A program made the position numbers and the translations under genes. Of a stretch of 50,413 nucleotides of DNA, positions 1-50,413 are shown piece after piece; within the stretch, counting starts at the first letter, position 1; each line of letters opens with the position of its first letter. Source of the stretch: a virus; the IMG/VR virus record IMGVR_UViG_3300014501_001247, positions 1 through 50,413 of that record; one strand, 5' to 3'. Under the pieces are notes generated by a model. It did not search any database, was not told the origin of the DNA, and saw only the letters and a list, made by a program, of their open reading frames with translations.

Positions 1-249
1 ATGCAGATCGGACGCATCACCGGAGCCACGCGCGTCATCGGCAAGACGCAAGGTTATATGGGTCTGCCATTGCGCGATGAGCCCATCAACTGCTCGGTGA
101 ACGGACCCGACACCGCGTCAATGGTGACGGCGTGGCTGCCGACGCCGAAGGAGCTCGAAGACCTCAACGCCGGCGCGCCGGTGCATGTGCGCATCCTCGG
201 CGCCGTGCACCCGCCGATCATGGTGACGACTGGCGAAGTGCCAAAATGA
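1..249 (+). CDS. Conserved small phage protein, function unknown
   Basis: Reads as an 82-residue protein beginning at the first base of the window, so its ribosome binding site cannot be seen. It has no signal peptide, membrane segment or recognisable catalytic motif. The pattern RVIGK.QGY.GLP.RDE.INC followed by HVRILG..HPPIMV resembles a small hypothetical protein I know from rhizobial prophages. It heads a tight rightward run of small genes ending at 1727. If the molecule is circular, the frame is continuous with the Gly-Ser-Tyr repeat frame at the right end, so this ATG could be internal. Function is not inferred. Confidence 0.7.
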   Translation: MQIGRITGATRVIGKTQGYMGLPLRDEPINCSVNGPDTASMVTAWLPTPKELEDLNAGAPVHVRILGAVHPPIMVTTGEVPK

Positions 250-268
250 CGATCGAAGGGAGAGGGCG

Positions 269-685
269 ATGCCCTACGCGGAATACACGAAGGTCCCGGT
301 CGAGAAGACCAAGACCGACATCGAACAGATCCTGACCCGCTACGGCGCCGACCGCTTCGCCTATTTCGTCGAGACCGGAAAGGCCATCATCGTCTTTGAG
401 GCGCACGAGCGACGCCTGCGGTTCGATCTGCCGCTGCAGGCCGGCGAGAAGGAAAAGGACCAGCGCCGGCGCCGCGAACAATGGCGGGCGCTCCTGCTCT
501 GCATCAAGGCCAAGCTCGAAAGTGTGGCGAGCAGCATCGAGACGTTCGAAGAAGCGTTCCTGGCCCACGTCGTGCTGCCGGACGGACAGACCGTCCACCA
601 GCATGTGTCTCCGCGCCTCGACCAGATCGCCAAGGGCGGTGAGATGCAGGCGCTGCTGCCGGGGCCAAAGCCTGGCGCTCCTTAA
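269..685 (+). CDS. Conserved phage protein of unknown function (138 aa)
   Basis: The N-terminus MPYAEYTKVPVEKT and the central RRREQWRALLLCIKAKLE segment are typical of a small cytoplasmic protein found in the early regions of many rhizobial and other alphaproteobacterial prophages. The ATG follows a GGGAGAGGGCG Shine-Dalgarno stretch. The protein is mixed alpha/beta with a charged helix around residues 60-95 and ends in LLPGPKP, which also recurs in the family. No enzymatic motif is visible. Membership in the accessory early operon suggests a host-modulating or DNA-metabolism accessory role, but this is inference only. Confidence 0.8.
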   Translation: MPYAEYTKVPVEKTKTDIEQILTRYGADRFAYFVETGKAIIVFEAHERRLRFDLPLQAGEKEKDQRRRREQWRALLLCIKAKLESVASSIETFEEAFLAHVVLPDGQTVHQHVSPRLDQIAKGGEMQALLPGPKPGAP

Positions 686-750
686 CCCGCCGCGGACCCC
701 GGTCAGGAACCATTAACCAGCCCCTGCGATTGTCGCCGCGGGAGACCGCG

Positions 751-1086
751 ATGGCGAAAAAACCTGACAACGAGGCGCTTTGCCGGGAGTTGCTCACGCT
801 GCGCAGGAAGCACGCGGAGGCGTTCGCCCGCGAGACCGAGATCAAGGCGGCGCTCAAGACCGGCGCCGCGGAGAACTTCCAGATCTCCATTCCCGGCCTC
901 GGCGTGGTCAAGGTCTCGGCACCGAAGCCCAAAAGCTGCACCGGCGTCTCGCCGGAGATCGTGGTCGACGCCTTCCTGCGGCTCGACGACCGCGAGCGCA
1001 AGAAACTGATCAAGCTCGGCCTCGTCATCGAGGCCGAGCAGTGGAAGGGCGCCTACTACGGTTCGGTCACCGCCGAGCTGTTCTAA
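751..1086 (+). CDS. Hypothetical phage protein with N-terminal helical region
   Basis: Encodes 111 residues. The ATG at 751 is preferred over a TTG 21 nt upstream because a GGGAG box lies about 8 nt before it. Residues 5-40 look like an amphipathic helix (ALCRELLTLRRKHAEAFARE). They are followed by a short beta-rich part (ISIPGLGVVKVSAPKPK) and a C-terminal SPEIVVDAFLRLDDRERKKLIKLGLV segment. I do not recognise the family. It sits between two other small genes in the same direction and is presumably co-transcribed with them. Confidence 0.72.
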   Translation: MAKKPDNEALCRELLTLRRKHAEAFARETEIKAALKTGAAENFQISIPGLGVVKVSAPKPKSCTGVSPEIVVDAFLRLDDRERKKLIKLGLVIEAEQWKGAYYGSVTAELF

Positions 1087-1095
1087 GGAGAGAAC

Positions 1096-1386
1096 ATGAT
1101 CAAGCCCACCCCTGGCCGCGTCGTCTGGTTCACGCCGCATCCGGGCGATCCGTGCTTCTCAAGTGAGTTCAAGCCGCCCTTCGCCGCCCACGTCGCCTAC
1201 GTTCACGACGACCGCCACGTCAACCTGATGGTGATCAGCCCGGAGGGCCACGCGCTGCAGAAGCGCTGGGTCCCACTCATCCAGGAGGGCGAGGCGCTCC
1301 CGACAAGCGAGTATTGCGAGTGGATGCCCTACCAGAAGGGCCAGGCGGCCAAGACCGAGGCGCTGGAGAAGAAGGTCGGCGCATGA
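1096..1386 (+). CDS. Hypothetical phage protein (96 aa)
   Basis: The ATG has a strong AAGGAGAGAAC Shine-Dalgarno sequence. The sequence MIKPTPGRVVWFTPHP, then FAAHVAYVHDDRHVNLMVISPEGH, then QEGEALP...YCEWMPYQ matches a widespread small phage protein whose core looks like a compact beta-barrel. No catalytic residues stand out. The stop codon overlaps the ATG of the next gene (ATGA), indicating translational coupling. Function unknown. Confidence 0.78.
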   Translation: MIKPTPGRVVWFTPHPGDPCFSSEFKPPFAAHVAYVHDDRHVNLMVISPEGHALQKRWVPLIQEGEALPTSEYCEWMPYQKGQAAKTEALEKKVGA

Positions 1387-1727
1387 GCAGCCTGCAGGTC
1401 ACCGATCGCGACGCGGCGGCCGTCGCCAAGGCACCCCGCGTGTCGCTCGGCGACATTGAAGCCGCGATCGGCGGCATCTACTACACCAGCGCGCTGCAAG
1501 CGGTGATCGACGTGGGCGTGTCGCATGAGCACACCGGCCCGCTCGGCCTGCTGACGATCTGCATCGTCGTCATGCGCAATGGCTTCACCGTCATCGGCAA
1601 GTCGGCGCCGGCCTCGCCGGAGAATTTCGACGCCGCGCTCGGGCGCAAGTTCGCCTACGAGGACGCCGTGCGCCAGCTCTGGCCGCTGATGGGCTTCGCG
1701 CTGCGCGATCGCCTGGCGGCGGCTTAG
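1383..1727 (+). CDS. Phage Gp49/gp66-like protein
   Basis: The 114-residue product resembles the N4 Gp49 / Sf6 gene 66 family of small phage proteins (Pfam Phage_gp49_66). Diagnostic features are IEAAIGGIYYTSA, a central LTICIVVMRNGFTVIGKSAPASPENFD and a C-terminal GRKFAYEDAVRQLWPLMGFALRDRL. Family members occur in early regions of many tailed phages and have no assigned biochemical activity. The ATG overlaps the preceding stop (ATGA). This gene converges on the leftward gene at 1724, and the two stop codons overlap within the same four bases (TTAG), leaving no room for an intergenic terminator. Confidence 0.85.
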   Translation: MSSLQVTDRDAAAVAKAPRVSLGDIEAAIGGIYYTSALQAVIDVGVSHEHTGPLGLLTICIVVMRNGFTVIGKSAPASPENFDAALGRKFAYEDAVRQLWPLMGFALRDRLAAA

Positions 1728-2731
1728 AGCTCGGCGCTGGCAACGAAGCTCACGCCGCCGGGATACCTGCCGCCCCACGGGTCCACGATAAACGGGTTTG
1801 CCTTCTTGAGCGCGGCCCGCTCGTCGGTTTCGAGCGCGATCTTCTGCGCCAGCATGACGTCGCCGGCGGCGAGGTAGCCCTCCGGCGCGAAGCACCAGCC
1901 CTGGACGGCTCGACCTTTGCCATCGAGCTCGTCGACGTTCATCGCCTCGCCGTGGCGGATGCGATAGCGCTTGCCGCTCGCCGAGCCGATCACCTCGAAA
2001 GATCGGTCATGCCGATACTGATCGCGCTGCGCCGGCGTGAGCCACTCATTGAGCAGCGTCATCGCCTTGGTCTCGGCGCCGGCTCGCTGGCCGCCGTACA
2101 TAGCGCCCAACAGGTCGGCGTCGAGCCAGGCGCGGAACTCACGAATGTAATCTCCCGGGATCACGTCGAGACCGCCCGGCGGTTGGAGCAACTCAACCGT
2201 GGTGCGCGGCGCCTGGGCGGCCCAGTCGGTGCTGTAGAAACGCCCAGGCGCCTCGACGAAAGTGACGCCACCTGGCAGCAGCGAAAACGCCGCCTCGTCG
2301 AAGGCGCCGTGATCCACCACGAGCATCGGAGCTTCGTGGTAGCGGCGTCGCATCTGCTCCTCGATCAGATCCAGTTCGCGCGCGGCCTGCACGATGACGG
2401 CGCAGTCAGTGGACGTCTGCGCCAGGCGCTGCACGCGCTCGCGCAGCGGGCGCAAGCGCTCCTCGATCTGGTGTTCTTCGTAGAGCCGCCAGAAGATCCG
2501 CTCGCACTCTCGGCAGAAGTAATCAGCGCCGCGGCGGTCCAGGTTGTAGAACGGGCCAAGCGGAAGCGCCCATCGCCAATCCCGGCCATCGGCGAATGTC
2601 GCGACCGCGCGCGGGCTGTCGCAGTACGGCCCGGTCTCCAGGCGAAACTCGACCAGCGGCACAAGTCGCTCGCCCTGCCGCTGCAGCACCGCCTGAAGAT
2701 ACTCGCGCGCCTGCGCGAGCAGCTCCTCCAT
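1724..2731 (-). CDS. Conserved phage protein of unknown function (335 aa)
   Basis: The frame stays open further upstream, but the true start is taken as ATG 2731 because it overlaps the stop of the preceding gene (TGATG) and the upstream translation is a shadow of that gene. The N-terminal half is helical and contains a CRECERIFW cysteine pair. The C-terminal third carries YRIRHGEAMNVDELD, VQGWCFAPEG and GDVMLAQKIALETDE, which I associate with an uncharacterised phage protein family with a short conserved C-terminal fold. It lies downstream of the terminator that closes the lysis cassette. No function is assigned. Confidence 0.75.
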   Translation of the reverse strand: MEELLAQAREYLQAVLQRQGERLVPLVEFRLETGPYCDSPRAVATFADGRDWRWALPLGPFYNLDRRGADYFCRECERIFWRLYEEHQIEERLRPLRERVQRLAQTSTDCAVIVQAARELDLIEEQMRRRYHEAPMLVVDHGAFDEAAFSLLPGGVTFVEAPGRFYSTDWAAQAPRTTVELLQPPGGLDVIPGDYIREFRAWLDADLLGAMYGGQRAGAETKAMTLLNEWLTPAQRDQYRHDRSFEVIGSASGKRYRIRHGEAMNVDELDGKGRAVQGWCFAPEGYLAAGDVMLAQKIALETDERAALKKANPFIVDPWGGRYPGGVSFVASAEL

Positions 2732-2952
2732 CAGCCGCCCACGAGCCGCGGGAAGAACAGCGTCTCCTGCGCTGTGGCGTCGAACTTGCGCGCGAGCTTG
2801 GAGCTGCCATCGGGCTGCCGCGTCGCCGCGGTGAAGCCTAAGCCGGTGAGCTCGCGGAAACGGTCTTCGGCGGCCTTGAGCGCCACCTGGTCGCCGGCGT
2901 CGAAGGCATGCCGGGTGTCGCCGGACGTGTCCATCACGATCTGGGTCGCCAT
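2731..2952 (-). CDS. Small conserved phage protein (73 aa)
   Basis: The start at 2952 (MATQIVMDTSGD) is chosen over an in-frame ATG 15 nt upstream because GGAGGAGG lies directly upstream of it. The sequence SGDTRH.FD..D.VAL..AE.RF.ELTG.GFTA resembles a small hypothetical protein common near structural genes of alphaproteobacterial podoviruses and GTA-like elements. It is translationally coupled to the following 335-residue protein. No enzymatic motif is visible. Confidence 0.75.
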   Translation of the reverse strand: MATQIVMDTSGDTRHAFDAGDQVALKAAEDRFRELTGLGFTAATRQPDGSSKLARKFDATAQETLFFPRLVGG

Positions 2953-2994
2953 TCTTTCCTCCTCCACGAAGCATGCCGATCATACCACAAACGC

Positions 2995-3043
2995 AAAAAG
3001 CCCGCGCCGCCGGCACCCCGTTTCCGGGGGCCGACGGCGCGGC
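2995..3043 (-). terminator. Strong intrinsic terminator after the lysis cassette
   Basis: On the minus strand a GC-rich hairpin of about 17 pairs (CCGCGCCG and CGGC, then CCCC, loop GGAAAC, then GGGG and the complementary arm) is followed by GCTTTTTG. It lies between the last lysis-region gene and the gene starting at 2952, so it should end most leftward transcription from the lysis genes. Confidence 0.85.
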
Positions 3044-3088
3044 AGTCGTCTGACGTCGCTCAGAGCGCAGGCGTGGACCTGCGGTAGA

Positions 3089-3235
3089 TCAGCTAGGCGG
3101 CTCGGCCTTGTCCGGCGGCGCGCCGTCCACCGGCTCGCGCTCCTCGAACAGCTCCTCGTCCTCGGCCGCCTCGGCGTTGCGCACGCGCGGCCGCGCCCGC
3201 CGGCGCGTTCGCGGCGGCGCCGGGCGCTTTCGCAT
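3089..3235 (-). CDS. Possible small charged protein (48 aa)
   Basis: Encodes an Arg/Pro-rich N-terminus (MRKRPAPPRTRRRARPRVR) followed by an acidic tail (AEDEELFEEREPVDG). The ATG lies 8 nt after the stop of the preceding gene, with only a weak ribosome binding site. The charge segregation could suit a nucleic-acid or membrane-surface interaction, but composition alone could also arise in a GC-rich spacer. No homolog is recognised. It is the last frame before the intrinsic terminator. Confidence 0.4.
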   Translation of the reverse strand: MRKRPAPPRTRRRARPRVRNAEAAEDEELFEEREPVDGAPPDKAEPPS

Positions 3236-3243
3236 GGGCGGCT

Positions 3244-3489
3244 TTAGCCGTGAAACAGCTTGACGCCGAGGGCGCCGAAAAGGGCCCCGAGGGTAGCGCC
3301 GGCCCCGGAATACCAGTGCTGGCGGTTCTCGACCTTGCCGACGCGGGTGTCGAGCGCGGTGGTGCGCTCGTCCTGCTTGGCCATCTGCTTGATGAAGGTG
3401 TCGATCGAGCCCTCGAGGCGGCCGAGCGCGCGGCTGATGTCCTGCAGCTGCTGCTGCATCTGGTTGATGGTGTTGGTCGGCGCGGTCAT
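3244..3489 (-). CDS. Coiled-coil, membrane-anchored lysis-region protein
   Basis: The 81-residue product has a heptad-rich coiled coil (about residues 5-55, NQMQQQLQDISRALGRLEGS and onward) and a C-terminal hydrophobic helix (GAGATLGALFGALGVKLF). This architecture is like small XhlA-type or holin-accessory proteins encoded next to spanins. It directly follows the o-spanin-like gene, overlapping it by 4 bp. A role in holin or spanin function is inferred from architecture and location only. Confidence 0.68.
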   Translation of the reverse strand: MTAPTNTINQMQQQLQDISRALGRLEGSIDTFIKQMAKQDERTTALDTRVGKVENRQHWYSGAGATLGALFGALGVKLFHG

Positions 3490-3815
3490 GGCGCACCCGC
3501 TTTCTTCGGCGCGGCGTAGGCCGCCTTGACGTTGCCGATGCAGGCGCGGCCGATGTCGATCTCGCCGGCGGCCTTGATCAGCGCGACGTCGTCGCGCGCG
3601 AACGCGATGCGCGCGTCGGTCTTGGCCGTCACCGGCGGCAGCGTCACCGGAGCGAGCGCGCGCGCGCAGGTGTCGAGCGCGCCGAGATCGACCGCCAGCG
3701 GCGGCGCCCCCGGCTTAGTGGCCGGTGCGAGCGCGCAGCTGCAGAACAGCGGCGCCGACAGTGCAAGAAGGAGCGCCCGACTTGGAGCCCTTCGCGGCCG
3801 CGAGTTGTTTCTCAT
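3486..3815 (-). CDS. Putative outer-membrane spanin lipoprotein (Rz1-like)
   Basis: The 109-residue protein begins with a basic stretch and a hydrophobic signal (RALLLALSAPLFCSCALA) containing two cysteines suitable for lipoprotein processing, although the lipobox is not canonical. The mature part has Pro/Ala-rich segments (PATKPGAPP, LAPVTLPPVT). The start lies inside the 3' part of the gene for the inner-membrane spanin in a different frame, the classic Rz/Rz1 overlap. Expected role: outer-membrane partner that fuses with the inner membrane at the last step of lysis. The assignment rests on overlap and signal rather than on close family resemblance. Confidence 0.65.
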   Translation of the reverse strand: MRNNSRPRRAPSRALLLALSAPLFCSCALAPATKPGAPPLAVDLGALDTCARALAPVTLPPVTAKTDARIAFARDDVALIKAAGEIDIGRACIGNVKAAYAAPKKAGAP

Positions 3816-4182
3816 AGGCTGCCACCTGCTGCTTGAGGTCGTCGGATTGTTTCGACAGCGACGCGATCTGCGGGTTGTATTCGGCCCGCACCGATGCCCG
3901 GACGGCTTGGTTGTGCGCGTCGGCGATCACCTGCGCGGCCTTGTCGGCCTTGTCCCATTGGGCCTGTACATCGGCCCGCCCGGTATGGTCGCCGTAGACG
4001 ACGCCGCCGAAGGCGGCCAGGACCGTGATGACGCCGGCGATCGCGATCGGGCGCGCTACGGCCACGAACCAGCCCAGCGCAACGAGCACCGCGATAGCGC
4101 CGAGCGAAAAGCTGCCCCACTCGGTCACGCGGGCAATCTGGTGCAGCGCGTCGAAGAAGCTGCCGCCGAGCGGATCAAACAT
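3715..4182 (-). CDS. Putative inner-membrane spanin (Rz-like)
   Basis: The 155-residue product has two hydrophobic segments near residues 24-45 and 47-65 (FSLGAIAVLVALGWFVAV; IAIAGVITVLAAFGGVVYG). These are followed by a long, Gln/Lys-rich periplasmic helix (VQAQWDKADKAAQVIADAHN through QQVAAYEKQLAAAKG) typical of i-spanins. A second frame encoding an Rz1-like lipoprotein starts within it. Its ATG overlaps the 3' end of the lysozyme gene. Together these form the spanin pair of the lysis cassette. Family members usually have one membrane segment; two here is slightly unusual. Confidence 0.72.
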   Translation of the reverse strand: MFDPLGGSFFDALHQIARVTEWGSFSLGAIAVLVALGWFVAVARPIAIAGVITVLAAFGGVVYGDHTGRADVQAQWDKADKAAQVIADAHNQAVRASVRAEYNPQIASLSKQSDDLKQQVAAYEKQLAAAKGSKSGAPSCTVGAAVLQLRARTGH

Positions 4183-5038
4183 GGTCGTTCTCGAGCTTGG
4201 CGCGGCGGTCGAGGAAGACGAAGACGCCGAGCACCGCGATCGCCGCCGCGATCGCGATGCCGATCGCCGGCGCGTGGGCGATGACCGCGAGATGGTCGAG
4301 CACGCCGAGCTCGAGCAGGTTCTGCTTCGCGGCCTTGAGCGGCTCGGCGGCGTCGTTGATCTGCTGCAGCGTCGTGAACACGCCGCCGGCGCCGGTGGTG
4401 AGACCGGCGATCGCCTGCTTGGAGGCGAGGATGCCCTTCGGCGGCGCGTTGCGCTCGGCCTTGGGCGAGAAGATCGCGTCGGGCTGCGCCGGCGGCGGCC
4501 CTTCGGCCTCGTCCGGCGTATTGAACCAGGCGATCTCGGCGGCGCGCCGGTGCACCAGTCCCTCCATGTGCTCGCCGCGCGAGGAGGTGTATTGGAGCAG
4601 CTTCGCTGGCACGGCGCGGCTGTTGCCGGCGTTGATCAGTCGGATGGCGGCGAGCGAGGCGGCCGGGCAGTTGAACCAGGTGTCGACCAGCGCGTCGAAC
4701 TGATGCTGGGTGACCGCGACCTTGAGCGCGCGATCGACGGCGCGTTCGCACGGCGCGATGTCGTCGTCGAAGATCTGATCGGCCTGCTCGCGCGTGATGC
4801 GCAGGCCCTTCACGATATGTGGGTAAACGCCCGACACCTTCATCGATCCGGCGGCGTCGGTGTGCCCAAAACCGATGGTGAGCGTGCCGCGCACGGCGCC
4901 GCCGTCCCATTCGGGATATTGCAGCTTGCCGTCGATGTGCCGCTTGCCGACCTTGTCGTCGTAGACGTAGAGGACGCACTCCTCCCACGGCTCGGTCAGT
5001 TTGGCGCGCGCTTGCGCGCTCATGCGCATGTCGCTCAT
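4175..5038 (-). CDS. Endolysin: GH24-type lysozyme with C-terminal membrane segment
   Basis: Residues 10-200 form a phage lysozyme (glycoside hydrolase 24) domain that cleaves peptidoglycan between MurNAc and GlcNAc. The expected triad is E19 (EPWEECVLYVYDD), D28 and the threonine of TIGFGHT (about T60), with a longer than usual insertion between D28 and T60. After a Pro/Ala-rich linker there is a hydrophobic C-terminal segment (APAIGIAIAAAIAVLGVFVFL, about residues 255-275). The enzyme may therefore be membrane-tethered. ATG 5038 overlaps the preceding stop (ATGA); longer upstream frames are shadows. Product length is 287 residues. Confidence 0.88.
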   Translation of the reverse strand: MSDMRMSAQARAKLTEPWEECVLYVYDDKVGKRHIDGKLQYPEWDGGAVRGTLTIGFGHTDAAGSMKVSGVYPHIVKGLRITREQADQIFDDDIAPCERAVDRALKVAVTQHQFDALVDTWFNCPAASLAAIRLINAGNSRAVPAKLLQYTSSRGEHMEGLVHRRAAEIAWFNTPDEAEGPPPAQPDAIFSPKAERNAPPKGILASKQAIAGLTTGAGGVFTTLQQINDAAEPLKAAKQNLLELGVLDHLAVIAHAPAIGIAIAAAIAVLGVFVFLDRRAKLENDHV

Positions 5039-5223
5039 TTGAGCTTCTCCTCGGCCTCGGCGACGCTCTCGCGCACCGCCTGGATCACGCCGGACTCGAG
5101 CACGATCAGCGCGCGAGCGTTGCCGTAGCCCTGGTCGGCGTGGGCCGGCCGGATCGCCACCACGTCGTCGGGCTTGATCGGCACGGTCTCGCCGTTCGGC
5201 TCGGTGAAGTGGACGAACCTCAC
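5035..5223 (-). CDS. Small FlbD-like protein of the lysis region
   Basis: GTG 5223 overlaps the stop of the preceding gene (GTGA) and gives a 62-residue protein. VRFVHFTEPNGETVPIKPDDV, followed by NARALIVLESGVIQAVRESVAE, resembles the small FlbD-like fold (short strands ending in a 'G..v.VkEsv.ev' element) found in small phage and flagellar proteins. No catalytic residue is apparent. Its position between the holin-like gene and the lysozyme suggests a lysis or structural accessory role, which is inference. Confidence 0.65.
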   Translation of the reverse strand: MRFVHFTEPNGETVPIKPDDVVAIRPAHADQGYGNARALIVLESGVIQAVRESVAEAEEKLK

Positions 5224-5495
5224 GCTGCGCCCGGCGCCGCGGCGCTGGCGGCGACAGTGGTGGCGGCGCTGGGCGCAGGCGCAGCGACGGTCGTGCTGCC
5301 ACCCTTCAGGTGCTTGACGTCGGCCTCGACCGCCTTGAGCCGGGTGTCGAGCGCGGCGAGGTCGGCCTTGCCGGCGTTCCACCAGGCTTTCAGCTTGGCG
5401 ACGCCCCAGCTCCAGCCCTTCTTCGCCCACAGCACGCCGAACCAGACGACGCCAACAAAAATGGCGCCCTCGGCGCCATAGAGCAGATGATCCAT
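5220..5495 (-). CDS. Putative holin-like membrane protein
   Basis: The 91-residue product starts MDHLLYGAEG and has one clear transmembrane helix (AIFVGVVWFGVLWAKKGW, residues 10-27). A heptad region (LAALDTRLKAVEADVKHL) and an Ala/Thr-rich tail follow. The ATG is chosen because AAAGGTAAC precedes it. Immediate proximity to the lysozyme and spanins makes a holin or holin-accessory role likely. The single membrane segment with a long soluble coiled-coil part leaves other membrane-protein roles possible. Confidence 0.6.
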   Translation of the reverse strand: MDHLLYGAEGAIFVGVVWFGVLWAKKGWSWGVAKLKAWWNAGKADLAALDTRLKAVEADVKHLKGGSTTVAAPAPSAATTVAASAAAPGAA

Positions 5496-5512
5496 GATGT
5501 TACCTTTCTCTC

Positions 5513-5914
5513 TCAGTTGCCGCTCTCTCCCGGCCAGAAGCACGTCGGGGTGCCGGCCGGACTGCCGTTGAAGTCTTCCGAAAGCAGGAACAGCGTCGGC
5601 TGCTTGTCGGGCGCGCTCTCACCCCAATGGATGATGTCGGGAGGGATGCGCTTCCACTCGGCACCGTCGAGCCACCACCACTGGTCCTCGCCGTTCTTTT
5701 GGTCGACGCGGAATTGGGTGTGCACCACGTCGCTGGTTTTGCAGCAGCCGAGGAAGCCAAGCCGGTCCGCGGCGGCGGGTGTCAGCTCGGCCCGGTCGAA
5801 CCAAAGCCGCGTTTCGGGCGACTGGTTGCTCCATCGGTCATCGGCGCCGGTCGCGTGTGCCGGCGAGACAAGCAAAAAAAGGCCGAGCGCGGCCGTGGCG
5901 GCTGCGATCCGCAT
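5513..5914 (-). CDS. Secreted phage protein with conserved CC motif
   Basis: The 133-residue product has a clear Sec signal peptide (MRIAAATAALGLFLLVSPAHA). The mature domain contains SPETRLWFDRAE, a GCCKTSDVV twin-cysteine element, WWWLDGAEWKRIPPDIIHWGE and a final TPTCFWPGE. This pattern (signal peptide, WF, CC, W..V..G.W..VP) occurs in a family of small secreted proteins in rhizobial phages and genomes. The function is not known to me. The start has a GGAGG box. It lies between the lysis cassette and the gene after the tail fibre. Confidence 0.75.
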   Translation of the reverse strand: MRIAAATAALGLFLLVSPAHATGADDRWSNQSPETRLWFDRAELTPAAADRLGFLGCCKTSDVVHTQFRVDQKNGEDQWWWLDGAEWKRIPPDIIHWGESAPDKQPTLFLLSEDFNGSPAGTPTCFWPGESGN

Positions 5915-5946
5915 GCGAACCTCCGGGAGCTGGTGAAACGGGGCGG

Positions 5947-6339
5947 CTAGCTGAGGTCGGTTATGACCGGGGCGAGCTGGGCGATCATGCCGCCGGTGAT
6001 CTTCGGGTTGGCCTCGAGCGACAGGTTGCTGGTGGTGAGCATCCGCAGCTCGAACTCGCCGGCCTCGAGCTTGCGGGCCTCGGCGTCGGCGTCCATCGCG
6101 TCGGCCTGGATCTCGGCGTCGGTGCGCTGCGCGCGGCCCTTGTCGTCGCGATTGTCCTTGTAGAGCTGCGCGACGGAGCGAGTGCGGGCGCGCTCGTAGG
6201 CCTCGGCGTGCGGGCGCAGCAGGTTGACGTTGATGGCAATCGCCAGCCGCACCGTGCCGGCAAGCTTCACGTCCGGCACGTTCTCGACGGCGTTGAGCCC
6301 GAGCACCAGGTTGTGCAGGGCGCCGATGGTCAGCTTCAT
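5947..6339 (-). CDS. Conserved phage protein downstream of tail fibre
   Basis: The 130-residue, mostly helical protein begins MKLTIGALHNLVLGLNAVENVPDVKLAGTV and contains a charged central helix (YERARTRSVAQLYKDNRDDKGR) and the acidic AEIQADAMDADAEARKLEAG. I know similar proteins between fibre and lysis genes of alphaproteobacterial podoviruses but no function. The start has a GGGGAG box 8 nt upstream. It could be a structural accessory or chaperone; nothing in the sequence decides. Confidence 0.72.
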   Translation of the reverse strand: MKLTIGALHNLVLGLNAVENVPDVKLAGTVRLAIAINVNLLRPHAEAYERARTRSVAQLYKDNRDDKGRAQRTDAEIQADAMDADAEARKLEAGEFELRMLTTSNLSLEANPKITGGMIAQLAPVITDLS

Positions 6340-6366
6340 GGCCGAAAACTCCCCTCGAAGTGGCTA

Positions 6367-6385
6367 GGCGGCGATTGTCGCCGCC
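6367..6385 (-). other. Perfect 8-bp hairpin between tail fibre and next gene
   Basis: GGCGGCGA and TCGCCGCC are exact inverted repeats separated by a TTG loop, in the short gap after the tail fibre stop codon. There is no T-tract on either strand, so it is not a canonical terminator. It could stabilise the upstream mRNA or act as a processing site. Confidence 0.45.
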
Positions 6386-6411
6386 CGCGGCAACCGAACG
6401 GTTAACGGGCC

Positions 6412-9099
6412 TCACCAGACCGGGAAAGAGCGGGTGGTGCCGTTATCGTTGATCGGGATCCATTTGGTGGGCGTCGTCGCGCCGGCAGGGCCGGCGGTGC
6501 CCAATGTCGGCGATGAACTGGCTCCGGTGCTGGTGATCGCCGCGGTCGAGGTGAAGATCGCGGTCGCACCGCCGGGCACGCCGAGCGTGCCACCGAAGTA
6601 GCCGGCGCCGGCAACGCCGAGGCCGCCGGCGATGGTGAGCGCGCCAGTCGTTTTGGACGAGGAGGCGGTGGTGCCGTTGAACGTGGCAACGGTCGTCGTC
6701 TGCCCTACATTGAGGCCGCCGCCGCTGCTGGTCTGCAAGTTCAGCTGAGATGCGTCGATCGAGAGCTGATTGCTATTGCCATAGGTCTGCAGGGTCGCCG
6801 ACGCGCTCGCCGCCGTGGCGTTGTAGAGCCACGAGAACAGGATGCCATGCGAGGAGTCCTGGCCGCAGAACAGATAGCTGTTGCCGGAGGCATTGTTGGC
6901 GAGCACCCCGACGACGCTTGCCAGCGCGCCGCCGACGTTGGGTCCGACATTGAGCTGCGTCGAATTGACCGTGAGCGACGTGGAGTTCCAAGTGCCGAAC
7001 GTGGTGGCGCCGTTGTTGCCGCCGACGAACTTGAAGCCGTCCGTCGTGCCAATTCCGGTCGTGGTCTGGAAGGTGAGCTGGGTGCTGGTCGTGCCCGTGC
7101 CGCCAATGATGAGCGGCGCGGTGATCGAAGTGGTGAAGATCGGCGAGGCGAGCGGGGCGACGCCGGTCAGCGTATTCGACGAAAAGGCAATCGTCTTGTT
7201 GGTCAGCGTCTGCGTCGCTGCATTGGCGGTGAGCGTATCGGTGACATCAGGCAGCGTCAGCACCGCCGAGCCGAGTGCGCCGGTCGGCGGCTCAAGCGTG
7301 ATCGTGCCGCTGGTCGTATTGGCGAAGGCGAGTTCGCCGGCATAGGTGCCGGCAAGACCCAGCGTGAGCACGCCGGGCGTGGTGCTCGAAAGCGCCGCGA
7401 TAGTTAAACCGCCGAGCTGAAAATAAATATTGCCCGCGCTCTGATTGATGCCGCCGTTAAAGCCGTCGAGGATGCCGACGGTCGCGGTTCGCGTATTGGT
7501 CGAATTGGTCAGCGCCCAGGTCGCTGCGGTGCCGCCCCCGGTGACGCTTATTGTGCCTGGAACGACAAGAGTGACACCAGTGGCGCTGACCGTGCCGACA
7601 GCAGCGTTATCGACCAACAACTGCCACGAATTGTTGCCGATCGTTCCAATAGCGCCGAGCGCCGAAGACGAATTGGCCTGCATCCGCATGTCCACGGTGC
7701 CGGACAGCGTCTGCGTGTACACAGGGCCGGAAGCAACTTGCGCAGCGATGCTGGCGCTGGATACGATGGTCGAATTTTCGAGGACCAGCGAATTGTTGCC
7801 GCTGGTCGCGTTCGACGAAATGTACCAAGCGCGATTGGTCCCGCTGCTCCACCAGGAGATCGCGTAATTGTCCGAACCGCCCGAAAGACTGATCGCCTCC
7901 GGCGGACTGTAGATAGTGCTGTCCAGCGCGCCCGTCCGAACAACAATCCCAGACCCGAACCCTCCGAGATTTGTTTGCCCACTGCCGCCATTTTTGGTGA
8001 TGCTGATCGCCGCGCTGACGGAGTATTGCAGGTAATCGGTGCTCGGCTCGCTGTTGCCGGCGTCGATTTGGATGCCAAAATTGTAAGGGCCTCCGGGCAC
8101 TGTCCGAGCATTGAGCGCGTTGACGCCGCTGTATCTGTTGACGGTCGCCAGCTCGATCCCGTAAGCGCCGCTCTCCGCAGTGAGGCTGTGAGCCTCGATA
8201 TATTGCCCCCAAGCGATGTTGCCGACGGCGGTACTGTCGGCAAAGGCGTAGTGCGCTGAGGCTAATGCGGCGTTCCCTGCGGCGTTCAGAGTGCGCGCGA
8301 CACTTTGTATTCCAGCCGCTTCGCCAAAGACACTGACGGCGAAGACCCCGAAGCCGGAGCCTCCGGGAGGGCTGTATGTGCTGGTCCCAGACCAATTTGC
8401 TCCAACTGACAGCCCGGAGCCTCCGGCTGCCATGACCCCGGAATTTCCTGCAATCGTAACGAAGCCGCCAGCCGGATTGAGAGCCAGCTCTGCTGTTGCA
8501 TTACCGAGCCAATTCCGAGCCTGTATCCAAGCGGGATAGGGATTCGTGAGCCCAACCCCGATGACGAGGGAGGTGGCGTTCGTGGTGCCATTGAAGGCGG
8601 CCAGGACGGCGCCGTTGTAGGTGAGGCTGGGATCGCTGTCGGTCCCGGCAACCGCAAGCCTTGCGTAGGTGAGCGTTGGCCCGCCAATGGCGAGGCGCAG
8701 CAAGGAGCTGCTGAAGGTGAGATCCGAGGTGCCGAGGTTGATCGGGTCGGGCGTCGTCAGCGCCCAGATGCCAGAGCCGTTGATGGTGCCAAGGTTGACG
8801 TGGACCTGGACGCCCGAGGCGATCAGCGTGTTGTTCTGAAAATCCGACGACGCCGCCCAGGCGCCGGTCGAGGCGTTATAGATGCCGTTGGTGGTCTGGT
8901 CGGTCTGGTCCTTGACCAGCACGCGATCGCCGGCATTGAGCGCGATGCCGTCGATCGTCTGCAGGCCGATGAGGACGATGTTGGAGCCGGTGGTCGCCGC
9001 CCGCACCGCGGTCTTCCAGGCAAGCCCGGCGTTCGGCGTCGACGACGACGGCGCTTCCGTGGCGTCCACGGTGGCGCCCAGCCGATCAGTGATCGCCAT
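6412..9099 (-). CDS. Tail fibre / receptor-binding protein
   Basis: The 895-residue virion protein has an N-terminal module (about residues 1-135) with AVRAATTGSNIVLIGLQTIDGIALNAGDRVLVKDQTDQTTNGIY split over strands, a domain very common at the base of phage fibres. Long, Gly/Ser/Thr/Asn-rich beta-repetitive stretches follow. The end, KWIPINDNGTTRSFPVW, matches the short conserved C-terminal tag of fibres in alphaproteobacterial phages. The start follows GGAGGCGCTC. It should form a trimeric appendage binding the host surface. The central region (about 7.4-8.6 kb) is visibly less GC-rich than neighbouring genes, consistent with receptor-driven exchange. Confidence 0.85.
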   Translation of the reverse strand: MAITDRLGATVDATEAPSSSTPNAGLAWKTAVRAATTGSNIVLIGLQTIDGIALNAGDRVLVKDQTDQTTNGIYNASTGAWAASSDFQNNTLIASGVQVHVNLGTINGSGIWALTTPDPINLGTSDLTFSSSLLRLAIGGPTLTYARLAVAGTDSDPSLTYNGAVLAAFNGTTNATSLVIGVGLTNPYPAWIQARNWLGNATAELALNPAGGFVTIAGNSGVMAAGGSGLSVGANWSGTSTYSPPGGSGFGVFAVSVFGEAAGIQSVARTLNAAGNAALASAHYAFADSTAVGNIAWGQYIEAHSLTAESGAYGIELATVNRYSGVNALNARTVPGGPYNFGIQIDAGNSEPSTDYLQYSVSAAISITKNGGSGQTNLGGFGSGIVVRTGALDSTIYSPPEAISLSGGSDNYAISWWSSGTNRAWYISSNATSGNNSLVLENSTIVSSASIAAQVASGPVYTQTLSGTVDMRMQANSSSALGAIGTIGNNSWQLLVDNAAVGTVSATGVTLVVPGTISVTGGGTAATWALTNSTNTRTATVGILDGFNGGINQSAGNIYFQLGGLTIAALSSTTPGVLTLGLAGTYAGELAFANTTSGTITLEPPTGALGSAVLTLPDVTDTLTANAATQTLTNKTIAFSSNTLTGVAPLASPIFTTSITAPLIIGGTGTTSTQLTFQTTTGIGTTDGFKFVGGNNGATTFGTWNSTSLTVNSTQLNVGPNVGGALASVVGVLANNASGNSYLFCGQDSSHGILFSWLYNATAASASATLQTYGNSNQLSIDASQLNLQTSSGGGLNVGQTTTVATFNGTTASSSKTTGALTIAGGLGVAGAGYFGGTLGVPGGATAIFTSTAAITSTGASSSPTLGTAGPAGATTPTKWIPINDNGTTRSFPVW

Positions 9100-9146
9100 G
9101 AGCGCCTCCAGCAGTTATTAGATATTTGAGAAGTACGGGCCGGCGG

Positions 9147-11909
9147 CTACGAGCCGCCGAGGTTCCAGCCGAGCGGTGCGCGCGAGTTCGGCGAGGTGGC
9201 GGGCCGCTTGCCGCGGATCCAATCGTCGGTCTTCGACGGCGACACCCAGTATTGCGTGCCGGCCTGCTGCGCCTGGCGCTGCTCGGCGCGCTTGAGGTAG
9301 CCCGGCGAAATCCACTCCTGCAGGCGGTGCCAGACGAGAGTGTCCATCGCGAGCCCCGTCGCCCACAGGTTCATGAACGGGATGTTGTCGTGGGCGAGCC
9401 GCAGCACGTCGGCGCCGCGCTCGCGCATCGCAGAGCCTGACAGCATGCCGTCCTTGGTGCGGCCGCCGGCGTGCAGGAGATCCATCAGGATGTCGATCTG
9501 CGAAAACGTAGGTCCGGCGAGCGAGCCCACCGCCGAAAAACCGTGACGGTCGAACTCGCCGAGCAGGAAGTCTCCGATCAGCGAGCCGAAGCCGGAGCGC
9601 TGGCCGCCCTTGAGCATGGCGCCGATCGGCGAGTGCTCGAGCTCGGCGATCGGGTTCTTGCCCTGGATCGCCTCGCGCACCGTCTCGGAGGCAACACCGA
9701 ACACGATGGCACCGACCGCGGCCTCGACCAAACCCGCGACGCGGTCCATGCGGCCGTCGCCGATGGTGCCGTACATCTCGCGGCCCCAGGCGCGCACGAT
9801 CATGTCGGCCGGCCAGATCTTGAACTGGTAGACCAGCCGCAGCGCCGTGTTGATCGCCGTGCCGGGCTCGAAATTCTTGCCGAACAGGATGGCGCGGATC
9901 CGCGCGCTCGGCATCGGGATGGCAAAGCCGGCGCGGTCGGAATAGGCCGCCGCCAGCGTGGCGGCGAGATCGTCGCGGCCCTTGCTGATGTCGTCGCCGG
10001 TCGGCTCGCCGCGGCCGAGCGAGGCGAACTCGCTCTCCTTGAGATAGGCCTTGACCTGGTCGTCGCTGAGTTTCAGCGCGTCCGACGGCGTGAGATAGGT
10101 GCGCTCGCCGAACTTCGACCACTCGACGCCGTGCAGCGCCTTCCATTCCGCCTGGCCGATGCCGAAGCCCTGCAGCACGCGCTGCTCCTTGGGCCCGATC
10201 GCGTTCCAGTCGAGCCCGCGCTTTGAGCCGAGATGCGAGGCGAACATCGCCTCGGCGTCGCCGCGCTGGTTGTCGACCACCGAGGACACGCCGGTGAGCT
10301 TGAAGAAGGTCGACTCCCACTGCGCCATGCGCCCGCCCGGCGCGTCGGCGACGTCGTACATCGCCATCATGTGGCCGAGCCGGTTCTCGAACGCGACCAG
10401 CGTGGCGTCGAGCGCCTCGCGCTTGGCCGAGCCCTCGGCGCCCTGCGTCATGCCGGAGAACAGCGAGCCGTAGCGGCGCGCGAACGGGATGCCCCAGTAG
10501 CGCGCCTCGATCGCCTTCGAAGGGAGCGAGGCGAAGTGGGTGAGCGCGACGCGGCCGAGTTTTGCCATGCGCTGGATCGCCATCCAGTTGGAGGCGATGT
10601 TGGCGACCGTGCGGTTGACCGGCCGCTGCGCCGAGCCGTCGATCTGGGCGAAGCGGTTGCGCAGCGCCTGGTCCCAGCTCGAGAAGTCCTCGAAGGCACC
10701 TTTGCCGGCCTCGATCGAGGCCTCGAGCGCGGCGATCTGTTTTGCGCGCTCCGGCGTCGGCGTGCCTTCCTGCAGATCCTTGAGCTTGCCGAGCTTGGTG
10801 ACGTTGCGCTCGCTCTCCTTCTGCAGCTGCGACTTGCGCACGTCCATGTCGCGGTCGAACGCCTCGGCCGGCTTGGTGCCAAACTCCTTCATCAGCGCCG
10901 TTCTTCGCGCGCCGATGACGAGCGCCTCGATGACGGTGCGGGTGGCGTTGTGCACGCCGTATTGCTCGTTATAGGCGCGCCAGTCGGCGCCGCTCTTGAA
11001 GTGCAGCTCGCGCGCGGCGCCGGCTTGCTTGGCCGTGTTCGGATACATCGGCTCGTCGAGCGGGCGGCCGTAGTCGAAGTGATCGCCGTCCTTGAGCGGC
11101 GTCCACATCACGCGCAGCGCGTCGAGCGCGCGCTGGCGGTCCGTGGTGCCGAAGGTGCGCTTGAGGTCGAGCTTGCCGATGGTGTCGCCAACCCATTTCT
11201 CGGGCCCGGCGTTCCGGATTGCGTCGGTGTCGTGCGAGGACCGCGTGATATAGCCCGAATAGGAGCGCACCCAGGCGCCCTCGCGGTTGAGCGACGCCAT
11301 CGCCTGGCGCTGCCACTTCTGCACCGTCTTGGCGATTTGCAGCGCCTGGGCGTCGCCGGTGCGGCCGCCCGTGCCGCCGCGATTGAGATCGAACAGCTCG
11401 TCGGTCCACTTGTCCTCGATCGAGCGCGTGGCGAAGACCTTGAGCAGCCCGGCCTTCTCGAGGTCGCCCGCCATGCCGCCGACCCAGAGCCGGCGCAGCG
11501 CCACGTACTGCGCGTCGACCGACAGGCGATTTTTCAGGAACGGCAGATTGACGCCAACGAGCTTCGCCTCGATGACGATGCGCGCCGCCTGGCGGATGAG
11601 CCGCTTGGCGAGCTTCGAGCGCACCGGCAGTTTTGCGATCTGCTCCTCGACCTTGGCGTAATAGCGCGCCCGCGAGAAATCCTTGCGGGTGTCCATGATC
11701 TGGGCGCGGCGGGCGAGCGCGGCGCGCTCCGAGATCTCGTTGAGCATCTCGTCGCGCGCGCGCGCGTAGGCCTCGTCGGGCCCGAGCCCGCCGGTCTCCT
11801 GATAGTCCTGCGCCCGCGCATCGATGGCGTCGAGCAGCTCGTCGACGTCCTCGCGCTTGCGCCCGGTGCGCTTGGCGATGTCGTCAAGACAGTCCTTGCG
11901 CGACGGCAT
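9147..11909 (-). CDS. Large internal virion / ejection protein
   Basis: The 920-residue, largely helical protein lies at the end of the tail-core block, where T7-like podoviruses encode their largest ejected core protein. Long amphipathic helices and few cysteines fit this class. Residues 20-130 are heavily charged. ALTHFASLPSKAIEARYWG and VFGVASETVREAIQG lie in more hydrophobic regions that could insert into the host envelope. No enzymatic motif is evident. The assignment to the ejectosome comes from size, composition and order (tube B, core, transglycosylase, polyvalent, this protein, fibre). Confidence 0.72.
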   Translation of the reverse strand: MPSRKDCLDDIAKRTGRKREDVDELLDAIDARAQDYQETGGLGPDEAYARARDEMLNEISERAALARRAQIMDTRKDFSRARYYAKVEEQIAKLPVRSKLAKRLIRQAARIVIEAKLVGVNLPFLKNRLSVDAQYVALRRLWVGGMAGDLEKAGLLKVFATRSIEDKWTDELFDLNRGGTGGRTGDAQALQIAKTVQKWQRQAMASLNREGAWVRSYSGYITRSSHDTDAIRNAGPEKWVGDTIGKLDLKRTFGTTDRQRALDALRVMWTPLKDGDHFDYGRPLDEPMYPNTAKQAGAARELHFKSGADWRAYNEQYGVHNATRTVIEALVIGARRTALMKEFGTKPAEAFDRDMDVRKSQLQKESERNVTKLGKLKDLQEGTPTPERAKQIAALEASIEAGKGAFEDFSSWDQALRNRFAQIDGSAQRPVNRTVANIASNWMAIQRMAKLGRVALTHFASLPSKAIEARYWGIPFARRYGSLFSGMTQGAEGSAKREALDATLVAFENRLGHMMAMYDVADAPGGRMAQWESTFFKLTGVSSVVDNQRGDAEAMFASHLGSKRGLDWNAIGPKEQRVLQGFGIGQAEWKALHGVEWSKFGERTYLTPSDALKLSDDQVKAYLKESEFASLGRGEPTGDDISKGRDDLAATLAAAYSDRAGFAIPMPSARIRAILFGKNFEPGTAINTALRLVYQFKIWPADMIVRAWGREMYGTIGDGRMDRVAGLVEAAVGAIVFGVASETVREAIQGKNPIAELEHSPIGAMLKGGQRSGFGSLIGDFLLGEFDRHGFSAVGSLAGPTFSQIDILMDLLHAGGRTKDGMLSGSAMRERGADVLRLAHDNIPFMNLWATGLAMDTLVWHRLQEWISPGYLKRAEQRQAQQAGTQYWVSPSKTDDWIRGKRPATSPNSRAPLGWNLGGS

Positions 11910-11912
11910 CGC

Positions 11913-12134
11913 CTAGCCCTCGGCCTCGCCGGGGCGCAGCGGCGCCACGGTCGGCGGCGCGCTGCGATCGCCGGCGCTCGCCGGGCCGGCGGTGACGGAA
12001 TAGACCGTCATCGCCGCGCCGCAGCCCGCGCACGACGGGTTATGCCCGGTGAGGACGTCCTCGCGCGTCATGTCGAAGCCGTCGCGGCAGGCCGGGCATT
12101 GCGCGCTGTAGGTCACGCTGCGCGCCCCCCTCAT
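11913..12134 (-). CDS. Small zinc-ribbon protein
   Basis: The 73-residue product contains two CxxC knuckles (CPAC and CAGC, 21 residues apart), which indicates one zinc ribbon, followed by a Pro/Ala-rich tail. The ATG has a GGGAGG box. It separates the two giant ejection-protein genes and is spaced by 3 nt from the following one, so it belongs to the late operon. Such small ribbons often bind nucleic acid or protein; the role here is unknown. Confidence 0.7.
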   Translation of the reverse strand: MRGARSVTYSAQCPACRDGFDMTREDVLTGHNPSCAGCGAAMTVYSVTAGPASAGDRSAPPTVAPLRPGEAEG

Positions 12135-12227
12135 GCCGTGGCCTCCCGGTCAATATTCAAACGGGTGTTCATTTTTGCAGAGACAGGGCGCCGCGGCGCT
12201 GGCATCGTGCGCGCCGCGAAAGGGTGG

Positions 12228-12464
12228 ATGGTCATGGGCCCTGAGGAGTACCGCGCCAACGCGCGCCAGTGCCGGCGCTGGGCCGCCGAGGCCGTGTGCC
12301 GAGACAACCGCGAGGCCTTCGAGGACCTCGCCAGGAGCTGGGAGGCCGCGGCGCTGCGCCTCGAGCAATCCCCGCTCCCCGAAACCGCCGTCAGCCAATC
12401 GCCGCCGCAAGGCACGCCGCACCGTCCCGCACAATCGTCTCGCGCGCCTCGGCGTCGTGCTTGA
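12228..12464 (+). CDS. Lone rightward 'EEYR..A..CRR' family protein (possible moron)
   Basis: The 78-residue protein begins MVMGPEEYRANARQCRRWAA and continues CRDNREAFEDLARSWEAAALRLEQ. It fits the very common small alphaproteobacterial family (x-PEEYRxxAxECRRxA...LAxxWxxLA), which is expanded in Bradyrhizobium-like genomes and has no known function. It is the only rightward gene in 45 kb of leftward genes, and its 3' end overlaps the end of the 1237-residue ejection protein gene antisense. AAAGG lies just upstream of the ATG. The Pro/Ser-rich tail after about residue 46 is probably not part of the family core. Likely acquired from a host and independently transcribed. Confidence 0.65.
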   Translation: MVMGPEEYRANARQCRRWAAEAVCRDNREAFEDLARSWEAAALRLEQSPLPETAVSQSPPQGTPHRPAQSSRAPRRRA

Positions 12465-15400
12465 GATCGGCGAGCGCGTCCTCGAAGGTCTTGCGCTCGC
12501 TTTCCGTCAGTCGCGGCATGATGTCGGCGAGGAGCTTGTCGGCGTCGGCCGCCGCAGCCTGCGCCGCGCTCACCGCCTTCTCGGGCGTCTCCGGCGGCGC
12601 CGGCGCCCGCTCAGCCTCGCGTGAGGCGTCGGTCAGCTCCTCGTCTGGTTCGCTGCGCCTGGCGAGCGCTTGCCAGTCGGCGCGGCCGGCGGCAGCCCGT
12701 TGCGGCGATCGATCAGCCGCGCCAGCTGCTCGTGACCCGCCGCGATCGCCTTCGCCTCGGGCGTCCCCTTCTGGTGCAGCCGGCTCGCTTCCACCCGATG
12801 CTGCGCGGCCGTCATCAGCGTCGTCCCAGCCGGGGATGTGATCGGCGAAGCGTTCGACCGTACCAGTTTCGGCTTCACGGTAGTGCTCCTCCATCACCGC
12901 GCGCTCGAGCGCCGACAGCGGGTCGGACTCGCCTTCGCGCCTCATGATTTCTACCACACGGGCGCGCCGCGCGGCAGGCATCTTGTCGATGTCGTCCCCA
13001 ACCTCCGCGAGCGCGGCCGCGAGCTCGCCGTCCGCCTTCTCGGCGTGGTGCTGCTCCGCGTCCTCGAGGCGCTCGCGCTCGGCGGCCTCGACGTGTTCTG
13101 GAACGCGGTCGTGGGGATAGACGCGCTTGCCGCGCAGTTCGCTGTCCATCGCCTCGAGGAGGTCGTTGAGGGTGCTGCCGGTGACGCCGCCCTTGGCCTC
13201 GCCGGCGTCGTGCAGATAGCCGGCCTCGACCGCCGCCTCGCGGGCGTGGTCGAGACGCATGCCGCCCTTGCGCACCAGGTCGCCGAAGCCGGGAATAAAC
13301 TTGCGCTTGCCGCCGGTGACCGCGTGCACGTCGCCGATCATCGGATCGGCCGGATCGATGCCGCCGCGTGAGGCGAGGAATTCCAGCAGCGACCAGGTCT
13401 GTGGATCCCGCGCGCGCGGGCCGCGACCGCCAGGACGCCGCGCCGCGCCTGGCAACGCCGGGCCGGCGTCGGCCGCGGTCGGCCATTCCGCCGCCGCGCC
13501 CTTCTCCTCGTGCTTGACGCCCTCGACCTGGTTGTGCGGATAGGGCTTCTTGTAGAGGTTCGCCGGCGGGTCTTTCGGGTTTTCGTGCTCGGTGATCTTG
13601 TCCTGCTTCGCCCACCACTTGTTGACCTCGTCGACGTCGATGCCGTTCGCCCGATACCAGGCGTCTTCGGCGGGCTCGGCGTATTCGTGGTGCGCCGTCT
13701 CGTAGATCGCGTCGAGCTCCTTGGCGTTCGGCTCACGCCCCTCGCGGGCGCGGAATTTCGCGATGAGCCGCTGCATGACGAGCTTTTCGACCTGCTCGTG
13801 GATGTTGGCCGGGATCGCGGGGTCGAAGGTCTTGCCGCTGATGGTGACCTGGCGCGGCAGGCGCTTGTCGACGTTGGTCGTGAGATCGGCGCCTTCGCTG
13901 GCGCCGGCCTCGTAGGGCACGTCGTTCCCTCGGTTGATGCGCGGGTTCTCCAGCGCCTGGCGGATCTCCGGCAGCTGCAGCACCGCGTCGACCGCCGGGC
14001 GCCCGGTGCGCAGCGGCGGATTGTTGACGACGGGCTGCGCCGCCTTCATCTCGTCGAGCCCGACCTCCTCGCCGTTCTTGTGGGTGATGCGGATGAGTTT
14101 GTCGTCGAAGACGACGTGGTTGCGGGTGCGACCTACGCTCTCGTTCTGAGCGATCTGGGCTTCGATGGCCGCAACGCGCTGTTCTTCGGCCTTGATCCTC
14201 TCCGGATCGCCGCTGGCGCGAGCCTTCGCAAGATCCTTCCTGTTCTCGGCCAGGGCGTATTGCAACTCCTTGTCAGGCAGCCGTGAGCCCTGGTCGAGAT
14301 ATTTGATGCCGGGAATGCCGGCCTCTCTAAGTGTTGCGCTCGCCTCATGCGGTTCGCGGCTCGGCACCGGGAAAGGTGCACCGGTATCCAGATCAACGCC
14401 GATGCTGCTTGGTCGCTCCGACAGCCTCTGCGCCAACCGATTGTAGAAGTCCCGCCCGCTATGGTGCCACTTGGCGGCTGTGCCGCTCACCACGGGATTT
14501 GGATGCTTCTCAATGGCGTTGCGCACATGTTCGCTCTGCTCGCTCAGCGGCTTGTCCCAGTCGAGGAAGTGTTCCGGGTTAGCGTTGATGCGGACCCTGT
14601 AGAGTGTGCCCGGGGTCTTCGGGGTCGCGCCGGACTCCAGCAAATCGGCGGCCCGCAGCAGCACGTCAGGCTGCACCTTGTCGCCAGGAGCGAAGTTTTT
14701 CGCGTTGTCTCGAAGCGCCTCAATTGCAGCTTCGCGGTCGCTGAGACCGCGCAAGTAAGCGGAGGCGACGTCGTTTGCGTTGGAGAGGTCGCCGACGCTG
14801 AGCTTGTTGCGGTAGCCGGCAGCGACTTCCTCGTTCTCCGCCAAATAGAAGCCGTGGCCGTAGCTCTGTGAGCCCTCGCCGGTGCCGATCTTGCTGCTGT
14901 CGAACGCCTCAAAATCGTGCGGCGAGCCGTGCCAGGCGTCGATCGACTCGGCGATGCGCGGATCTTCCTTGCCAGCTTCCTGCAGCATCTCGCCGGCGCG
15001 CACCGGCTCGCCGTTGATCACGTCGGCGATCGCGGCCTGCACCACATCCTGCTGCGCCGCCGGCGGCAGGTCGGCCAAGACGTCGGCCGGATGCGGCGGA
15101 ATAGTCCGCGGTGCCGGCTCGCCAAAGGCCTGTTCCGCGGGCGCTTCTGCAGGCAGTGGACGAGCAGGGGCGGAGATGCCCGGCACCTCGTCCACGTCGA
15201 CGCCCTCGCCCGAGAGCGCCGCCTCGGGCAGATGCGTGCCGGCGGCGCCGAGCTTTTCGACGATGTCGGCGGCGTGGGTGTCGCCGGCGAGCGCCCGGGC
15301 GCGCAGATCCTCGATCGAGCCGCGGAGCGGCTTGCCGCGGGCGCGGGCGAAACGGTCGCTGAGCGCGCCGCCGCCGCCATGGAACACCGCACCCATGCCG

Positions 15401-16104
15401 GCGGAGAGCACCACCGACTTGAGCGCGTCTGCGTAGGTGTAATCCTCGCCGTCCTGGCTGTGCAGCCACCAGTCGGCCGGCGCAAGCGCGGCGCCGCCGA
15501 CCGCGCCCTGCGCGGCGCCGACGCCGATGCGCAAGAGCGCGCGAGACGTGATGCTGTCGCCGGCCTTCGCCAGCATCATCCCGTAGCGCGCCTCGCCGAG
15601 CACCGGGATCGAGAACGCCGCGGCGTTGACCGGGTCGATCATGCCGGCGCCGATCGCCGTGACGGCGCCGAGCACGCCCGGCAGAAAACCCTGCGGCCCG
15701 CGGTTGACCGCGGCGGCGTACTGCGCCCGCTCGCGCGCGTCCTCGAGCATCATGTCGAGCACCGGGCCGCGGATCGTGTCCTGGTCCGGCAGTTTGATTT
15801 GGCTCTCGAGCCCGGCGTTCTTGACCCGCGCACGCGCCTCGGCGATCGGCACGTCGGGCGTGGGCGCCACCGTGGTCAGCGCCGGATCCACAAAGCCTGC
15901 GCCCTCGCCCATGCCGGCGCCGACGGTGTTGAGCTGCGGCGCGTTGCTCTCGGCGCCGAGATACTGCGCGCCGCGCACCAGCGTGCGCGTGCCGCCCATG
16001 AAGGCTTCGCCCGCTTGCGCGGAAAGGCTTTCGCCGAGCGAGGAGTGCAGCTCGGAAGCGTGCAGCTCGCCAAAATCGTCCGGCGTCGCGAAGGTCTCGC
16101 TCAC
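12391..16104 (-). CDS. Polyvalent ejection protein with ADP-ribosyltransferase domain
   Basis: GTG 16104 overlaps the stop of the upstream gene (GTGA), giving 1237 residues. About residues 388-681 match the ADP-ribosyltransferase of polyvalent proteins (ART-PolyVal): AWHGSPHDFEAFDSSKIGTG, SYGHGFYLAENEEVAAGY, NPEHFLDWDKPLSEQ, LREAGIPGIKYLDQGSR and NHVVFDDKLIRITHKNGE are all present in order. N-terminally there are Gly/Ala-rich hydrophobic stretches (residues 150-230) typical of ejected internal proteins. C-terminally there is a module of the type SLLEFLASRGG...VRKGG..LDHAREAAVEAGYL, also seen in polyvalent proteins. Probable role: co-injected with DNA and modifying a host target with ADP-ribose. 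The ART-coding DNA (about 14.1-14.95 kb) is visibly less GC-rich than its flanks. Confidence 0.85.
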   Translation of the reverse strand: MSETFATPDDFGELHASELHSSLGESLSAQAGEAFMGGTRTLVRGAQYLGAESNAPQLNTVGAGMGEGAGFVDPALTTVAPTPDVPIAEARARVKNAGLESQIKLPDQDTIRGPVLDMMLEDARERAQYAAAVNRGPQGFLPGVLGAVTAIGAGMIDPVNAAAFSIPVLGEARYGMMLAKAGDSITSRALLRIGVGAAQGAVGGAALAPADWWLHSQDGEDYTYADALKSVVLSAGMGAVFHGGGGALSDRFARARGKPLRGSIEDLRARALAGDTHAADIVEKLGAAGTHLPEAALSGEGVDVDEVPGISAPARPLPAEAPAEQAFGEPAPRTIPPHPADVLADLPPAAQQDVVQAAIADVINGEPVRAGEMLQEAGKEDPRIAESIDAWHGSPHDFEAFDSSKIGTGEGSQSYGHGFYLAENEEVAAGYRNKLSVGDLSNANDVASAYLRGLSDREAAIEALRDNAKNFAPGDKVQPDVLLRAADLLESGATPKTPGTLYRVRINANPEHFLDWDKPLSEQSEHVRNAIEKHPNPVVSGTAAKWHHSGRDFYNRLAQRLSERPSSIGVDLDTGAPFPVPSREPHEASATLREAGIPGIKYLDQGSRLPDKELQYALAENRKDLAKARASGDPERIKAEEQRVAAIEAQIAQNESVGRTRNHVVFDDKLIRITHKNGEEVGLDEMKAAQPVVNNPPLRTGRPAVDAVLQLPEIRQALENPRINRGNDVPYEAGASEGADLTTNVDKRLPRQVTISGKTFDPAIPANIHEQVEKLVMQRLIAKFRAREGREPNAKELDAIYETAHHEYAEPAEDAWYRANGIDVDEVNKWWAKQDKITEHENPKDPPANLYKKPYPHNQVEGVKHEEKGAAAEWPTAADAGPALPGAARRPGGRGPRARDPQTWSLLEFLASRGGIDPADPMIGDVHAVTGGKRKFIPGFGDLVRKGGMRLDHAREAAVEAGYLHDAGEAKGGVTGSTLNDLLEAMDSELRGKRVYPHDRVPEHVEAAERERLEDAEQHHAEKADGELAAALAEVGDDIDKMPAARRARVVEIMRREGESDPLSALERAVMEEHYREAETGTVERFADHIPGWDDADDGRAASGGSEPAAPEGDARGEGDRGGSRAAGAADRSPQRAAAGRADWQALARRSEPDEELTDASREAERAPAPPETPEKAVSAAQAAAADADKLLADIMPRLTESERKTFEDALADLKHDAEARETIVRDGAACLAAAIG

Positions 16105-18686
16105 GGCCCGGGAACCACGCTCGCATCGGCGGCGTTGGCGGCCGCGCGCTGGTGTCCGATCTGCGCGAGCTCGGCCCAGGTCAGCTTGAGCGGCGTGCCG
16201 TTGGCGACGCGCACCGACTTGTCGCCGTAGACGAGATTGAGCCCGTCGTTGCCGGGCGCCGTCACCCACTTGCCGTCGCGGCCGAATTTTGTGAGCGAGT
16301 CGGTGCGGTTGTTCTCGCCCAGCCCGATGTCGTCGACCGCCGGCGCCACGTTGAAGTCGCCGAGTTTTCCCCGCGCCGCCTGCGCGCCGGCCTGCACGTC
16401 ATCGGCCGACACGCCGGACGTCTTCGGGATCCGATAAGTGTCGCGGAAATCGTAGCGGTTGCCGACCAGGTCGTTGAAGGCTTTGCTCGCTGCGTCGGTC
16501 GCGCTCATGCCGTCGCGCACGTAGAGCGCGCCGAGCGTGGTGGCGAGATTGTAATAGCCGGTGAAGTCGCGATCGCGCTGGCGGCCCACCATGGTGGCCA
16601 GGAACGGCGCCATCGCGGTGTCGACCGCCTTGGTGAGATCGCCGGCCTTGGTCTCGCTCTGCTGCTTGAGCAGCTCCGCCGGCTTCTCGTCCTTGCCGAG
16701 CGAGAGAAGCCGCGTCATCGCTTGCGGATCGGCGCCGGCGGCGATCGCGCGGACGAGCGGCTGCGCGCCGGGCGCGATCTGGCGCATCACCTGCGGCCAG
16801 GCGTCGCCCCACAGCGCCGCTTCCTGCTGCACCTTGGCAATGAGCCCGACGCGGGCCTGCGGTTCCTCGGAATTTGCGGCCGTGCTGAGCTGCCCGTTGA
16901 TGCCGTCGGCGTAGGACTTCGGCACCACGCTCTGCGCCTCGGGAGAAACGCCGACGCGCTGCTGCTCCATGATGGTCTTGTTGGCGAAGTCGCGCGCCGC
17001 TGAGCGCCTGTCGTCGTCGCCGACCTGCGGATCACTAAGCGCCGCGGTGAGCTTGCCCCAGGCGTCGCGCGCCGCCGGCAGGTAGTGCACCGCGAAGGCA
17101 CCGGGATCCCGATCGCGCTCGTCGTTCGAGGCCTTGATTGCCGTTCCGAGCACCGCCTGGCGCTTGACCGCCTTGGCATAGTCTGGCGTCCCCGGCTGCG
17201 GCTCGTAGCTGCCGTAGAGCTGCTGCTGTTCCTCGGGCTTCATGTTGGCGACGCGCTGGACGTCGGCGCCGAGCTGCAGCTCGCCCTGGTAATCCTGATA
17301 GGCCCGCGCGCCGCGCTCGGCCCCATAGGTGCGGATAAAGTCCTCTTGCGCCAGCGGCGTCGTCGCGCTGCCGGTGTTACGGGCCTCCGCGATCGTGTCC
17401 TCGTAGCGCTGCTTGAAGTCGGAAAGGTCGGAGGCGACCTTCTGGTGCAGCATGCCGCCGAGCTTCGCCTCGAGCGCGGCGCGCTGCTGCGGCTGGATGT
17501 AGGAGTAGATCGAGCCGTCGCCTGGCGCGTAGCCGCCCATCTTGTCGGCCGACCATTGCGCCACCGTGCCCGCGGTCTTGCCGGCAAGGGTCAACTGGTT
17601 TGCCGCGATGACCTTGGGATCGAGCAGATCGGCGACCGGCGTGCCCGGCGGCGCCTTGAGCACCTTGGCGGCATCGCCCGGGCCGAGAAAATGCGCGAGG
17701 TAGAGGTTGCCGGCGCTGGGCGCGATGCCCTGCGCGTTGAACGAAGCGCGGTTCTGCGCGATGCCGCTGCCGATCGCCTCGCGGGTGAGCCCCGGATCGG
17801 CGCGCAGCGCCAGGATGTCGTCGTCGCTGCGCCCCTGCGCCAGCTCGGGATGCTTGTCGTGGATGAAGGAAAGCCAGGTCGCCTTGGTGTAGCCGCCGAG
17901 GCCGGCCGATGACGACGTGCTGCTCGCCGCATTCGGATCGCCGCCGGACTCGACCTGGATGTAGCGCTCGGTCAGCTCCGCGTCGGAGCCAGGCTTGGCG
18001 CGGATGTGGTTGATCGCGCCGAGCGGATCGGTCTGCGCCTGCTGGATCAGGAGCCCGCTGGCGACGTTGGCGCCGAAGGCGCGCTTCTTCGCCACCGCCT
18101 GGTCCTGGGTGATGAAACCGCGATTGGCGAGCGCGTCGACCGAGGCGCCATAGGCGTCCATGGTATCGGCGTGCACGGTCGGGTCGGCACTCGAGACCGC
18201 CTTGTTGCCGAGATCCTCGCCGAGCGTGTCGGTCGCGGCCATCTGGTGGTCGCCGTAGAGCTTGAAGGCGTGGGTGTCGGCGGCGCTCTGGCCGCGCGCG
18301 ATCGCTTCGTCGGCGCGCTGCGAGAAGATCTGCTGCATCGGCCCGGGACCGATCCGCGCTGCCCACTTGGTGCTCAGCGCCCCGGCCTGCGTCGCGTAGC
18401 GCTGCGTGAGATCCTGGCCGTTCTCGTCCCGGCCGTAGTTGAGGTCGCGCGCCGTGGTCTCGTTGAGCCCGATCAGGTCGGAGAGGAAGCCGGCATGGCC
18501 CATCGCATAGTCGTATGTCGCCTTGTGCTGGGCGATCTCGTCGAGGCCCTGCCCGGCCTGCGCGATGCCGGCGCCGAGCCGCTCCGCGCCGCGCGCGATC
18601 GGCTGCGCGTCGATCTCGCCGATCGGCCGCTCGCCGGAGCCGGGATTGACCTGGCCGAGATCCTCGGGCCCCGGAAGCTTCGACAT
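16101..18686 (-). CDS. Internal virion protein with lytic transglycosylase domain
   Basis: The 861-residue protein carries a soluble-lytic-transglycosylase-like domain at about residues 235-345. ERYIQVESGGDPNA holds the predicted catalytic glutamate near residue 246, followed by SSSAGLGGYTKATWLSF and NLYLAHFLGPGDAAKVL. The remainder is helical and repetitive, as in T7 gp16-type ejection proteins, which open the peptidoglycan during DNA delivery. It sits between the small core protein and the polyvalent protein, all three probably forming the ejectosome. The ATG is followed by KLPGPEDLG, a common N-terminus of this class. Confidence 0.85.
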   Translation of the reverse strand: MSKLPGPEDLGQVNPGSGERPIGEIDAQPIARGAERLGAGIAQAGQGLDEIAQHKATYDYAMGHAGFLSDLIGLNETTARDLNYGRDENGQDLTQRYATQAGALSTKWAARIGPGPMQQIFSQRADEAIARGQSAADTHAFKLYGDHQMAATDTLGEDLGNKAVSSADPTVHADTMDAYGASVDALANRGFITQDQAVAKKRAFGANVASGLLIQQAQTDPLGAINHIRAKPGSDAELTERYIQVESGGDPNAASSTSSSAGLGGYTKATWLSFIHDKHPELAQGRSDDDILALRADPGLTREAIGSGIAQNRASFNAQGIAPSAGNLYLAHFLGPGDAAKVLKAPPGTPVADLLDPKVIAANQLTLAGKTAGTVAQWSADKMGGYAPGDGSIYSYIQPQQRAALEAKLGGMLHQKVASDLSDFKQRYEDTIAEARNTGSATTPLAQEDFIRTYGAERGARAYQDYQGELQLGADVQRVANMKPEEQQQLYGSYEPQPGTPDYAKAVKRQAVLGTAIKASNDERDRDPGAFAVHYLPAARDAWGKLTAALSDPQVGDDDRRSAARDFANKTIMEQQRVGVSPEAQSVVPKSYADGINGQLSTAANSEEPQARVGLIAKVQQEAALWGDAWPQVMRQIAPGAQPLVRAIAAGADPQAMTRLLSLGKDEKPAELLKQQSETKAGDLTKAVDTAMAPFLATMVGRQRDRDFTGYYNLATTLGALYVRDGMSATDAASKAFNDLVGNRYDFRDTYRIPKTSGVSADDVQAGAQAARGKLGDFNVAPAVDDIGLGENNRTDSLTKFGRDGKWVTAPGNDGLNLVYGDKSVRVANGTPLKLTWAELAQIGHQRAAANAADASVVPGP

Positions 18687-18689
18687 CGC

Positions 18690-19187
18690 CTAGCCGGACC
18701 TGGGCGGCTGCGGGTAGGCGTAACGGCCGTACATCTGCGCCATCGAGCCGGCGCCGCCGGCGATGGTGCCCGCGGCGGAAAGGTCGGCGCCCTCCTCGGC
18801 TGCGTTGCCGCTGTAGCGGATGCCGGCGGCCTCGTTCTCAAGCCCGGTCGCCGTATTCTCGCCGCGCCAGAGATCCGTCGCCGCGAGATAAGAACCGCGC
18901 TTGGCGATCTGACCTACGTCGGCCACCGCGCTGCCGGTGCCGGCGTTGACGCCGGAAGCACCGGCGCGCGCCGTCGCGGTCGAACCCGCCAGGCGTGCCT
19001 TCGTCTGGGTGTCGAACATGGTGCGCTGGCCCGACGCGATCGCGCCGGCGGCGTTCTGGTCGAGCTGTGCGGCCTTGAAGTTCGCGGAAGTCTGGGCCGC
19101 CTGGCCGCCCGCGATGGTGCCCGAGGCGGACATCACCGTGCCGAGCGCGGTGGCGCCCATCGCGGTCATGGTCATCAGATCAGCCAT
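18690..19187 (-). CDS. Small internal core protein (T7 gp14-like)
   Basis: The 165-residue Ala/Gly-rich protein has a hydrophobic start (MTAMGATALGTVMSASGTIAGG). This is followed by AQTSANFKAAQLDQNAAGAIASGQR and GTGSAVADVGQIAKRGSYLAATDLWRGE, the typical pattern of the small internal virion protein of podoviruses that enters the host outer membrane during ejection. It lies between the GNAT-like gene and the transglycosylase gene, as in T7-like order. No cysteines or catalytic residues. Confidence 0.8.
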   Translation of the reverse strand: MADLMTMTAMGATALGTVMSASGTIAGGQAAQTSANFKAAQLDQNAAGAIASGQRTMFDTQTKARLAGSTATARAGASGVNAGTGSAVADVGQIAKRGSYLAATDLWRGENTATGLENEAAGIRYSGNAAEEGADLSAAGTIAGGAGSMAQMYGRYAYPQPPRSG

Positions 19188-19208
19188 GCGGCGTCACCTC
19201 CAGAAAGG

Positions 19209-19577
19209 TCAGGCGCGCCAGCGAAACACGATCACGCCGGCGAAGACGCCGTGCCGCGTAAAACCGAGCCGCTCGAGGAAGCGCTCGGCGGCGGGCTCGT
19301 TGGCATCGGGACTGGCGAACACCTCGCGCAGTCCGATGCGGCGCGCGAGCCGCATGGCAGCGACCCCGGCGCGAAGGAGCGCGGCCGGGAATTTTCGCCC
19401 GGCGGGAGTAACCAGCATCGAGGCCCAGACCGTGCCGTCCGGCATGTAGAGAAAGCCGCCGAGCCCGATCACCTCGTCGCCAAGCTTCGCCGCGAGCGCG
19501 CGGGCGCGCGTCACGGGCCGTCCGCCGGTCAGCCGCTCGAAGTCAGCTGCCGTCGCCGGCTCGATCGCGACCCGCAC
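19209..19577 (-). CDS. GNAT-like acetyltransferase-fold protein
   Basis: The 122-residue protein resembles a short GNAT domain. It has an N-terminal IEPATAADFERLTG start, a central beta-sheet with LGDEVIGLGGFLY and WASMLVTPAGRKFP, then AALLRAGVAAMRLARRIGLREVF and a final EPAAERFLERLGFTRHG, where cofactor-facing residues normally sit. Similar GNAT-fold proteins lie just after tail tube B in many podoviruses (T7 gp13 / DUF2833 position). It may be a virion assembly factor that has lost acetylation activity, or may modify virion or host proteins. The canonical Q/RxxGxG/A acetyl-CoA loop is not obvious. Confidence 0.72.
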   Translation of the reverse strand: MRVAIEPATAADFERLTGGRPVTRARALAAKLGDEVIGLGGFLYMPDGTVWASMLVTPAGRKFPAALLRAGVAAMRLARRIGLREVFASPDANEPAAERFLERLGFTRHGVFAGVIVFRWRA

Positions 19578-19595
19578 TAGGTCTTTGACGAGTAA

Positions 19596-22500
19596 TCAGC
19601 GCTCGTTGGTGGCCATCGCCACCACGGCGCCGCCGATGGTGGCGGGGTTCGGCGCCTGCGCCAGGAGGCACAGCCGGGCGTCGGCGTTCCAGGTGCCGGG
19701 CAGCGGGATGAAGGGGCCGTCGTATTCCGACCACACCGTGCCGGCGGGCGTCGCCTGCTCGGCGTCGACCTGCGGCATCGAGTCGAGCAGGTCGAAGCGC
19801 TGGCCGAACTGCACCGCGGTCGAGCCGGTGTCGTAGAGGACGAGGCCGACGTGGTCGATCTTCTTCTTCTGAGCGAGCGCCGTCGCACCCTGCACCGCGT
19901 AGGCGAGCTTGGCCGACTGGAAGGTCGCGACGTAGCCGAGGCAGGCGAACGATGGTCGAGGCCACCTGGTTGTTGGGGAGAGTGACGACGCCGTTCGCCA
20001 CCACCAGCGAGCCCATGTGCTGCGGCGGCCGCCCGGTGGCCCCGATGTCGGCCCACACCTCGCAGGGAAAGCCGTTGTACTGCGTGCCGACCGTGAGCGT
20101 GCCCTGCGCCGCGGAAAAAACCTGCGCCGGCGCCACGTTGTTCGGGAGGAGAGTGTTGGTCGAGCCGACGATCACCACGCCGCCGAGCCCGGCGACCACG
20201 TTGGAATGGCTCTTGCCGTCCGGCATGGTGAAGTTGCCGGAGCCGTCGGTGGTGGTGGTGCCGATCGCGGCGCCGTCGGCCCATACCGTGATCGTGGTCA
20301 AAGGGAGCCACGACGCCTGCAGGGTCGAGACCGCGGCGCCGGAATAGACCAGCGCGCAGTCGAGCTGCTCGTTGAGCGAGCCGCCGACGCAGTTGTCGCG
20401 GACCGCGAGCTTTTCCAGGAAACGCTTAGTCACGCCGTTGATGATGCGGCGAACGACGAAGTAGACCTGGTCCTCGATGCCGGTCGCGCTCGGCAGCACG
20501 CGCACCTTCTCGATGACGCCGAGCGTCATCATGCGCCAGAAGGCGGTCACCTCCTCGTCGATCTCGCGCAGCATCACCGCGCACTGGCCGTCGGTGCGCG
20601 GCAAAAACACCTGCTTGTCGGGCTGCTGCGCGACCGCGATGTCGACGAACTGCGGCTTGCCGATGTCGATGTTGAGCTTGGTCAGGTCGTCGGTCGAATA
20701 GTCGAACTCGCGACCGTCCCAATAGAGCTCGTAGATGCGCCGCCCGGACTGCTGCACGAACACGCCGCGGCTCTTGAGCGCGACGATCGGCAGCTGGTAG
20801 GCGCCCTCGCTGTCGCGGGGGTGCACGCCGAAGTCGCTGGGCGTCAGCGGCGCGCCGAAGCTCGAGGAGCGGGCGGACGAGATCTCCATCTCGCGGCCCA
20901 TCACCAGGTTGAGGCCGGAGAACGCCCAGCTCACGAAGTCGACCGGGCCAGAGCCGAAATCTTCGAGGATGGCAGCGCTGTCGCCGAAGCTCGCGCCGGT
21001 ATTGTCCTCCTCGGCGTAGCCCGTGTAATCGTTCGACTGCGACTGCGCGATCGGGATCGGCCCGGGGCCGTACCAGCCGAGCCGCCCTTCGTGGAATTTC
21101 ACCGTGGTGGGCCAGCCGTTGACGCCGGACCAGGCCGACTCCTGCCAGATCGTGTTCGGGGTGAGCACGCTGAACGGATCGAGCACCTCGATCGAGACGA
21201 CCGTGGGCGAGGTGTAGCCGGTCACCCGGCAGGTCGCCCACTTGCCGCCAGCCGCGGCGGCGCCGCCGGTGCTTGGGCCGAATTCTTCGCCGCCGGAGCT
21301 GGCCGCGAAATGCACCGCCGCCGCACCGCTCACATAGTCGCCGGCGCTGACGAAGCCAACCCGGTACCAGGCGATGACGTTGTCGAGCGAGGAGGAGTCG
21401 TCGTTTTCGGTCGTGGTGTTGGTGGTGATGTTGGCGATCGGCGCGAAACCCTCGTTCGGACCGACCAGCGATCGCTGGAGCGTGAGCGTGCCGCTCCAGG
21501 TCCCCGAGGTGATGACGCCGAACACGCGGTCGTTGCCGACGCCGGCGATGCGCATCGGCTCGGTGAAAGCGCCGAGCGCGCCAAGGAGCGTCGAGTAGAC
21601 CTGGCCGGGCGAGAACACCCGGAACAGCGCGCCGACATGGCCGGACTGGAAGTAAGGCTGGTCCGAGGTCAGCGTGCCGTTGCCGGTATAGACCGACGGC
21701 GTGAAGTTTGCCGTGATCGCCGGGCTCTCCTGGAACGGCCCATTATCGGAGCGGTAGAGCACGAACGACCAGCCGCGCGCGCCAGGCCGCACGCCGCGAC
21801 GCTCGATCTTGCGCTGCTGCTGGCCCTGGCAGGCGACGTAGATAACGTCGCCGGATTGCTCCGGGCGCAGGTTGGGCAGGTCGCCCACCGCCCAGGTGGT
21901 CGGGATCTCGAGCACGCCGGCGCTTTCGATGGTGCAGCCGGTGAGCGTCACCGCCTGCTGGCCGACATTCGAGGCGCCGGTGCCGTTGGTCGAGGAGCCC
22001 GAGTTGGTGCAGATCTGCAGGTAGGCCGAACCCGCGGTCGGCGTGAAGGCGAGCGAATGGGTGCCGGTGTCGATGACGCTCTGCGCCAGGTAATCGGAGA
22101 GCCCGGCGGCCGAGCCGATGCGGATGGTCACCGGGCCGTTTGAGACGACGACGCGCAGGCCGTGCTCGTTGTTCTGGTCGCCGGAGGCAATGCTCAGCGT
22201 CTGCCCGATCTGTGCGACGCCGCCGACCGCCGCCGGCGTCAGCGTGGCGACGCCGCCGGTCACAGTCGCCGAGCAGCCCGCCGTGGTGCCGGTGGTCGCC
22301 CAGTGGCTGCCGGTGCCGGTGAAGGTCGGGTCGAGCACGACGGTCGCGACCGAGCCGCGCGAGATCAGCACGTCGTTGATGCGCACCCGCATGATGCCGT
22401 CGATGAGCTCGAGCTGCGCGGTGTCGAACTTCGAATAGACGAAGTTGATCAGCGTGCAGGGTGCGTCGTTGAGGATCTCGCCGACCTGGTTGAGGCCCGG

Positions 22501-22650
22501 CCGCAGCATCATCGGGCCGATCGCCCACGGCATGAAGTTGACCTGCGCCTGCGCGGCGAGGCGGAGCTTTGCCACATCGACGCGGCCGAGCGCGATCTTG
22601 GAGACCTCGCCGGCGTTGAGCGCGTAGAGCGGGAAGTTGCCGCGGGCCAT
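19596..22650 (-). CDS. Tail tubular protein B (nozzle), frameshifted near its 3' end
   Basis: The N-terminus MARGNFPLYALNAGEVSKIALGRVDVAKLR and the early MLRPGLNQVGEI segment are characteristic of podovirus tail tube/nozzle B. The reading frame from 22650 loses sense after NNQVASTIV near 19949. The expected continuation (ACLGYVATFQSAKLAYAVQG..., then IDHVGLVLYDTGS and a stop at 19596) is in the next frame. Removing one base in the minus-strand stretch ATCGTTCGCC restores one frame of about 1017 codons, the size expected for the family. Following the wrong frame would instead run antisense-like into the GNAT gene to 19543. The event is either a sequencing error, a real mutation, or a +1 shift. 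Confidence 0.82.
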
Positions 22651-22949
22651 CAGATACCCGCCGGCGCTCGCGGCCCGAAGCGGCCGGAATAGTTGTCGTC
22701 ATCGCGCCGCACGGTCTTGGCGAGATCCTGGTCCTTCAGCTCGAAGCGATAACCGTTGTGCCAGCGCTCAACCGCATCGTCATCGAAGCGGGTCTCGCGG
22801 ATCGCCTGGCGGCTTTCGGGACCGAGCTGGTCGAAGAAGCGCATCTGCTGCTCGGCGTCGGCCTTGCTGCGCACCTGGTCGGGCACGGCGGCGCGCGAGC
22901 GGGTCTCGCGCGCCTCGCGGCGGCGCTGCCAGAACGTCTTGCGGCGCAT
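22650..22949 (-). CDS. Small phage protein between tail tube A and B
   Basis: The 99-residue, highly charged protein starts with RRKTFWQRRREARETRSRAA and continues through MRFFDQLGPESRQAIRETRFDD. Its stop overlaps the ATG of tail tube B (ATGA), so it is coupled to tail genes. It has no recognised domain. Basic N-terminus and helical content could suit a tail assembly accessory protein. Confidence 0.65.
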   Translation of the reverse strand: MRRKTFWQRRREARETRSRAAVPDQVRSKADAEQQMRFFDQLGPESRQAIRETRFDDDAVERWHNGYRFELKDQDLAKTVRRDDDNYSGRFGPRAPAGI

Positions 22950-22956
22950 CGGCGGA

Positions 22957-23616
22957 TCAGAAGCCGCCGGCCGGCAGCGGGCCGTCGTCGCCCGACATCG
23001 GCATCGTGGTCATGAAGCCGCGGCGCGCGCGCACCCAGCTCGACATCGGCATGAAGCCGGGCGGCAGGTTCATGGCGTCCTTGGAGCGCGCGTCAATGCG
23101 GGCGCGCTTCTCGCGCTGCACCAGGCCGTCGTCGCCCTTGAGGAGCTCGGTCGAGCCGGTGACGCGCTTGCACGCCATGCGGGCGAGCGCGATGGCGACG
23201 AACTCGGTGAACACCGCCGGCCAGGCGCCGAGGTTGAGTCCGTATTGCGGGTCGTTGGAGACGTAGGAGTGATAGAGCGGGGTGAAGTTGGCGTAGAGGT
23301 ACTGCGCCTCGCGGGTGTACTGCGTGAGCGGCGGCTCGAAGGTCGGCGAGGTCGAGACCATCACCACGCGCACGAAGTCGCCCAGCAGCGGGAAGGCGTA
23401 TTCGAAGCCGAAGGCAGGGACGACATCGAGCGAGGCGTCCTGCTGGATGGAGCGGACCATGAAGGCCCACAGCCCCTGCTCCAGGCAATATTCGACGCAA
23501 TGATTGTAATAGGCGTCGAGCGCGCGCTTGGCCTCGTTGTTCTCGGTCGCCGAGGCGAGCGGGCGCTCCTCGAGGTGGCCGAGCGCGAGGTTGTAGACGA
23601 TGAATTGGCTCGTCAT
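22957..23616 (-). CDS. Tail tubular protein A (gatekeeper)
   Basis: The 219-residue protein has the all-helical layout of T7 gp11-like tail tube A / head-tail adaptor proteins: IVYNLALGHLEERPLAS, then ENNEAKRALDAYYNHCVEYCLEQGLWAFMVRS, then RVVMVSTSPTFEPPL and FVAIALARMACKRVTGS. It should form the dodecameric ring between portal and nozzle. Gene order (this gene, small gene, tube B) is as expected. The C-terminal 40 residues (MPMSSWVRARRGFMTTMPMS) are less typical. Confidence 0.88.
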   Translation of the reverse strand: MTSQFIVYNLALGHLEERPLASATENNEAKRALDAYYNHCVEYCLEQGLWAFMVRSIQQDASLDVVPAFGFEYAFPLLGDFVRVVMVSTSPTFEPPLTQYTREAQYLYANFTPLYHSYVSNDPQYGLNLGAWPAVFTEFVAIALARMACKRVTGSTELLKGDDGLVQREKRARIDARSKDAMNLPPGFMPMSSWVRARRGFMTTMPMSGDDGPLPAGGF

Positions 23617-23648
23617 CGGCTACCTCGCGGAATGTCAGGTCGGAACGA

Positions 23649-23837
23649 TCAGCCGTGCGCGATGGTGCGGCGGCTCTCGCGCTGCTTGCGGTAGGCGATG
23701 GCGGCGGCCTGGGCGACCGCCTCCTTCATCGAGCCCGGCTTGGAATTGCCGATGCGGCCGGTCTTCTTGAAGGAATGCAGCACCTCGCGGATGTTGCCCG
23801 AGCGCGTAGCGTTGCTCGTGCCTTCCGCGATCGGCAT
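23649..23837 (-). CDS. Small DUF6496-like basic protein
   Basis: The 62-residue product contains SGNIREVLHSFKKTGRIGNSKPG and KEAVAQAAAIAYRKQRESRR, resembling the small basic phage proteins with a K/R-rich 'gk..v.sr.qAiAia...rk' C-terminus (DUF6496-like). AGGACACTGAC precedes the ATG. The basic character suggests DNA or capsid binding, but no function is established. It lies just upstream of tail tube A. Confidence 0.65.
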   Translation of the reverse strand: MPIAEGTSNATRSGNIREVLHSFKKTGRIGNSKPGSMKEAVAQAAAIAYRKQRESRRTIAHG

Positions 23838-23838
23838 G

Positions 23839-24093
23839 TCAGTGTCCTGCAGCGCGCACCAGCGGCGTCACCGCCTGCTGCTCGACGCCAGAGATCTGGC
23901 GGATGAGGTGCTGCTTGAGCATGTCGAGACCGAGATTGAGAGAGGGAAGAAGCTCGGTCTCGCCGGCGAACGATACGAGCGGCTGGCCGCCCGGCGTCAC
24001 CGACACGATCGCCACGGTCTCGATGCTGCCGGCGCGCGCGTCGGCGATGACCTTCGCCAGCGCGCGGATGACGTTCTCGTTGGCGGTTTTCAC
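23839..24093 (-). CDS. Hypothetical phage protein (84 aa)
   Basis: The gene starts with GTG (codons for V/M-K-T-A-N-E), preceded by GGAG. The 84-residue protein reads as a short alpha/beta protein with IETVAIVSVTPGGQPLVSF and a helix NLGLDMLKQHLIRQISG. It is 1-2 nt from its neighbours in the late operon. I do not recognise the family; it may be a small structural or assembly factor. Confidence 0.65.
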   Translation of the reverse strand: MKTANENVIRALAKVIADARAGSIETVAIVSVTPGGQPLVSFAGETELLPSLNLGLDMLKQHLIRQISGVEQQAVTPLVRAAGH

Positions 24094-24095
24094 GG

Positions 24096-24692
24096 TCAGG
24101 CTCCGAGCTGGCGCTCGTAGCCGGTCAGGAAGGTCTGCGCCGCGGCCTCGCTGTCGAAGCCCGTTTTGATCACCGCGTTGTCGCTCTCGCGGATGACGCG
24201 GAACTTATCGACCGGGCCGCCCCAGCCGATGACGTGCTTCGGGCGGCTCTTGAGCGGCGGGCGCGCCTTGACCATGTCGTCGCGCGACTTGAAGTAGAAT
24301 TCGCCCATCACCGCCCAGTTGCGGCCGCAGTCGAGCACCTTGAGCACCGCGAACACGCTCTGCTCGTCGTTGGTGACGTCGACGGTCTGGCCCGGCTGCA
24401 GCTTGGCGCGCATGACGATGTTGGCCCAGAACGACGGTTCGAACACCGCCTCATAGGGCGTGCCGCGCTCGAGGCAGATCCAGTGGCCCGGATCCTTGTG
24501 CTCGAGCAGCGACCAGCGGTTTTCCGGGAGCGGCTTGGCGTTGACGCCGGGATCCATTGACGCCTTGTCCGGCCACGGCCGGCCGGCATCGGCTGCGGGC
24601 TTTGCCGGCGCCGCCGGCGCGGCGGTCTTCGGCTTCGGCGGCGTCAAGGTGCCGGCGGTGTCGGTGTCAAGCGGCTTGGCTGCTTCGGCCAT
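24096..24692 (-). CDS. Hypothetical structural-region protein (198 aa)
   Basis: There is a strong GGAGGATATAC ribosome binding site. Residues 1-45 are Pro/Ala/Lys-rich and probably disordered (TPPKPKTAAPAAPAKPAAD). The folded part has YEAVFEPSFWANIVMRAKLQPGQTVDV, CGRNWAVMGEFYF and a C-terminal FRVIRESDNAVIKTGFDSEAAAQTFL segment, a short beta-sheet plus helix. It lies between the glycosyltransferase gene (26-nt overlap) and tail genes. Similar proteins occur in rhizobial podoviruses near TTPA, function unknown. Confidence 0.72.
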   Translation of the reverse strand: MAEAAKPLDTDTAGTLTPPKPKTAAPAAPAKPAADAGRPWPDKASMDPGVNAKPLPENRWSLLEHKDPGHWICLERGTPYEAVFEPSFWANIVMRAKLQPGQTVDVTNDEQSVFAVLKVLDCGRNWAVMGEFYFKSRDDMVKARPPLKSRPKHVIGWGGPVDKFRVIRESDNAVIKTGFDSEAAAQTFLTGYERQLGA

Positions 24693-25707
24693 GTATATCC
24701 TCCAGAGCGTGTTTCAGTTCGGCCGCGGTGTGCGACCAGGTGAGGTTGTGAACGAGGGAAACCTTCGCCGGCTCCCAGGGCAGGCGATGCGCGAGCTCGA
24801 GCGTCTCGACGATCTCCTCGACGTCGGAGGAGCCCCAGCCGTTGGCGTCAAAGGTCTGCCGCTCGAGCATGTAGGCGCGGGTCGCCAGGTCGAGGTGCCC
24901 GGTGTTGGCCGACAGGATCGTCGGCACGCCGCAGGCGAGGCATTCCATCGCCACCAGGTTGGTGCCGCCCTCGGCGCGGTTCGGGAACAGCGCGACGTCA
25001 CACTCGCGCAACACCGGCGCCAGCAAGGCGTTCGGCACCGCGCCGACATCGATCACGCGATCAGCGAACTCGGTGAGATCGAGATCCATGCCGTCGCGCA
25101 GCGCCGGCCAGGGCGAGTGCCACGCCGTCACCAGCATGGCGTCGTCGTGGCGCGCCGCGAAGATGCGAAACGCCTTGACCACCAGGTCCTGGCCTTTGCG
25201 CGGCTCGGCCTTGCCGCCTGAGAAGATGACAAACCTGCCGGGGAAGAGGTCGCGCTTGCGCGCCGGATGAAACAGCGTCGGATCGACGCCCTGCAGGATG
25301 ACGCGGACGTTCGAGAGACCGCGATCGCGCAGCAGCCGCCCGTTCCAGGTCGAGCCGGCGATGATCAGGTCGTAGCGCTTGAGCCGCTCGATCGCGGCAT
25401 CGGACAGCGGCTGCTCGAAGAAGATCGCGGCGACGCGGGCACCGGCGATCTGCTCGGGCACGCCATCGCCGTCATTGCCGAGCGCGGCGATCGCGATGGC
25501 GTCGCGCGGCCGCGGCCCGAAGCTGCGGGTCACGAAGGGCCGCAGCGCGCGCCGGCGCAGCGGATCGACCGCGATCTGCTTGAGGTCGAGCGGCCAGGAG
25601 GTTGAGGCCTCGACCGTCGGATCGCTCGCCCACTCCAGCGCCAGGTTGAGACCGTAGACGCCCCAGCCGAAGAACGAGGAGATCTGCCAGCCGAGCGAGA
25701 CCTTCAC
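24667..25707 (-). CDS. GT4-family glycosyltransferase
   Basis: GTG 25707 overlaps the upstream stop (GTGA), giving 346 residues: VKVSLGWQISSFFGWGVYGLNLALEW is the acceptor-side start of a GT-B fold. The C-terminal half has FVIFSGGKAEPRKGQDLVVKAF and a donor-sugar site (NRAEGGTNLVAMECLACGVPTIL, an E(x)7E-like motif typical of GT4 retaining enzymes). It should transfer a nucleotide-activated sugar. It is directly coupled to the TPR-glycosyltransferase-FkbM fusion gene, forming a two-gene glycosylation cassette. The target (virion protein, phage-encoded glycan or host surface) cannot be read from sequence. Confidence 0.88.
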   Translation of the reverse strand: MKVSLGWQISSFFGWGVYGLNLALEWASDPTVEASTSWPLDLKQIAVDPLRRRALRPFVTRSFGPRPRDAIAIAALGNDGDGVPEQIAGARVAAIFFEQPLSDAAIERLKRYDLIIAGSTWNGRLLRDRGLSNVRVILQGVDPTLFHPARKRDLFPGRFVIFSGGKAEPRKGQDLVVKAFRIFAARHDDAMLVTAWHSPWPALRDGMDLDLTEFADRVIDVGAVPNALLAPVLRECDVALFPNRAEGGTNLVAMECLACGVPTILSANTGHLDLATRAYMLERQTFDANGWGSSDVEEIVETLELAHRLPWEPAKVSLVHNLTWSHTAAELKHALEDIHGRSSQAA

Positions 25708-27821
25708 GCGGCCGCCTTCGGGTGGGCAGCCTTCGGATGTGTGTAGCCGAGCACGCGCGGCGCTTCGCTCGCGATCTCGCCCGGCCAGGCGGCGTCGACC
25801 TCGGCCTGTGTGCTGAAGAGGAGATTGACGATCCAGCGGCCGGAGAGCTGATGTTCCGGCAGCACTTTCGTCGGCTTCGAGCCGTCGATCGGCAGCAGGA
25901 ACGTCTCGTAGCCCGCGCGCGCCATCAGCTCGCGCAGCGAAGCCTGCGAGCCGCCGAGTTTTTGCAGGCCGAACTCGTGCAGCTCGGCGACGATGAAGGG
26001 CGGCGGCGCCTCGAATAGCGAGGCCATCGCGCCTACGAGCACGCGCTGCTCGGCGCCTTCGGTGTCGATCTTGATCAGCCGCGGTTTGAGCCCGCGGACC
26101 GCGAGCTCGTGATCGAGCGTGGTCGCCTGCATCACCGAGCTCTGCGGCTTGTCCCGTGAGGCCTGGTTCGTTGGAAATTCGCCCGGATCCCACAGCGCAT
26201 TGCCGCCGCCACCGTCGGCGCACAGATGGAAAGTCACCGGCAAGTCGGTATCCGCTACAGGCTTCGCCACGATCTCGACATTGCCGAGCGCGCCGACCGC
26301 GGCGCTCAAGGCATCGAGGTTGTTCGAGCCGGGCTCGAAGGCCAGCACCTTGCCGGCCGAACCGACCAGCTCGGCGGCGAGCACGGCGTGCTCCCCGACA
26401 TTGGCGCCGACGTCGACGAAGCAATCGCCCGGCCGCAGCACGCGCTGCATCAAACTCTTGACGTCGGGCTCGTAGACACCGCCGATGGTGCCGCCCGAGG
26501 CCGCTGCTTTTTCGGCCTTCTCGGCCGAGTTCACGCCGGTATTGATGGCGCGCACGAAGGCGCGCTCCTGGTGCAGCTGCGCCACCGCAACGAGAACGCG
26601 CGCCATGACGCCGCGCCAGTCGCGCGGCCGCTGCTGCCGGAACAGCCGCATGCTCGGATACCACGGCGTGTCGTCGCGGCCGGAGAGCCAGCGCCAGTCG
26701 TTGAACAGCGGGATGAGCAGGAATGTCTTGACGCCGAGCGCGCCGGCGATGTGCGCGATCGCGGTGTCGACCGTCACCACCAGGTCGAGGTTCTGCAGCA
26801 CGGCGGCGGTGTGCGACCACTCGCCCTCGATCATGCCGGAGAGATCGCCGACGATCCTTTGCGCCCGCGCTTGCGCGAGTTCGGCGGCGGGCTTGCCGCA
26901 TTGGAGCGAGAACACGTCGTTGCGCGGGTCGGCGGCGAGGCCAACCATGTCGGTGAACGCCATCGAGCGGATGGCGTCATTGGGATGATCCTTGTTGCCG
27001 GCCCAGGCGATGCCGATCTTGAGGCCGGCCGCGCCGAGCCGGTCGTTCGAGGCCGCGGGCGTCAGCAGCCCCGGATCCGGCGGAATGGTGTCGGGCGTGA
27101 GCCCGTAGAGGAGTGGCAGGCTCGACAGGCAGATCTGCGCGTCGAAGACGGTGCCGGCCGGATAGAAGCAGCCGACGTCGGCGATCGAGCGGTAGCCGTG
27201 AAACAGCGGCACGGTGTGGGCGTCGGTCAGGAAAGTGACCTTGTCGGCGCGCTCGCGGGCCCACGGCAGGAAGCGCGCGAACATGACGCGATCGCCGTAG
27301 CCCTGGTCGCCCCACACGCAGAGGTGCCCGGTCTTCTTGCCGGTCCAGCGCGGCGCCGGCGGCGGCGGTGCGGTGCGCGGCAGGATCTCGGCGCGGAATT
27401 CGTAGAGCGGCAGGCCGCGCGCAAAATCGCCGGCGCGCAGATACGCCGCGGCAAGGTCGAACTTGGCCTGGCCGTGATCGGGCGCGAGCGTGAGCACGCG
27501 CTGGAAACAGTCGATGGCTTGCGCGAGCAGGCCGCGGTGGGTCTTGATGGTGCCCAGCATCTGCCAGGCGGAGACGATGCTGTCGCGCTGCGCGATCGCG
27601 GCGGTCAGCAGCGCCTCGGCCTCGTCATCCTCGCCGGCGCCGATCAATAGCGAAGCGAGATTGACGCGGCGCGCGAGCGCATTCGGATCGAGCGCCACGG
27701 CGCGGCGCGCGATCGCGATCGCGGTCTCGCTGGCGCCGTCCTTGGCGACGGCGAGCGCGACGTTGTTGAGGAGCCCGGAAAGAAGCTGTTGCTCCCCCGG
27801 CACCTGCGGCTGTTCTGGCAT
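25704..27821 (-). CDS. TPR - GT9-like glycosyltransferase - FkbM methyltransferase fusion
   Basis: The 705-residue protein has three modules. Residues 15-150 are TPR repeats (AIAIARRAVALDPNALARRV; AIDCFQRVLTLAPDHGQAKF). Residues 160-425 are a GT-B glycosyltransferase of the TPR-linked GT9-like kind, with LDLVVTVDTAIAHIAGALGVKTFLLIP and WRWLSGRDDTPWYPSMRLFRQ. Residues 465-670 are an FkbM-family SAM-dependent methyltransferase with DCFVDVGANVGEHAVLA, LAFEPGSNNLDAL and IKIDTEGAEQRVL. It could transfer a sugar and O-methylate it. The ATG at 27821 sits 4 nt after GGGGGAG, itself inside the T-tract side of the upstream terminator; an alternative TTG lies 12 nt upstream. Confidence 0.9.
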   Translation of the reverse strand: MPEQPQVPGEQQLLSGLLNNVALAVAKDGASETAIAIARRAVALDPNALARRVNLASLLIGAGEDDEAEALLTAAIAQRDSIVSAWQMLGTIKTHRGLLAQAIDCFQRVLTLAPDHGQAKFDLAAAYLRAGDFARGLPLYEFRAEILPRTAPPPPAPRWTGKKTGHLCVWGDQGYGDRVMFARFLPWARERADKVTFLTDAHTVPLFHGYRSIADVGCFYPAGTVFDAQICLSSLPLLYGLTPDTIPPDPGLLTPAASNDRLGAAGLKIGIAWAGNKDHPNDAIRSMAFTDMVGLAADPRNDVFSLQCGKPAAELAQARAQRIVGDLSGMIEGEWSHTAAVLQNLDLVVTVDTAIAHIAGALGVKTFLLIPLFNDWRWLSGRDDTPWYPSMRLFRQQRPRDWRGVMARVLVAVAQLHQERAFVRAINTGVNSAEKAEKAAASGGTIGGVYEPDVKSLMQRVLRPGDCFVDVGANVGEHAVLAAELVGSAGKVLAFEPGSNNLDALSAAVGALGNVEIVAKPVADTDLPVTFHLCADGGGGNALWDPGEFPTNQASRDKPQSSVMQATTLDHELAVRGLKPRLIKIDTEGAEQRVLVGAMASLFEAPPPFIVAELHEFGLQKLGGSQASLRELMARAGYETFLLPIDGSKPTKVLPEHQLSGRWIVNLLFSTQAEVDAAWPGEIASEAPRVLGYTHPKAAHPKAAA

Positions 27822-27830
27822 CCACTCCCC

Positions 27831-27873
27831 CAAAAAAGAAAAGCCCCCGGGCCGTTTTTTCGGTCCGGGGGCT
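27831..27873 (-). terminator. Strong intrinsic terminator after decoration-protein gene
   Basis: On the minus strand AGCCCCCGG.CCG pairs with CGG.CCGGGGGCT around an A-rich loop, followed by TTTTCTTTTTT. It lies 24 nt beyond the stop of the decoration protein and 10 nt before the ATG of the glycosyltransferase fusion. It should reduce read-through from the very highly expressed capsid genes into the glycosylation genes. Confidence 0.92.
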
Positions 27874-27896
27874 CGGTCGTGCGGCTGAGAGGGCCG

Positions 27897-29267
27897 TTAG
27901 GCGTAGTCGGCGTCGAGGATCAGAACCCCGCTGCCGGTGGTGCGACCCTGGATGAACGAGACGAGACCGGCCGTGAGAGTGGCCGCGCACGTCACGTCGA
28001 GGGTGATCGCCTGGCTATTGCCCTGGAGCAAGCCACCAGACGAGATGGTGTGCGCACCCAGCGCCGAGTCGGTGATGGCGAAGCCGCCCGGCGTGAACGT
28101 CACGGTCGGGGCCTTGCGCATCACCGCCGGGAGCGGGATGTGCACCTGCGCGATCGATGCGGCCGAGTAGACCGCCGGGCCGACCGCCATGCCGACGGTG
28201 GGCTCGTTGAGGACCTGCAGGTAACGCGTGCACAGGTTCCACACCTCGGCTTCGTCCAGGTGCTCGTATGGCGACATGCCGCCGATCTCGACCTGGATGC
28301 CGCTGTGGAACAGCTGCTCGCTGGTGCCCGCCGTGGTTCCGGCGGCCGGCGTGTAGTACACGAGCCACGCGAGCTGCGTGGCGTTGGTCGGCACGACGCC
28401 GGCGAACGGCCCGACGCGGGTGGCCGTGGTCGAGGGCGTGATGGCGGCGGTCGCCACCGTCGAAGCCCCGGTCCAGGATCCCGAGCACAGGTCGGCGAAG
28501 GTGTCGTCGGTGCCGGTGCCGGCGATGAGCTGCATCACATAGACGCCGCCCGAGGCGCCCGCAGCCCAGCTCGTTCCCGCACGCACCCACTCGCTCATCG
28601 AGAGCGGCAGGCCTTGCAGGCGGATCGAGTCGTTGGTTTCGAACACCTGGCCGAAGGTCAGGCCGACCGTGTGCGTGTCGGTCGAGGAGCGACCCCACGC
28701 GAACGACTGGCCGAAACCGGCGACATTGGTGTCGGCGGTCTTCTGCACGGTCCACGAGGACGAAGTGCCGCCGATCGCGCAGAAGCGATCCGCGGTGAGC
28801 TTCGCCGTCGAGCCGCCGGAGAGCACGCCGGTGCCGAGCTGCCACGGATTGGTGGTGGCGTCGCCGGCGTCGATCAGGTTGCGCGGGTTGACGCCGAGCG
28901 AGGCGATCGGGAGATCGACCTCGGTAAGCGTCGCGACCCCCGAAGTGGTCGTGCCCGCGGCGGTGACCGCGGAGACCTGCATGCGCACCCAGGTCGGAGC
29001 GGAAGAGAACCGCGCCGTGATGCCCACGGTCGGAGGGAAGGTCACCGCGCCGAGCGCCGTGCCGCCGGTGGTGCTGGCGAAGTTCGTCAGCGTACCGGAG
29101 AACACGTCGACGATGTCGCCGAGCTTCACCCGTTTGTTGGTCGCGTCCGAGATGTAGCCCGAGGCCTGCACCGCGCCGACGGAGTCGGAGGTGTAGTAGA
29201 GCCAATAGGCGATCCCGGTCTCGAGGTCGTCGAGCACCTTGGAGAGGTTGCCGGTCAAATACGACAT
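27897..29267 (-). CDS. Capsid decoration / head fibre-like protein
   Basis: The 456-residue, Thr/Ser/Gly-rich, mostly beta protein lies 11 nt after the capsid gene in the order typical of a head decoration or head fibre protein. The C-terminal segment HLDEAEVWNLCTRYLQVL resembles the LxRCxRYYE-like element that marks the start of C-terminal beta-sandwich modules in such proteins. The middle (TSWAAGASGGVYVMQLIAG, TTAGTSEQLFHSGIQVEIG) looks like a carbohydrate-binding-module-like jelly roll. The start has a GGGAGGCGCGC ribosome binding site. The domain boundaries are estimated by eye. Confidence 0.75.
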   Translation of the reverse strand: MSYLTGNLSKVLDDLETGIAYWLYYTSDSVGAVQASGYISDATNKRVKLGDIVDVFSGTLTNFASTTGGTALGAVTFPPTVGITARFSSAPTWVRMQVSAVTAAGTTTSGVATLTEVDLPIASLGVNPRNLIDAGDATTNPWQLGTGVLSGGSTAKLTADRFCAIGGTSSSWTVQKTADTNVAGFGQSFAWGRSSTDTHTVGLTFGQVFETNDSIRLQGLPLSMSEWVRAGTSWAAGASGGVYVMQLIAGTGTDDTFADLCSGSWTGASTVATAAITPSTTATRVGPFAGVVPTNATQLAWLVYYTPAAGTTAGTSEQLFHSGIQVEIGGMSPYEHLDEAEVWNLCTRYLQVLNEPTVGMAVGPAVYSAASIAQVHIPLPAVMRKAPTVTFTPGGFAITDSALGAHTISSGGLLQGNSQAITLDVTCAATLTAGLVSFIQGRTTGSGVLILDADYA

Positions 29268-29278
29268 GCGCGCCTCCC

Positions 29279-30124
29279 TTAAGACGTCGCCACATAGGCC
29301 GAGCCGTCATGCCGAACGAGGACCACGCCTCGGTTCTGCAAGAGGGTCGAACCCATGTATGCGGTGGTGCGGGCCCAGCTGTAGTCCTGCTCTTCGTGAT
29401 AGCCGGCGAGGGCCTGCATTTCGCCGGTGTTCACCGCGTGGCCGACGGCGTAGCGGTGATAGAAGAACAGCGTCTCGGCATTGGTGCCGACGCCCGGAAC
29501 GAGCGGGTGCTCGATGACGTTGAAGCCGTTCCAGCGGCGGAAGCGTCGAGCGGGCCCGTTGAGGGGCTTCACTTCGGCAATTTCCGAGCTGTTGAACTCC
29601 TTCAACTGGAGCAGATAGCCCATGGCCGCGGGCGAGACGACCGCGTACATGTTGTCGATCTCTTGGATCGGCACCTGGTTGAGCCCGAGCACAACGCGCG
29701 CGCGGACAAACATCGCCAGCGTCATCGTCGCCGCCGACGTGCCGATGTAGTTGGTCCCGGTCGCCAAGGCCGACATGATGTCGAGGTCGGTCTTGCGGTT
29801 CAGCACGTAGCGCGTGGTGCGCTGCATGATGGAGCGGCCGTCGCCCTGCGAGGCGAAGATGTTGAAGCTGGTCCGGCGGACCAGGTCGTGCCATTCCACG
29901 AGCGTCGTCGTGTATTGGTTTAGATCGTCCATGCGTGCGGGGATGAACCCGTTCACGCCGCGGTTGGAGGCCGAAGCGCCGCCCGAATCGGCGACCAGGA
30001 ACACCGCCTGGTTGCCCTTGATCGTGACTTCGGTGCAGACGGAGGTTCTCAGATCGGACTGGCCGAACTCGAACCCGTCGACGGTCTCCTTCCGATATTG
30101 GACAATGAAGGCCGTATCGGACAT
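29279..30124 (-). CDS. Major capsid protein
   Basis: The 281-residue protein is directly preceded by scaffold and followed by decoration genes. It begins MSDTAFIVQYRKETVDGFEFGQSDLR and contains TSFNIFASQGDGRSIMQRTTRYV and NMYAVVSPAAMGYLLQLKEF, consistent with a capsid (HK97-like fold) of the kind found in alphaproteobacterial podoviruses. It lies between two hairpins or terminators, consistent with a strongly expressed unit. The ribosome binding site is weak (GATGAGC), which is odd for a capsid gene; the 5' leader contains a perfect hairpin. Confidence 0.88.
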   Translation of the reverse strand: MSDTAFIVQYRKETVDGFEFGQSDLRTSVCTEVTIKGNQAVFLVADSGGASASNRGVNGFIPARMDDLNQYTTTLVEWHDLVRRTSFNIFASQGDGRSIMQRTTRYVLNRKTDLDIMSALATGTNYIGTSAATMTLAMFVRARVVLGLNQVPIQEIDNMYAVVSPAAMGYLLQLKEFNSSEIAEVKPLNGPARRFRRWNGFNVIEHPLVPGVGTNAETLFFYHRYAVGHAVNTGEMQALAGYHEEQDYSWARTTAYMGSTLLQNRGVVLVRHDGSAYVATS

Positions 30125-30195
30125 GACAGATTGCTCATCGTCATGAGTGCGATGCCTCCGTTCCGGTTGTCCGAGCGCGCAGCGCCGCGGGTTGT

Positions 30196-30214
30196 CGGCG
30201 ATCTAAAATCGCCG
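30196..30214 (-). other. Perfect hairpin in the leader of the capsid gene
   Basis: CGGCGAT and ATCGCCG form an exact 7-bp stem with a CTAAA loop (plus-strand reading), about 70 nt upstream of the capsid ATG. No T-tract follows on the minus strand, so a terminator is unlikely. It could be an RNase processing or mRNA-stabilising element, as is usual upstream of highly expressed late genes. No gene occupies 30125-30258. Confidence 0.4.
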
Positions 30215-30258
30215 GGCCGCTTTGATGCCGCTCGGGGCTTTACGTGGGCGGGTGGTTT

Positions 30259-30480
30259 TCACCGCCTCGGGCCGCGGGTGCGGGTTGTCGAGGCGCGGGA
30301 AACTTGGTCTCGGTGTGCGCGCGGGGCGCAGCTCAATCCGGCGTGGGAAGGCTCACGCCACGAAAATCCCATGAAGTGATAGACGCGGCCCGGCTCGAGC
30401 ACGCACGTGCCGCGGTAGCTGTCGGCGTGCGTCGGGCTGGCGAGCGTCAGTACCGCGACGGCGAGCGCGGCGCGTTTCAT
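30259..30480 (-). CDS. Possible small secreted protein between scaffold and capsid genes
   Basis: The 73-residue frame starts with a convincing signal peptide (MKRAALAVAVLTLASPTHA). It is followed by a short mature part with two cysteines (YRGTCVLEPGRVYHFMGFSWREP, then GLSC) and a low-complexity Arg/Thr/Pro tail. Its ATG is 18 nt downstream of the scaffold stop with a poor ribosome binding site. A secreted protein here is unexpected; it may be a moron or an accidental frame. Confidence 0.42.
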   Translation of the reverse strand: MKRAALAVAVLTLASPTHADSYRGTCVLEPGRVYHFMGFSWREPSHAGLSCAPRAHRDQVSRASTTRTRGPRR

Positions 30481-30497
30481 GCGACGGGCTCGAGCGG

Positions 30498-31715
30498 CTA
30501 AGCCGCGCGCGCCTTCATCTTGGCCTGCGTGTCGATCAGCTCGCGCTGGCGGGCATCGAGCCCGGGCTTGCCGTCGTGGCCGTAATAGGCGCGGTGTGCC
30601 TCGCGGTCGCCGCCGATCGCCTTGAGGTAGGTCTCGCGGATCGAGGCGATCTCGCTGTCGATGAACTGGCCGGCGTTCGGCGTGCCGGGCGGCACGATGG
30701 TCGACTGCGGAAACATCTCGCGCGAGAGCTGCGTCAGAAACCGGCAGGCGTTCGGATCGTCGCCGAGAATGCGCCCGTTAGGGAGCCGCGCCATAAGGAT
30801 CGCGGTGCCAAGGCCGTCGGGCGTGAGACCACCCGGCGCCATCTCCATCAGGTTGCCGATGGCGCGCTGGTTCTGCTTGGTCTCGGTGCCCCATTCCTGC
30901 GCCAGCTCGGCGAGCGTGGTGTCGTGGAAGGTCTGATCGGCTTCCGCGCGCGCGGCCGCCTGCTGATCCTGTACGCCGTAGTACCAGTCGACCATGCTGT
31001 TGAAGGCATCCTGCGGGACGTTCGCCGCCGCGGCCGCCTTGGAAAAACTCTCGACCAGCGGCTTGTCGGCGTCGGAGATCACAAGCCCGTCGCCGAGCTT
31101 CATGTCCTTGACGTAGGCCTCCGCCGTCTCCGGGAGGCCCTGCTCCTTGCGCCAGGCGGCGATCTGCTCGGGCTTGGCGTCGGCCGCGAGCGGCTTCGGC
31201 GCCGCCTTGAGCTCGCCGGCCGCCACCTTCAGCCGCAGCTGCTCGTAGCTGTCGAACATCGCGCGCGGCGAGGCGAAGCGCTCGAGCGTCTTGAGCAAGG
31301 CCTTGTCGTCGCCGGCAATCGACTGGCGCCAGTCCGACGTGCCGCCGGTACCGGCGGCCGCAGCGGCGCGCGCGGCCGCGGCTGCCGCGTCGGCGCCGCC
31401 CGCTACAGTATCTCGACCAGATCCAGCGCCGGCACCCTCGGCTTTTCCCCCCTTGCTATCCGCTCCACCCGCGCCTGCATCAGCGCCAGCTGCACCGCCG
31501 CCTTGACCAGATCCCGCACCTGCGTCTTGTGCGCCGCCAGCTGCGGCTGCGGTCCCGCCGCCAGCTCCGGCGCCAGCTCCAGTGTCACGCACACCAGCAG
31601 CTGTCCCGCCTCCACCGCCACTACCGGCATTGTCACCTCCCTTGCCCTCTCCGGCTTCCGGATAAGGAGCAAACAAAGCAAGCGGGCTCGCCCCGCCGAA
31701 CAGACGCAGAGACAT
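30498..31715 (-). CDS. Scaffolding protein
   Basis: The 405-residue protein lies between the portal-side genes and the major capsid gene. Residues 25-125 are extremely Gly/Ala/Asp-rich (GAGAGAGGGTAAAAGGAQDAGAGS and similar), probably disordered. Residues 130-405 are helical and charged: DKALLKTLERFASPRAMFDSYEQLR, GLPETAEAYVKDM and DGLVISDADKPLVESFSKAAA, a pattern I know from scaffold proteins of alphaproteobacterial podoviruses. It should direct procapsid assembly and leave before packaging. GAGGTGACCG precedes the ATG. Confidence 0.87.
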   Translation of the reverse strand: MSLRLFGGASPLALFAPYPEAGEGKGGDNAGSGGGGGTAAGVRDTGAGAGAGGGTAAAAGGAQDAGAGSGQGGGAAGADAGAGGADSKGGKAEGAGAGSGRDTVAGGADAAAAAARAAAAAGTGGTSDWRQSIAGDDKALLKTLERFASPRAMFDSYEQLRLKVAAGELKAAPKPLAADAKPEQIAAWRKEQGLPETAEAYVKDMKLGDGLVISDADKPLVESFSKAAAAANVPQDAFNSMVDWYYGVQDQQAAARAEADQTFHDTTLAELAQEWGTETKQNQRAIGNLMEMAPGGLTPDGLGTAILMARLPNGRILGDDPNACRFLTQLSREMFPQSTIVPPGTPNAGQFIDSEIASIRETYLKAIGGDREAHRAYYGHDGKPGLDARQRELIDTQAKMKARAA

Positions 31716-31738
31716 CGGTCACCTCAGATTAAAGCGAA

Positions 31739-31782
31739 ACAAAAAAACGCTGCCGCGGCCAACCGGGGGAGCCGGCGGCTAT
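31739..31782 (-). terminator. Putative intrinsic terminator upstream of scaffold gene
   Basis: On the minus strand GCCGC, a bulge, then GGCT pairs with GGCC-GCGGC, followed after 4 nt by TTTTTTT. The stem is imperfect but the T7 run is striking in such GC-rich DNA. It lies in the 95-nt gap between the small head protein gene and scaffold, so it may modulate expression ahead of the capsid unit. Confidence 0.5.
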
Positions 31783-31810
31783 TGGGATTTGCCCGGCGAG
31801 ACGTGCTGGA

Positions 31811-32176
31811 CTAGTCCGCCGGCGCGGCGCCTCGTGCGGACGGCTCGGGGCCGACCGGATAGGCATTGGGGCCTTCGCCGCGCACCTGCGGCGTCACGGC
31901 ATGAAGCTGCGAGGTCTTGACGAGCTGCAGGCCGACGAACCGTTTGCCCTCGGCGAACACCGTGCCGCGCTCGCCGCCGAGCCCATCGGGCCGGAACGAC
32001 AGGTCGCGGATGCCGCAGAACTCGAACAGGATCGTCTCGACGGCGAGCAGCTGCTGGCCTTGATTGGCGGTGCCGGTGAACAGCGCCTTTATGGCGCCGA
32101 CGCGCGGATCGCCGAGCTCGAGCATCACCGGCGCCCATGGCGGCGGCGATTTGCGCTGCGCCGTGCGTTCGGTCAC
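31811..32176 (-). CDS. Bbp19-like small head-region protein
   Basis: GTG 32176 overlaps the portal stop (GTGA) and gives 121 residues. DPRVGAIKALFTG..., LSFRPDGLGGERGTVFAEGKRFVGLQL resembles the small Bbp19-type family (DPxG..VL..L......F...A..T.Y.EG.R.VGL.L) encoded beside portal genes of BPP-1-like and other podoviruses. Its function is unknown but its position is conserved. The family call is tentative because only the G.R..G-x-F..GkR.VGLql core matches by eye. Confidence 0.6.
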   Translation of the reverse strand: MTERTAQRKSPPPWAPVMLELGDPRVGAIKALFTGTANQGQQLLAVETILFEFCGIRDLSFRPDGLGGERGTVFAEGKRFVGLQLVKTSQLHAVTPQVRGEGPNAYPVGPEPSARGAAPAD

Positions 32177-33849
32177 GTCATGCCCGCCTGCTGCAGCGCC
32201 TTGGCGGCGTTGCCGGCGCTTTGCGCGGCCTTGCCGACGCGGGTCGCCATGTCGGTGCCTTGCGCCACCTGCGCGGCCGCCTGCTGGCGCGCCTGCGCAT
32301 CGGCGTTCTGCTGCTTGATCTTCGCCACCTGGTCGAGCGGCAGGATCCAGTCGGCCGGCGAGCCGCCGCCGTAGAGCGCGTCGCGGTAGGCCTTGTCGAT
32401 GTCGAGGTTGACGCTGACGTCGGGCTTGACCTGCGCGGCCTCGACCGTGATCTGGATGGCGTCGCGGAAGGCCTGCGCCTTGGCGCGCTCGGCCGCGGCC
32501 TGCAGCGGGGTGTCGAACTGGAAGCGGATCTCCTGGCCGCGCAACGCCTGCGGCATGTCGTAGACCGAGCCGAACGCGCCCATGTCGAGCAGCGTGTCGA
32601 ACGCCATCTCGCAGACCTGGCCGTTGTTCTCCTCGGCCATCGGCTCGATCAGCGGGATCGCCTTGCGAATGAATTCCTCGTAGAGCCGCTGCGACTCGGT
32701 CGCGGTCATCTCCTTGGAGATGGTCGGAAACTGCAGTGCCGAATTGAAGAAGGTCTCCTGGAGGATCTTCTCCAGCCGCTCCTCGCGCGCGGCGCCGAAC
32801 TGCAGACCGCGGAACTCGAGCTGCATCGGGCGCAGCACCTCGCCCATGCGCTCGTCGTAGTCGGCGTCGGTCCAGGTGATGCCGCCGGCGAACAGGTTGG
32901 TGCCGCCGTTGATGGCCTCGCCGACCGCGATCATCGGCGGGTCGACCGACTTCTGGCCGGCCTCGAGCAGCGTCAGTGTCATCTGCTGAAACATCCGGGC
33001 GTCCGGCAGCCCGTACACTGTCGCCGGCGAATAGGCGTAGGGCGAGCCCATCAGCGAATTCGAGCAGCGCTCCCAGCGCGAGATGATGTACTGCCGGCGC
33101 TTGACCGGACGCTCCTCGAGCAGCGTCTCGTTCTCGATGTCGACATAGATCGACACCCACGGCCGGCCGCGCGTCACCTTGAGCGGCAGGTCGTAATCCT
33201 CGGCCCGCATCATGATGTGGCGGCAGTTGATCTCCTTGAGCAGCTCCTCGTCCTTGAGGCTCGCGACCTCGGTGCCGATGGTCTTGGGAAACAGCTTCTG
33301 CATCTCGAAGCCCTTCGGCTTCCAGTTGCGGTCGATCTCGTTGATCTCGCAGTAGCTGTCCTCGGACCAGGCGGTATCGCGCAGGTGCCAGGAGCGGAAG
33401 ATCAGCCCGTCGAGCTCGCGGCGCGGCTCGCAGGTCATGATGCCGTTTCCGAACGCGGTCCAGTCGCCGTCGAGCTCCTTCGCCGCGGCGGTGAAGTTGG
33501 CGCGGCGGTCGTACATGAAACGGCGCTGCTGCGCCGAGAGCCAGTCGAGAAAGCGCTTGTTGGTGAGGTCGTCGTTGACCTTGTCGTCGAGGGTACGCGC
33601 ATGCAGCCACTGCTGGTCGCGCGGCCGCAGCATGGCGCCGACGGCGTTCTTGAGGTCGCGGTGCGCCATCGCCGGCCGCCCGCTCATCAGGAACGAGGCA
33701 AACTCCTCGCTCGGATAGCGCGCCCGGGTGAAGTCGGCGCGCATGACATGAAAATTCTCGGCTATGGCCTGGCACAGCGACATCATCGGCATGCGCTGCG
33801 AGAACATCGCGTCGCCCTTGCGAAGAAGGTCGAGCACGCGCTGGCGCAA
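32173..33849 (-). CDS. Portal (head-to-tail connector) protein
   Basis: The 558-residue protein is a podovirus portal: LLRKGDAMFSQRMPMMSLCQAIAENFHVMRADFT, then PVKRRQYIISRWERCSNSLMGSPYAYSPA, then PPMIAVGEAINGG and an Ala/Gln-rich C-terminal crown helix (QNADAQARQQAAAQVAQG). It forms the dodecameric packaging and ejection channel. The start is taken as TTG 33849, 4 nt after the upstream stop, because the expected N-terminal helix begins there. GTG 33837 and ATG 33807 are alternatives; none has a strong ribosome binding site, so translation is probably coupled. Confidence 0.9.
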   Translation of the reverse strand: MRQRVLDLLRKGDAMFSQRMPMMSLCQAIAENFHVMRADFTRARYPSEEFASFLMSGRPAMAHRDLKNAVGAMLRPRDQQWLHARTLDDKVNDDLTNKRFLDWLSAQQRRFMYDRRANFTAAAKELDGDWTAFGNGIMTCEPRRELDGLIFRSWHLRDTAWSEDSYCEINEIDRNWKPKGFEMQKLFPKTIGTEVASLKDEELLKEINCRHIMMRAEDYDLPLKVTRGRPWVSIYVDIENETLLEERPVKRRQYIISRWERCSNSLMGSPYAYSPATVYGLPDARMFQQMTLTLLEAGQKSVDPPMIAVGEAINGGTNLFAGGITWTDADYDERMGEVLRPMQLEFRGLQFGAAREERLEKILQETFFNSALQFPTISKEMTATESQRLYEEFIRKAIPLIEPMAEENNGQVCEMAFDTLLDMGAFGSVYDMPQALRGQEIRFQFDTPLQAAAERAKAQAFRDAIQITVEAAQVKPDVSVNLDIDKAYRDALYGGGSPADWILPLDQVAKIKQQNADAQARQQAAAQVAQGTDMATRVGKAAQSAGNAAKALQQAGMT

Positions 33850-33853
33850 GGGA

Positions 33854-34399
33854 TTAGCCCCGCATCACGATCAGCGGTGGCAGCGCCTGCTCGTCAAAGC
33901 GGCCGCTCGCCCAAATCACGGCGCCAAGACCTGGTTCAATCGGCGCGCCGGCCTTGCCGACAGACCGGAAGTCCCAGATCATCTCGCCCGCGGGAATGTG
34001 GTCCGGATCGACCTGCCCGAGCGGGCCGAACGCCACGCCATCGAGATCGATCAGATACTTCTGGTCCGGCGCGCGCGCCTTGCCGAGCTTCGCCGCGGCG
34101 TAGACGCCATCGGATCGCGTGGCCTGGCGCATGCTATCGAGCGACACAACCCGGCCACCGACGGGCTCCTCGGCTGCAATCGCTCGCACATCAACCTCGC
34201 TAAACCCGATCACGCGCGGCACGCCGGCGAGCGCGATCTCGATCGGCGCGTCGACGCCATAGGCAAGATCGAACGCCATCGCCGCCATGCGCAGCCAGGC
34301 GAGGCGGCGCTCGAGCGGGAAGGCGCCCTGACCGGGCGGCCCGAGCTCGGCGAACAGCGCAGCGATCATCGCGTGCGGCTTCGGCGCCGGCTTGCTCAT
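33854..34399 (-). CDS. Hypothetical protein upstream of portal (181 aa)
   Basis: ATG 34399 (MSKPAPKPHAMIAALFAELG) is used because the frame further upstream is a shadow of the preceding gene. GGGGTGAACGC provides a ribosome binding site. The N-terminal helical part (FPLERRLAWLRMAAMAFDLAYG) is followed by beta-rich IEIALAGVPRVIGFSEVDVR and QKYLIDLDGVAFGPLGQVDPDHI. No family recognised; location suggests a head morphogenesis accessory role. Confidence 0.68.
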   Translation of the reverse strand: MSKPAPKPHAMIAALFAELGPPGQGAFPLERRLAWLRMAAMAFDLAYGVDAPIEIALAGVPRVIGFSEVDVRAIAAEEPVGGRVVSLDSMRQATRSDGVYAAAKLGKARAPDQKYLIDLDGVAFGPLGQVDPDHIPAGEMIWDFRSVGKAGAPIEPGLGAVIWASGRFDEQALPPLIVMRG

Positions 34400-34403
34400 G
34401 CGT

Positions 34404-34646
34404 TCACCCCGAGAGCTTGCTGGCGCTGTAGGCGCCGCCACCGCCGGCAATGGTCTGGCCGGCGCCGCGGCTCGCGCCGCCCATGCCGCCCGCGGTAGTC
34501 AGCGTGGTCGAGGAGCGCCCGGCCTTGTTGGCCTTGGCCATCGCCGCCTGCTGCGTCGCGACAAACGACGGATCGTTCGGGTCGGGCATCGCCACGGGCG
34601 GCGTCAACGCCGGAGGCGCCGGCGTCTTCGCGAACATACTCGTCAT
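34404..34646 (-). CDS. Conserved small phage protein (MSMF..P.AP type)
   Basis: The 80-residue protein MTSMFAKTPAPPALTPPVAMPDPNDP, followed by AAMAKANKAGRSSTTLTTAGGMGG and a Gly-rich end, is typical of a family found in many podoviruses and siphoviruses between terminase and portal. It is short, disordered-looking, with a GRsStilt core. Function unknown. AAAGG precedes the ATG, and the upstream stop is 3 nt away. Confidence 0.78.
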   Translation of the reverse strand: MTSMFAKTPAPPALTPPVAMPDPNDPSFVATQQAAMAKANKAGRSSTTLTTAGGMGGASRGAGQTIAGGGGAYSASKLSG

Positions 34647-34648
34647 GA

Positions 34649-34864
34649 TCAGCCTTTGCGCTTGAGCCCGGCAAAGCCGAGATTGACCTCGCGCTGCCAA
34701 TGCGGCCGCGGCGACGCTGGCGGCATCGCCGGATCGCGGCCGCACTCGCGCGGCTCGTCCTCGCCCGGGCACAGAAACTTCGCCCCGCGCGGCGGCTCGC
34801 AGCGCTCGGGCTTCTGGTCCGAGTAGGCGATTGCCTCTTCGCCAGCAGTGCGGAAGCGTCCCAT
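34649..34864 (-). CDS. Small phage protein after terminase
   Basis: ATG 34864 has a GGAGGCAAC ribosome binding site and overlaps the terminase stop. The 71-residue product has two cysteine-containing stretches (ERCEPPRGAKFLCPGEDEPREC), which could bind a metal, and ends HWQREVNLGFAGLKRKG. The ending recalls the end of the large terminase (RVNLGYGALKRGPG), suggesting a shared short motif. No function is assigned. Confidence 0.6.
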   Translation of the reverse strand: MGRFRTAGEEAIAYSDQKPERCEPPRGAKFLCPGEDEPRECGRDPAMPPASPRPHWQREVNLGFAGLKRKG

Positions 34865-36441
34865 CAGTTGCCTCCGTACCCAGGCCCGCGCTTGAGCGCG
34901 CCGTAGCCGAGATTGACGCGAAGCCCGCGGTTGCCGCGGCTGCGCTCGCGGCGGCCCTTCTCGACCGCGCGCTGGCCTTCCACGAGGCACATGCAGGCGG
35001 CATCGCCCTTGTCCGGCGAGCGGCCGATGCGTTCCTTCTGTTTCTCTTTGTCCTCGAGCAGAATGCCGCCCGCGGTATCGTCCCAGCGATAGGACGCCAG
35101 ATCGGCCTTGAGCTCCGGGTCGTTCGGCAGCGCGATCGCCGAGCCGCCCTCCTGCGAAGGGTCGAGCTCCTCGCGCATGCGCCACACCACCTCGGCGCGG
35201 CGGTTGCGGAATTTCTTCTTGCCGTCGCGGGTGCGCGCCATCGAAGCGGCAACGCCGTTGAAGGCGACCACCTCGATGCCGTTGTCCTTCATGGCGATGA
35301 CGGCGTCGCCACCCCAGCCGCCGCCGAGATCGACCACGACCGGGCAGCGATCACGACGGTGCTTGACGACGTCGCCGGCAGTGGACCGGCCAGTGCGGTC
35401 GACCTCACGCTTGGCGTCGAACGGCGCGAACCAGGCGTCGTAGCGCCAGCAGATCACGCGCTGGTCGCCGCCGCCCGGCGCCACGTCGACCGCCATCGCG
35501 GTCATCGGTGAGCCCTTGGGGATGCCGGGCGTCCAGCGCTGCATCGCCGCCTCGATCCAGGCGGTCGGGATCACCTGCCAGGCGTCGTCCTCGATGACGG
35601 AGGCGAAGTCGCCATCGCGATAGGCTTTACGCAGCGGCCCCTGCAGCGAGTCGAGCATCGCCGCATAGTCGGTCGAGGCGAGATCCGGATTATCGGCAAG
35701 CCCGGAGCGGATGAAGGTGCGCGACTTGGCGAGCACCGGCTTTCGTTCCCAGTCGACCGTGTGCGGGCCGCGGCCCTCGACCTCGACGTCCTCGTCGTCG
35801 GCGCCGCGGATGTACCAGCGCAGCTCGCCGGGCTTTGCCGGCCGCGGATGCAACGGATCGAGCCAGGCGGCCCAGTATTGGATCAGCCAAAGCCCTTCGG
35901 GCTTGGTCGGAGGATTGCCGGTCGCCACGACGCGGCAGCGCTGCCGGGGCCGCGTCGAGCGGTTCCAGGCGGTGATGAACTTGTACTGGCCGAAGGTGAA
36001 GTCGGCGATCTCGTCAAAGCCGTAGAGATCGCGCGGGCGGCCTTTGTAGCGTTCCTTGTCGGCCTCGAACTGGCAGCCGCCGAACTTGATGGCGCGTTCG
36101 CCGAGCCGCAGGATGCGGTCCTGGCCGTTGTAGCCGTGGCCCGAGCCGGCGAGCTCGCGCGCGCGCAGTGCCAGATCCTTGACGTCGTCGTTGACGCGGC
36201 GCAGGACCAGCGAATTCGAATGCGCGGTGAGCCCGAGCCCGATGATCAGGTCGGTCTTGCCGCCGCCGGCTTCACCGCCATAGAACAGCTCGTCGGCCTC
36301 GCAGTAATAGGCCTCGCGCTGCGGCCCGAGGTTCGGCACCCACGGCAGATGTGCGGTCGCCTCGAGCGCCATCTTGGCGAGCGCCGCCTGCTTGGCCGCC
36401 GGCAGCGCGCCATAGCGCTCGAGCACCTCGTCGAGCGTCAT
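34864..36441 (-). CDS. terL: Terminase large subunit
   Basis: The 525-residue packaging motor has an N-terminal ATPase with Walker A GGEAGGGKT (residues 55-63), Walker B LYGFDEIADF (139-148) and a coupling VVATGNPP (171-178). The C-terminal RNase H-like nuclease has acidic residues D319 (AMAVDVAPGG), D371 (VVVDLGGGWGGDA) and D477/D480 (SPDKGDAACM). It translocates DNA into the procapsid and cuts concatemers. The absence of T7-like polymerases elsewhere suggests a headful or site-specific mechanism that cannot be told from sequence. ATG 36441 is the natural start. Confidence 0.95.
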   Translation of the reverse strand: MTLDEVLERYGALPAAKQAALAKMALEATAHLPWVPNLGPQREAYYCEADELFYGGEAGGGKTDLIIGLGLTAHSNSLVLRRVNDDVKDLALRARELAGSGHGYNGQDRILRLGERAIKFGGCQFEADKERYKGRPRDLYGFDEIADFTFGQYKFITAWNRSTRPRQRCRVVATGNPPTKPEGLWLIQYWAAWLDPLHPRPAKPGELRWYIRGADDEDVEVEGRGPHTVDWERKPVLAKSRTFIRSGLADNPDLASTDYAAMLDSLQGPLRKAYRDGDFASVIEDDAWQVIPTAWIEAAMQRWTPGIPKGSPMTAMAVDVAPGGGDQRVICWRYDAWFAPFDAKREVDRTGRSTAGDVVKHRRDRCPVVVDLGGGWGGDAVIAMKDNGIEVVAFNGVAASMARTRDGKKKFRNRRAEVVWRMREELDPSQEGGSAIALPNDPELKADLASYRWDDTAGGILLEDKEKQKERIGRSPDKGDAACMCLVEGQRAVEKGRRERSRGNRGLRVNLGYGALKRGPGYGGN

Positions 36442-36460
36442 GCGTCAGGCGAAAGGCCGC

Positions 36461-36841
36461 CTAGCTCTGCGGCTGCACGAAGAACAGATAGGTGTTGCCC
36501 GACAGGTTCGAGGCCGAGGTCTGCTGCACCTGGCCGGCGACGCTCACCGTCGCCTCGAACGAGCTCGTAGCGTCGACGAAGGTCGACAGCAGCACGAGCT
36601 CGACATTGTCACCGACCACCGCGCCGGCAACCGTGATGGCGCCCTTGCCGTTCGAGCCGGCGGCAACCGCCTTGATGCCGTTCGGGCCCGAGCGGGTCGA
36701 GCCGATCGACACGCCATCGAGCGCGAACAGACTGCTGATGCTGGCGAACGGACCGCCGCCGTCGCCCTTGACGCCGGTGCGGCGCCCATGGGCCCAGACC
36801 AAAACCTTGTCGCGTAGATCCGTGAAGGTGTAGTTCGCCAT
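36461..36841 (-). CDS. Probable small virion-associated beta protein
   Basis: The 126-residue product MANYTFTDLRDKVLVWAHGRRTG continues with Ser/Thr/Gly-rich strands (GAITVAGAVVGDNVELVLL; FEATVSVAGQVQQTSASNLSGNTYLFFV). The C-terminal module looks like a short receptor-binding or decoration beta-sandwich of the kind 'GAVVGDkVvlV....a....FE.tIS..gqIqQ.sasdLs' seen after spike genes. AGGAGACCACC precedes the ATG. It lies between the beta-helix spike and the terminase, so it is probably part of the same spike or head appendage. Confidence 0.68.
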   Translation of the reverse strand: MANYTFTDLRDKVLVWAHGRRTGVKGDGGGPFASISSLFALDGVSIGSTRSGPNGIKAVAAGSNGKGAITVAGAVVGDNVELVLLSTFVDATSSFEATVSVAGQVQQTSASNLSGNTYLFFVQPQS

Positions 36842-36854
36842 GGTGGTCTCCTGG

Positions 36855-38435
36855 TTAGGGGGCTGACACGGGACAATGCGCCCCGACGCTCAGCGTCGAT
36901 GCTGCGATCGCGTTGCCGAAGAAATCCTGAGTACCCGGGTTGATCCCAAAATCGCTGGAGAGATTGAGCCCGGTGTCGAACATCGGCGAGGTGTGGGCGA
37001 GCTCGTAGTAAGCCGCCAACGCAGCAGCCAGCGAGGCTTGAGTGACGGCGCCGCCAGTGCTGACGGTGCCGGCATTGCCCGGGTTTGCGAGCGTCGGGTT
37101 TGACGTCAGCCCGACGTTGACGCCGCTGACCTTTTCTTGCGCGCTCGCCGTCTGCCAAGCCGCGAAGGAGCTGTAGGTCGTGCCGCCCCACGTCAGGCTG
37201 AAGGCTCCGGTCGAATAGTAATCGTTGCCCTGCATGGTGACAGTGCCGGTGGGCAGCGCCGTGTTGATGATCTTCGCGGCAGCGGAATAGAAGATGTTGT
37301 TCGAGACCTGGCACGAGGAGATCGAGCCGCTGCCGGAATTGAAGCCGAAGCACGACTTGCCGGCGGCGTTGTAGATCGTGTTGCCGTAGAATTGGATGGT
37401 ATGGCCGGTCTGGCCGCCGGTCGCCAAGCCGATGCAGAATTGAGCCGTGCCGTTGGTGTTTGTTCCGTTGTTCTGGCTGATGTTGAAGCGGCAGACCAGG
37501 CCGGTGCCGGTGCCGAGGTTCAGATAGAAATAGATGCCGGGGCCGGCGTTGCCGTGCACGTAGCAAAACTGGACCGTGACGTTCTGGCAATTCGCGTCGA
37601 TGTCGATGCCGCCGCCGCCGTCCGCGGCCGCGGTCGAGACGCCGCCATAGGCCTCGCAGAACTGGACCGTGCCGTTCTTGCTGCTATAGACCTCGATATT
37701 GGTGCCGCCCTGGGCGCCGCAGCCGGACGCCACGCAACCCGAGACCAGAAACCCGGTGACATTGTCCGGGGCGATCCCCGACGTCTGAATGTTGGTGACG
37801 ACGCAATTAAGGATAGCGACGTTGAGTAGGTTCTGGTCAGCGCCGGAACCGGAGGCGGTGACAATGCCGCCGCTGTAACCGGTGGCAACCGTGCATCCCG
37901 TGACGGTGATGCCATTGACGATGGCGCCGGTCGCCGAGGAGTCTTCCAGAAGGATACCGCTATCCCATCCCGAGACCGTGCAGTTCGAGACGGTCCAGTT
38001 CTTCTGGGTCGTATTGTTGACCGTGACTTGGCCGATGATGGCGGTATCGCCAGAGGCCGACCCGGTCGAGGGTCCGACGAAATTAAGATTTTGGATGGTG
38101 ATGTTCGAGACATCAAAAAACCAGATGCCGTAGTCCGCCGAGATCGTCGAAATGATAGGCTTGGCGCCGCTGCCATAAGACGAGATCGTGACGTTCGACT
38201 GGTAGAGCTGCCCGACGGCGCCGTTGGCGTTGACCGTGGAGAAGGTGTCGCCGGCCTTGAGCAGGATGAGGACCGGGACGCCGCTCGTGAGCGTCGTGAG
38301 GTTGGCCAGCGTCTGCCACGGCTTCGCCGGGGATTTTCCGCTGTTGGCGTCGCTGCCGCCGGACGCCGAGACGTAATAGGTCAGCATGCCGCCCCGGAGA
38401 GCGATCTCCGGGATGCGCAGGCCGAGCCCGAGCAC
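36855..38435 (-). CDS. Right-handed beta-helix spike protein
   Basis: GTG 38435 gives MLGLGLRIPEIALRGG, the short N-terminus typical of alphaproteobacterial spike proteins. Then LTYYVSASGGSDANSGKSPAKPWQTL starts a right-handed parallel beta-helix (pectate-lyase-like fold) with short repeats such as VSNITIQNLNF, WTVSNCTVSGW, VNGITVTGCTV and CQNVTVQFCYVHGN up to about residue 400. Such proteins bind or cleave capsular polysaccharide. Position just after the spike base gene suggests a head or baseplate spike rather than the main fibre. DNA here is less GC-rich than its neighbours. Length 526 residues. Confidence 0.85.
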   Translation of the reverse strand: MLGLGLRIPEIALRGGMLTYYVSASGGSDANSGKSPAKPWQTLANLTTLTSGVPVLILLKAGDTFSTVNANGAVGQLYQSNVTISSYGSGAKPIISTISADYGIWFFDVSNITIQNLNFVGPSTGSASGDTAIIGQVTVNNTTQKNWTVSNCTVSGWDSGILLEDSSATGAIVNGITVTGCTVATGYSGGIVTASGSGADQNLLNVAILNCVVTNIQTSGIAPDNVTGFLVSGCVASGCGAQGGTNIEVYSSKNGTVQFCEAYGGVSTAAADGGGGIDIDANCQNVTVQFCYVHGNAGPGIYFYLNLGTGTGLVCRFNISQNNGTNTNGTAQFCIGLATGGQTGHTIQFYGNTIYNAAGKSCFGFNSGSGSISSCQVSNNIFYSAAAKIINTALPTGTVTMQGNDYYSTGAFSLTWGGTTYSSFAAWQTASAQEKVSGVNVGLTSNPTLANPGNAGTVSTGGAVTQASLAAALAAYYELAHTSPMFDTGLNLSSDFGINPGTQDFFGNAIAASTLSVGAHCPVSAP

Positions 38436-38439
38436 CGCG

Positions 38440-38769
38440 TCAGTCCATCAGCGCGACAATGGCGCTCGCCGTCGTGTTGGTGTTCATGACCCGGCGCACC
38501 ATCACCGGGAACCAGCCGACCGGCACATTCTGGAAGGTCACCGCGGTGCCGGCGCCGGAATTGCTGTCGTCGCCGGCGGTGATCACCACCACATTGCCGG
38601 TCACCCCGATATAGAGCGCCTTGGCGTAGCTCGGATCGGCGTCGCCGGTTGAGTTGACCAGATCCTTGGTGTCGCTCGGCGTCACCGCGAAGGCGAGCCG
38701 CGCCTGGTCGGACGGCAGATGGCAGACCGGCCAGCGGTCGTACATGCTGTTCTTGGTGTCGGCGGCCAT
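38440..38769 (-). CDS. Spike base protein (RCAP_rcc01079-like)
   Basis: The 109-residue protein resembles the spike base protein first recognised in the Rhodobacter capsulatus gene transfer agent (rcc01079 family). A PVTPSDTxDL start, the strand ALYIGVTGNVVVITAGDD, the central TAVTFQNVPVGWFPVMVRRVM and the end ATGTTA-like NTNTTASAIVALMD fit well. In GTAs this protein anchors head spikes that bind host capsule. The neighbouring beta-helix protein would be the spike. AAGGAG lies in the end of the small terminase gene. Confidence 0.8.
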   Translation of the reverse strand: MAADTKNSMYDRWPVCHLPSDQARLAFAVTPSDTKDLVNSTGDADPSYAKALYIGVTGNVVVITAGDDSNSGAGTAVTFQNVPVGWFPVMVRRVMNTNTTASAIVALMD

Positions 38770-39384
38770 CTATTTGGTCTCCTTCGCGGCTTCGCCCGCG
38801 GCGCCCTCGAGCAGCGCAAACGCGATGCGCCGCGCGATCTCGTTCGGCGTGCAGTCGCTGACGTCCTTGGTCTCGATCGGGCCGCCGTTCGGGCCGGCGT
38901 GCTCGTGGCGCTGCTTTTCCAGGCCGAGGTAATTGCGCAGCGCGTTCAGCGCACCGAGCTTGTCGTGCAGCGTGAACTTCTTGATGCGCGGGGCGAGCCG
39001 CTTCTTGCGGCCCTTGCCGACGACCGTCTGCTCGAAGGTGAAGCTGGAGATCGCCGCGGACTGCCCGCGGCTCAACTTCGACAGACAGATCTTCGGATCG
39101 GCGATGCCCAGCGCGATGTAATCGCCCATATTCGAGAAAGCGATCTTGGCGAGCTCGGCGATCACGTCCTCGGCCTTGACCGTCGAGGCCTCGGCGGCCG
39201 CGGCTTTGAGCCCGGAAACGCGCGCGGCGACCTTAACATCACGCAACAGGCGAGAGGCCGCAGCATCGGCTACCGCATCGCTGTTCGGCTTGTAGCCGGC
39301 GCCGCGATAGGCATCGCGGCCGCTCGAGCCCTCGACGATCGCGCGTGCGAAGGCCTCGTGTTTGGCGTTCTCTAGTGCCGGCAT
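38770..39384 (-). CDS. terS: Terminase small subunit
   Basis: The 204-residue protein belongs to the Terminase_2-type DNA-binding subunit: MPALENAKHEAFARAIVEGSSGRDAYRGAGYKPNS is the N-terminal helix-turn-helix, followed by A.A..LL.D..V..R...L and a central oligomerisation part (DVIAELAKIAFSNMGDYI; KKFTLHDKLGALNALRNYLGL). It recognises the packaging site and activates TerL. A GTG 6 nt upstream overlaps the preceding stop and is an alternative start. The two terminase genes are separated by three spike genes, an unusual order. Confidence 0.9.
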   Translation of the reverse strand: MPALENAKHEAFARAIVEGSSGRDAYRGAGYKPNSDAVADAAASRLLRDVKVAARVSGLKAAAAEASTVKAEDVIAELAKIAFSNMGDYIALGIADPKICLSKLSRGQSAAISSFTFEQTVVGKGRKKRLAPRIKKFTLHDKLGALNALRNYLGLEKQRHEHAGPNGGPIETKDVSDCTPNEIARRIAFALLEGAAGEAAKETK

Positions 39385-39386
39385 GT

Positions 39387-39686
39387 TCACCGCTGCGCGT
39401 CGAGCGCCGAATATCCGGGCAACGGGTCGCCGCACAACGACGCGGTGAGGTCGCGCGGCGCGAGCCCGCGGCGGTGCTCGCGATCGGCGAGCACGCTGTC
39501 GGGCACGCGCTCCTCGATCGTCGCGCCTTGCGCCCGACGACCGAGCAGCTCGGGATGGCTGCGCAGATACTTATAGGCCGTGACCTCCGCCATGCCGGCG
39601 GCATTGGCCGCGGCCGCGACGCTGGCGCCGCCGCGGCGCACGCGCAGCAAGGTCGCGATCTGATACTCGGTGAGCGGCCGCGTCAT
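39387..39686 (-). CDS. Hypothetical protein sharing a C-terminal tag with 44634-44888
   Basis: The 99-residue protein has an N-terminal segment resembling a helix-turn-helix (LTEYQIATLLRVRRGGASVAAAANAAGMAEVTAYKYL). Its C-terminus is VLADREHRR.LAPRDLTASLCGDPLPGYSALD, nearly identical in pattern to the C-terminus of the protein encoded at 44634-44888. Similar tags occur in hypothetical proteins of rhizobial prophages. Location between integrase and small terminase and the putative HTH suggest a DNA-binding role, which is inference. Confidence 0.72.
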   Translation of the reverse strand: MTRPLTEYQIATLLRVRRGGASVAAAANAAGMAEVTAYKYLRSHPELLGRRAQGATIEERVPDSVLADREHRRGLAPRDLTASLCGDPLPGYSALDAQR

Positions 39687-39694
39687 GAATTGAC

Positions 39695-40642
39695 CTACAG
39701 AAACTTCTTGCCCGCATGCCCGCGGAAGGCATCCGCGACCTGGACGTAGCCGAGCGTGGTGTCGATCTTGGCGTGCCCGGCGTGTTTGGCGATCGCGGCG
39801 AGCTCGGCGCCAGCGTCGGAGGCCGAGGTGATGAAACCGGAGCGCAGCGAGTGGCCGGCGAACTGCGCCGGATCGAGCCCGATCTTTGTTGATCGCGACT
39901 TTACAATCCGCGCAACCTGCTTGTCGGAAAGCCGAATTTGCTTGACGCTGGTGCCGCGCACGCCGCGAAACAGCGCGCCCTCAGCGATGCCGGAAGCCGC
40001 CAGCCAGGCGTCGAGCGCGGCGACCGCCTTGAGTTTTGCGCCGTACGGCACCGCCTTGACGGCGCCGGCGCCGACCTGGTCGGTCTTCGAGCGGCGCACC
40101 GTGATGACGATGCCCTTGGCGTGGCGCGCGATGTCGGCGACGTCGAGCGCGACCAACTCGGAGCGGCGCAGCGCCGCGGCAAAGCCGATCAGGATCAGCG
40201 CGCGATCGCGCAGTCCCGCGAGATCCTGCGGGATCTTCCGGACCAAGCGAGCGACCAGGTCCGCGGTGAGCGCGGCTTTCTTGCGCGGCGCCGTGCCGAG
40301 CGAACGGCGAATGCCCTGCAGCGTCGCCTTGACGCCGGGATGCGCCGCCGGATTGTCATGGCCGAGCGAGCAATGGACGTGGCGGATGGCGGCGGCGCGG
40401 CGCGCGATGGTGGTGGCCCGAGCGCCGCCGGCGGCGAGCGCGCCGAGATAGGCGGCGACCTGGCCGGGATGCGCCGGCAGCGGCTTCGAGTGCACGCTCT
40501 CGCACCAGATCACGAAGTGGCGCCAGTCGGCGCCGTACGCCCGCAAGGTCGCCTTGGCCTTCGCGGCGCTGGCGTAGTCTTTGGCCGCGTCAACCGCGGC
40601 CTCGAGCGCTGTCGAGGCGGCCGGGACGAGCTCATTGCCCAT
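39695..40642 (-). CDS. int: Tyrosine recombinase / phage integrase
   Basis: The 315-residue protein has a SAM-like core-binding domain (ATLRAYGADWRHFVIWCESV; residues 30-115) and a catalytic domain with R159 (AALRRSEL), K186 (RRSKTDQ), H264 and R267 (GHSLRSGF), H290 (HAGHAKID) and nucleophile Y299 (TTLGYVQ). It catalyses site-specific integration and excision. GGGGAGG precedes the ATG. Directly upstream lies a cluster of inverted repeats that looks like its core site. There is no arm-binding domain in front, so it is an XerC/D-like short integrase. Confidence 0.92.
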   Translation of the reverse strand: MGNELVPAASTALEAAVDAAKDYASAAKAKATLRAYGADWRHFVIWCESVHSKPLPAHPGQVAAYLGALAAGGARATTIARRAAAIRHVHCSLGHDNPAAHPGVKATLQGIRRSLGTAPRKKAALTADLVARLVRKIPQDLAGLRDRALILIGFAAALRRSELVALDVADIARHAKGIVITVRRSKTDQVGAGAVKAVPYGAKLKAVAALDAWLAASGIAEGALFRGVRGTSVKQIRLSDKQVARIVKSRSTKIGLDPAQFAGHSLRSGFITSASDAGAELAAIAKHAGHAKIDTTLGYVQVADAFRGHAGKKFL

Positions 40643-40660
40643 CGCCAGGCGCCTCCCCGG

Positions 40661-40715
40661 AAGGTCCGATAACGAGGTGCGGCCGAGCGTCCGATAAGGG
40701 CAGCTATCGGACCTT
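40661..40715. promoter_or_regulatory. Candidate attP core and integrase-binding repeats
   Basis: Three copies of GTCCGATA occur: forward at 40664-40671 and 40689-40696, and inverted at 40705-40712 (TATCGGAC). The last two form perfect 8-bp arms around the 8-nt spacer AGGGCAGC, the geometry of a tyrosine-recombinase core. The outer pair AAGGTCCGATA / TATCGGACCTT is also an exact inverted repeat. It lies just upstream of the integrase start, a usual place for attP. The site could alternatively be an operator for the integrase promoter. Confidence 0.55.
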
Positions 40716-40737
40716 CAGACGCGATTAGGTGAGGGAC

Positions 40738-40778
40738 GTCGAGGCGGCCTGCAGGTGCGCGTTACCCACCGCCTCGAC
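40738..40778. repeat. 10-bp inverted repeat at the end of a small gene
   Basis: GTCGAGGCGG and CCGCCTCGAC are exact inverted repeats 21 nt apart, spanning the stop codon of the gene at 40762. Without a T-tract it is not a canonical terminator. It could be part of the att region or an mRNA 3' structure. Confidence 0.45.
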
Positions 40779-40950
40779 ACGTCCGCGCTTCCCCGTTGCC
40801 CCGCAGCCGTTCGGCGATCGTGCGCGCCTCGTGGGCGAGCTCCGATCGTTCCTCGTAAAAGGCATGCGGATTGCGGTGCGAGATTGGTCTGAGCCGCGCG
40901 ATGCGCACAGCCAGCGCGTCGAGCTCGATGGCGACAGCGCGTTCGTTCAC
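40762..40950 (-). CDS. Small conserved helical protein (62 aa)
   Basis: Begins with GTG (MNERAVAIELDALAVRIARLRP). The ISHRNPHAFYEERSELAHEARTIAERLRG part matches a small protein I know from rhizobial plasmids and phages (L..LpPiShRdPhrFHeeKSeia..lr.la). No function is known; it is a two-helix protein. It is followed by an inverted repeat and the candidate attP, so it marks the end of the early leftward unit before the integrase. Confidence 0.68.
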   Translation of the reverse strand: MNERAVAIELDALAVRIARLRPISHRNPHAFYEERSELAHEARTIAERLRGNGEARTCRGGG

Positions 40951-40978
40951 ATGACCCAGCCCTGGAGTTCAGCGCCGA

Positions 40979-41006
40979 TAAAAAAAGCCCGGGCGAAAAC
41001 CCGGGC
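40979..41006 (-). terminator. Strong intrinsic terminator
   Basis: On the minus strand GCCCGGGT and a loop of TTTC pair with GCCCGGGC, followed directly by TTTTTTT. It lies just after the stop codon of the gene at 41015, so it ends that leftward transcript before the 62-residue gene. Confidence 0.9.
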
Positions 41007-41014
41007 GAAATTTC

Positions 41015-41674
41015 TCAGCCTGCATTGTCATAGTCGCGCCGCCCGCCTCGCCCGGTCAAGCCGAAATGCCGGGCGAGCGCGCCCAACCCGCGGGTAAGGT
41101 AAACGAAGTCTTCCGCCGCGATCGCCTCGCCGTGTACGGCGACGCGCGCCACCGCTTTCGCCGCGCGCTGGCCGGCGCCGATCACCGCGGCGAAGGCGCC
41201 GTCGTAGCGCGCCTTCTTTTTTGCGCACGGACATTCCTGCGCGTCGCCGCCGCACGGCCACCGCCGCACCGTCACAGGCACGCCCCCGATCTTAACAATG
41301 CGCTCGCTCGCCTCGGCGAATGCGGCGGGACAAGTAGGCGCGCCCGCCACCGGCTCGTCGGCATCGAGCACGCGCTCGGGCTCGACCACGGCGCGCAGCG
41401 AGGTTGCGCGCGGCGCTTCGATGACCGAGCGATAGGCGCCGACCACCGCGGCGTAGAGCGCGCCGGCGTCGTGCTCGGCATCGCTGATGATGTGCCTCAG
41501 GTTGAACCGACCCAGCATCGACTCGGCCTTCTCGGAGAAGCGATCGTCTTCGGAGAGCCCGCGGCGGTGCGGCTGGCGCGAGGATCTCACGCGATCGTCC
41601 GGCGCGCGCTCGCGCACCAGCTGGCCGGACGGATGGCGACTGCCGGCCTTCCGCTTGCGACCGCGACGCGCCAC
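41015..41674 (-). CDS. Conserved phage protein of the MARRGRKRKAG type (219 aa)
   Basis: GTG 41674 follows GGGGGAGTTGGC and gives VARRGRKRKAGSRHPSGQL, then DDRVR..RQPHRRGL..DDRFSEKAESMLGRFNLRHIISDAEHDAGALYAAVVGAYRSVI. This N-terminal pattern is widespread in alphaproteobacterial prophages. The C-terminal part contains a WPCGGDAQECPCAKKKARYDGAF cysteine cluster. The function is unknown; basic N-terminus and conserved position in early or replication regions suggest nucleic-acid binding. Confidence 0.82.
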   Translation of the reverse strand: MARRGRKRKAGSRHPSGQLVRERAPDDRVRSSRQPHRRGLSEDDRFSEKAESMLGRFNLRHIISDAEHDAGALYAAVVGAYRSVIEAPRATSLRAVVEPERVLDADEPVAGAPTCPAAFAEASERIVKIGGVPVTVRRWPCGGDAQECPCAKKKARYDGAFAAVIGAGQRAAKAVARVAVHGEAIAAEDFVYLTRGLGALARHFGLTGRGGRRDYDNAG

Positions 41675-41705
41675 GCCAACTCCCCCAACGCCCTCGACGC
41701 CCCAT

Positions 41706-41727
41706 CCTCTCCCGCGAGCGGAAGAGG
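41706..41727. repeat. Host-type palindromic repeat fragment
   Basis: CCTCTCCCGC-GA-GCGGAAGAGG is a near-perfect inverted repeat in the gap between two genes. It matches the 'cctctcccgc..gcgggagagg' intergenic repeat abundant in Bradyrhizobium-like chromosomes. A second, better-preserved copy lies at 44078-44125. Confidence 0.6.
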
Positions 41728-41742
41728 CAAAACGAAAACCTC

Positions 41743-42096
41743 TCACGCCACCAGCGGCGCTTCGCTCGCCCGCGAGATCGAGACCTTGGCGCCGAGCGCG
41801 ATCGCGTAGCACTGCTCGCGCTCGCCGTTGCCGAGCGTCGCCGGCAGCACCGTCGGCGGCACGTCGCTGTCGATGGCGCGCAAAAAACTCGCGGCGAGAC
41901 GCAGCACCTGCTCGCGCGCGAAACTCTCGTGACTGTCGTAGGAGGTCACCGTGACCGCGCCGCCGGCGCCGACCTCCAGGCGCGCCCCCCGCGGCGCGCG
42001 CGGCCACTCCCCGACCGGCGCGCGCAACAGCAGCGCGTCAGGCAGCCGGAACCGGAAGTTCACGTAAGACCGCGCGGGCGGGCGGAATTCCCTCAT
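41743..42096 (-). CDS. Hypothetical early-region protein (117 aa)
   Basis: The protein begins MREFRPPARSYVNFRFRLPDALLLRAPVGEWP and contains AVTVTSYDSHESFAREQVLRLAASFLRAI and a central beta-rich segment. No recognised family; there is no signal peptide. The ribosome binding site is weak. It lies between two likely genes in the leftward early unit and keeps a sensible amino-acid composition compared with antisense frames, which supports coding. Confidence 0.6.
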   Translation of the reverse strand: MREFRPPARSYVNFRFRLPDALLLRAPVGEWPRAPRGARLEVGAGGAVTVTSYDSHESFAREQVLRLAASFLRAIDSDVPPTVLPATLGNGEREQCYAIALGAKVSISRASEAPLVA

Positions 42097-42133
42097 GGCG
42101 CGTGCACCATCGCCGCGAAGGTTGACGTTTTGC

Positions 42134-42316
42134 TTAAAGCGCCGCCCGGCGTCCCAGCGCGAGCTCGACCTGCTCGAGCTTGACCAGCACGGCCGACCAG
42201 CGCGGCCACCACGGCGCGAAGGTCACCTCGACCAAACCCTCGGCGGCAAAAACCTTCATCACCCGGCCGCGGACCAGGATCTCGGCGTCTTCGACCAGCT
42301 CGTCGGCGCGGGCCAT
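42134..42316 (-). CDS. Small hypothetical protein (60 aa)
   Basis: The 60-residue product MARADELVEDAEILVRGRVMKVFAAEGLVEVTFAPWWPRWSAVLVKLEQVEL reads as a small SH3-like beta-barrel: a run of short strands with a central Gly and a WW-containing loop. GAGGTAGCAC precedes the ATG. Upstream there is an AT-rich patch (TTACATATAG, 42336-42345) that could hold a -10 box. No function known. Confidence 0.62.
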   Translation of the reverse strand: MARADELVEDAEILVRGRVMKVFAAEGLVEVTFAPWWPRWSAVLVKLEQVELALGRRAAL

Positions 42317-42387
42317 GTGCTACCTCACAGCGCCCCCCTTACATATAGGACGCCCAAGGCAGAAAAGCGCGCTGTTCCAATCTGATG

Positions 42388-42411
42388 GACGGCGGTCCTC
42401 ACCCGCCGTCT
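42388..42411. repeat. Hairpin at the 3' end of the 196-residue protein gene
   Basis: GACGGCGG and CCGCCGTC are exact inverted repeats spaced by 6-7 nt, overlapping the stop codon at 42399. There is no T-tract on the minus strand within 10 nt, so it may be a weak or Rho-assisted terminator. Confidence 0.45.
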
Positions 42412-42989
42412 GAGGAACCCCGATTATCCTCGCCCTCATCCTCGGCCAGCTTGCCCGCCTCCGCGAGCTTGGCGCGCACCGCCAGCGCCAGCCGCTGCGC
42501 CTCGCCGAGCACCCGCTCGATGGCGTCGAGCTGCCGGTCGCGGGCGGGCGATGCCAGGAAGGCGTCGATGTGCTGCAGGTCGGCGCGCAGCTGGCGGGCG
42601 ATCTCCATCAGTCGCTCCTCGCGCTGCTCGCGGCTCTCGCGCCGCGCGGCGCCCGTCAGCTCGCGGCCGACCGCCTCCGCCGCCTGGCCGACCCGATCCT
42701 GGTTCGCTGCTGCTGCCGCTTGAGCCATCGCCGCCTCCGTTCCACGTGAAGTTTTACACCGATCCGCCAGCGCCGGCAGCACCTTGCCGGGCCCTGGCGC
42801 GGCCTCCCGGCGCCGGTAATCCTCGCGCATATAGGCCGCGCGACACTTCGAGCACCAGGATCCCGAGCCATCGCGAGGCTCGCCGCAGCGCGAGCACACC
42901 GCCACCGTGCCGAGCGCCTCGGCGAGCCGTTTTTTCGTCCGCGCCGCCCGCTGCGACGCCGCGCTGTGCGCCTCGAGGGGAGTGCTCAT
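42399..42989 (-). CDS. Zinc-finger / coiled-coil early protein (196 aa)
   Basis: Residues 30-55 hold a four-cysteine zinc knuckle (CSRCGEPRDGSGSWCSKC). A basic YMREDYRRRE and a long helical coiled-coil part follow (ESREQREERLMEIARQLRADLQ; LGEAQRLALAVRAKLAEAG). It is encoded directly after the replication-initiation-like gene with a 12-nt gap. Zinc knuckle and context suggest a DNA-replication or transcription accessory. No family is recognised. Confidence 0.7.
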   Translation of the reverse strand: MSTPLEAHSAASQRAARTKKRLAEALGTVAVCSRCGEPRDGSGSWCSKCRAAYMREDYRRREAAPGPGKVLPALADRCKTSRGTEAAMAQAAAAANQDRVGQAAEAVGRELTGAARRESREQREERLMEIARQLRADLQHIDAFLASPARDRQLDAIERVLGEAQRLALAVRAKLAEAGKLAEDEGEDNRGSSDGG

Positions 42990-43001
42990 CGTCGAGCCCC
43001 A

Positions 43002-43973
43002 TCACCCGGTCCCCTGGTCGCGTCGCCCCGGCCGCGGCGGCAGGAGCGACAGCTCCGGCTGCTCCTTGAGCGGCAGCCGGCGCAGCCCGTCGACCACGAG
43101 ATTGTGGAAGCGCTCGCCGACGTAGTGGGTCTCGGCGGCCCGCTCGATCACCTCGCGCAGGCCGCGGGCGTCGCCACGGGCGCGGCGCAGCCAGCCGGCG
43201 ATGCGCCGCTCCGCCGGCTCACCCCCCTCCGCCATGCGCGCGGCGACGAGATCGCGACCCGTTGCCGCCAGCCACAGCTGCGAGAGTGCAGCCACCGGGT
43301 TGTCCCCATTGTCCGCGCTTTGCATGGGGACAGCGTCGAGGCCGATCGTCGCCTCGCTCGGCCGATCGAGCCGGTCTGTTCCCTGGTCAGCCCTTTGGGC
43401 CGCGACACCCTCTCCGCGCGCGCGCGCGTCCTCCAGGTGGAGAGGATCTTTAATTTGCTCTTCTCTTGCGTGACTGGTCACGATGTCACGGCGTGACGTC
43501 ACGTGACTGTGGACAGGCGGCGGGCGGGCGGCCGCAATGCCATGTGCCTCGCGCTCCGCTTTGAGCTTGGCCCGGTGACGGCGCTGCCGTTCTGCCGCGG
43601 TGTGATCGTCGGATTCCGGATTGCGCGCCTGGAAGCCCGTGATGAAATCCTGGTCGATCCAGAAAATGTCCGGGTCTTCTAAGGCGGCACGGATCCGCGC
43701 CACCGCGTCGGGGCGAAGCTGAAGGGAGGCGGCGAACTCGGGGACGGACATGTCCGCGACCGAGCCGCGCGGCTCGCTGGCATTGGCCAAACACTCGAGA
43801 CGCAACGCGACAGAAACCACCTGGTGCACGGGGGCGCGCGCGATCAGCGCGGCCGCCCGCAGCACCGGGTAGTCGGGAAAGCCGTTGGGGACCTTGCACC
43901 ACTCAAAGCGCGGCGCCCGCGTGCGCTTCGGCGGCTGCGGCGTCGGCGGCGCGCCGCGCTCGCGCCAAGTCAT
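43002..43973 (-). CDS. Replication-initiation-like protein
   Basis: The 323-residue protein has an N-terminal region like winged-helix phage replication proteins: FEWCKVPNGFPDYPVLRAAALIARAPVHQVVSVALRLECLANASEPRGSVADMSVPEFAASL, then IDQDFITGFQARNPESDDHTAAERQRRHRAKLK. The middle (residues 150-215) is a low-complexity linker. The C-terminus (VAALSQLWLAATGRDLVAARMAE) is helical, as in DnaT/O-like helicase-loading parts. It is the only replication candidate here, so replication must rely on host polymerase. The gene starts next to a host-type repeat and is about 2.4 kb left of the DnaA-box cluster. Confidence 0.68.
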   Translation of the reverse strand: MTWRERGAPPTPQPPKRTRAPRFEWCKVPNGFPDYPVLRAAALIARAPVHQVVSVALRLECLANASEPRGSVADMSVPEFAASLQLRPDAVARIRAALEDPDIFWIDQDFITGFQARNPESDDHTAAERQRRHRAKLKAEREAHGIAAARPPPVHSHVTSRRDIVTSHAREEQIKDPLHLEDARARGEGVAAQRADQGTDRLDRPSEATIGLDAVPMQSADNGDNPVAALSQLWLAATGRDLVAARMAEGGEPAERRIAGWLRRARGDARGLREVIERAAETHYVGERFHNLVVDGLRRLPLKEQPELSLLPPRPGRRDQGTG

Positions 43974-43979
43974 GCGCAG

Positions 43980-44140
43980 CCCCCGGCTTGCACCCTCGCC
44001 CGCGCAGCTGGAGAGGACCGATCGCGCCGCGCGCGATCAGGTGAGGGCTCGTCCGCTCGTGCGGCGACGCGGACCACCCTCACCCGATCGCTGCGCGATC
44101 GCCATCTCCCGCAAGCGGGAGAGGAAACTCGCCGGCGCAC
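43980..44140. repeat. Host-type intergenic palindromic repeats (two degenerate units)
   Basis: Two imperfect units of the motif CCCTCACCCGATCGC - GCGATCG - CATCTCCCGC-AA-GCGGGAGAGG lie in the 226-nt gap upstream of the replication-like gene: one at about 43988-44048 and a well-preserved one at 44078-44125. This repeat is common between genes in Bradyrhizobium-type chromosomes. It explains an artefactual open frame here ('SPACGRWRSRSDRVRV'). The rest of the gap shows no promoter I can support. Confidence 0.72.
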
Positions 44141-44199
44141 ACCGGAAGGCATGTCGATTTTTTCGCCCTCAAATGAGGACGCAAAAAGTGACGACGCGC

Positions 44200-44637
44200 T
44201 CATGCGGCGTCTCCACCGCGGCCCCGGGAGAGGTCGGCAGGCACCGCCGGCGTGATGCGGCTTTGCGCCAGGCCCATGCAGCCCTCCGGCGCCGCCGGCG
44301 GCGCGCCGGCCTCTCCCGGCGCCGCGGCGCCTCCGCGTGTCGCCCGCGCTTCATCGAGCGCAGCGGCGAGCAGGTCGGCGTCGCCGTAGATGATGCGGGT
44401 GATGCGCTTGGCGCTCCAGACCCCGCTGTAGCGATCGCGGATGGCGCGATCGATGAGATCGAGTGCGCAGCTCGCGCGAACCACATGGCTGCGATGAAAG
44501 CAGTAGGGCCGCGGCCCGCTGCGTTGGGCGCCCTGCTGCTGCGACCGCAGCCTGAGATCGGCCTCCGCGGCCGCGATCAGCGCGCTCGGCTTGAGCGCAA
44601 AGGCCTTGATGCCGTGGCGCTCGAGGAGCAAACTCAT
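44200..44637 (-). CDS. Hypothetical early protein (145 aa)
   Basis: ATG 44637 overlaps the stop of the preceding gene (ATGA) and is preceded by GGGGGCG. The protein MSLLLERHGIKAFALKPSALIAAAEADLRLR continues with CFHRSHVVRASCALDLIDRAIRDRYSG and WSAKRITRIIYGDADLLAAALDEAR, a helical basic protein with two conserved-looking cysteines. The last 50 residues are Pro/Gly-rich. No known family. Confidence 0.62.
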   Translation of the reverse strand: MSLLLERHGIKAFALKPSALIAAAEADLRLRSQQQGAQRSGPRPYCFHRSHVVRASCALDLIDRAIRDRYSGVWSAKRITRIIYGDADLLAAALDEARATRGGAAAPGEAGAPPAAPEGCMGLAQSRITPAVPADLSRGRGGDAA

Positions 44638-44888
44638 CGCCGCCCCCGCTCGAGCGCCGAATAGCCCGGCAGCGGATCGCCGCAGAACGCCGCGGTGAGG
44701 TCGCGCGGGTCGAGCGCCAGGCGCGCGTCGCGCTCGGCCAGGACCGCCTCCGGGATGCTGTGCACCGAGGCGGCATAGACCGAGCGGTGCTCGGCGGGCG
44801 AGACATGAAGCCCCTCGTCCGACTTGCGCGGCGCCCGGCGCTTGGAGCGGCGCATCCGCTCGATGGTGTGGGGGATCGGAACCGTCAC
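44634..44888 (-). CDS. Hypothetical protein sharing a C-terminal tag with 39387-39686
   Basis: GTG 44888 overlaps the upstream stop (GTGA). The 84-residue product has a basic N-terminus (ERMRRSKRRAPRKSDEG). It ends VHSIPEAVLAERDARLALDPRDLTAAFCGDPLPGYSALE, which is the same C-terminal pattern as the protein at 39387-39686. The shared 35-residue module without its HTH suggests a small domain used twice in this phage. Function unknown. Confidence 0.7.
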   Translation of the reverse strand: MTVPIPHTIERMRRSKRRAPRKSDEGLHVSPAEHRSVYAASVHSIPEAVLAERDARLALDPRDLTAAFCGDPLPGYSALERGRR

Positions 44889-45187
44889 GACGCGGCCTGC
44901 AAGTGTTCCTGCGCGTCGCGTCGGCGCCGATCGTGCTGTCGTCCCGGAAGCTTGAAGCGGTCAAACACGCCGGCGTCGTAGAGCGCGAGCCAGTGCCCGA
45001 GCTCCTCGCCCGAGAGGTCGTGCGCGGCGACCGCCTGTGCCGGCGTGACGATGCCGCGGCGGATCGCGAGCGCGAGCGAAAATTTTCGCAGCGGCGTCCA
45101 GCGCCCGACCGGCTCCAACGCCTCGCGGCGCTGTCGCGCCCGGAAATGACGTTGCAGCTGGGTGAGTTTGCCGCGACGGCGCTTCAT
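44885..45187 (-). CDS. SciP-like (DUF1153) regulator
   Basis: The 100-residue protein has a basic N-terminus and a central domain (residues 27-80) with GRWTPLRKFSLALAIRRGIVTPAQAVAAHDLSGEELGHWLALYDAGVFDRFKL split into three helices. This is the layout of alphaproteobacterial SciP (DUF1153: RW...RK...V.A.R.G.LS..EA...Y.LS.EE...W), a small HTH protein that blocks CtrA-activated promoters. ATG 45187 is used; longer frames upstream are shadows. In a phage, such a protein could alter host cell-cycle transcription or phage promoters. Family match is by eye. Confidence 0.68.
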   Translation of the reverse strand: MKRRRGKLTQLQRHFRARQRREALEPVGRWTPLRKFSLALAIRRGIVTPAQAVAAHDLSGEELGHWLALYDAGVFDRFKLPGRQHDRRRRDAQEHLQAAS

Positions 45188-45189
45188 CG

Positions 45190-45378
45190 TCAGTCCTTCC
45201 GCGCCACGTAGTCGATCTCGCGCGGGCACGGCAGCACCGCGTCGGCGAGGTGGCAGGCCTCGTAGATGCTCGCCGCCTTGCGCCAGCGCGCCCCCTTCAC
45301 CGCCTGCGGCTTGAACGACACCGCGCCGCTCTCGGCGTCGTCGAGGTGAACCAGCAGCACGGGAAGCGCCTCGCTCAT
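45190..45378 (-). CDS. Small hypothetical early protein (62 aa)
   Basis: MSEALPVLLVHLDDAESGAVSFKPQAVKGARWRKAASIYEACHLADAVLPC is a compact alpha/beta protein with two cysteines. Its start codon overlaps the stop of the upstream gene (ATGA). No known family. Tight packing in the early unit supports coding. Confidence 0.62.
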   Translation of the reverse strand: MSEALPVLLVHLDDAESGAVSFKPQAVKGARWRKAASIYEACHLADAVLPCPREIDYVARKD

Positions 45379-45680
45379 CGCTGCGCCCGCTCGCGAAAGA
45401 ACCGCACGCGCGCGCTCTGCAGATCGAGGATGCGCTTGTCGCCGGCGATCGCCAGAGCCTCAGCGTCGGTCAGCTCGCGCAGCGACAGGCCGTCGGCATA
45501 CGCCATGAGGTGCCCGCAGCCGATGCAGATGGTGATGTTGCCGGGCTCGGGCGCATCGTCCTCATTCACCCCGCTCGCGCGATCGAGGATCTTGTCGCAG
45601 CTAAGGCACTGCACCGAGGGCACGACGTAGTCGGTGTCGCCGATGAACTTCGCCCCCTCGCGCTTGAGGCAGTCGCTCAT
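45375..45680 (-). CDS. Zinc-ribbon phage protein (CxxC-x28-CxxC)
   Basis: The 101-residue protein has CLSCDKILDRASGVNEDDAPEPGNITICIGCGHLMAY, i.e. two CxxC knuckles about 28 residues apart. It also has the conserved follow-on LSLRELTDAEALAIAGDKRILDLQSAR. This is a recurring small phage zinc-ribbon protein in alphaproteobacterial phages and plasmids (function unknown, often near replication genes). An ATGA overlap links it to the next gene. Confidence 0.78.
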   Translation of the reverse strand: MSDCLKREGAKFIGDTDYVVPSVQCLSCDKILDRASGVNEDDAPEPGNITICIGCGHLMAYADGLSLRELTDAEALAIAGDKRILDLQSARVRFFRERAQR

Positions 45681-45856
45681 CGCAGCGACACTCCGAGGGC
45701 GTGCAGGATGCCGGCGATCGCGGTCGCGAGCGCGAGCGCCAGGCCGGAGGAAAGGAGCGACAGCGCGAGCGCCCCCGCGGCCGCCTTCGCCGTGAGGCGA
45801 TCATCGTTGGCCTCGCGCGCGCGCGCGAGGCCGGACAAACTCAGGAGCGCCCTCAC
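45677..45856 (-). CDS. Small membrane protein (59 aa)
   Basis: GTG 45856 overlaps the upstream stop (GTGA). The product has a charged N-terminal part and one hydrophobic helix (AAAGALALSLLSSGLALALATAIAGILHALG) that could span the membrane. Possible roles include superinfection exclusion or membrane stress sensing; nothing specific supports either. Overlaps on both sides argue that it is a real gene in the operon. Confidence 0.58.
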   Translation of the reverse strand: MRALLSLSGLARAREANDDRLTAKAAAGALALSLLSSGLALALATAIAGILHALGVSLR

Positions 45857-46278
45857 GACACCGCCCCCGCAGCCGCCGGCAGCAGGAATTCCGCAGCGAC
45901 ATCGCCCTCGATGCCGTCGGCGACGCTCGCGAACTGCCAGCGCGGATGCTTCCACTGGAACCAGCACGCGAGCGAACAGCCGAGCGCGCCGGGCTCGACC
46001 ATCACGGTGATGCGGGCGAGATAGTCGGCGGCGTGCGCGCCGACGAAGGTGCCCGGCCGCCACCAGTCGCAGATAACCTTGACCGGCCGCGTCTCGCTGC
46101 GCGCGAGCGAGAGCGCGATCTCGTCGAGCATCGACGTGATCACCCGGTGCGGCGGCTCGAACGGCCGCCAGTTCTGATGCGGCCGGATCCAGGCCTGCGC
46201 CGCGAGGCTCGTCGGCGGCCGCAGCGGGCCGGGCAGATGAAGCGGTGGCGTCGATTGCGCGGTGTGCTGCGCGGGCAT
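45853..46278 (-). CDS. Hypothetical early protein (141 aa)
   Basis: ATG 46278 has a clear GGAGGATTTTTGCC ribosome binding site. The N-terminal 35 residues are Pro/His-rich. The rest has ITSMLDEIALSLARSETRPVKVICDWWRPGTFVGAHAADYLARI and a beta-rich end with GCSLACWFQWKHPRWQFA. Aromatic and Cys content suggests a compact domain but I recognise no family. It is the first gene after the candidate origin. Confidence 0.68.
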   Translation of the reverse strand: MPAQHTAQSTPPLHLPGPLRPPTSLAAQAWIRPHQNWRPFEPPHRVITSMLDEIALSLARSETRPVKVICDWWRPGTFVGAHAADYLARITVMVEPGALGCSLACWFQWKHPRWQFASVADGIEGDVAAEFLLPAAAGAVS

Positions 46279-46417
46279 GGCAAAAATCCTCCGGTTGCCG
46301 TTTCGTTGATCGGGTTTTTGAACACAACCGGCGAGGCCCCGTGACAGAGGGGGGATGAGGCTCCGGGGTTTCGGAGCGCGGGGCCTCGCCGCACGCAACG
46401 CACGCGAAAAGCGGGAC

Positions 46418-46465
46418 TTACCCACAGCAATCCACAGGGCGGCTCTTATCCACAGCCTGTGGACG
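46418..46465. other. Candidate replication origin: DnaA-box cluster
   Basis: TTATCCACA, a perfect DnaA box, lies at 46446-46454. Close variants are TTACCCACA (46418-46426), AATCCACAG (46429-46437) and an inverted GTCCACAGG (plus-strand cctgtggac, 46457-46465), all within 48 bp. The 244-nt gap 46279-46522 holds no convincing gene. The cluster beside the repressor gene and upstream of early genes suits a DnaA-dependent phage origin. An AT-rich unwinding element is not obvious. Confidence 0.55.
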
Positions 46466-46522
46466 ACTCGACTCTCAGGGCCGCGCCCCGCACCATCGGC
46501 GCGGGAGGGCAAAGCAAAACCG

Positions 46523-46789
46523 TTACGCCGCGCGGGATTTCCTGGTGGCGGCGCGCGTGCGGCCGCGACGCCGGGCGAAGAGCTCGGCGAGGTCAGGCCG
46601 CAGCAGACCCGGCGCGATGCCGGTCTTTCTCGTGATCTCCGGCAGCTGTTCGACCTCGGGCTTCCGTTCCCCCGTCTCCCAACGTGAAATGGACGCCTTC
46701 GACGTGCCGAGCTGCTGCGCCAGCTGCTCCTGAGTGAGCGGCGGCGACTGACGTTCCCGATAGGCCCTCAGCGGGTGGAGTGATTCCAT
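46523..46789 (-). CDS. XRE-family repressor, probably translated from a leaderless mRNA
   Basis: The 88-residue protein has a helix-turn-helix at about residues 18-70 (LTQEQLAQQLGTSKASISRWETGERKPEVEQLPEITRKTGIAP). A C-terminal 'LRPDLAELFARRR' and an Arg-rich tail follow. It is a small CI/Cro-like regulator. Its promoter has TTGACA at 46821-46826 and TAACAA at 46797-46802 (minus strand), which places the transcription start at or next to the ATG (46789). There is no Shine-Dalgarno. The operator 46801-46813 lies between the boxes, so it is probably autoregulated or regulated by the divergent XRE protein. Confidence 0.85.
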   Translation of the reverse strand: MESLHPLRAYRERQSPPLTQEQLAQQLGTSKASISRWETGERKPEVEQLPEITRKTGIAPGLLRPDLAELFARRRGRTRAATRKSRAA

Positions 46790-46796
46790 ACCCCGC

Positions 46797-46826
46797 TTGT
46801 TACCGCATTGGTAGCAGGCCTGTCAA
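46797..46826 (-). promoter_or_regulatory. Leftward promoter P-left with internal operator
   Basis: Minus strand: TTGACA (46821-46826), 18-nt spacer, TAACAA (46797-46802). The 13-nt dyad TACC(N5)GGTA (46801-46813) begins exactly 7 nt after TTGACA. The same spacing occurs at the rightward promoter at 47841. Repressor binding would block RNA polymerase. Confidence 0.7.
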
Positions 46827-46835
46827 GCACGGCGC

Positions 46836-46848
46836 TACCGGATCGGTA
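46836..46848. promoter_or_regulatory. Operator O2 (TACCGGATCGGTA)
   Basis: A near-palindromic 13-mer, TACCG-GAT-CGGTA, midway between the divergent XRE genes. It matches the dyads at 46801-46813, 47820-47832 and 47854-47866. It lies 37 nt upstream of the start codon of the rightward XRE gene and could control its promoter. No clear -35 box precedes it. Confidence 0.72.
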
Positions 46849-46884
46849 GACGACGGCGCGGTCCCGGAGGGCTAAGTTGCCAAC

Positions 46885-47202
46885 ATGGTAACGGGAATCA
46901 TGCTGCAGGCACGCGGACATCTGTACATCGAAGAGTGGATGAAAGAGCTCGGCCTCACCGACGAGAAGCTCGGGCTGCGCATGGACAAAAGCCGCACCAC
47001 GATTTGGCGCTGGCGGACCGAACAGCACCGGCTAAACCCCGAAAAGATCGCCGATATCGCAACGGCAATGGGGCTCGAACCGGACCAACTGTGGCGAACC
47101 CCGAGCCGGCCGAGCCTCGACGCGCTGGTCAAGAATGCGTCGGACGACATGGTCAAGAAGGCCGCCGACGTCGTCAACATCCTGCTGAAGACCGGGACCT
47201 AG
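46885..47202 (+). CDS. XRE-family regulator divergent from the repressor
   Basis: The 105-residue protein has a helix-turn-helix at residues 14-70 (RGHLYIEEWMKELGLTDEKLGLRMDKSRTTIWRWRTEQHRLNPEKIADIATAMGLEPDQLW). This HLYI.EW....LT...L...M..S..TI.R.E pattern is typical of an XRE family frequent in rhizobial prophages. It is divergent from the gene at 46523 across a 95-nt region with two operators, so the two form a bistable-switch candidate. GGAGG lies 14 nt from the ATG, a longer than usual spacing. Which of the two acts as CI or Cro cannot be told. Confidence 0.84.
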   Translation: MVTGIMLQARGHLYIEEWMKELGLTDEKLGLRMDKSRTTIWRWRTEQHRLNPEKIADIATAMGLEPDQLWRTPSRPSLDALVKNASDDMVKKAADVVNILLKTGT

Positions 47203-47213
47203 CGAGTGATTCG

Positions 47214-47498
47214 GTGGGCGAACGCACCGACAAATTCCTGGCACGCAGGGCCGCCGACCGGACAACTTGCGTCTGGGCAAACCTCATCGCCGTGGCCGTT
47301 TGCCTGTTCGACTACACCGTCGCCGGGCACGAATGGGCGCTCGAAACCCTCGCGGCGTTGGTGATTCTCATCAATGGCGGCTATCTCCTGATGGAACGCG
47401 CCGAGCTCAAGCGCGCCCAGGAAGACGACGCAATGACCGAGCGGGAAAACGCGCGCGCCCGAGCAGTCCGTGACCAGCGCTGGGGGAGTGGGCGGTGA
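47214..47498 (+). CDS. Two-segment membrane protein
   Basis: GTG 47214 gives 94 residues, with two hydrophobic helices (TTCVWANLIAVAVCLFDYTVAG and WALETLAALVILINGGYLLM) and a charged C-terminal helix (ERAELKRAQEDDAMTERENARARA). It lies immediately downstream of the XRE gene. Lysogenic-conversion membrane proteins such as superinfection exclusion factors often occupy this position; no specific family is recognised. The ribosome binding site is weak. Confidence 0.62.
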   Translation: MGERTDKFLARRAADRTTCVWANLIAVAVCLFDYTVAGHEWALETLAALVILINGGYLLMERAELKRAQEDDAMTERENARARAVRDQRWGSGR

Positions 47499-47833
47499 TT
47501 CGCCGCGGCGCCCTGGGGCTCGTGTGTGCTCTCCTGGCCGTGGGGCCGGGCGCGCGAGCCAATCCGCTTTGCGCCATGTCGCGCGAGCAGGCCAACCACT
47601 CCCCGGCCTGCGTCCGCTATTATTTCACCTGCCAGGGCCAAATGGTTCCGCTCAAGGGCGAGGGCATCTACGCCAACCTCTCGCAGCTGGAGCGGCAGCG
47701 CCTGATGCTTGGGCTCGTCTTCACCGCGGCCGAGAAGGACTGCGACACCTTCAGCTATCAGGAGGCCCTGGCGGCGATGCGGGCAAAAATCTTCATGCTC
47801 GAAGGCCGCCCGGGGCTGTTACCGGATCGGTAA
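47495..47833 (+). CDS. Secreted small protein; 3' end carries operator O3
   Basis: GTG 47495 overlaps the preceding stop (GTGA). The product has a signal peptide (RGALGLVCALLAVGPGARA) and a 90-residue mature part with five cysteines (PLCAM, PACVRYYFTCQG, DCDTF) suited to disulfides in the periplasm. Its last codons (L-P-D-R-stop) coincide with the operator 47820-47832, so the operator is encoded in the gene. The family is not recognised. Confidence 0.66.
   Translation: MIRRGALGLVCALLAVGPGARANPLCAMSREQANHSPACVRYYFTCQGQMVPLKGEGIYANLSQLERQRLMLGLVFTAAEKDCDTFSYQEALAAMRAKIFMLEGRPGLLPDR
47820..47832. promoter_or_regulatory. Operator O3 (TACCGGATCGGTA)
   Basis: Identical in all 13 positions to O2 at 46836. 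It overlaps the stop codon of the preceding gene and lies 9 nt upstream of the TTGACA box at 47841, so it can act as a second, upstream site of the rightward promoter. Confidence 0.75.
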
Positions 47834-47840
47834 ATTTCGG

Positions 47841-47870
47841 TTGACAGTGGCGTTACCGATCCGGTAGCGT
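47841..47870 (+). promoter_or_regulatory. Rightward promoter P-right with operator O4
   Basis: TTGACA (47841-47846), 18-nt spacer, TAGCGT (47865-47870) as a weak -10. Operator TACCGATCCGGTA (47854-47866) begins exactly 7 nt after TTGACA, as at the leftward promoter. Predicted start near 47877, leaving a short leader before ATG 47910. It should drive the whole rightward block. Confidence 0.72.
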
Positions 47871-47909
47871 CATCCCAGCCCCCGACTCAGCGGGGCATGG
47901 GAGTGCGTC

Positions 47910-48104
47910 ATGCCCACCGGCATCGTCCTTGTCTGCCCGCATTGCGACGGCCTGCTCGAGATCCTCGGGGAGGCACCGCGTCCGCACGAGCTCGAGGCGT
48001 GGCTGTGCGACTGCGGCGGCGTGTTGATGTGCGCCGAGGAGGAGCCCGAGGGCGCCAGCGCCCGTCGCGGCGCCGCACCGCCGACCGCGCCGCGGGAGGG
48101 CTGA
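47910..48104 (+). CDS. Small zinc-ribbon protein (first gene of rightward operon)
   Basis: The 64-residue protein MPTGIVLVCPHCDGLLEILGE continues WLCDCGGVLMCAEEEPEG, giving CxxC and CxC knuckles that probably bind one zinc ion. GGGAGTGCGTC precedes the ATG. It is the first gene downstream of the repressed rightward promoter, so it would be expressed immediately on induction. Function unknown. Confidence 0.7.
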   Translation: MPTGIVLVCPHCDGLLEILGEAPRPHELEAWLCDCGGVLMCAEEEPEGASARRGAAPPTAPREG

Positions 48105-48107
48105 GCC

Positions 48108-48410
48108 GTGGGCTTCCTCACCGCGATCGGCCTTTCCACCGGCTTTCTGCGTTCCGAGCCGCCGGCCGGCAAGGTGCGCCAGAGCCATATCGCGCCGCGG
48201 CGCCCCGGCGTAACCGCCGGCGGCTTCGTCGATCCGCGTCAGCGCGCCGGGACCAAGCGCATTGCGGTCACCATCGACGACGCCACGTTCGCCCGCGTCG
48301 CCGCCTTCGCCGCGGCCGAAGAGGTGAGCTTTGCCGCCGCGGCGCGCCTCCTCATCGAGCGCGGCTGCGCCGCGCTGCCTAATGCGAAGGAGGCCCCGCC
48401 ATGCCGCTGA
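48108..48410 (+). CDS. Ribbon-helix-helix-like DNA-binding protein
   Basis: GTG 48108 gives 100 residues. The C-terminal half, TKRIAVTIDDATFARVAAFAAAEEVSFAAAARLLIERGC, fits a ribbon-helix-helix (Arc/CopG-like) fold: a short strand followed by two helices. The N-terminal 50 residues are basic and Gly/Pro-rich. Likely an early transcription regulator acting on phage promoters. It overlaps the next gene. Confidence 0.68.
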   Translation: MGFLTAIGLSTGFLRSEPPAGKVRQSHIAPRRPGVTAGGFVDPRQRAGTKRIAVTIDDATFARVAAFAAAEEVSFAAAARLLIERGCAALPNAKEAPPCR

Positions 48411-48901
48411 CGCGCCTGTTCGGCTCGAAGCGCCGCGAGACGCTGTGGCTGCGCGAGAAGCACGCCGCCTATGTGGCCGGCCGCGGCCGCCTCCCGATCT
48501 GCAACCTGTGCGGCCTCCCCGTCGCGCAAACCGACGCCTGGGACGAGAGCCACCATCGCGAAAAACCGCGCGCCTTCGGCGGCGGCCGCGGCCTCGAGCA
48601 CGTCGGCATCGCCCACCACCGCTGCAACCACGAGCACGGCGCCAAGGTCGTCACCCCGGCCAAGGCCAAGGCCGACCGCGTGCGCCGCTTCCACATCGGC
48701 GCCGGCGGCCCCGGGCTCGGCAAGGCGCGCATGCGCGGCGGCCGCCGCTCGGGCGAGCGCAAGACCTTCGGCCACGGCGTCGTGCGCCGGCAAAGCGCCG
48801 CCGAGCGCCACGCCGCCATGCGCGAGCGCCTGGCGCTCACCGCCGCCGACGGCTCGCCGGTCGGGCTGTGGGCGCCCGACCCGCCGGCGGCGGAGGCGTG
48901 A
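48401..48901 (+). CDS. HNH endonuclease
   Basis: The 166-residue protein has a ββα-metal HNH motif: CNLCGLP (C34, C37), ESHHREKPRAFGGG (H51-H52) and HVGIAHHRCNHEHG (H72-H73, C75, N76, H77). A long basic C-terminal tail (KAKADRVRRFHIG; RMRGGRRSGERK) follows. Such enzymes assist packaging when beside terminase, but this copy is in the early rightward operon, so a role in recombination, host DNA cutting or homing is as likely. No intron is apparent. Confidence 0.86.
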   Translation: MPLTRLFGSKRRETLWLREKHAAYVAGRGRLPICNLCGLPVAQTDAWDESHHREKPRAFGGGRGLEHVGIAHHRCNHEHGAKVVTPAKAKADRVRRFHIGAGGPGLGKARMRGGRRSGERKTFGHGVVRRQSAAERHAAMRERLALTAADGSPVGLWAPDPPAAEA

Positions 48902-48906
48902 AGCCG

Positions 48907-48996
48907 ATGAGCGAGGTCGCCACCATGCTCGTCGTCGCCGTCTTCATCCTGCTCGCGATCTCGGCCGTGTGCTGGCTGTTCAATCCCGGGAGGTAA
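48907..48996 (+). CDS. Very small membrane protein (29 aa)
   Basis: MSEVATMLVVAVFILLAISAVCWLFNPGR is mostly a single transmembrane helix. ATG 48907 lies 10 nt after GGAGG. A GTG at 48898 that overlaps the preceding stop would have no room for that site. It is too short for confident homology, but ribosome binding site, hydrophobicity and exact fit between neighbours support it. Confidence 0.6.
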   Translation: MSEVATMLVVAVFILLAISAVCWLFNPGR

Positions 48997-48998
48997 GC

Positions 48999-49214
48999 AT
49001 GGCTCGCATAGGCGCGCTGCGACAACCGATCTTGAGCTGCAACGGCTGCGGCTGCGACGACCGCCATCCCTGCATCACGGAGGGCGGGCCGTGCGCTTGG
49101 TTCATGCTCTCGATCGACGGACCAAGCGGGCTCTGCACCGCCTGCGCCGAGGAGCTCGGCTACGAGGCCTTCATGTACCGCCCGGACAGCCTCGACGAGG
49201 ACGAGGCGGCGTGA
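48999..49214 (+). CDS. Cysteine-rich zinc-binding small protein
   Basis: The 71-residue protein has CNGCGCDDRHPCITEGGPCAWF and GLCTACAEELGY, i.e. seven to eight cysteines in a C..CGC.D...C....GPC.W....GLC..C pattern. This is widely seen in small phage and plasmid proteins and presumably binds zinc. GGGAGGTAAGC precedes the ATG. Function unknown; many phages carry one such protein in the early region. Confidence 0.78.
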   Translation: MARIGALRQPILSCNGCGCDDRHPCITEGGPCAWFMLSIDGPSGLCTACAEELGYEAFMYRPDSLDEDEAA

Positions 49215-49291
49215 GCGCTGCCGGCGATTGCCGCCTTCTGTCAGTTGCGTCCCGCGTCCGACACCGACCGAAACCTCCCGGAGCGGAGACC

Positions 49292-49666
49292 ATGCGCGCC
49301 CACGCGCTCAAGAGCTGGCCCAAAATGTTCGCCGCCATCGCAGCTGGCGCGCGCGGCGACCTGCGCCGCGCCGACCGCGACTTCCGCGCCGGCGACCTGG
49401 TGCGTTTCAACGAGTTCGTGCCGGACTATCAGAAGCCGCGCACCGGGCTGACCGGCCATCGCCGCGACCGCATCATCGTCGCGGTCGAGCGCGCCTGGGC
49501 CGGCGGCCCCGACTACATGGGCCGCCACGTCACGCTGACACTGCGCCCGCTCAAGTGGACCGAGCACCTCGGCATCCTCGCCGGCCTCGGCCGCTACCGC
49601 GTCGACTGGCTCGAGCCGCTGCCGCCGGCGCGCAGCGCACCGGCGAAGGCCGGAGACGCTGCATGA
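49292..49666 (+). CDS. DUF3850-like (ASCH-type) protein
   Basis: The 124-residue protein starts RAHALKSWPKMFAAIAAGARGDLRRADRDFRAGDLVRFNEFVPDY, matching the DUF3850 pattern (H.LK..P.yF.ai..G.K..E.R..DRdF..GD.l...E), an ASCH-like RNA-binding fold. It continues with RDRIIVAVERAW. ATG 49292 is used because the domain begins there. GTG 49211, overlapping the previous stop, is an alternative that would add 27 residues without family support. The usual E in 'FEiR' is replaced by L. Confidence 0.8.
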   Translation: MRAHALKSWPKMFAAIAAGARGDLRRADRDFRAGDLVRFNEFVPDYQKPRTGLTGHRRDRIIVAVERAWAGGPDYMGRHVTLTLRPLKWTEHLGILAGLGRYRVDWLEPLPPARSAPAKAGDAA

Positions 49667-49941
49667 GCGAGCGGCTGAGCAATTCGCAAATCGTCGTCAT
49701 GCGCTCGCTCCTCACGCGCAGTGGCGGCCGCCCGGTCGCGCTCGATCATGGCTGGCAGCGCGGCATGGTGCTGCCGCTGTCGCGCCGCGGCTTGATCGAG
49801 GTTTGGTATCGCCAGTCACCCGGCGAGGATCCTTCGCTGCGGGGACCCTACTTCAGCTTGAGCATAGCAGGCGCCCGGCTCGCCGCATGCTTCACCAATC
49901 CGGCGCCTCGCGGATTTTCAGGGGCGGAGCACTGCAGATGA
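49663..49941 (+). CDS. Hypothetical early protein (92 aa)
   Basis: MSERLSNSQIVVMRSLLTRSGGRPVALDHGWQRGMVLPLSRRGLIEVWYRQSP looks like a winged-helix-like fragment: two helices and a beta hairpin ending in LSIAGARLAACF, the 'itlaGr..a' end seen in small phage HTH proteins. ATGA overlap with the previous gene. Function is unknown. Confidence 0.66.
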   Translation: MSERLSNSQIVVMRSLLTRSGGRPVALDHGWQRGMVLPLSRRGLIEVWYRQSPGEDPSLRGPYFSLSIAGARLAACFTNPAPRGFSGAEHCR

Positions 49942-50243
49942 CGAACCATCCGAACCGCGCCAAGGCGAAAGCCGAGCGCGCGGTACTTGTGACGACAGCG
50001 CATCGTGGCGTTTTCTTCGGGTACGCATCAGACACCGACGGCCAGACGATCAAGCTGCGTGGCGCGCGCAACTGTCTCTATTGGGACAGCAAGGTAAAGG
50101 GCTTCATCGGTCTCGCCAGCACCGGGCCGATCGGCGGCTGCCGCGTCGGTCCGGCCGCCGACATCGAGCTGCGCGACATTACGTGCGTGGCGGAGTGCTC
50201 GCCCGAGGCGGTGAAGGCCTGGGAGGCTGCGCCATGGAAATAG
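49938..50243 (+). CDS. DUF6948-like protein
   Basis: The 101-residue product contains AVLVTTAHRGVFFGYASDTDG, TIKLRGARNCLYWDSKVKGFIGLASTGP and GCRVGPAADIELRDITCVAECSPEAVKAWEAA. It corresponds to a conserved small phage protein family (DUF6948) with TehRGVFfG, KL..ArnciyW....G...LA..GP and rigpaad-i-l...t.V-ev...A...W. The fold is a small beta-barrel of unknown role. Four-base overlap with the previous gene. In related phages this gene is often followed by a Gly-Tyr-Ser-Asp repeat protein, as here. Confidence 0.8.
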   Translation: MTNHPNRAKAKAERAVLVTTAHRGVFFGYASDTDGQTIKLRGARNCLYWDSKVKGFIGLASTGPIGGCRVGPAADIELRDITCVAECSPEAVKAWEAAPWK

Positions 50244-50413
50244 TGTCGCCGACAAAAATTGTCCGGGGCGCAGCCCCGGACCCATTATTGTTTGATCGCT
50301 CCGGCTCCGGCGACGGCTCCGGCTACGGCTCCGGCTCCGGCTCCGGCTACGGCTACGGCTCCGGCTACGGCTACGGCTCCGGCTACGGCTACGGCGACGG
50401 CGACGGCTCCGGC
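50234..50413 (+). CDS. Gly-Ser-Tyr-Asp repeat protein, truncated by the window end
   Basis: ATG 50234 opens a frame of 60 codons with no stop before the window ends. After MEIVSPTKIVRGAAPDPLLFD it turns into alternating Gly with Ser, Tyr or Asp (GSGYGYGSGYGYG...). Such proteins follow DUF6948 genes in other phages. If the molecule is circular the frame continues into the frame at position 1. The first codons overlap a perfect hairpin (50261-50281), so the N-terminus may be wrong. Confidence 0.55.
   Translation, partial: MEIVSPTKIVRGAAPDPLLFDRSGSGDGSGYGSGSGSGYGYGSGYGYGSGYGYGDGDGSG
50261..50281. terminator. Perfect 9-bp hairpin, possibly a bidirectional terminator
   Basis: GTCCGGGGC and GCCCCGGAC are exact inverted repeats around GCA. 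The plus-strand continuation is CCATTATTGTTTG; the minus-strand continuation is AATTTTTG. It could terminate the rightward operon weakly, or be a host-type intergenic palindrome now translated as part of the repeat protein. Confidence 0.5.
50296..50413. repeat. Tandem GGCTCC / GGCTAC / GGCGAC hexanucleotide array
   Basis: About 118 bp made only of GGC alternating with TCC, TAC or GAC. It stays in one reading frame to the last base of the window. It encodes Gly-Ser, Gly-Tyr and Gly-Asp dipeptides. Being at the edge, its true length is unknown and may be an assembly limit. Confidence 0.9.

Follow-up and report, generated by a model that had tools for sequence, protein, structure and literature searches.

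A glycosyltransferase and methyltransferase cassette inherited together with a fibre-like domain is a candidate virion-glycosylation module in phages

The stretch of DNA analysed here, referred to as the window, is a virus contig of 50,413 bases, IMG/VR record IMGVR_UViG_3300014501_001247; names such as L003 and L106 denote loci with which it was compared. An earlier note on this DNA had placed a TPR-GT9-like-FkbM fusion gene and a GT4 gene between a head decoration gene and the tail tube genes, and both genes proved to be real and intact (Table 1). GC3 was 0.89 for both enzyme genes and 0.87–0.94 for their neighbours, so that they share the same codon composition. Megablast of the region against phage records returned no matches. 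Because genes for an integrase and an endolysin are present in the window, the phage is probably temperate. We also observed a 526-aa ORF at 36855–38435 on the minus strand, between the small and large terminase genes, for which there were no PHROG matches.

Table 1. Features of the window, listed in the order in which the minus strand is read.
Feature	Position	Strand	Basis or remark
Integrase	39695–40642	–	phrog_1 E 9.7e-26; PF00589 E 4.4e-19
Large terminase	34864–36441	–	Upstream end of the described gene order
ORFs in order after large terminase	31811–33775, then 30498–31715	–	
Major capsid protein (flank)	29279–30124	–	Phage_capsid_2 E 1.9e-21; phrog_3437 major head protein E 1.7e-51
456-aa post-capsid protein	27897–29267	–	Between major capsid and fusion gene
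N-terminal domain of 456-aa protein	28887–29267	–	phrog_18004 match; short homologues right after capsid gene
C-terminal fibre/CBM-like domain (CTD), proposed acceptor	27897–28886	–	AF2 model, PDB and BFVD matches, CTD tree
Intrinsic terminator	27832–27874	–	34-nt hairpin 27841–27874 and T-rich tail; sequence reading and folding
TPR-GT(9-like)-FkbM fusion enzyme	25704–27821	–	Pfam domains, homologues, predicted structure
Domains of fusion enzyme	TPR ~27387–27797; GT-B ~26544–27356; FkbM ~25905–26414	–	
GT4-family glycosyltransferase	24667–25707	–	phrog_2170 glycosyltransferase E 3.1e-21; Pfam
Conserved gene phrog_26742, closing the slot	24096–24692	–	Between GT4 and tail tube A
Tail tube A-like protein (flank)	22957–23616	–	phrog_394 tail protein E 9.8e-27
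Tail tube B	19543–22650	–	After tail tube A

The gene previously read as a head decoration gene encodes a capsid-neighbour domain with a long fibre-like extension. In most relatives the capsid gene is followed by a short stand-alone post-capsid gene, behind which the next gene comes after a small gap; the product of the short gene, 82–136 aa in length, matches the start of the 456-aa protein of the window, and we infer that the N-terminal domain of the latter is capsid-linked. The CTD of approximately 330 aa is appended to this domain. Its AF2 model is all-beta (pLDDT 75) and matched CBM22 and CBM4 carbohydrate-binding modules in the PDB, as well as tail-fibre and CenC-like phage proteins in BFVD. 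The CTD is likely to be a head-exposed fibre domain. A tblastn search with the CTD against annotated phages gave no matches. The Ser/Thr content of cassette-linked CTDs is slightly higher (0.228 and 0.243 vs 0.205), a weak difference that was not used as evidence. As a separate observation, the short post-capsid gene is duplicated in tandem in some relatives (L038:7869–8440, L086:2520–3101, and L092:1032–1616).

Between the gene for the 456-aa protein and the fusion gene lies a strong intrinsic terminator consisting of a GC-rich hairpin (–26.1 kcal/mol) followed by TTCTTTTTT. It was found by reading and folding the sequence; an automated terminator scan had missed it. By a stringent criterion, which 11 of 200 random window stretches satisfied as well, the post-capsid gene is followed by a hairpin and a T-rich tail in 12 of 31 other loci, and a similar GC hairpin was seen by eye in further relatives, including L004, L006, L010, L012, and L167. 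In the T7 late operon, the terminator Tphi lies between the capsid (gene 10) and tail-tube (gene 11) genes, and the hairpin in the window stands at the Tphi position. In both cases a terminator parts the capsid block from the tail-tube genes, and the cassette of the window starts right behind it; unlike in T7, the terminator has a fibre/decoration gene upstream and the cassette downstream. This arrangement suggests that the cassette and the tail genes behind it are read together, at a level below that of the capsid. No sigma-70-like promoter was found in the cassette region, although this is a weak test at such G+C.

A single 709-codon frame (25704–27833, minus strand) holds the TPR repeats, Glyco_transf_9, and FkbM according to Pfam. 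Its start is most likely the ATG at 27821 rather than the TTG at 27833, because the TTG sits inside the U-tract of the terminator and because the homologue in L009 likewise starts with ATG right behind its own terminator. The FkbM domain matches PF05050 (E 1.3e-14) over residues 474–643, covering profile positions 1–172 of 173, and the VDVGA and IKIDTEGAE motifs are kept in all five fusion homologues. The Glyco_transf_9 match (E 6.9e-5) covers residues 340–370, only 31 residues, with 22.7 bits against a cut-off of 22, and the VDTA motif has C instead of D in four of five phage fusion homologues. Since the Pfam match is short and the motif variable, it is uncertain from sequence whether the domain belongs to CAZy family GT9 proper. 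A PDB sequence search with the GT-domain profile gave no matches. The predicted structure of the fusion (pLDDT 78.5) had SPINDLY and OGT as its top PDB matches, with low global TM-scores of 0.17–0.28. These GT41 enzymes share the TPR superhelix and GT-B fold and are the best fold matches, but the sequence family of the fusion, with its weak Glyco_transf_9 match, is not GT41.

Scanning for close relatives with the fusion protein alone found nothing, and profile searches were required. The three-domain fusion had been described as unusual in a phage. Unusual it is, but it is not unique: the architecture recurs in at least four other phage contigs, and in L012 FkbM is a separate gene. A TPR-GT9-FkbM fusion also occurs in 3 of 80 bacterial loci, which refutes the notion of a phage-only fusion; the architecture is therefore rare yet not phage-specific.

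The second enzyme contains a GT4-type domain in Pfam (PF13692, E 1.2e-12; PF00534, E 5.4e-11). Its EGGTNLVAME motif is invariant in four homologues, with a spacing one residue longer than the classical E-x7-E. The GTG start at 25707 overlaps the stop of the fusion gene (GTGA), and the GT4 gene overlaps the next gene (ATG 24692) by 26 nt. These start and stop overlaps indicate that the fusion, the GT4 gene, and the following gene are coupled. The 44-kb record of L106 has no GT4 of the window type, and the role of GT4 is therefore optional or different.

To compare the slot between the post-capsid gene and phrog_26742, we used capsid searches of IMG/VR that yielded 19 loci at first and then 80. 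In relatives without the cassette the slot is typically a gap of only 56–137 nt (L013, L015, L016, L019, and L020). A further clear capsid relative, L262, has a short post-capsid gene and no cassette; it came from a capsid search of 385 genomes of one alphaproteobacterial class. The full cassette is present at the same slot in the independent contigs L004, L010, L105, and L012, and in these and the window the domains are intact; in L006 and L009 the contig ends inside the beginning of the fusion gene. Recurrence of the pair at one place in independent contigs means that the arrangement is not due to chance. L167 has TPR-GT9 and GT4 without FkbM. L003 and L131 have a non-homologous set of two putative GT-A genes, assigned by weak PHROG matches, and a SAM methyltransferase. 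Similar arrangements occur in phages with other heads: in L150 the CTD is followed by a GT fusion and FkbM, and in L154 and L157 by a methyltransferase joined to a putative GT-A domain. Separately, phrog_1574 (L017:9090–9800, L003:12284–13192, and L150:3518–5194) resembles a GT-A-type glycosyltransferase: in L150 it forms a fusion with a GT4 domain, and in L003 and L017 its partners are other GT-like genes. L003 also has two diverged tail tube A genes side by side (16096–17461).

After redundancy removal, 10 of 27 loci whose post-capsid gene is extended (one of them, L017, has only a 180-aa gene and no CTD) but none of 37 with a short gene had a GT set (Fisher p 5.6e-5, a descriptive value since the loci are related). 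For most loci with a CTD no GT was recognised after it (17 extended loci lack one), and thus the CTD does not need a GT, a point against a functional link between the two.

The slot had been thought to be normally empty. This holds for most relatives, in which it is nearly so, but a few hold other cargo. An HNH-like gene occupies it in L041 (2944–3651), and a large tailspike-like gene does so in L047 and L048 (L047:2250–4592). These genes mark the slot as a wider insertion site, and the enzymes could be functionally unlinked passengers at a cargo site behind a terminator that recombine with the adjoining 3' part of the fibre gene. Phage genes that lie side by side recombine jointly, and they can do so without interacting. 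Against this, which we regard as quite doubtful, domain motifs are kept at approximately 50% protein identity, and several non-homologous GT and methyltransferase sets stand directly behind CTD genes, including in the other-head phages L106, L150, L154, and L157. In L003 and L007, moreover, the change in the enzyme set follows the CTD rather than the capsid.

A profile search with the CTD recovered 79 loci, and the heads of many of these are unrelated. In a tree of the CTDs, the window groups with L009, L006, L010, L105, and L106 in a TPR-GT9 cassette clade (support 100/100) that L012 joins at 100/98 and that crosses unrelated capsids. CTDs with GT-A-type sets (L003, L131, and L149) form a separate clade (100/99); the two clades are neighbours in a larger quick tree (87), a position that is unsettled in a smaller careful tree. 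The label "followed by GT" changes three times on the CTD tree vs at least eight times in 500 shuffles, and a tree grouping the CTDs by capsid kinship was rejected (p-AU 5.5e-6). L106 combines an SU10-type capsid (PF17236, E 4e-94) and an N-terminal domain unrelated to that of the window with a CTD at 56% identity to the window and an adjoining TPR-GT-FkbM enzyme at 51%. L007 has a capsid that is 82% identical, a CTD from a different clade, and no enzymes. L003 is 81% identical to the window in the capsid and 68% in the N-terminal domain but only 39% in the CTD, and has a different enzyme set. Mapped onto the capsid tree, the GT label shows just four changes, and the argument therefore rests on these few contrasts (L106, L007, and L003). 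Together, the slot and CTD comparisons show that phage GT genes adjoin virion genes and co-vary with a domain of a presumed virion protein: the enzyme set is inherited and exchanged together with the fibre domain.

To place the fusion enzyme among known proteins, we compared it with bacterial homologues. The TPR-GT half aligns with Caulobacteraceae TPR-GT proteins (hhalign 99.9%, E 4.1e-32, 390 columns) that are encoded 1–3 kb from flagellin genes in seven of eight loci and that we equated with FlmG by architecture, size, and flagellin linkage. In FlmG, the TPR domain binds flagellins and the GT-B domain glycosylates them in the cytosol (PMC7591256). The Caulobacter crescentus enzyme likewise has an N-terminal TPR followed by GT-B, and the homology to the flagellin-linked proteins extends over their whole length. 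At the sequence level, assignment of the TPR-GT half as an FlmG-type TPR-GT protein glycosyltransferase is well supported. There are differences: the phage enzyme adjoins a virion fibre gene whereas FlmG adjoins flagellins, its TPR is shorter, identity is approximately 24%, and it carries a fused FkbM methyltransferase and is followed by a GT4 gene. The TPR-GT domain profile matched one Caulobacteraceae genome (G402, the source of L216) approximately 20 times, which is an unusual expansion.

Given the direct homology to flagellin-linked proteins and the abundance of TPR-GT homologues in Alphaproteobacteria, the enzyme might be an FlmG homologue that the phage acquired from its alphaproteobacterial host and that acts on host flagellin or another surface protein. 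However, flagellin lies near the closest bacterial relatives in only 1–2 of 80 loci, for which reason flagellin was discarded as a general partner, and this explanation accounts neither for the CTD linkage seen in unrelated phages nor for the alternative GT sets. We consider it very improbable. Both host-protein modification and passenger cargo are less likely alternatives to a virion-glycosylation module.

It has also been proposed that the pair modifies a host glycan to block superinfection. More broadly, the cassette could act, in lysogens or late in infection, on a surface glycan or the lipopolysaccharide of the host, resulting in lysogenic conversion, superinfection exclusion, or keeping of progeny off debris. 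The fibre domain and enzymes would then travel together because the enzymes mask the glycan bound by the fibre, which is conceivable because the phage looks temperate and the CTD, with its fold like a carbohydrate-binding module, may bind glycans. FkbM enzymes usually methylate glycans, which also fits. The integrase fits as well; however, 11 of 13 tested records had an integrase, irrespective of the cassette, and as a sign of lysogenic conversion it does not discriminate. Unlike a lysogenic-conversion serotype module, the pair lies in the late operon, away from the integrase and coupled to morphogenesis genes, in the region where the weak promoter test was negative. Beside the pair we recognised neither a membrane anchor nor a gene for lipid-linked export, and among the cassette neighbours searched, which are virion genes, there was no flippase-type gene. 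The tail fibre is common to cassette relatives mainly in its N-terminal anchor, and the cassette therefore does not track that receptor binder. Enzymes of the FlmG, OGT, and SPINDLY type act on proteins (PMC7591256). We found nothing specific in support of the superinfection idea, and modification of a host glycan seems fairly unlikely.

The reading best supported by FlmG-type homology and co-segregation with the CTD is the one first offered in the earlier note, glycosylation and O-methylation of a virion protein. On balance, we lean toward the two genes being a virion-protein glycosylation module that is exchanged with the fibre domain and for which the fibre protein (27897–29267) is the likely acceptor. 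In the chemistry and order of steps that we propose, the TPR superhelix of the fusion would grip the acceptor in the infected cell, and the GT-B domain, with a host nucleotide sugar as donor, would glycosylate it in the cytosol, in the way that FlmG glycosylates flagellin. The tethered FkbM domain would then O-methylate the transferred sugar, and GT4, where present, might add a further sugar as an optional extension. The acceptor would most likely be the capsid-linked protein with the fibre/CBM-like CTD, modified before assembly and then carried on the particle. The benefit may be altered adsorption, stability, or masking.

As a comparison, virion glycosylation by phage GTs was shown for mycobacteriophages Che8 and Rita (Freeman et al. 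2023, as cited in PMC11256854). Phage GTs there act on virion proteins, as we propose from the genes of the window, although mycobacteriophages belong to another phage group. The GT genes of the F1 phage Maravista are near the genome end and not beside the presumed acceptor, and PMC11256854 describes no TPR-GT-FkbM fusion for mycobacteriophage glycosylation. Phage virion glycosylation and FlmG are thus already known; what is new is a fibre-linked, exchangeable enzyme set in which an FlmG-like TPR-GT carries a fused methyltransferase.

Across unrelated phages, a domain of a presumed virion protein is passed on jointly with the enzymes that presumably modify it. To our knowledge, there are few documented cases of covalent sugars on phage particles, and acceptor choice is poorly understood. 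More tentatively, dedicated, exchangeable GT-methyltransferase sets might recognise the head-fibre domain, here through a TPR clamp, and be replaced by non-homologous sets when the domain changes. If the enzyme set is indeed replaced with the fibre domain, the glycan coat of the fibre could, with the same reserve, be an evolving part of phage-host recognition. The natural swaps (L003, L007, and L106) predict which particle proteins are modified and which enzyme is responsible. The system is compact, with two or three genes, and centres on a TPR-GT and sugar methyltransferase fusion that is homologous to a well-studied cytosolic flagellin glycosylation enzyme. Phage-particle glycosylation thus looks like a testable, swappable module and not like stray cargo.

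Follow-up and report, generated by a model that had tools for sequence, protein, structure and literature searches.

Results

Two divergent XRE genes and five predicted operators in a temperate podovirus-like phage

The window analysed here is the complete record of an uncultivated virus, 50,413 bases in length. Because its gene products include a tyrosine integrase (Pfam E=3e-17), a terminase small subunit, a capsid and a podovirus-type head-tail connector that is ~24% identical to those of Pelagibacter podoviruses, we take it to be a temperate podovirus-like phage. Two long minus-strand ORFs (27833-25704 and 26901-24667; window 24667-27833) lie among the virion genes, and their products, as read by eye, have a TPR/methyltransferase-like and a glycosyltransferase-like appearance, which would be unusual podovirus cargo. 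The record closes with a GC-rich short tandem repeat (about 50270-50413) that codes for a Gly/Ser/Tyr-rich tail (GSGYGSG...) and perhaps marks the point where assembly stopped.

The region of interest contains two divergent XRE genes, a pair of small genes downstream of XRE2, and the start of a rightward operon, together with five predicted operators arranged as a group of three on the left and a pair on the right (Table 1). A blastn search with this putative immunity region returned no match in known phages.

Table 1 Positions in the window of the genes, promoter elements and predicted operators of the putative immunity region
Feature	Position	Strand	Description
XRE1	46523..46789	-	88 aa, HTH_3 (Pfam E=1e-10); putatively Cro-like, first gene of the predicted leftward lytic operon
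-10-like TAACAA of leftward promoter PL	46797..46802	-	18-nt spacer; XRE1 ATG 7 nt further
O1, predicted operator TACCGCATTGGTA	46801..46813	.	position kept in 12 lineages
TTGACA, -35 of PL	46821..46826	-	between O1 and O2
O2, predicted operator TACCGGATCGGTA	46836..46848	.	centre 35 bp from O1, 42 bp from O3
Weak -10-like hexamer CTAAGT	46872..46877	+	7 nt ahead of XRE2 ATG
O3, degenerate predicted operator TGCCAACATGGTA	46878..46890	.	contains XRE2 start codon
XRE2	46885..47202	+	105 aa, HTH_3 (Pfam E=9.4e-7), without S24 domain; putative lysogenic repressor, cI position
orf3	47214..47498	+	94 aa, GTG start, one hydrophobic segment; inner-membrane candidate, after XRE2
orf4	47495..47833	+	112 aa; secreted candidate with a signal-peptide-like segment at the N terminus; overlaps stop of orf3, 3' end within O4
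O4, predicted operator TACCGGATCGGTA	47820..47832	.	overlaps orf4 stop codon
TTGACA, -35 of rightward promoter PR	47841..47846	+	between O4 and O5; equivalent in relatives
O5, predicted operator TACCGATCCGGTA	47854..47866	.	exact reverse complement of O2/O4; centre 34 bp from O4
orf5	47910..48104	+	first gene of rightward operon
RHH-like gene	48108-48410	+	after orf5
HNH-like gene	48401-48901	+	after the RHH-like gene

The dyad sites are unique to this region of the record

A first-pass annotation of this DNA had described four 13-bp dyads, at 46801, 46836, 47820 and 47854, as being restricted to the surroundings of the two XRE genes and the start of the rightward operon. Their coordinates were correct to the base, and no other exact TACC-N5-GGTA is present in the 50,413-bp record, for which 100 shuffles give a mean expectation of 0.06 copies. 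The genome scan with one mismatch that the annotation had proposed added only 21744 and 46878, and the many equally good sites elsewhere that it had named as evidence against its proposal are absent from the record. In a search across dyads with 4-bp arms and spacers of 3-8, TACC/5 was the sole family with at least four copies all lying within 1.1 kb, and a family confined in this way arose in 0 of 40 dinucleotide shuffles. Three of the four dyads are in fact one 13-mer, since the dyad at 47854 is the exact reverse complement of those at 46836 and 47820.

Some elements of the original description required amendment. While all four exact dyads are real, the sites total five, including a degenerate fifth (46878-46890) that is kept in relatives; and the 13-bp dyad, exact at four places, is better described as a 15-bp site, TTACC-N5-GGTAA. 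The suggested placement of an operator within a stop codon was right insofar as the dyad at 47820 overlaps the stop of ORF 47495-47833 (...LPDR*), but this is an incidental feature, given that relatives have the site just 3' of the repressor stop. TTGACA hexamers do stand exactly 7 nt ahead of a dyad on both sides (46826-46821 on the minus strand, 47841-47846 on the plus strand). The dyads therein lie mostly between -35 and -10, as had been suggested, but their final bases (TAA/TAG) begin a weak -10: the first bases of the PL -10-like TAACAA coincide with the end of O1, and a weak TAGCGT starts at 47865, at O5. In a literature search, which would miss operator sequences given only in figures, we found no paper describing the TACC-N5-GGTA operator family.

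Relatives recovered by DNA pattern share the XRE pair and the operator geometry

When virus contigs were scanned with the dyad-pair pattern alone, with no protein input, the matches listed included L222, L258 and L275 among others; those listed for a TTGACA-N7-dyad scan included L128. In L222 the XRE1 and XRE2 proteins are 65% and 45% identical to those of the window, and in L128 47% and 43%. Many of the matches listed for the looser DNA scans were chance matches, and only loci with homologous XRE genes were kept; a stricter promoter pattern returned 13 virus stretches and 8 bacterial stretches. Because the relatives recovered by DNA alone carry the same two XRE genes, coincidence is ruled out. 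The comparison with related loci that the annotation had called for uncovered the same layout in diverged phages. Across dyad pairs more generally, HTH genes lay near 18 of 37 pairs with a period of 33-35 vs 13 of 91 pairs with other periods (Fisher p = 9e-5), against a baseline of 12% of random positions.

Further relatives came from a protein search with XRE1. XRE2 alone found no match in virus contigs, and its alignment was too divergent for use as a scan query. Homologues of XRE2 occur in L222, L128, L258 and L275. Homologues of XRE1 in the same position are about 41-58% identical to it; identity of XRE2 is about 16-44%, far below the conservation of XRE1 or of the sites. What ties the sites most strongly to the XRE1/XRE2 pair is that the nearest XRE1 homologues have them, whereas they are absent from lower-ranked homologues. 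The relatives are mostly metagenomic contigs, with Bradyrhizobium phage ppBjS10J-1 (L283; OP596615) as the only named phage record.

Comparison across 12 lineages revealed three sites, not two, in the left region. O1 and O2 flank the PL -35 with their centres 34-36 bp apart, except in ppBjS10J-1, where the distance is 44, while O2 and O3 are separated by 42-44 bp; O2 was taken to be the best-matching position in a 16-bp range, and several lineages have degenerate versions of O2 and O3. The degenerate O3 contains the XRE2 ATG in 11 lineages; ppBjS10J-1 keeps the design, but without an O3 on the ATG. A site match with ≤2 mismatches was found at 6 XRE2 starts vs 1 of ~366 other ORF starts in these loci when the same first-ATG rule was applied. 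To the right there are two sites, O4 and O5, set 33-35 bp apart (45 in ppBjS10J-1) around the rightward -35; no right pair was found in L292 or L298. Within one phage the left and right pair spacings match to within about 1-2 bp; the identical promoter-operator geometry that had been noted for the two sides of the window extends, with its spacing, to the relatives. This includes ppBjS10J-1, whose pairs (3872-3950 and 4329-4385) match each other at 44 and 45 bp, about one helical turn above the other lineages.

Variant sites AACC-N5-GGTC and GACC-N5-GGTT were seen at conserved spacing upstream of the XRE1 homologue in L298 and L005, which suggests that operator specificity has shifted among members of the XRE1 family. 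Pseudanabaena phage Pam5 (L284) has the same divergent gene pair, and its right region (3603-3648) contains two TTGCG-N5-CGCA dyads 32 bp apart around TTGCAT; since this is another dyad, we set Pam5 aside from the TACC class as a parallel design. TACC sites are absent from the known phages mEp390 and YMC11/07/P54, which carry relatives of the S24 repressor.

Promoter positions suggest leaderless transcripts

No full sigma-70 promoter in the window passes a consensus scan, the -10 boxes being weak. In 12 lineages the PL -35 position is occupied by TTGAC or TTGC, and in most lineages the PL -10 reads TAANNN and is built in part from the last bases of O1. The first T of this -35 lies 34-37 nt from the XRE1 ATG in 13 of the 14 sequences compared (typically 36) and 40 nt in the other; at such a distance the XRE1 transcript should begin at or beside its AUG, and the mRNA therefore appears to be leaderless. 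The XRE2 mRNA is probably leaderless as well: a -10-like box lies 7 nt ahead of its ATG in relatives (TATACT in L299, GATACT in L302, TAAAAT in L301, CATAAT in L285), with no recognisable -35 alongside. There is precedent for this reading, because both the cI and cro mRNAs of PY54 have been shown to be leaderless (PMC4488713).

Sister loci point to XRE2 as the lysogenic repressor

Both XRE1 and XRE2 match the Pfam family HTH_3. The AlphaFold model of XRE1 has a five-helix Xre fold (pLDDT 82), while the Xre fold of XRE2 is predicted at modest confidence only. Their probable roles are suggested by sister loci, L265 and L268 (both Sphingomonas genomes), L276, L175 and L274, in which an HTH+S24-type repressor holds the XRE2 position, surrounded by the sites and followed by the right doublet. 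These repressors are roughly 216-245 aa long, with a Peptidase_S24 domain in the members scanned (L265, L276, L175), and in L265, L268 and L226 a small HTH gene diverges from the repressor. By position, then, XRE2 would play the cI role as lysogenic repressor and XRE1 that of a Cro-like protein. Since XRE2 matches only HTH_3 in Pfam, with no S24 domain, RecA-stimulated cleavage is not expected.

The two kinds of repressor are accompanied by different sites. Beside XRE2-type repressors these read, with few exceptions, TTACC-N5-GGTAA, and beside S24-type repressors ATACC-N5-GGTAT in 18 of 19 cases; loci of the S24 class with the outer A/T are L265, L268, L276, L175, L274 and L282. As outer operator base pairs were found to set phage specificity in a study of PY54 (PMC4488713), the change from outer T/A to A/T could plausibly act as a one-base specificity switch. 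A broader reading, which we regard as possible and put forward tentatively, is that these loci form a widespread immunity superfamily, with known hosts that are chiefly alphaproteobacteria, in which a single 15-bp operator plan would serve both small non-cleavable XRE2 proteins (TTACC-N5-GGTAA) and cleavable S24 cI proteins (ATACC-N5-GGTAT), both divergent mRNAs would start at the AUG, and the interval between the repressor and the right operators would be a recurrent home of lysogen-expressed genes for small exported or membrane proteins. If so, new exclusion genes could be found by means of the operator grammar.

Three alternatives were weighed against these assignments. The recognition helices of the two proteins differ (SRTTIWRWR in XRE2, SKASISRWE in XRE1) and XRE2 is very divergent among lineages that keep the same sites, as might be expected if just one XRE protein binds the TACC sites and the other acts at other DNA or by protein contact, as an antirepressor in the manner of MOR of TP901-1, which contacts CI; we consider this rather improbable, since both have an Xre fold with an IxRW-type recognition helix end, both genes adjoin the sites in every lineage examined, and there would be little use for a degenerate O3 if two affinities did not differ. 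An exchange of roles, with XRE1 as a lysogenic repressor that autoregulates the strong TTGACA promoter and XRE2 as a Cro- or antirepressor-like protein, would account for the better conservation of XRE1, for the way it tracks the operators and for the resemblance of its HTH to P22 C2 and other repressor domains, but is unlikelier still, because S24 proteins, lysogenic repressors by family, hold the XRE2 position in sister loci, XRE1 heads a strand that runs on to integrase and virion genes, and the promoter of XRE2 is weak, with a site centred at about -43. Finally, although the motif is short with an unspecified centre and promoter-like hexamers are common, an origin of the dyads by chance or as sites of a host regulator is extremely improbable and was rejected on the basis of the shuffles and the expected count, the spacing shared by 12 lineages, the co-occurrence with XRE genes and the dependence of the outer base on repressor class.

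A probable lambda-like switch with a distinct operator

Taken as a whole, the locus is likely to be the immunity region of a temperate phage that works like lambda OR-cI-rex-OL, with XRE2 as lysogenic repressor and XRE1 as its Cro-like antagonist; the left region is best read as OR and the right as OL. The sequence itself shows the sites and their uniqueness, their conserved spacing, the co-occurrence with XRE genes and the S24 proteins at the cI position in sister loci, while binding, repression, repressor identity, O2 activation, cooperativity, leaderless transcripts and the function of orf3 and orf4 are inferred. XRE2 and XRE1 would both recognise sites of a single 15-bp family, TTACC-N5-GGTAA. 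With dimers on O1 and O2, the leftward lytic promoter, from which XRE1 and after it the leftward genes would be read, would be blocked; dimers on O4 and O5 would do the same to the rightward early promoter. XRE2 itself would be expressed from a weak promoter that has no -35, and its start codon probably serves also as the transcription start. Occupancy of O2 may activate this promoter, as O2 is centred about 43 bp upstream of the putative XRE2 start, a position like that of OR2 relative to lambda PRM; O3, the weaker site on the start codon, would shut XRE2 off at high XRE2 or when XRE1 wins. Sharing an operon with XRE2, orf3 and orf4 would be accessory genes expressed in the lysogen.

The first-pass comparison with lambda OL/OR therefore holds, refined to three plus two sites with outward promoters flanking a central repressor gene. 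Divergent putative repressor and cro genes share a multi-site predicted operator whose anatomy is kept in 12 lineages, and in the window as in relatives the repressor gene lies between two predicted operators with outward TTGACA promoters. In lambda, operators within a pair are spaced by ~24 bp, OL has three sites, a site lies near -42 of the repressor start and the repressor mRNA is leaderless. As predicted here, the window is like lambda in its central repressor between two multi-site operators with outward lytic promoters, its three sites on the cro side with a weaker third at the repressor promoter, its site centred near -42 of the repressor start, the probably leaderless repressor mRNA and the accessory genes between repressor and second operator. 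It differs in its unrelated operator sequence, a pair spacing of 34-35 bp rather than ~24 bp (one helical turn more), a repressor without S24 domain, two OL-side sites rather than three, and an XRE1 mRNA that also appears leaderless. As XRE2 lacks S24, we regard the system as working like lambda, yet do not file it as a member of the cleavable-cI type. The spacings of 34 and 44 bp lie one and two helical turns above lambda's, so that helical phase is kept, which may reflect cooperative dimer contacts.

Three plus two sites of one sequence family (O1-O3, O4-O5) are also the arrangement in N15 and phiKO2, which have three OR and two OL sites (PMC4488713); the immB regions of N15, phiKO2 and PY54 differ from the window in operator sequence and proteins, and there OL lies upstream of repA (PMC4488713). 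ppBjS10J-1 resembles the window in its divergent XRE pair, annotated only as two HTH proteins, and in having TACC-type sites in both regions, and differs in its 44/45 bp spacing, an O3 that is not on the ATG and flanks of the form CTACC...GGTAG; the operon after its right sites includes the recombination genes ERF, YqaJ and NinB. The closest named phage repressors by profile and fold are the DNA-binding domains of P22 C2 and 434, with different operators and low sequence identity. A P2-type C/Cox switch was rejected: the small repressor would fit, but XRE1 belongs to HTH_3 and gave no match to Cox. The switch is best read as a lambda/N15 type known in kind, with variant features in its operator family, for which our literature search gave no description, its spacing and its repressor without cleavage domain; the lambda 3+2 plan is kept with an unrelated operator, a non-cleavable repressor and spacings of 34 or 44 bp vs 24. 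This provides a readable operator grammar for a group of mostly uncultured phages: DNA alone is enough to indicate the genes for the repressor and Cro, the two lytic promoters and the genes expressed in the lysogen.

A variable slot between repressor and right operators

The slot between XRE2 and the right operators (47214-47833 in the window) is the position of rexAB in lambda. It is empty in L258, L275, L222, L265 and L276, where the right pair directly follows the repressor stop, and holds orf3 and orf4 in the window. In L268 (7225-7482), L175 (7060-7410), L274 (3371-3787), L277 (2360-3251) and L153 (4247-4741) it is filled by small membrane, lipoprotein or secreted proteins, which include in L274 a member of the Rap1a family and in L153 a membrane protein with DUF2335. 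The slot genes have no match to a known defence family; orf4 has no Pfam, PHROG or PADLOC match and orf3 no informative family match. A superinfection-exclusion gene of Pseudomonas phage Fc02 is apparently carried on the repressor transcript (PMC9936078). An exclusion role for orf3 and orf4 is only a lead, and the slot is a candidate site for lysogen-expressed exclusion genes; the variety of small membrane and secreted proteins that occupy it makes it a testable source of superinfection-exclusion genes.
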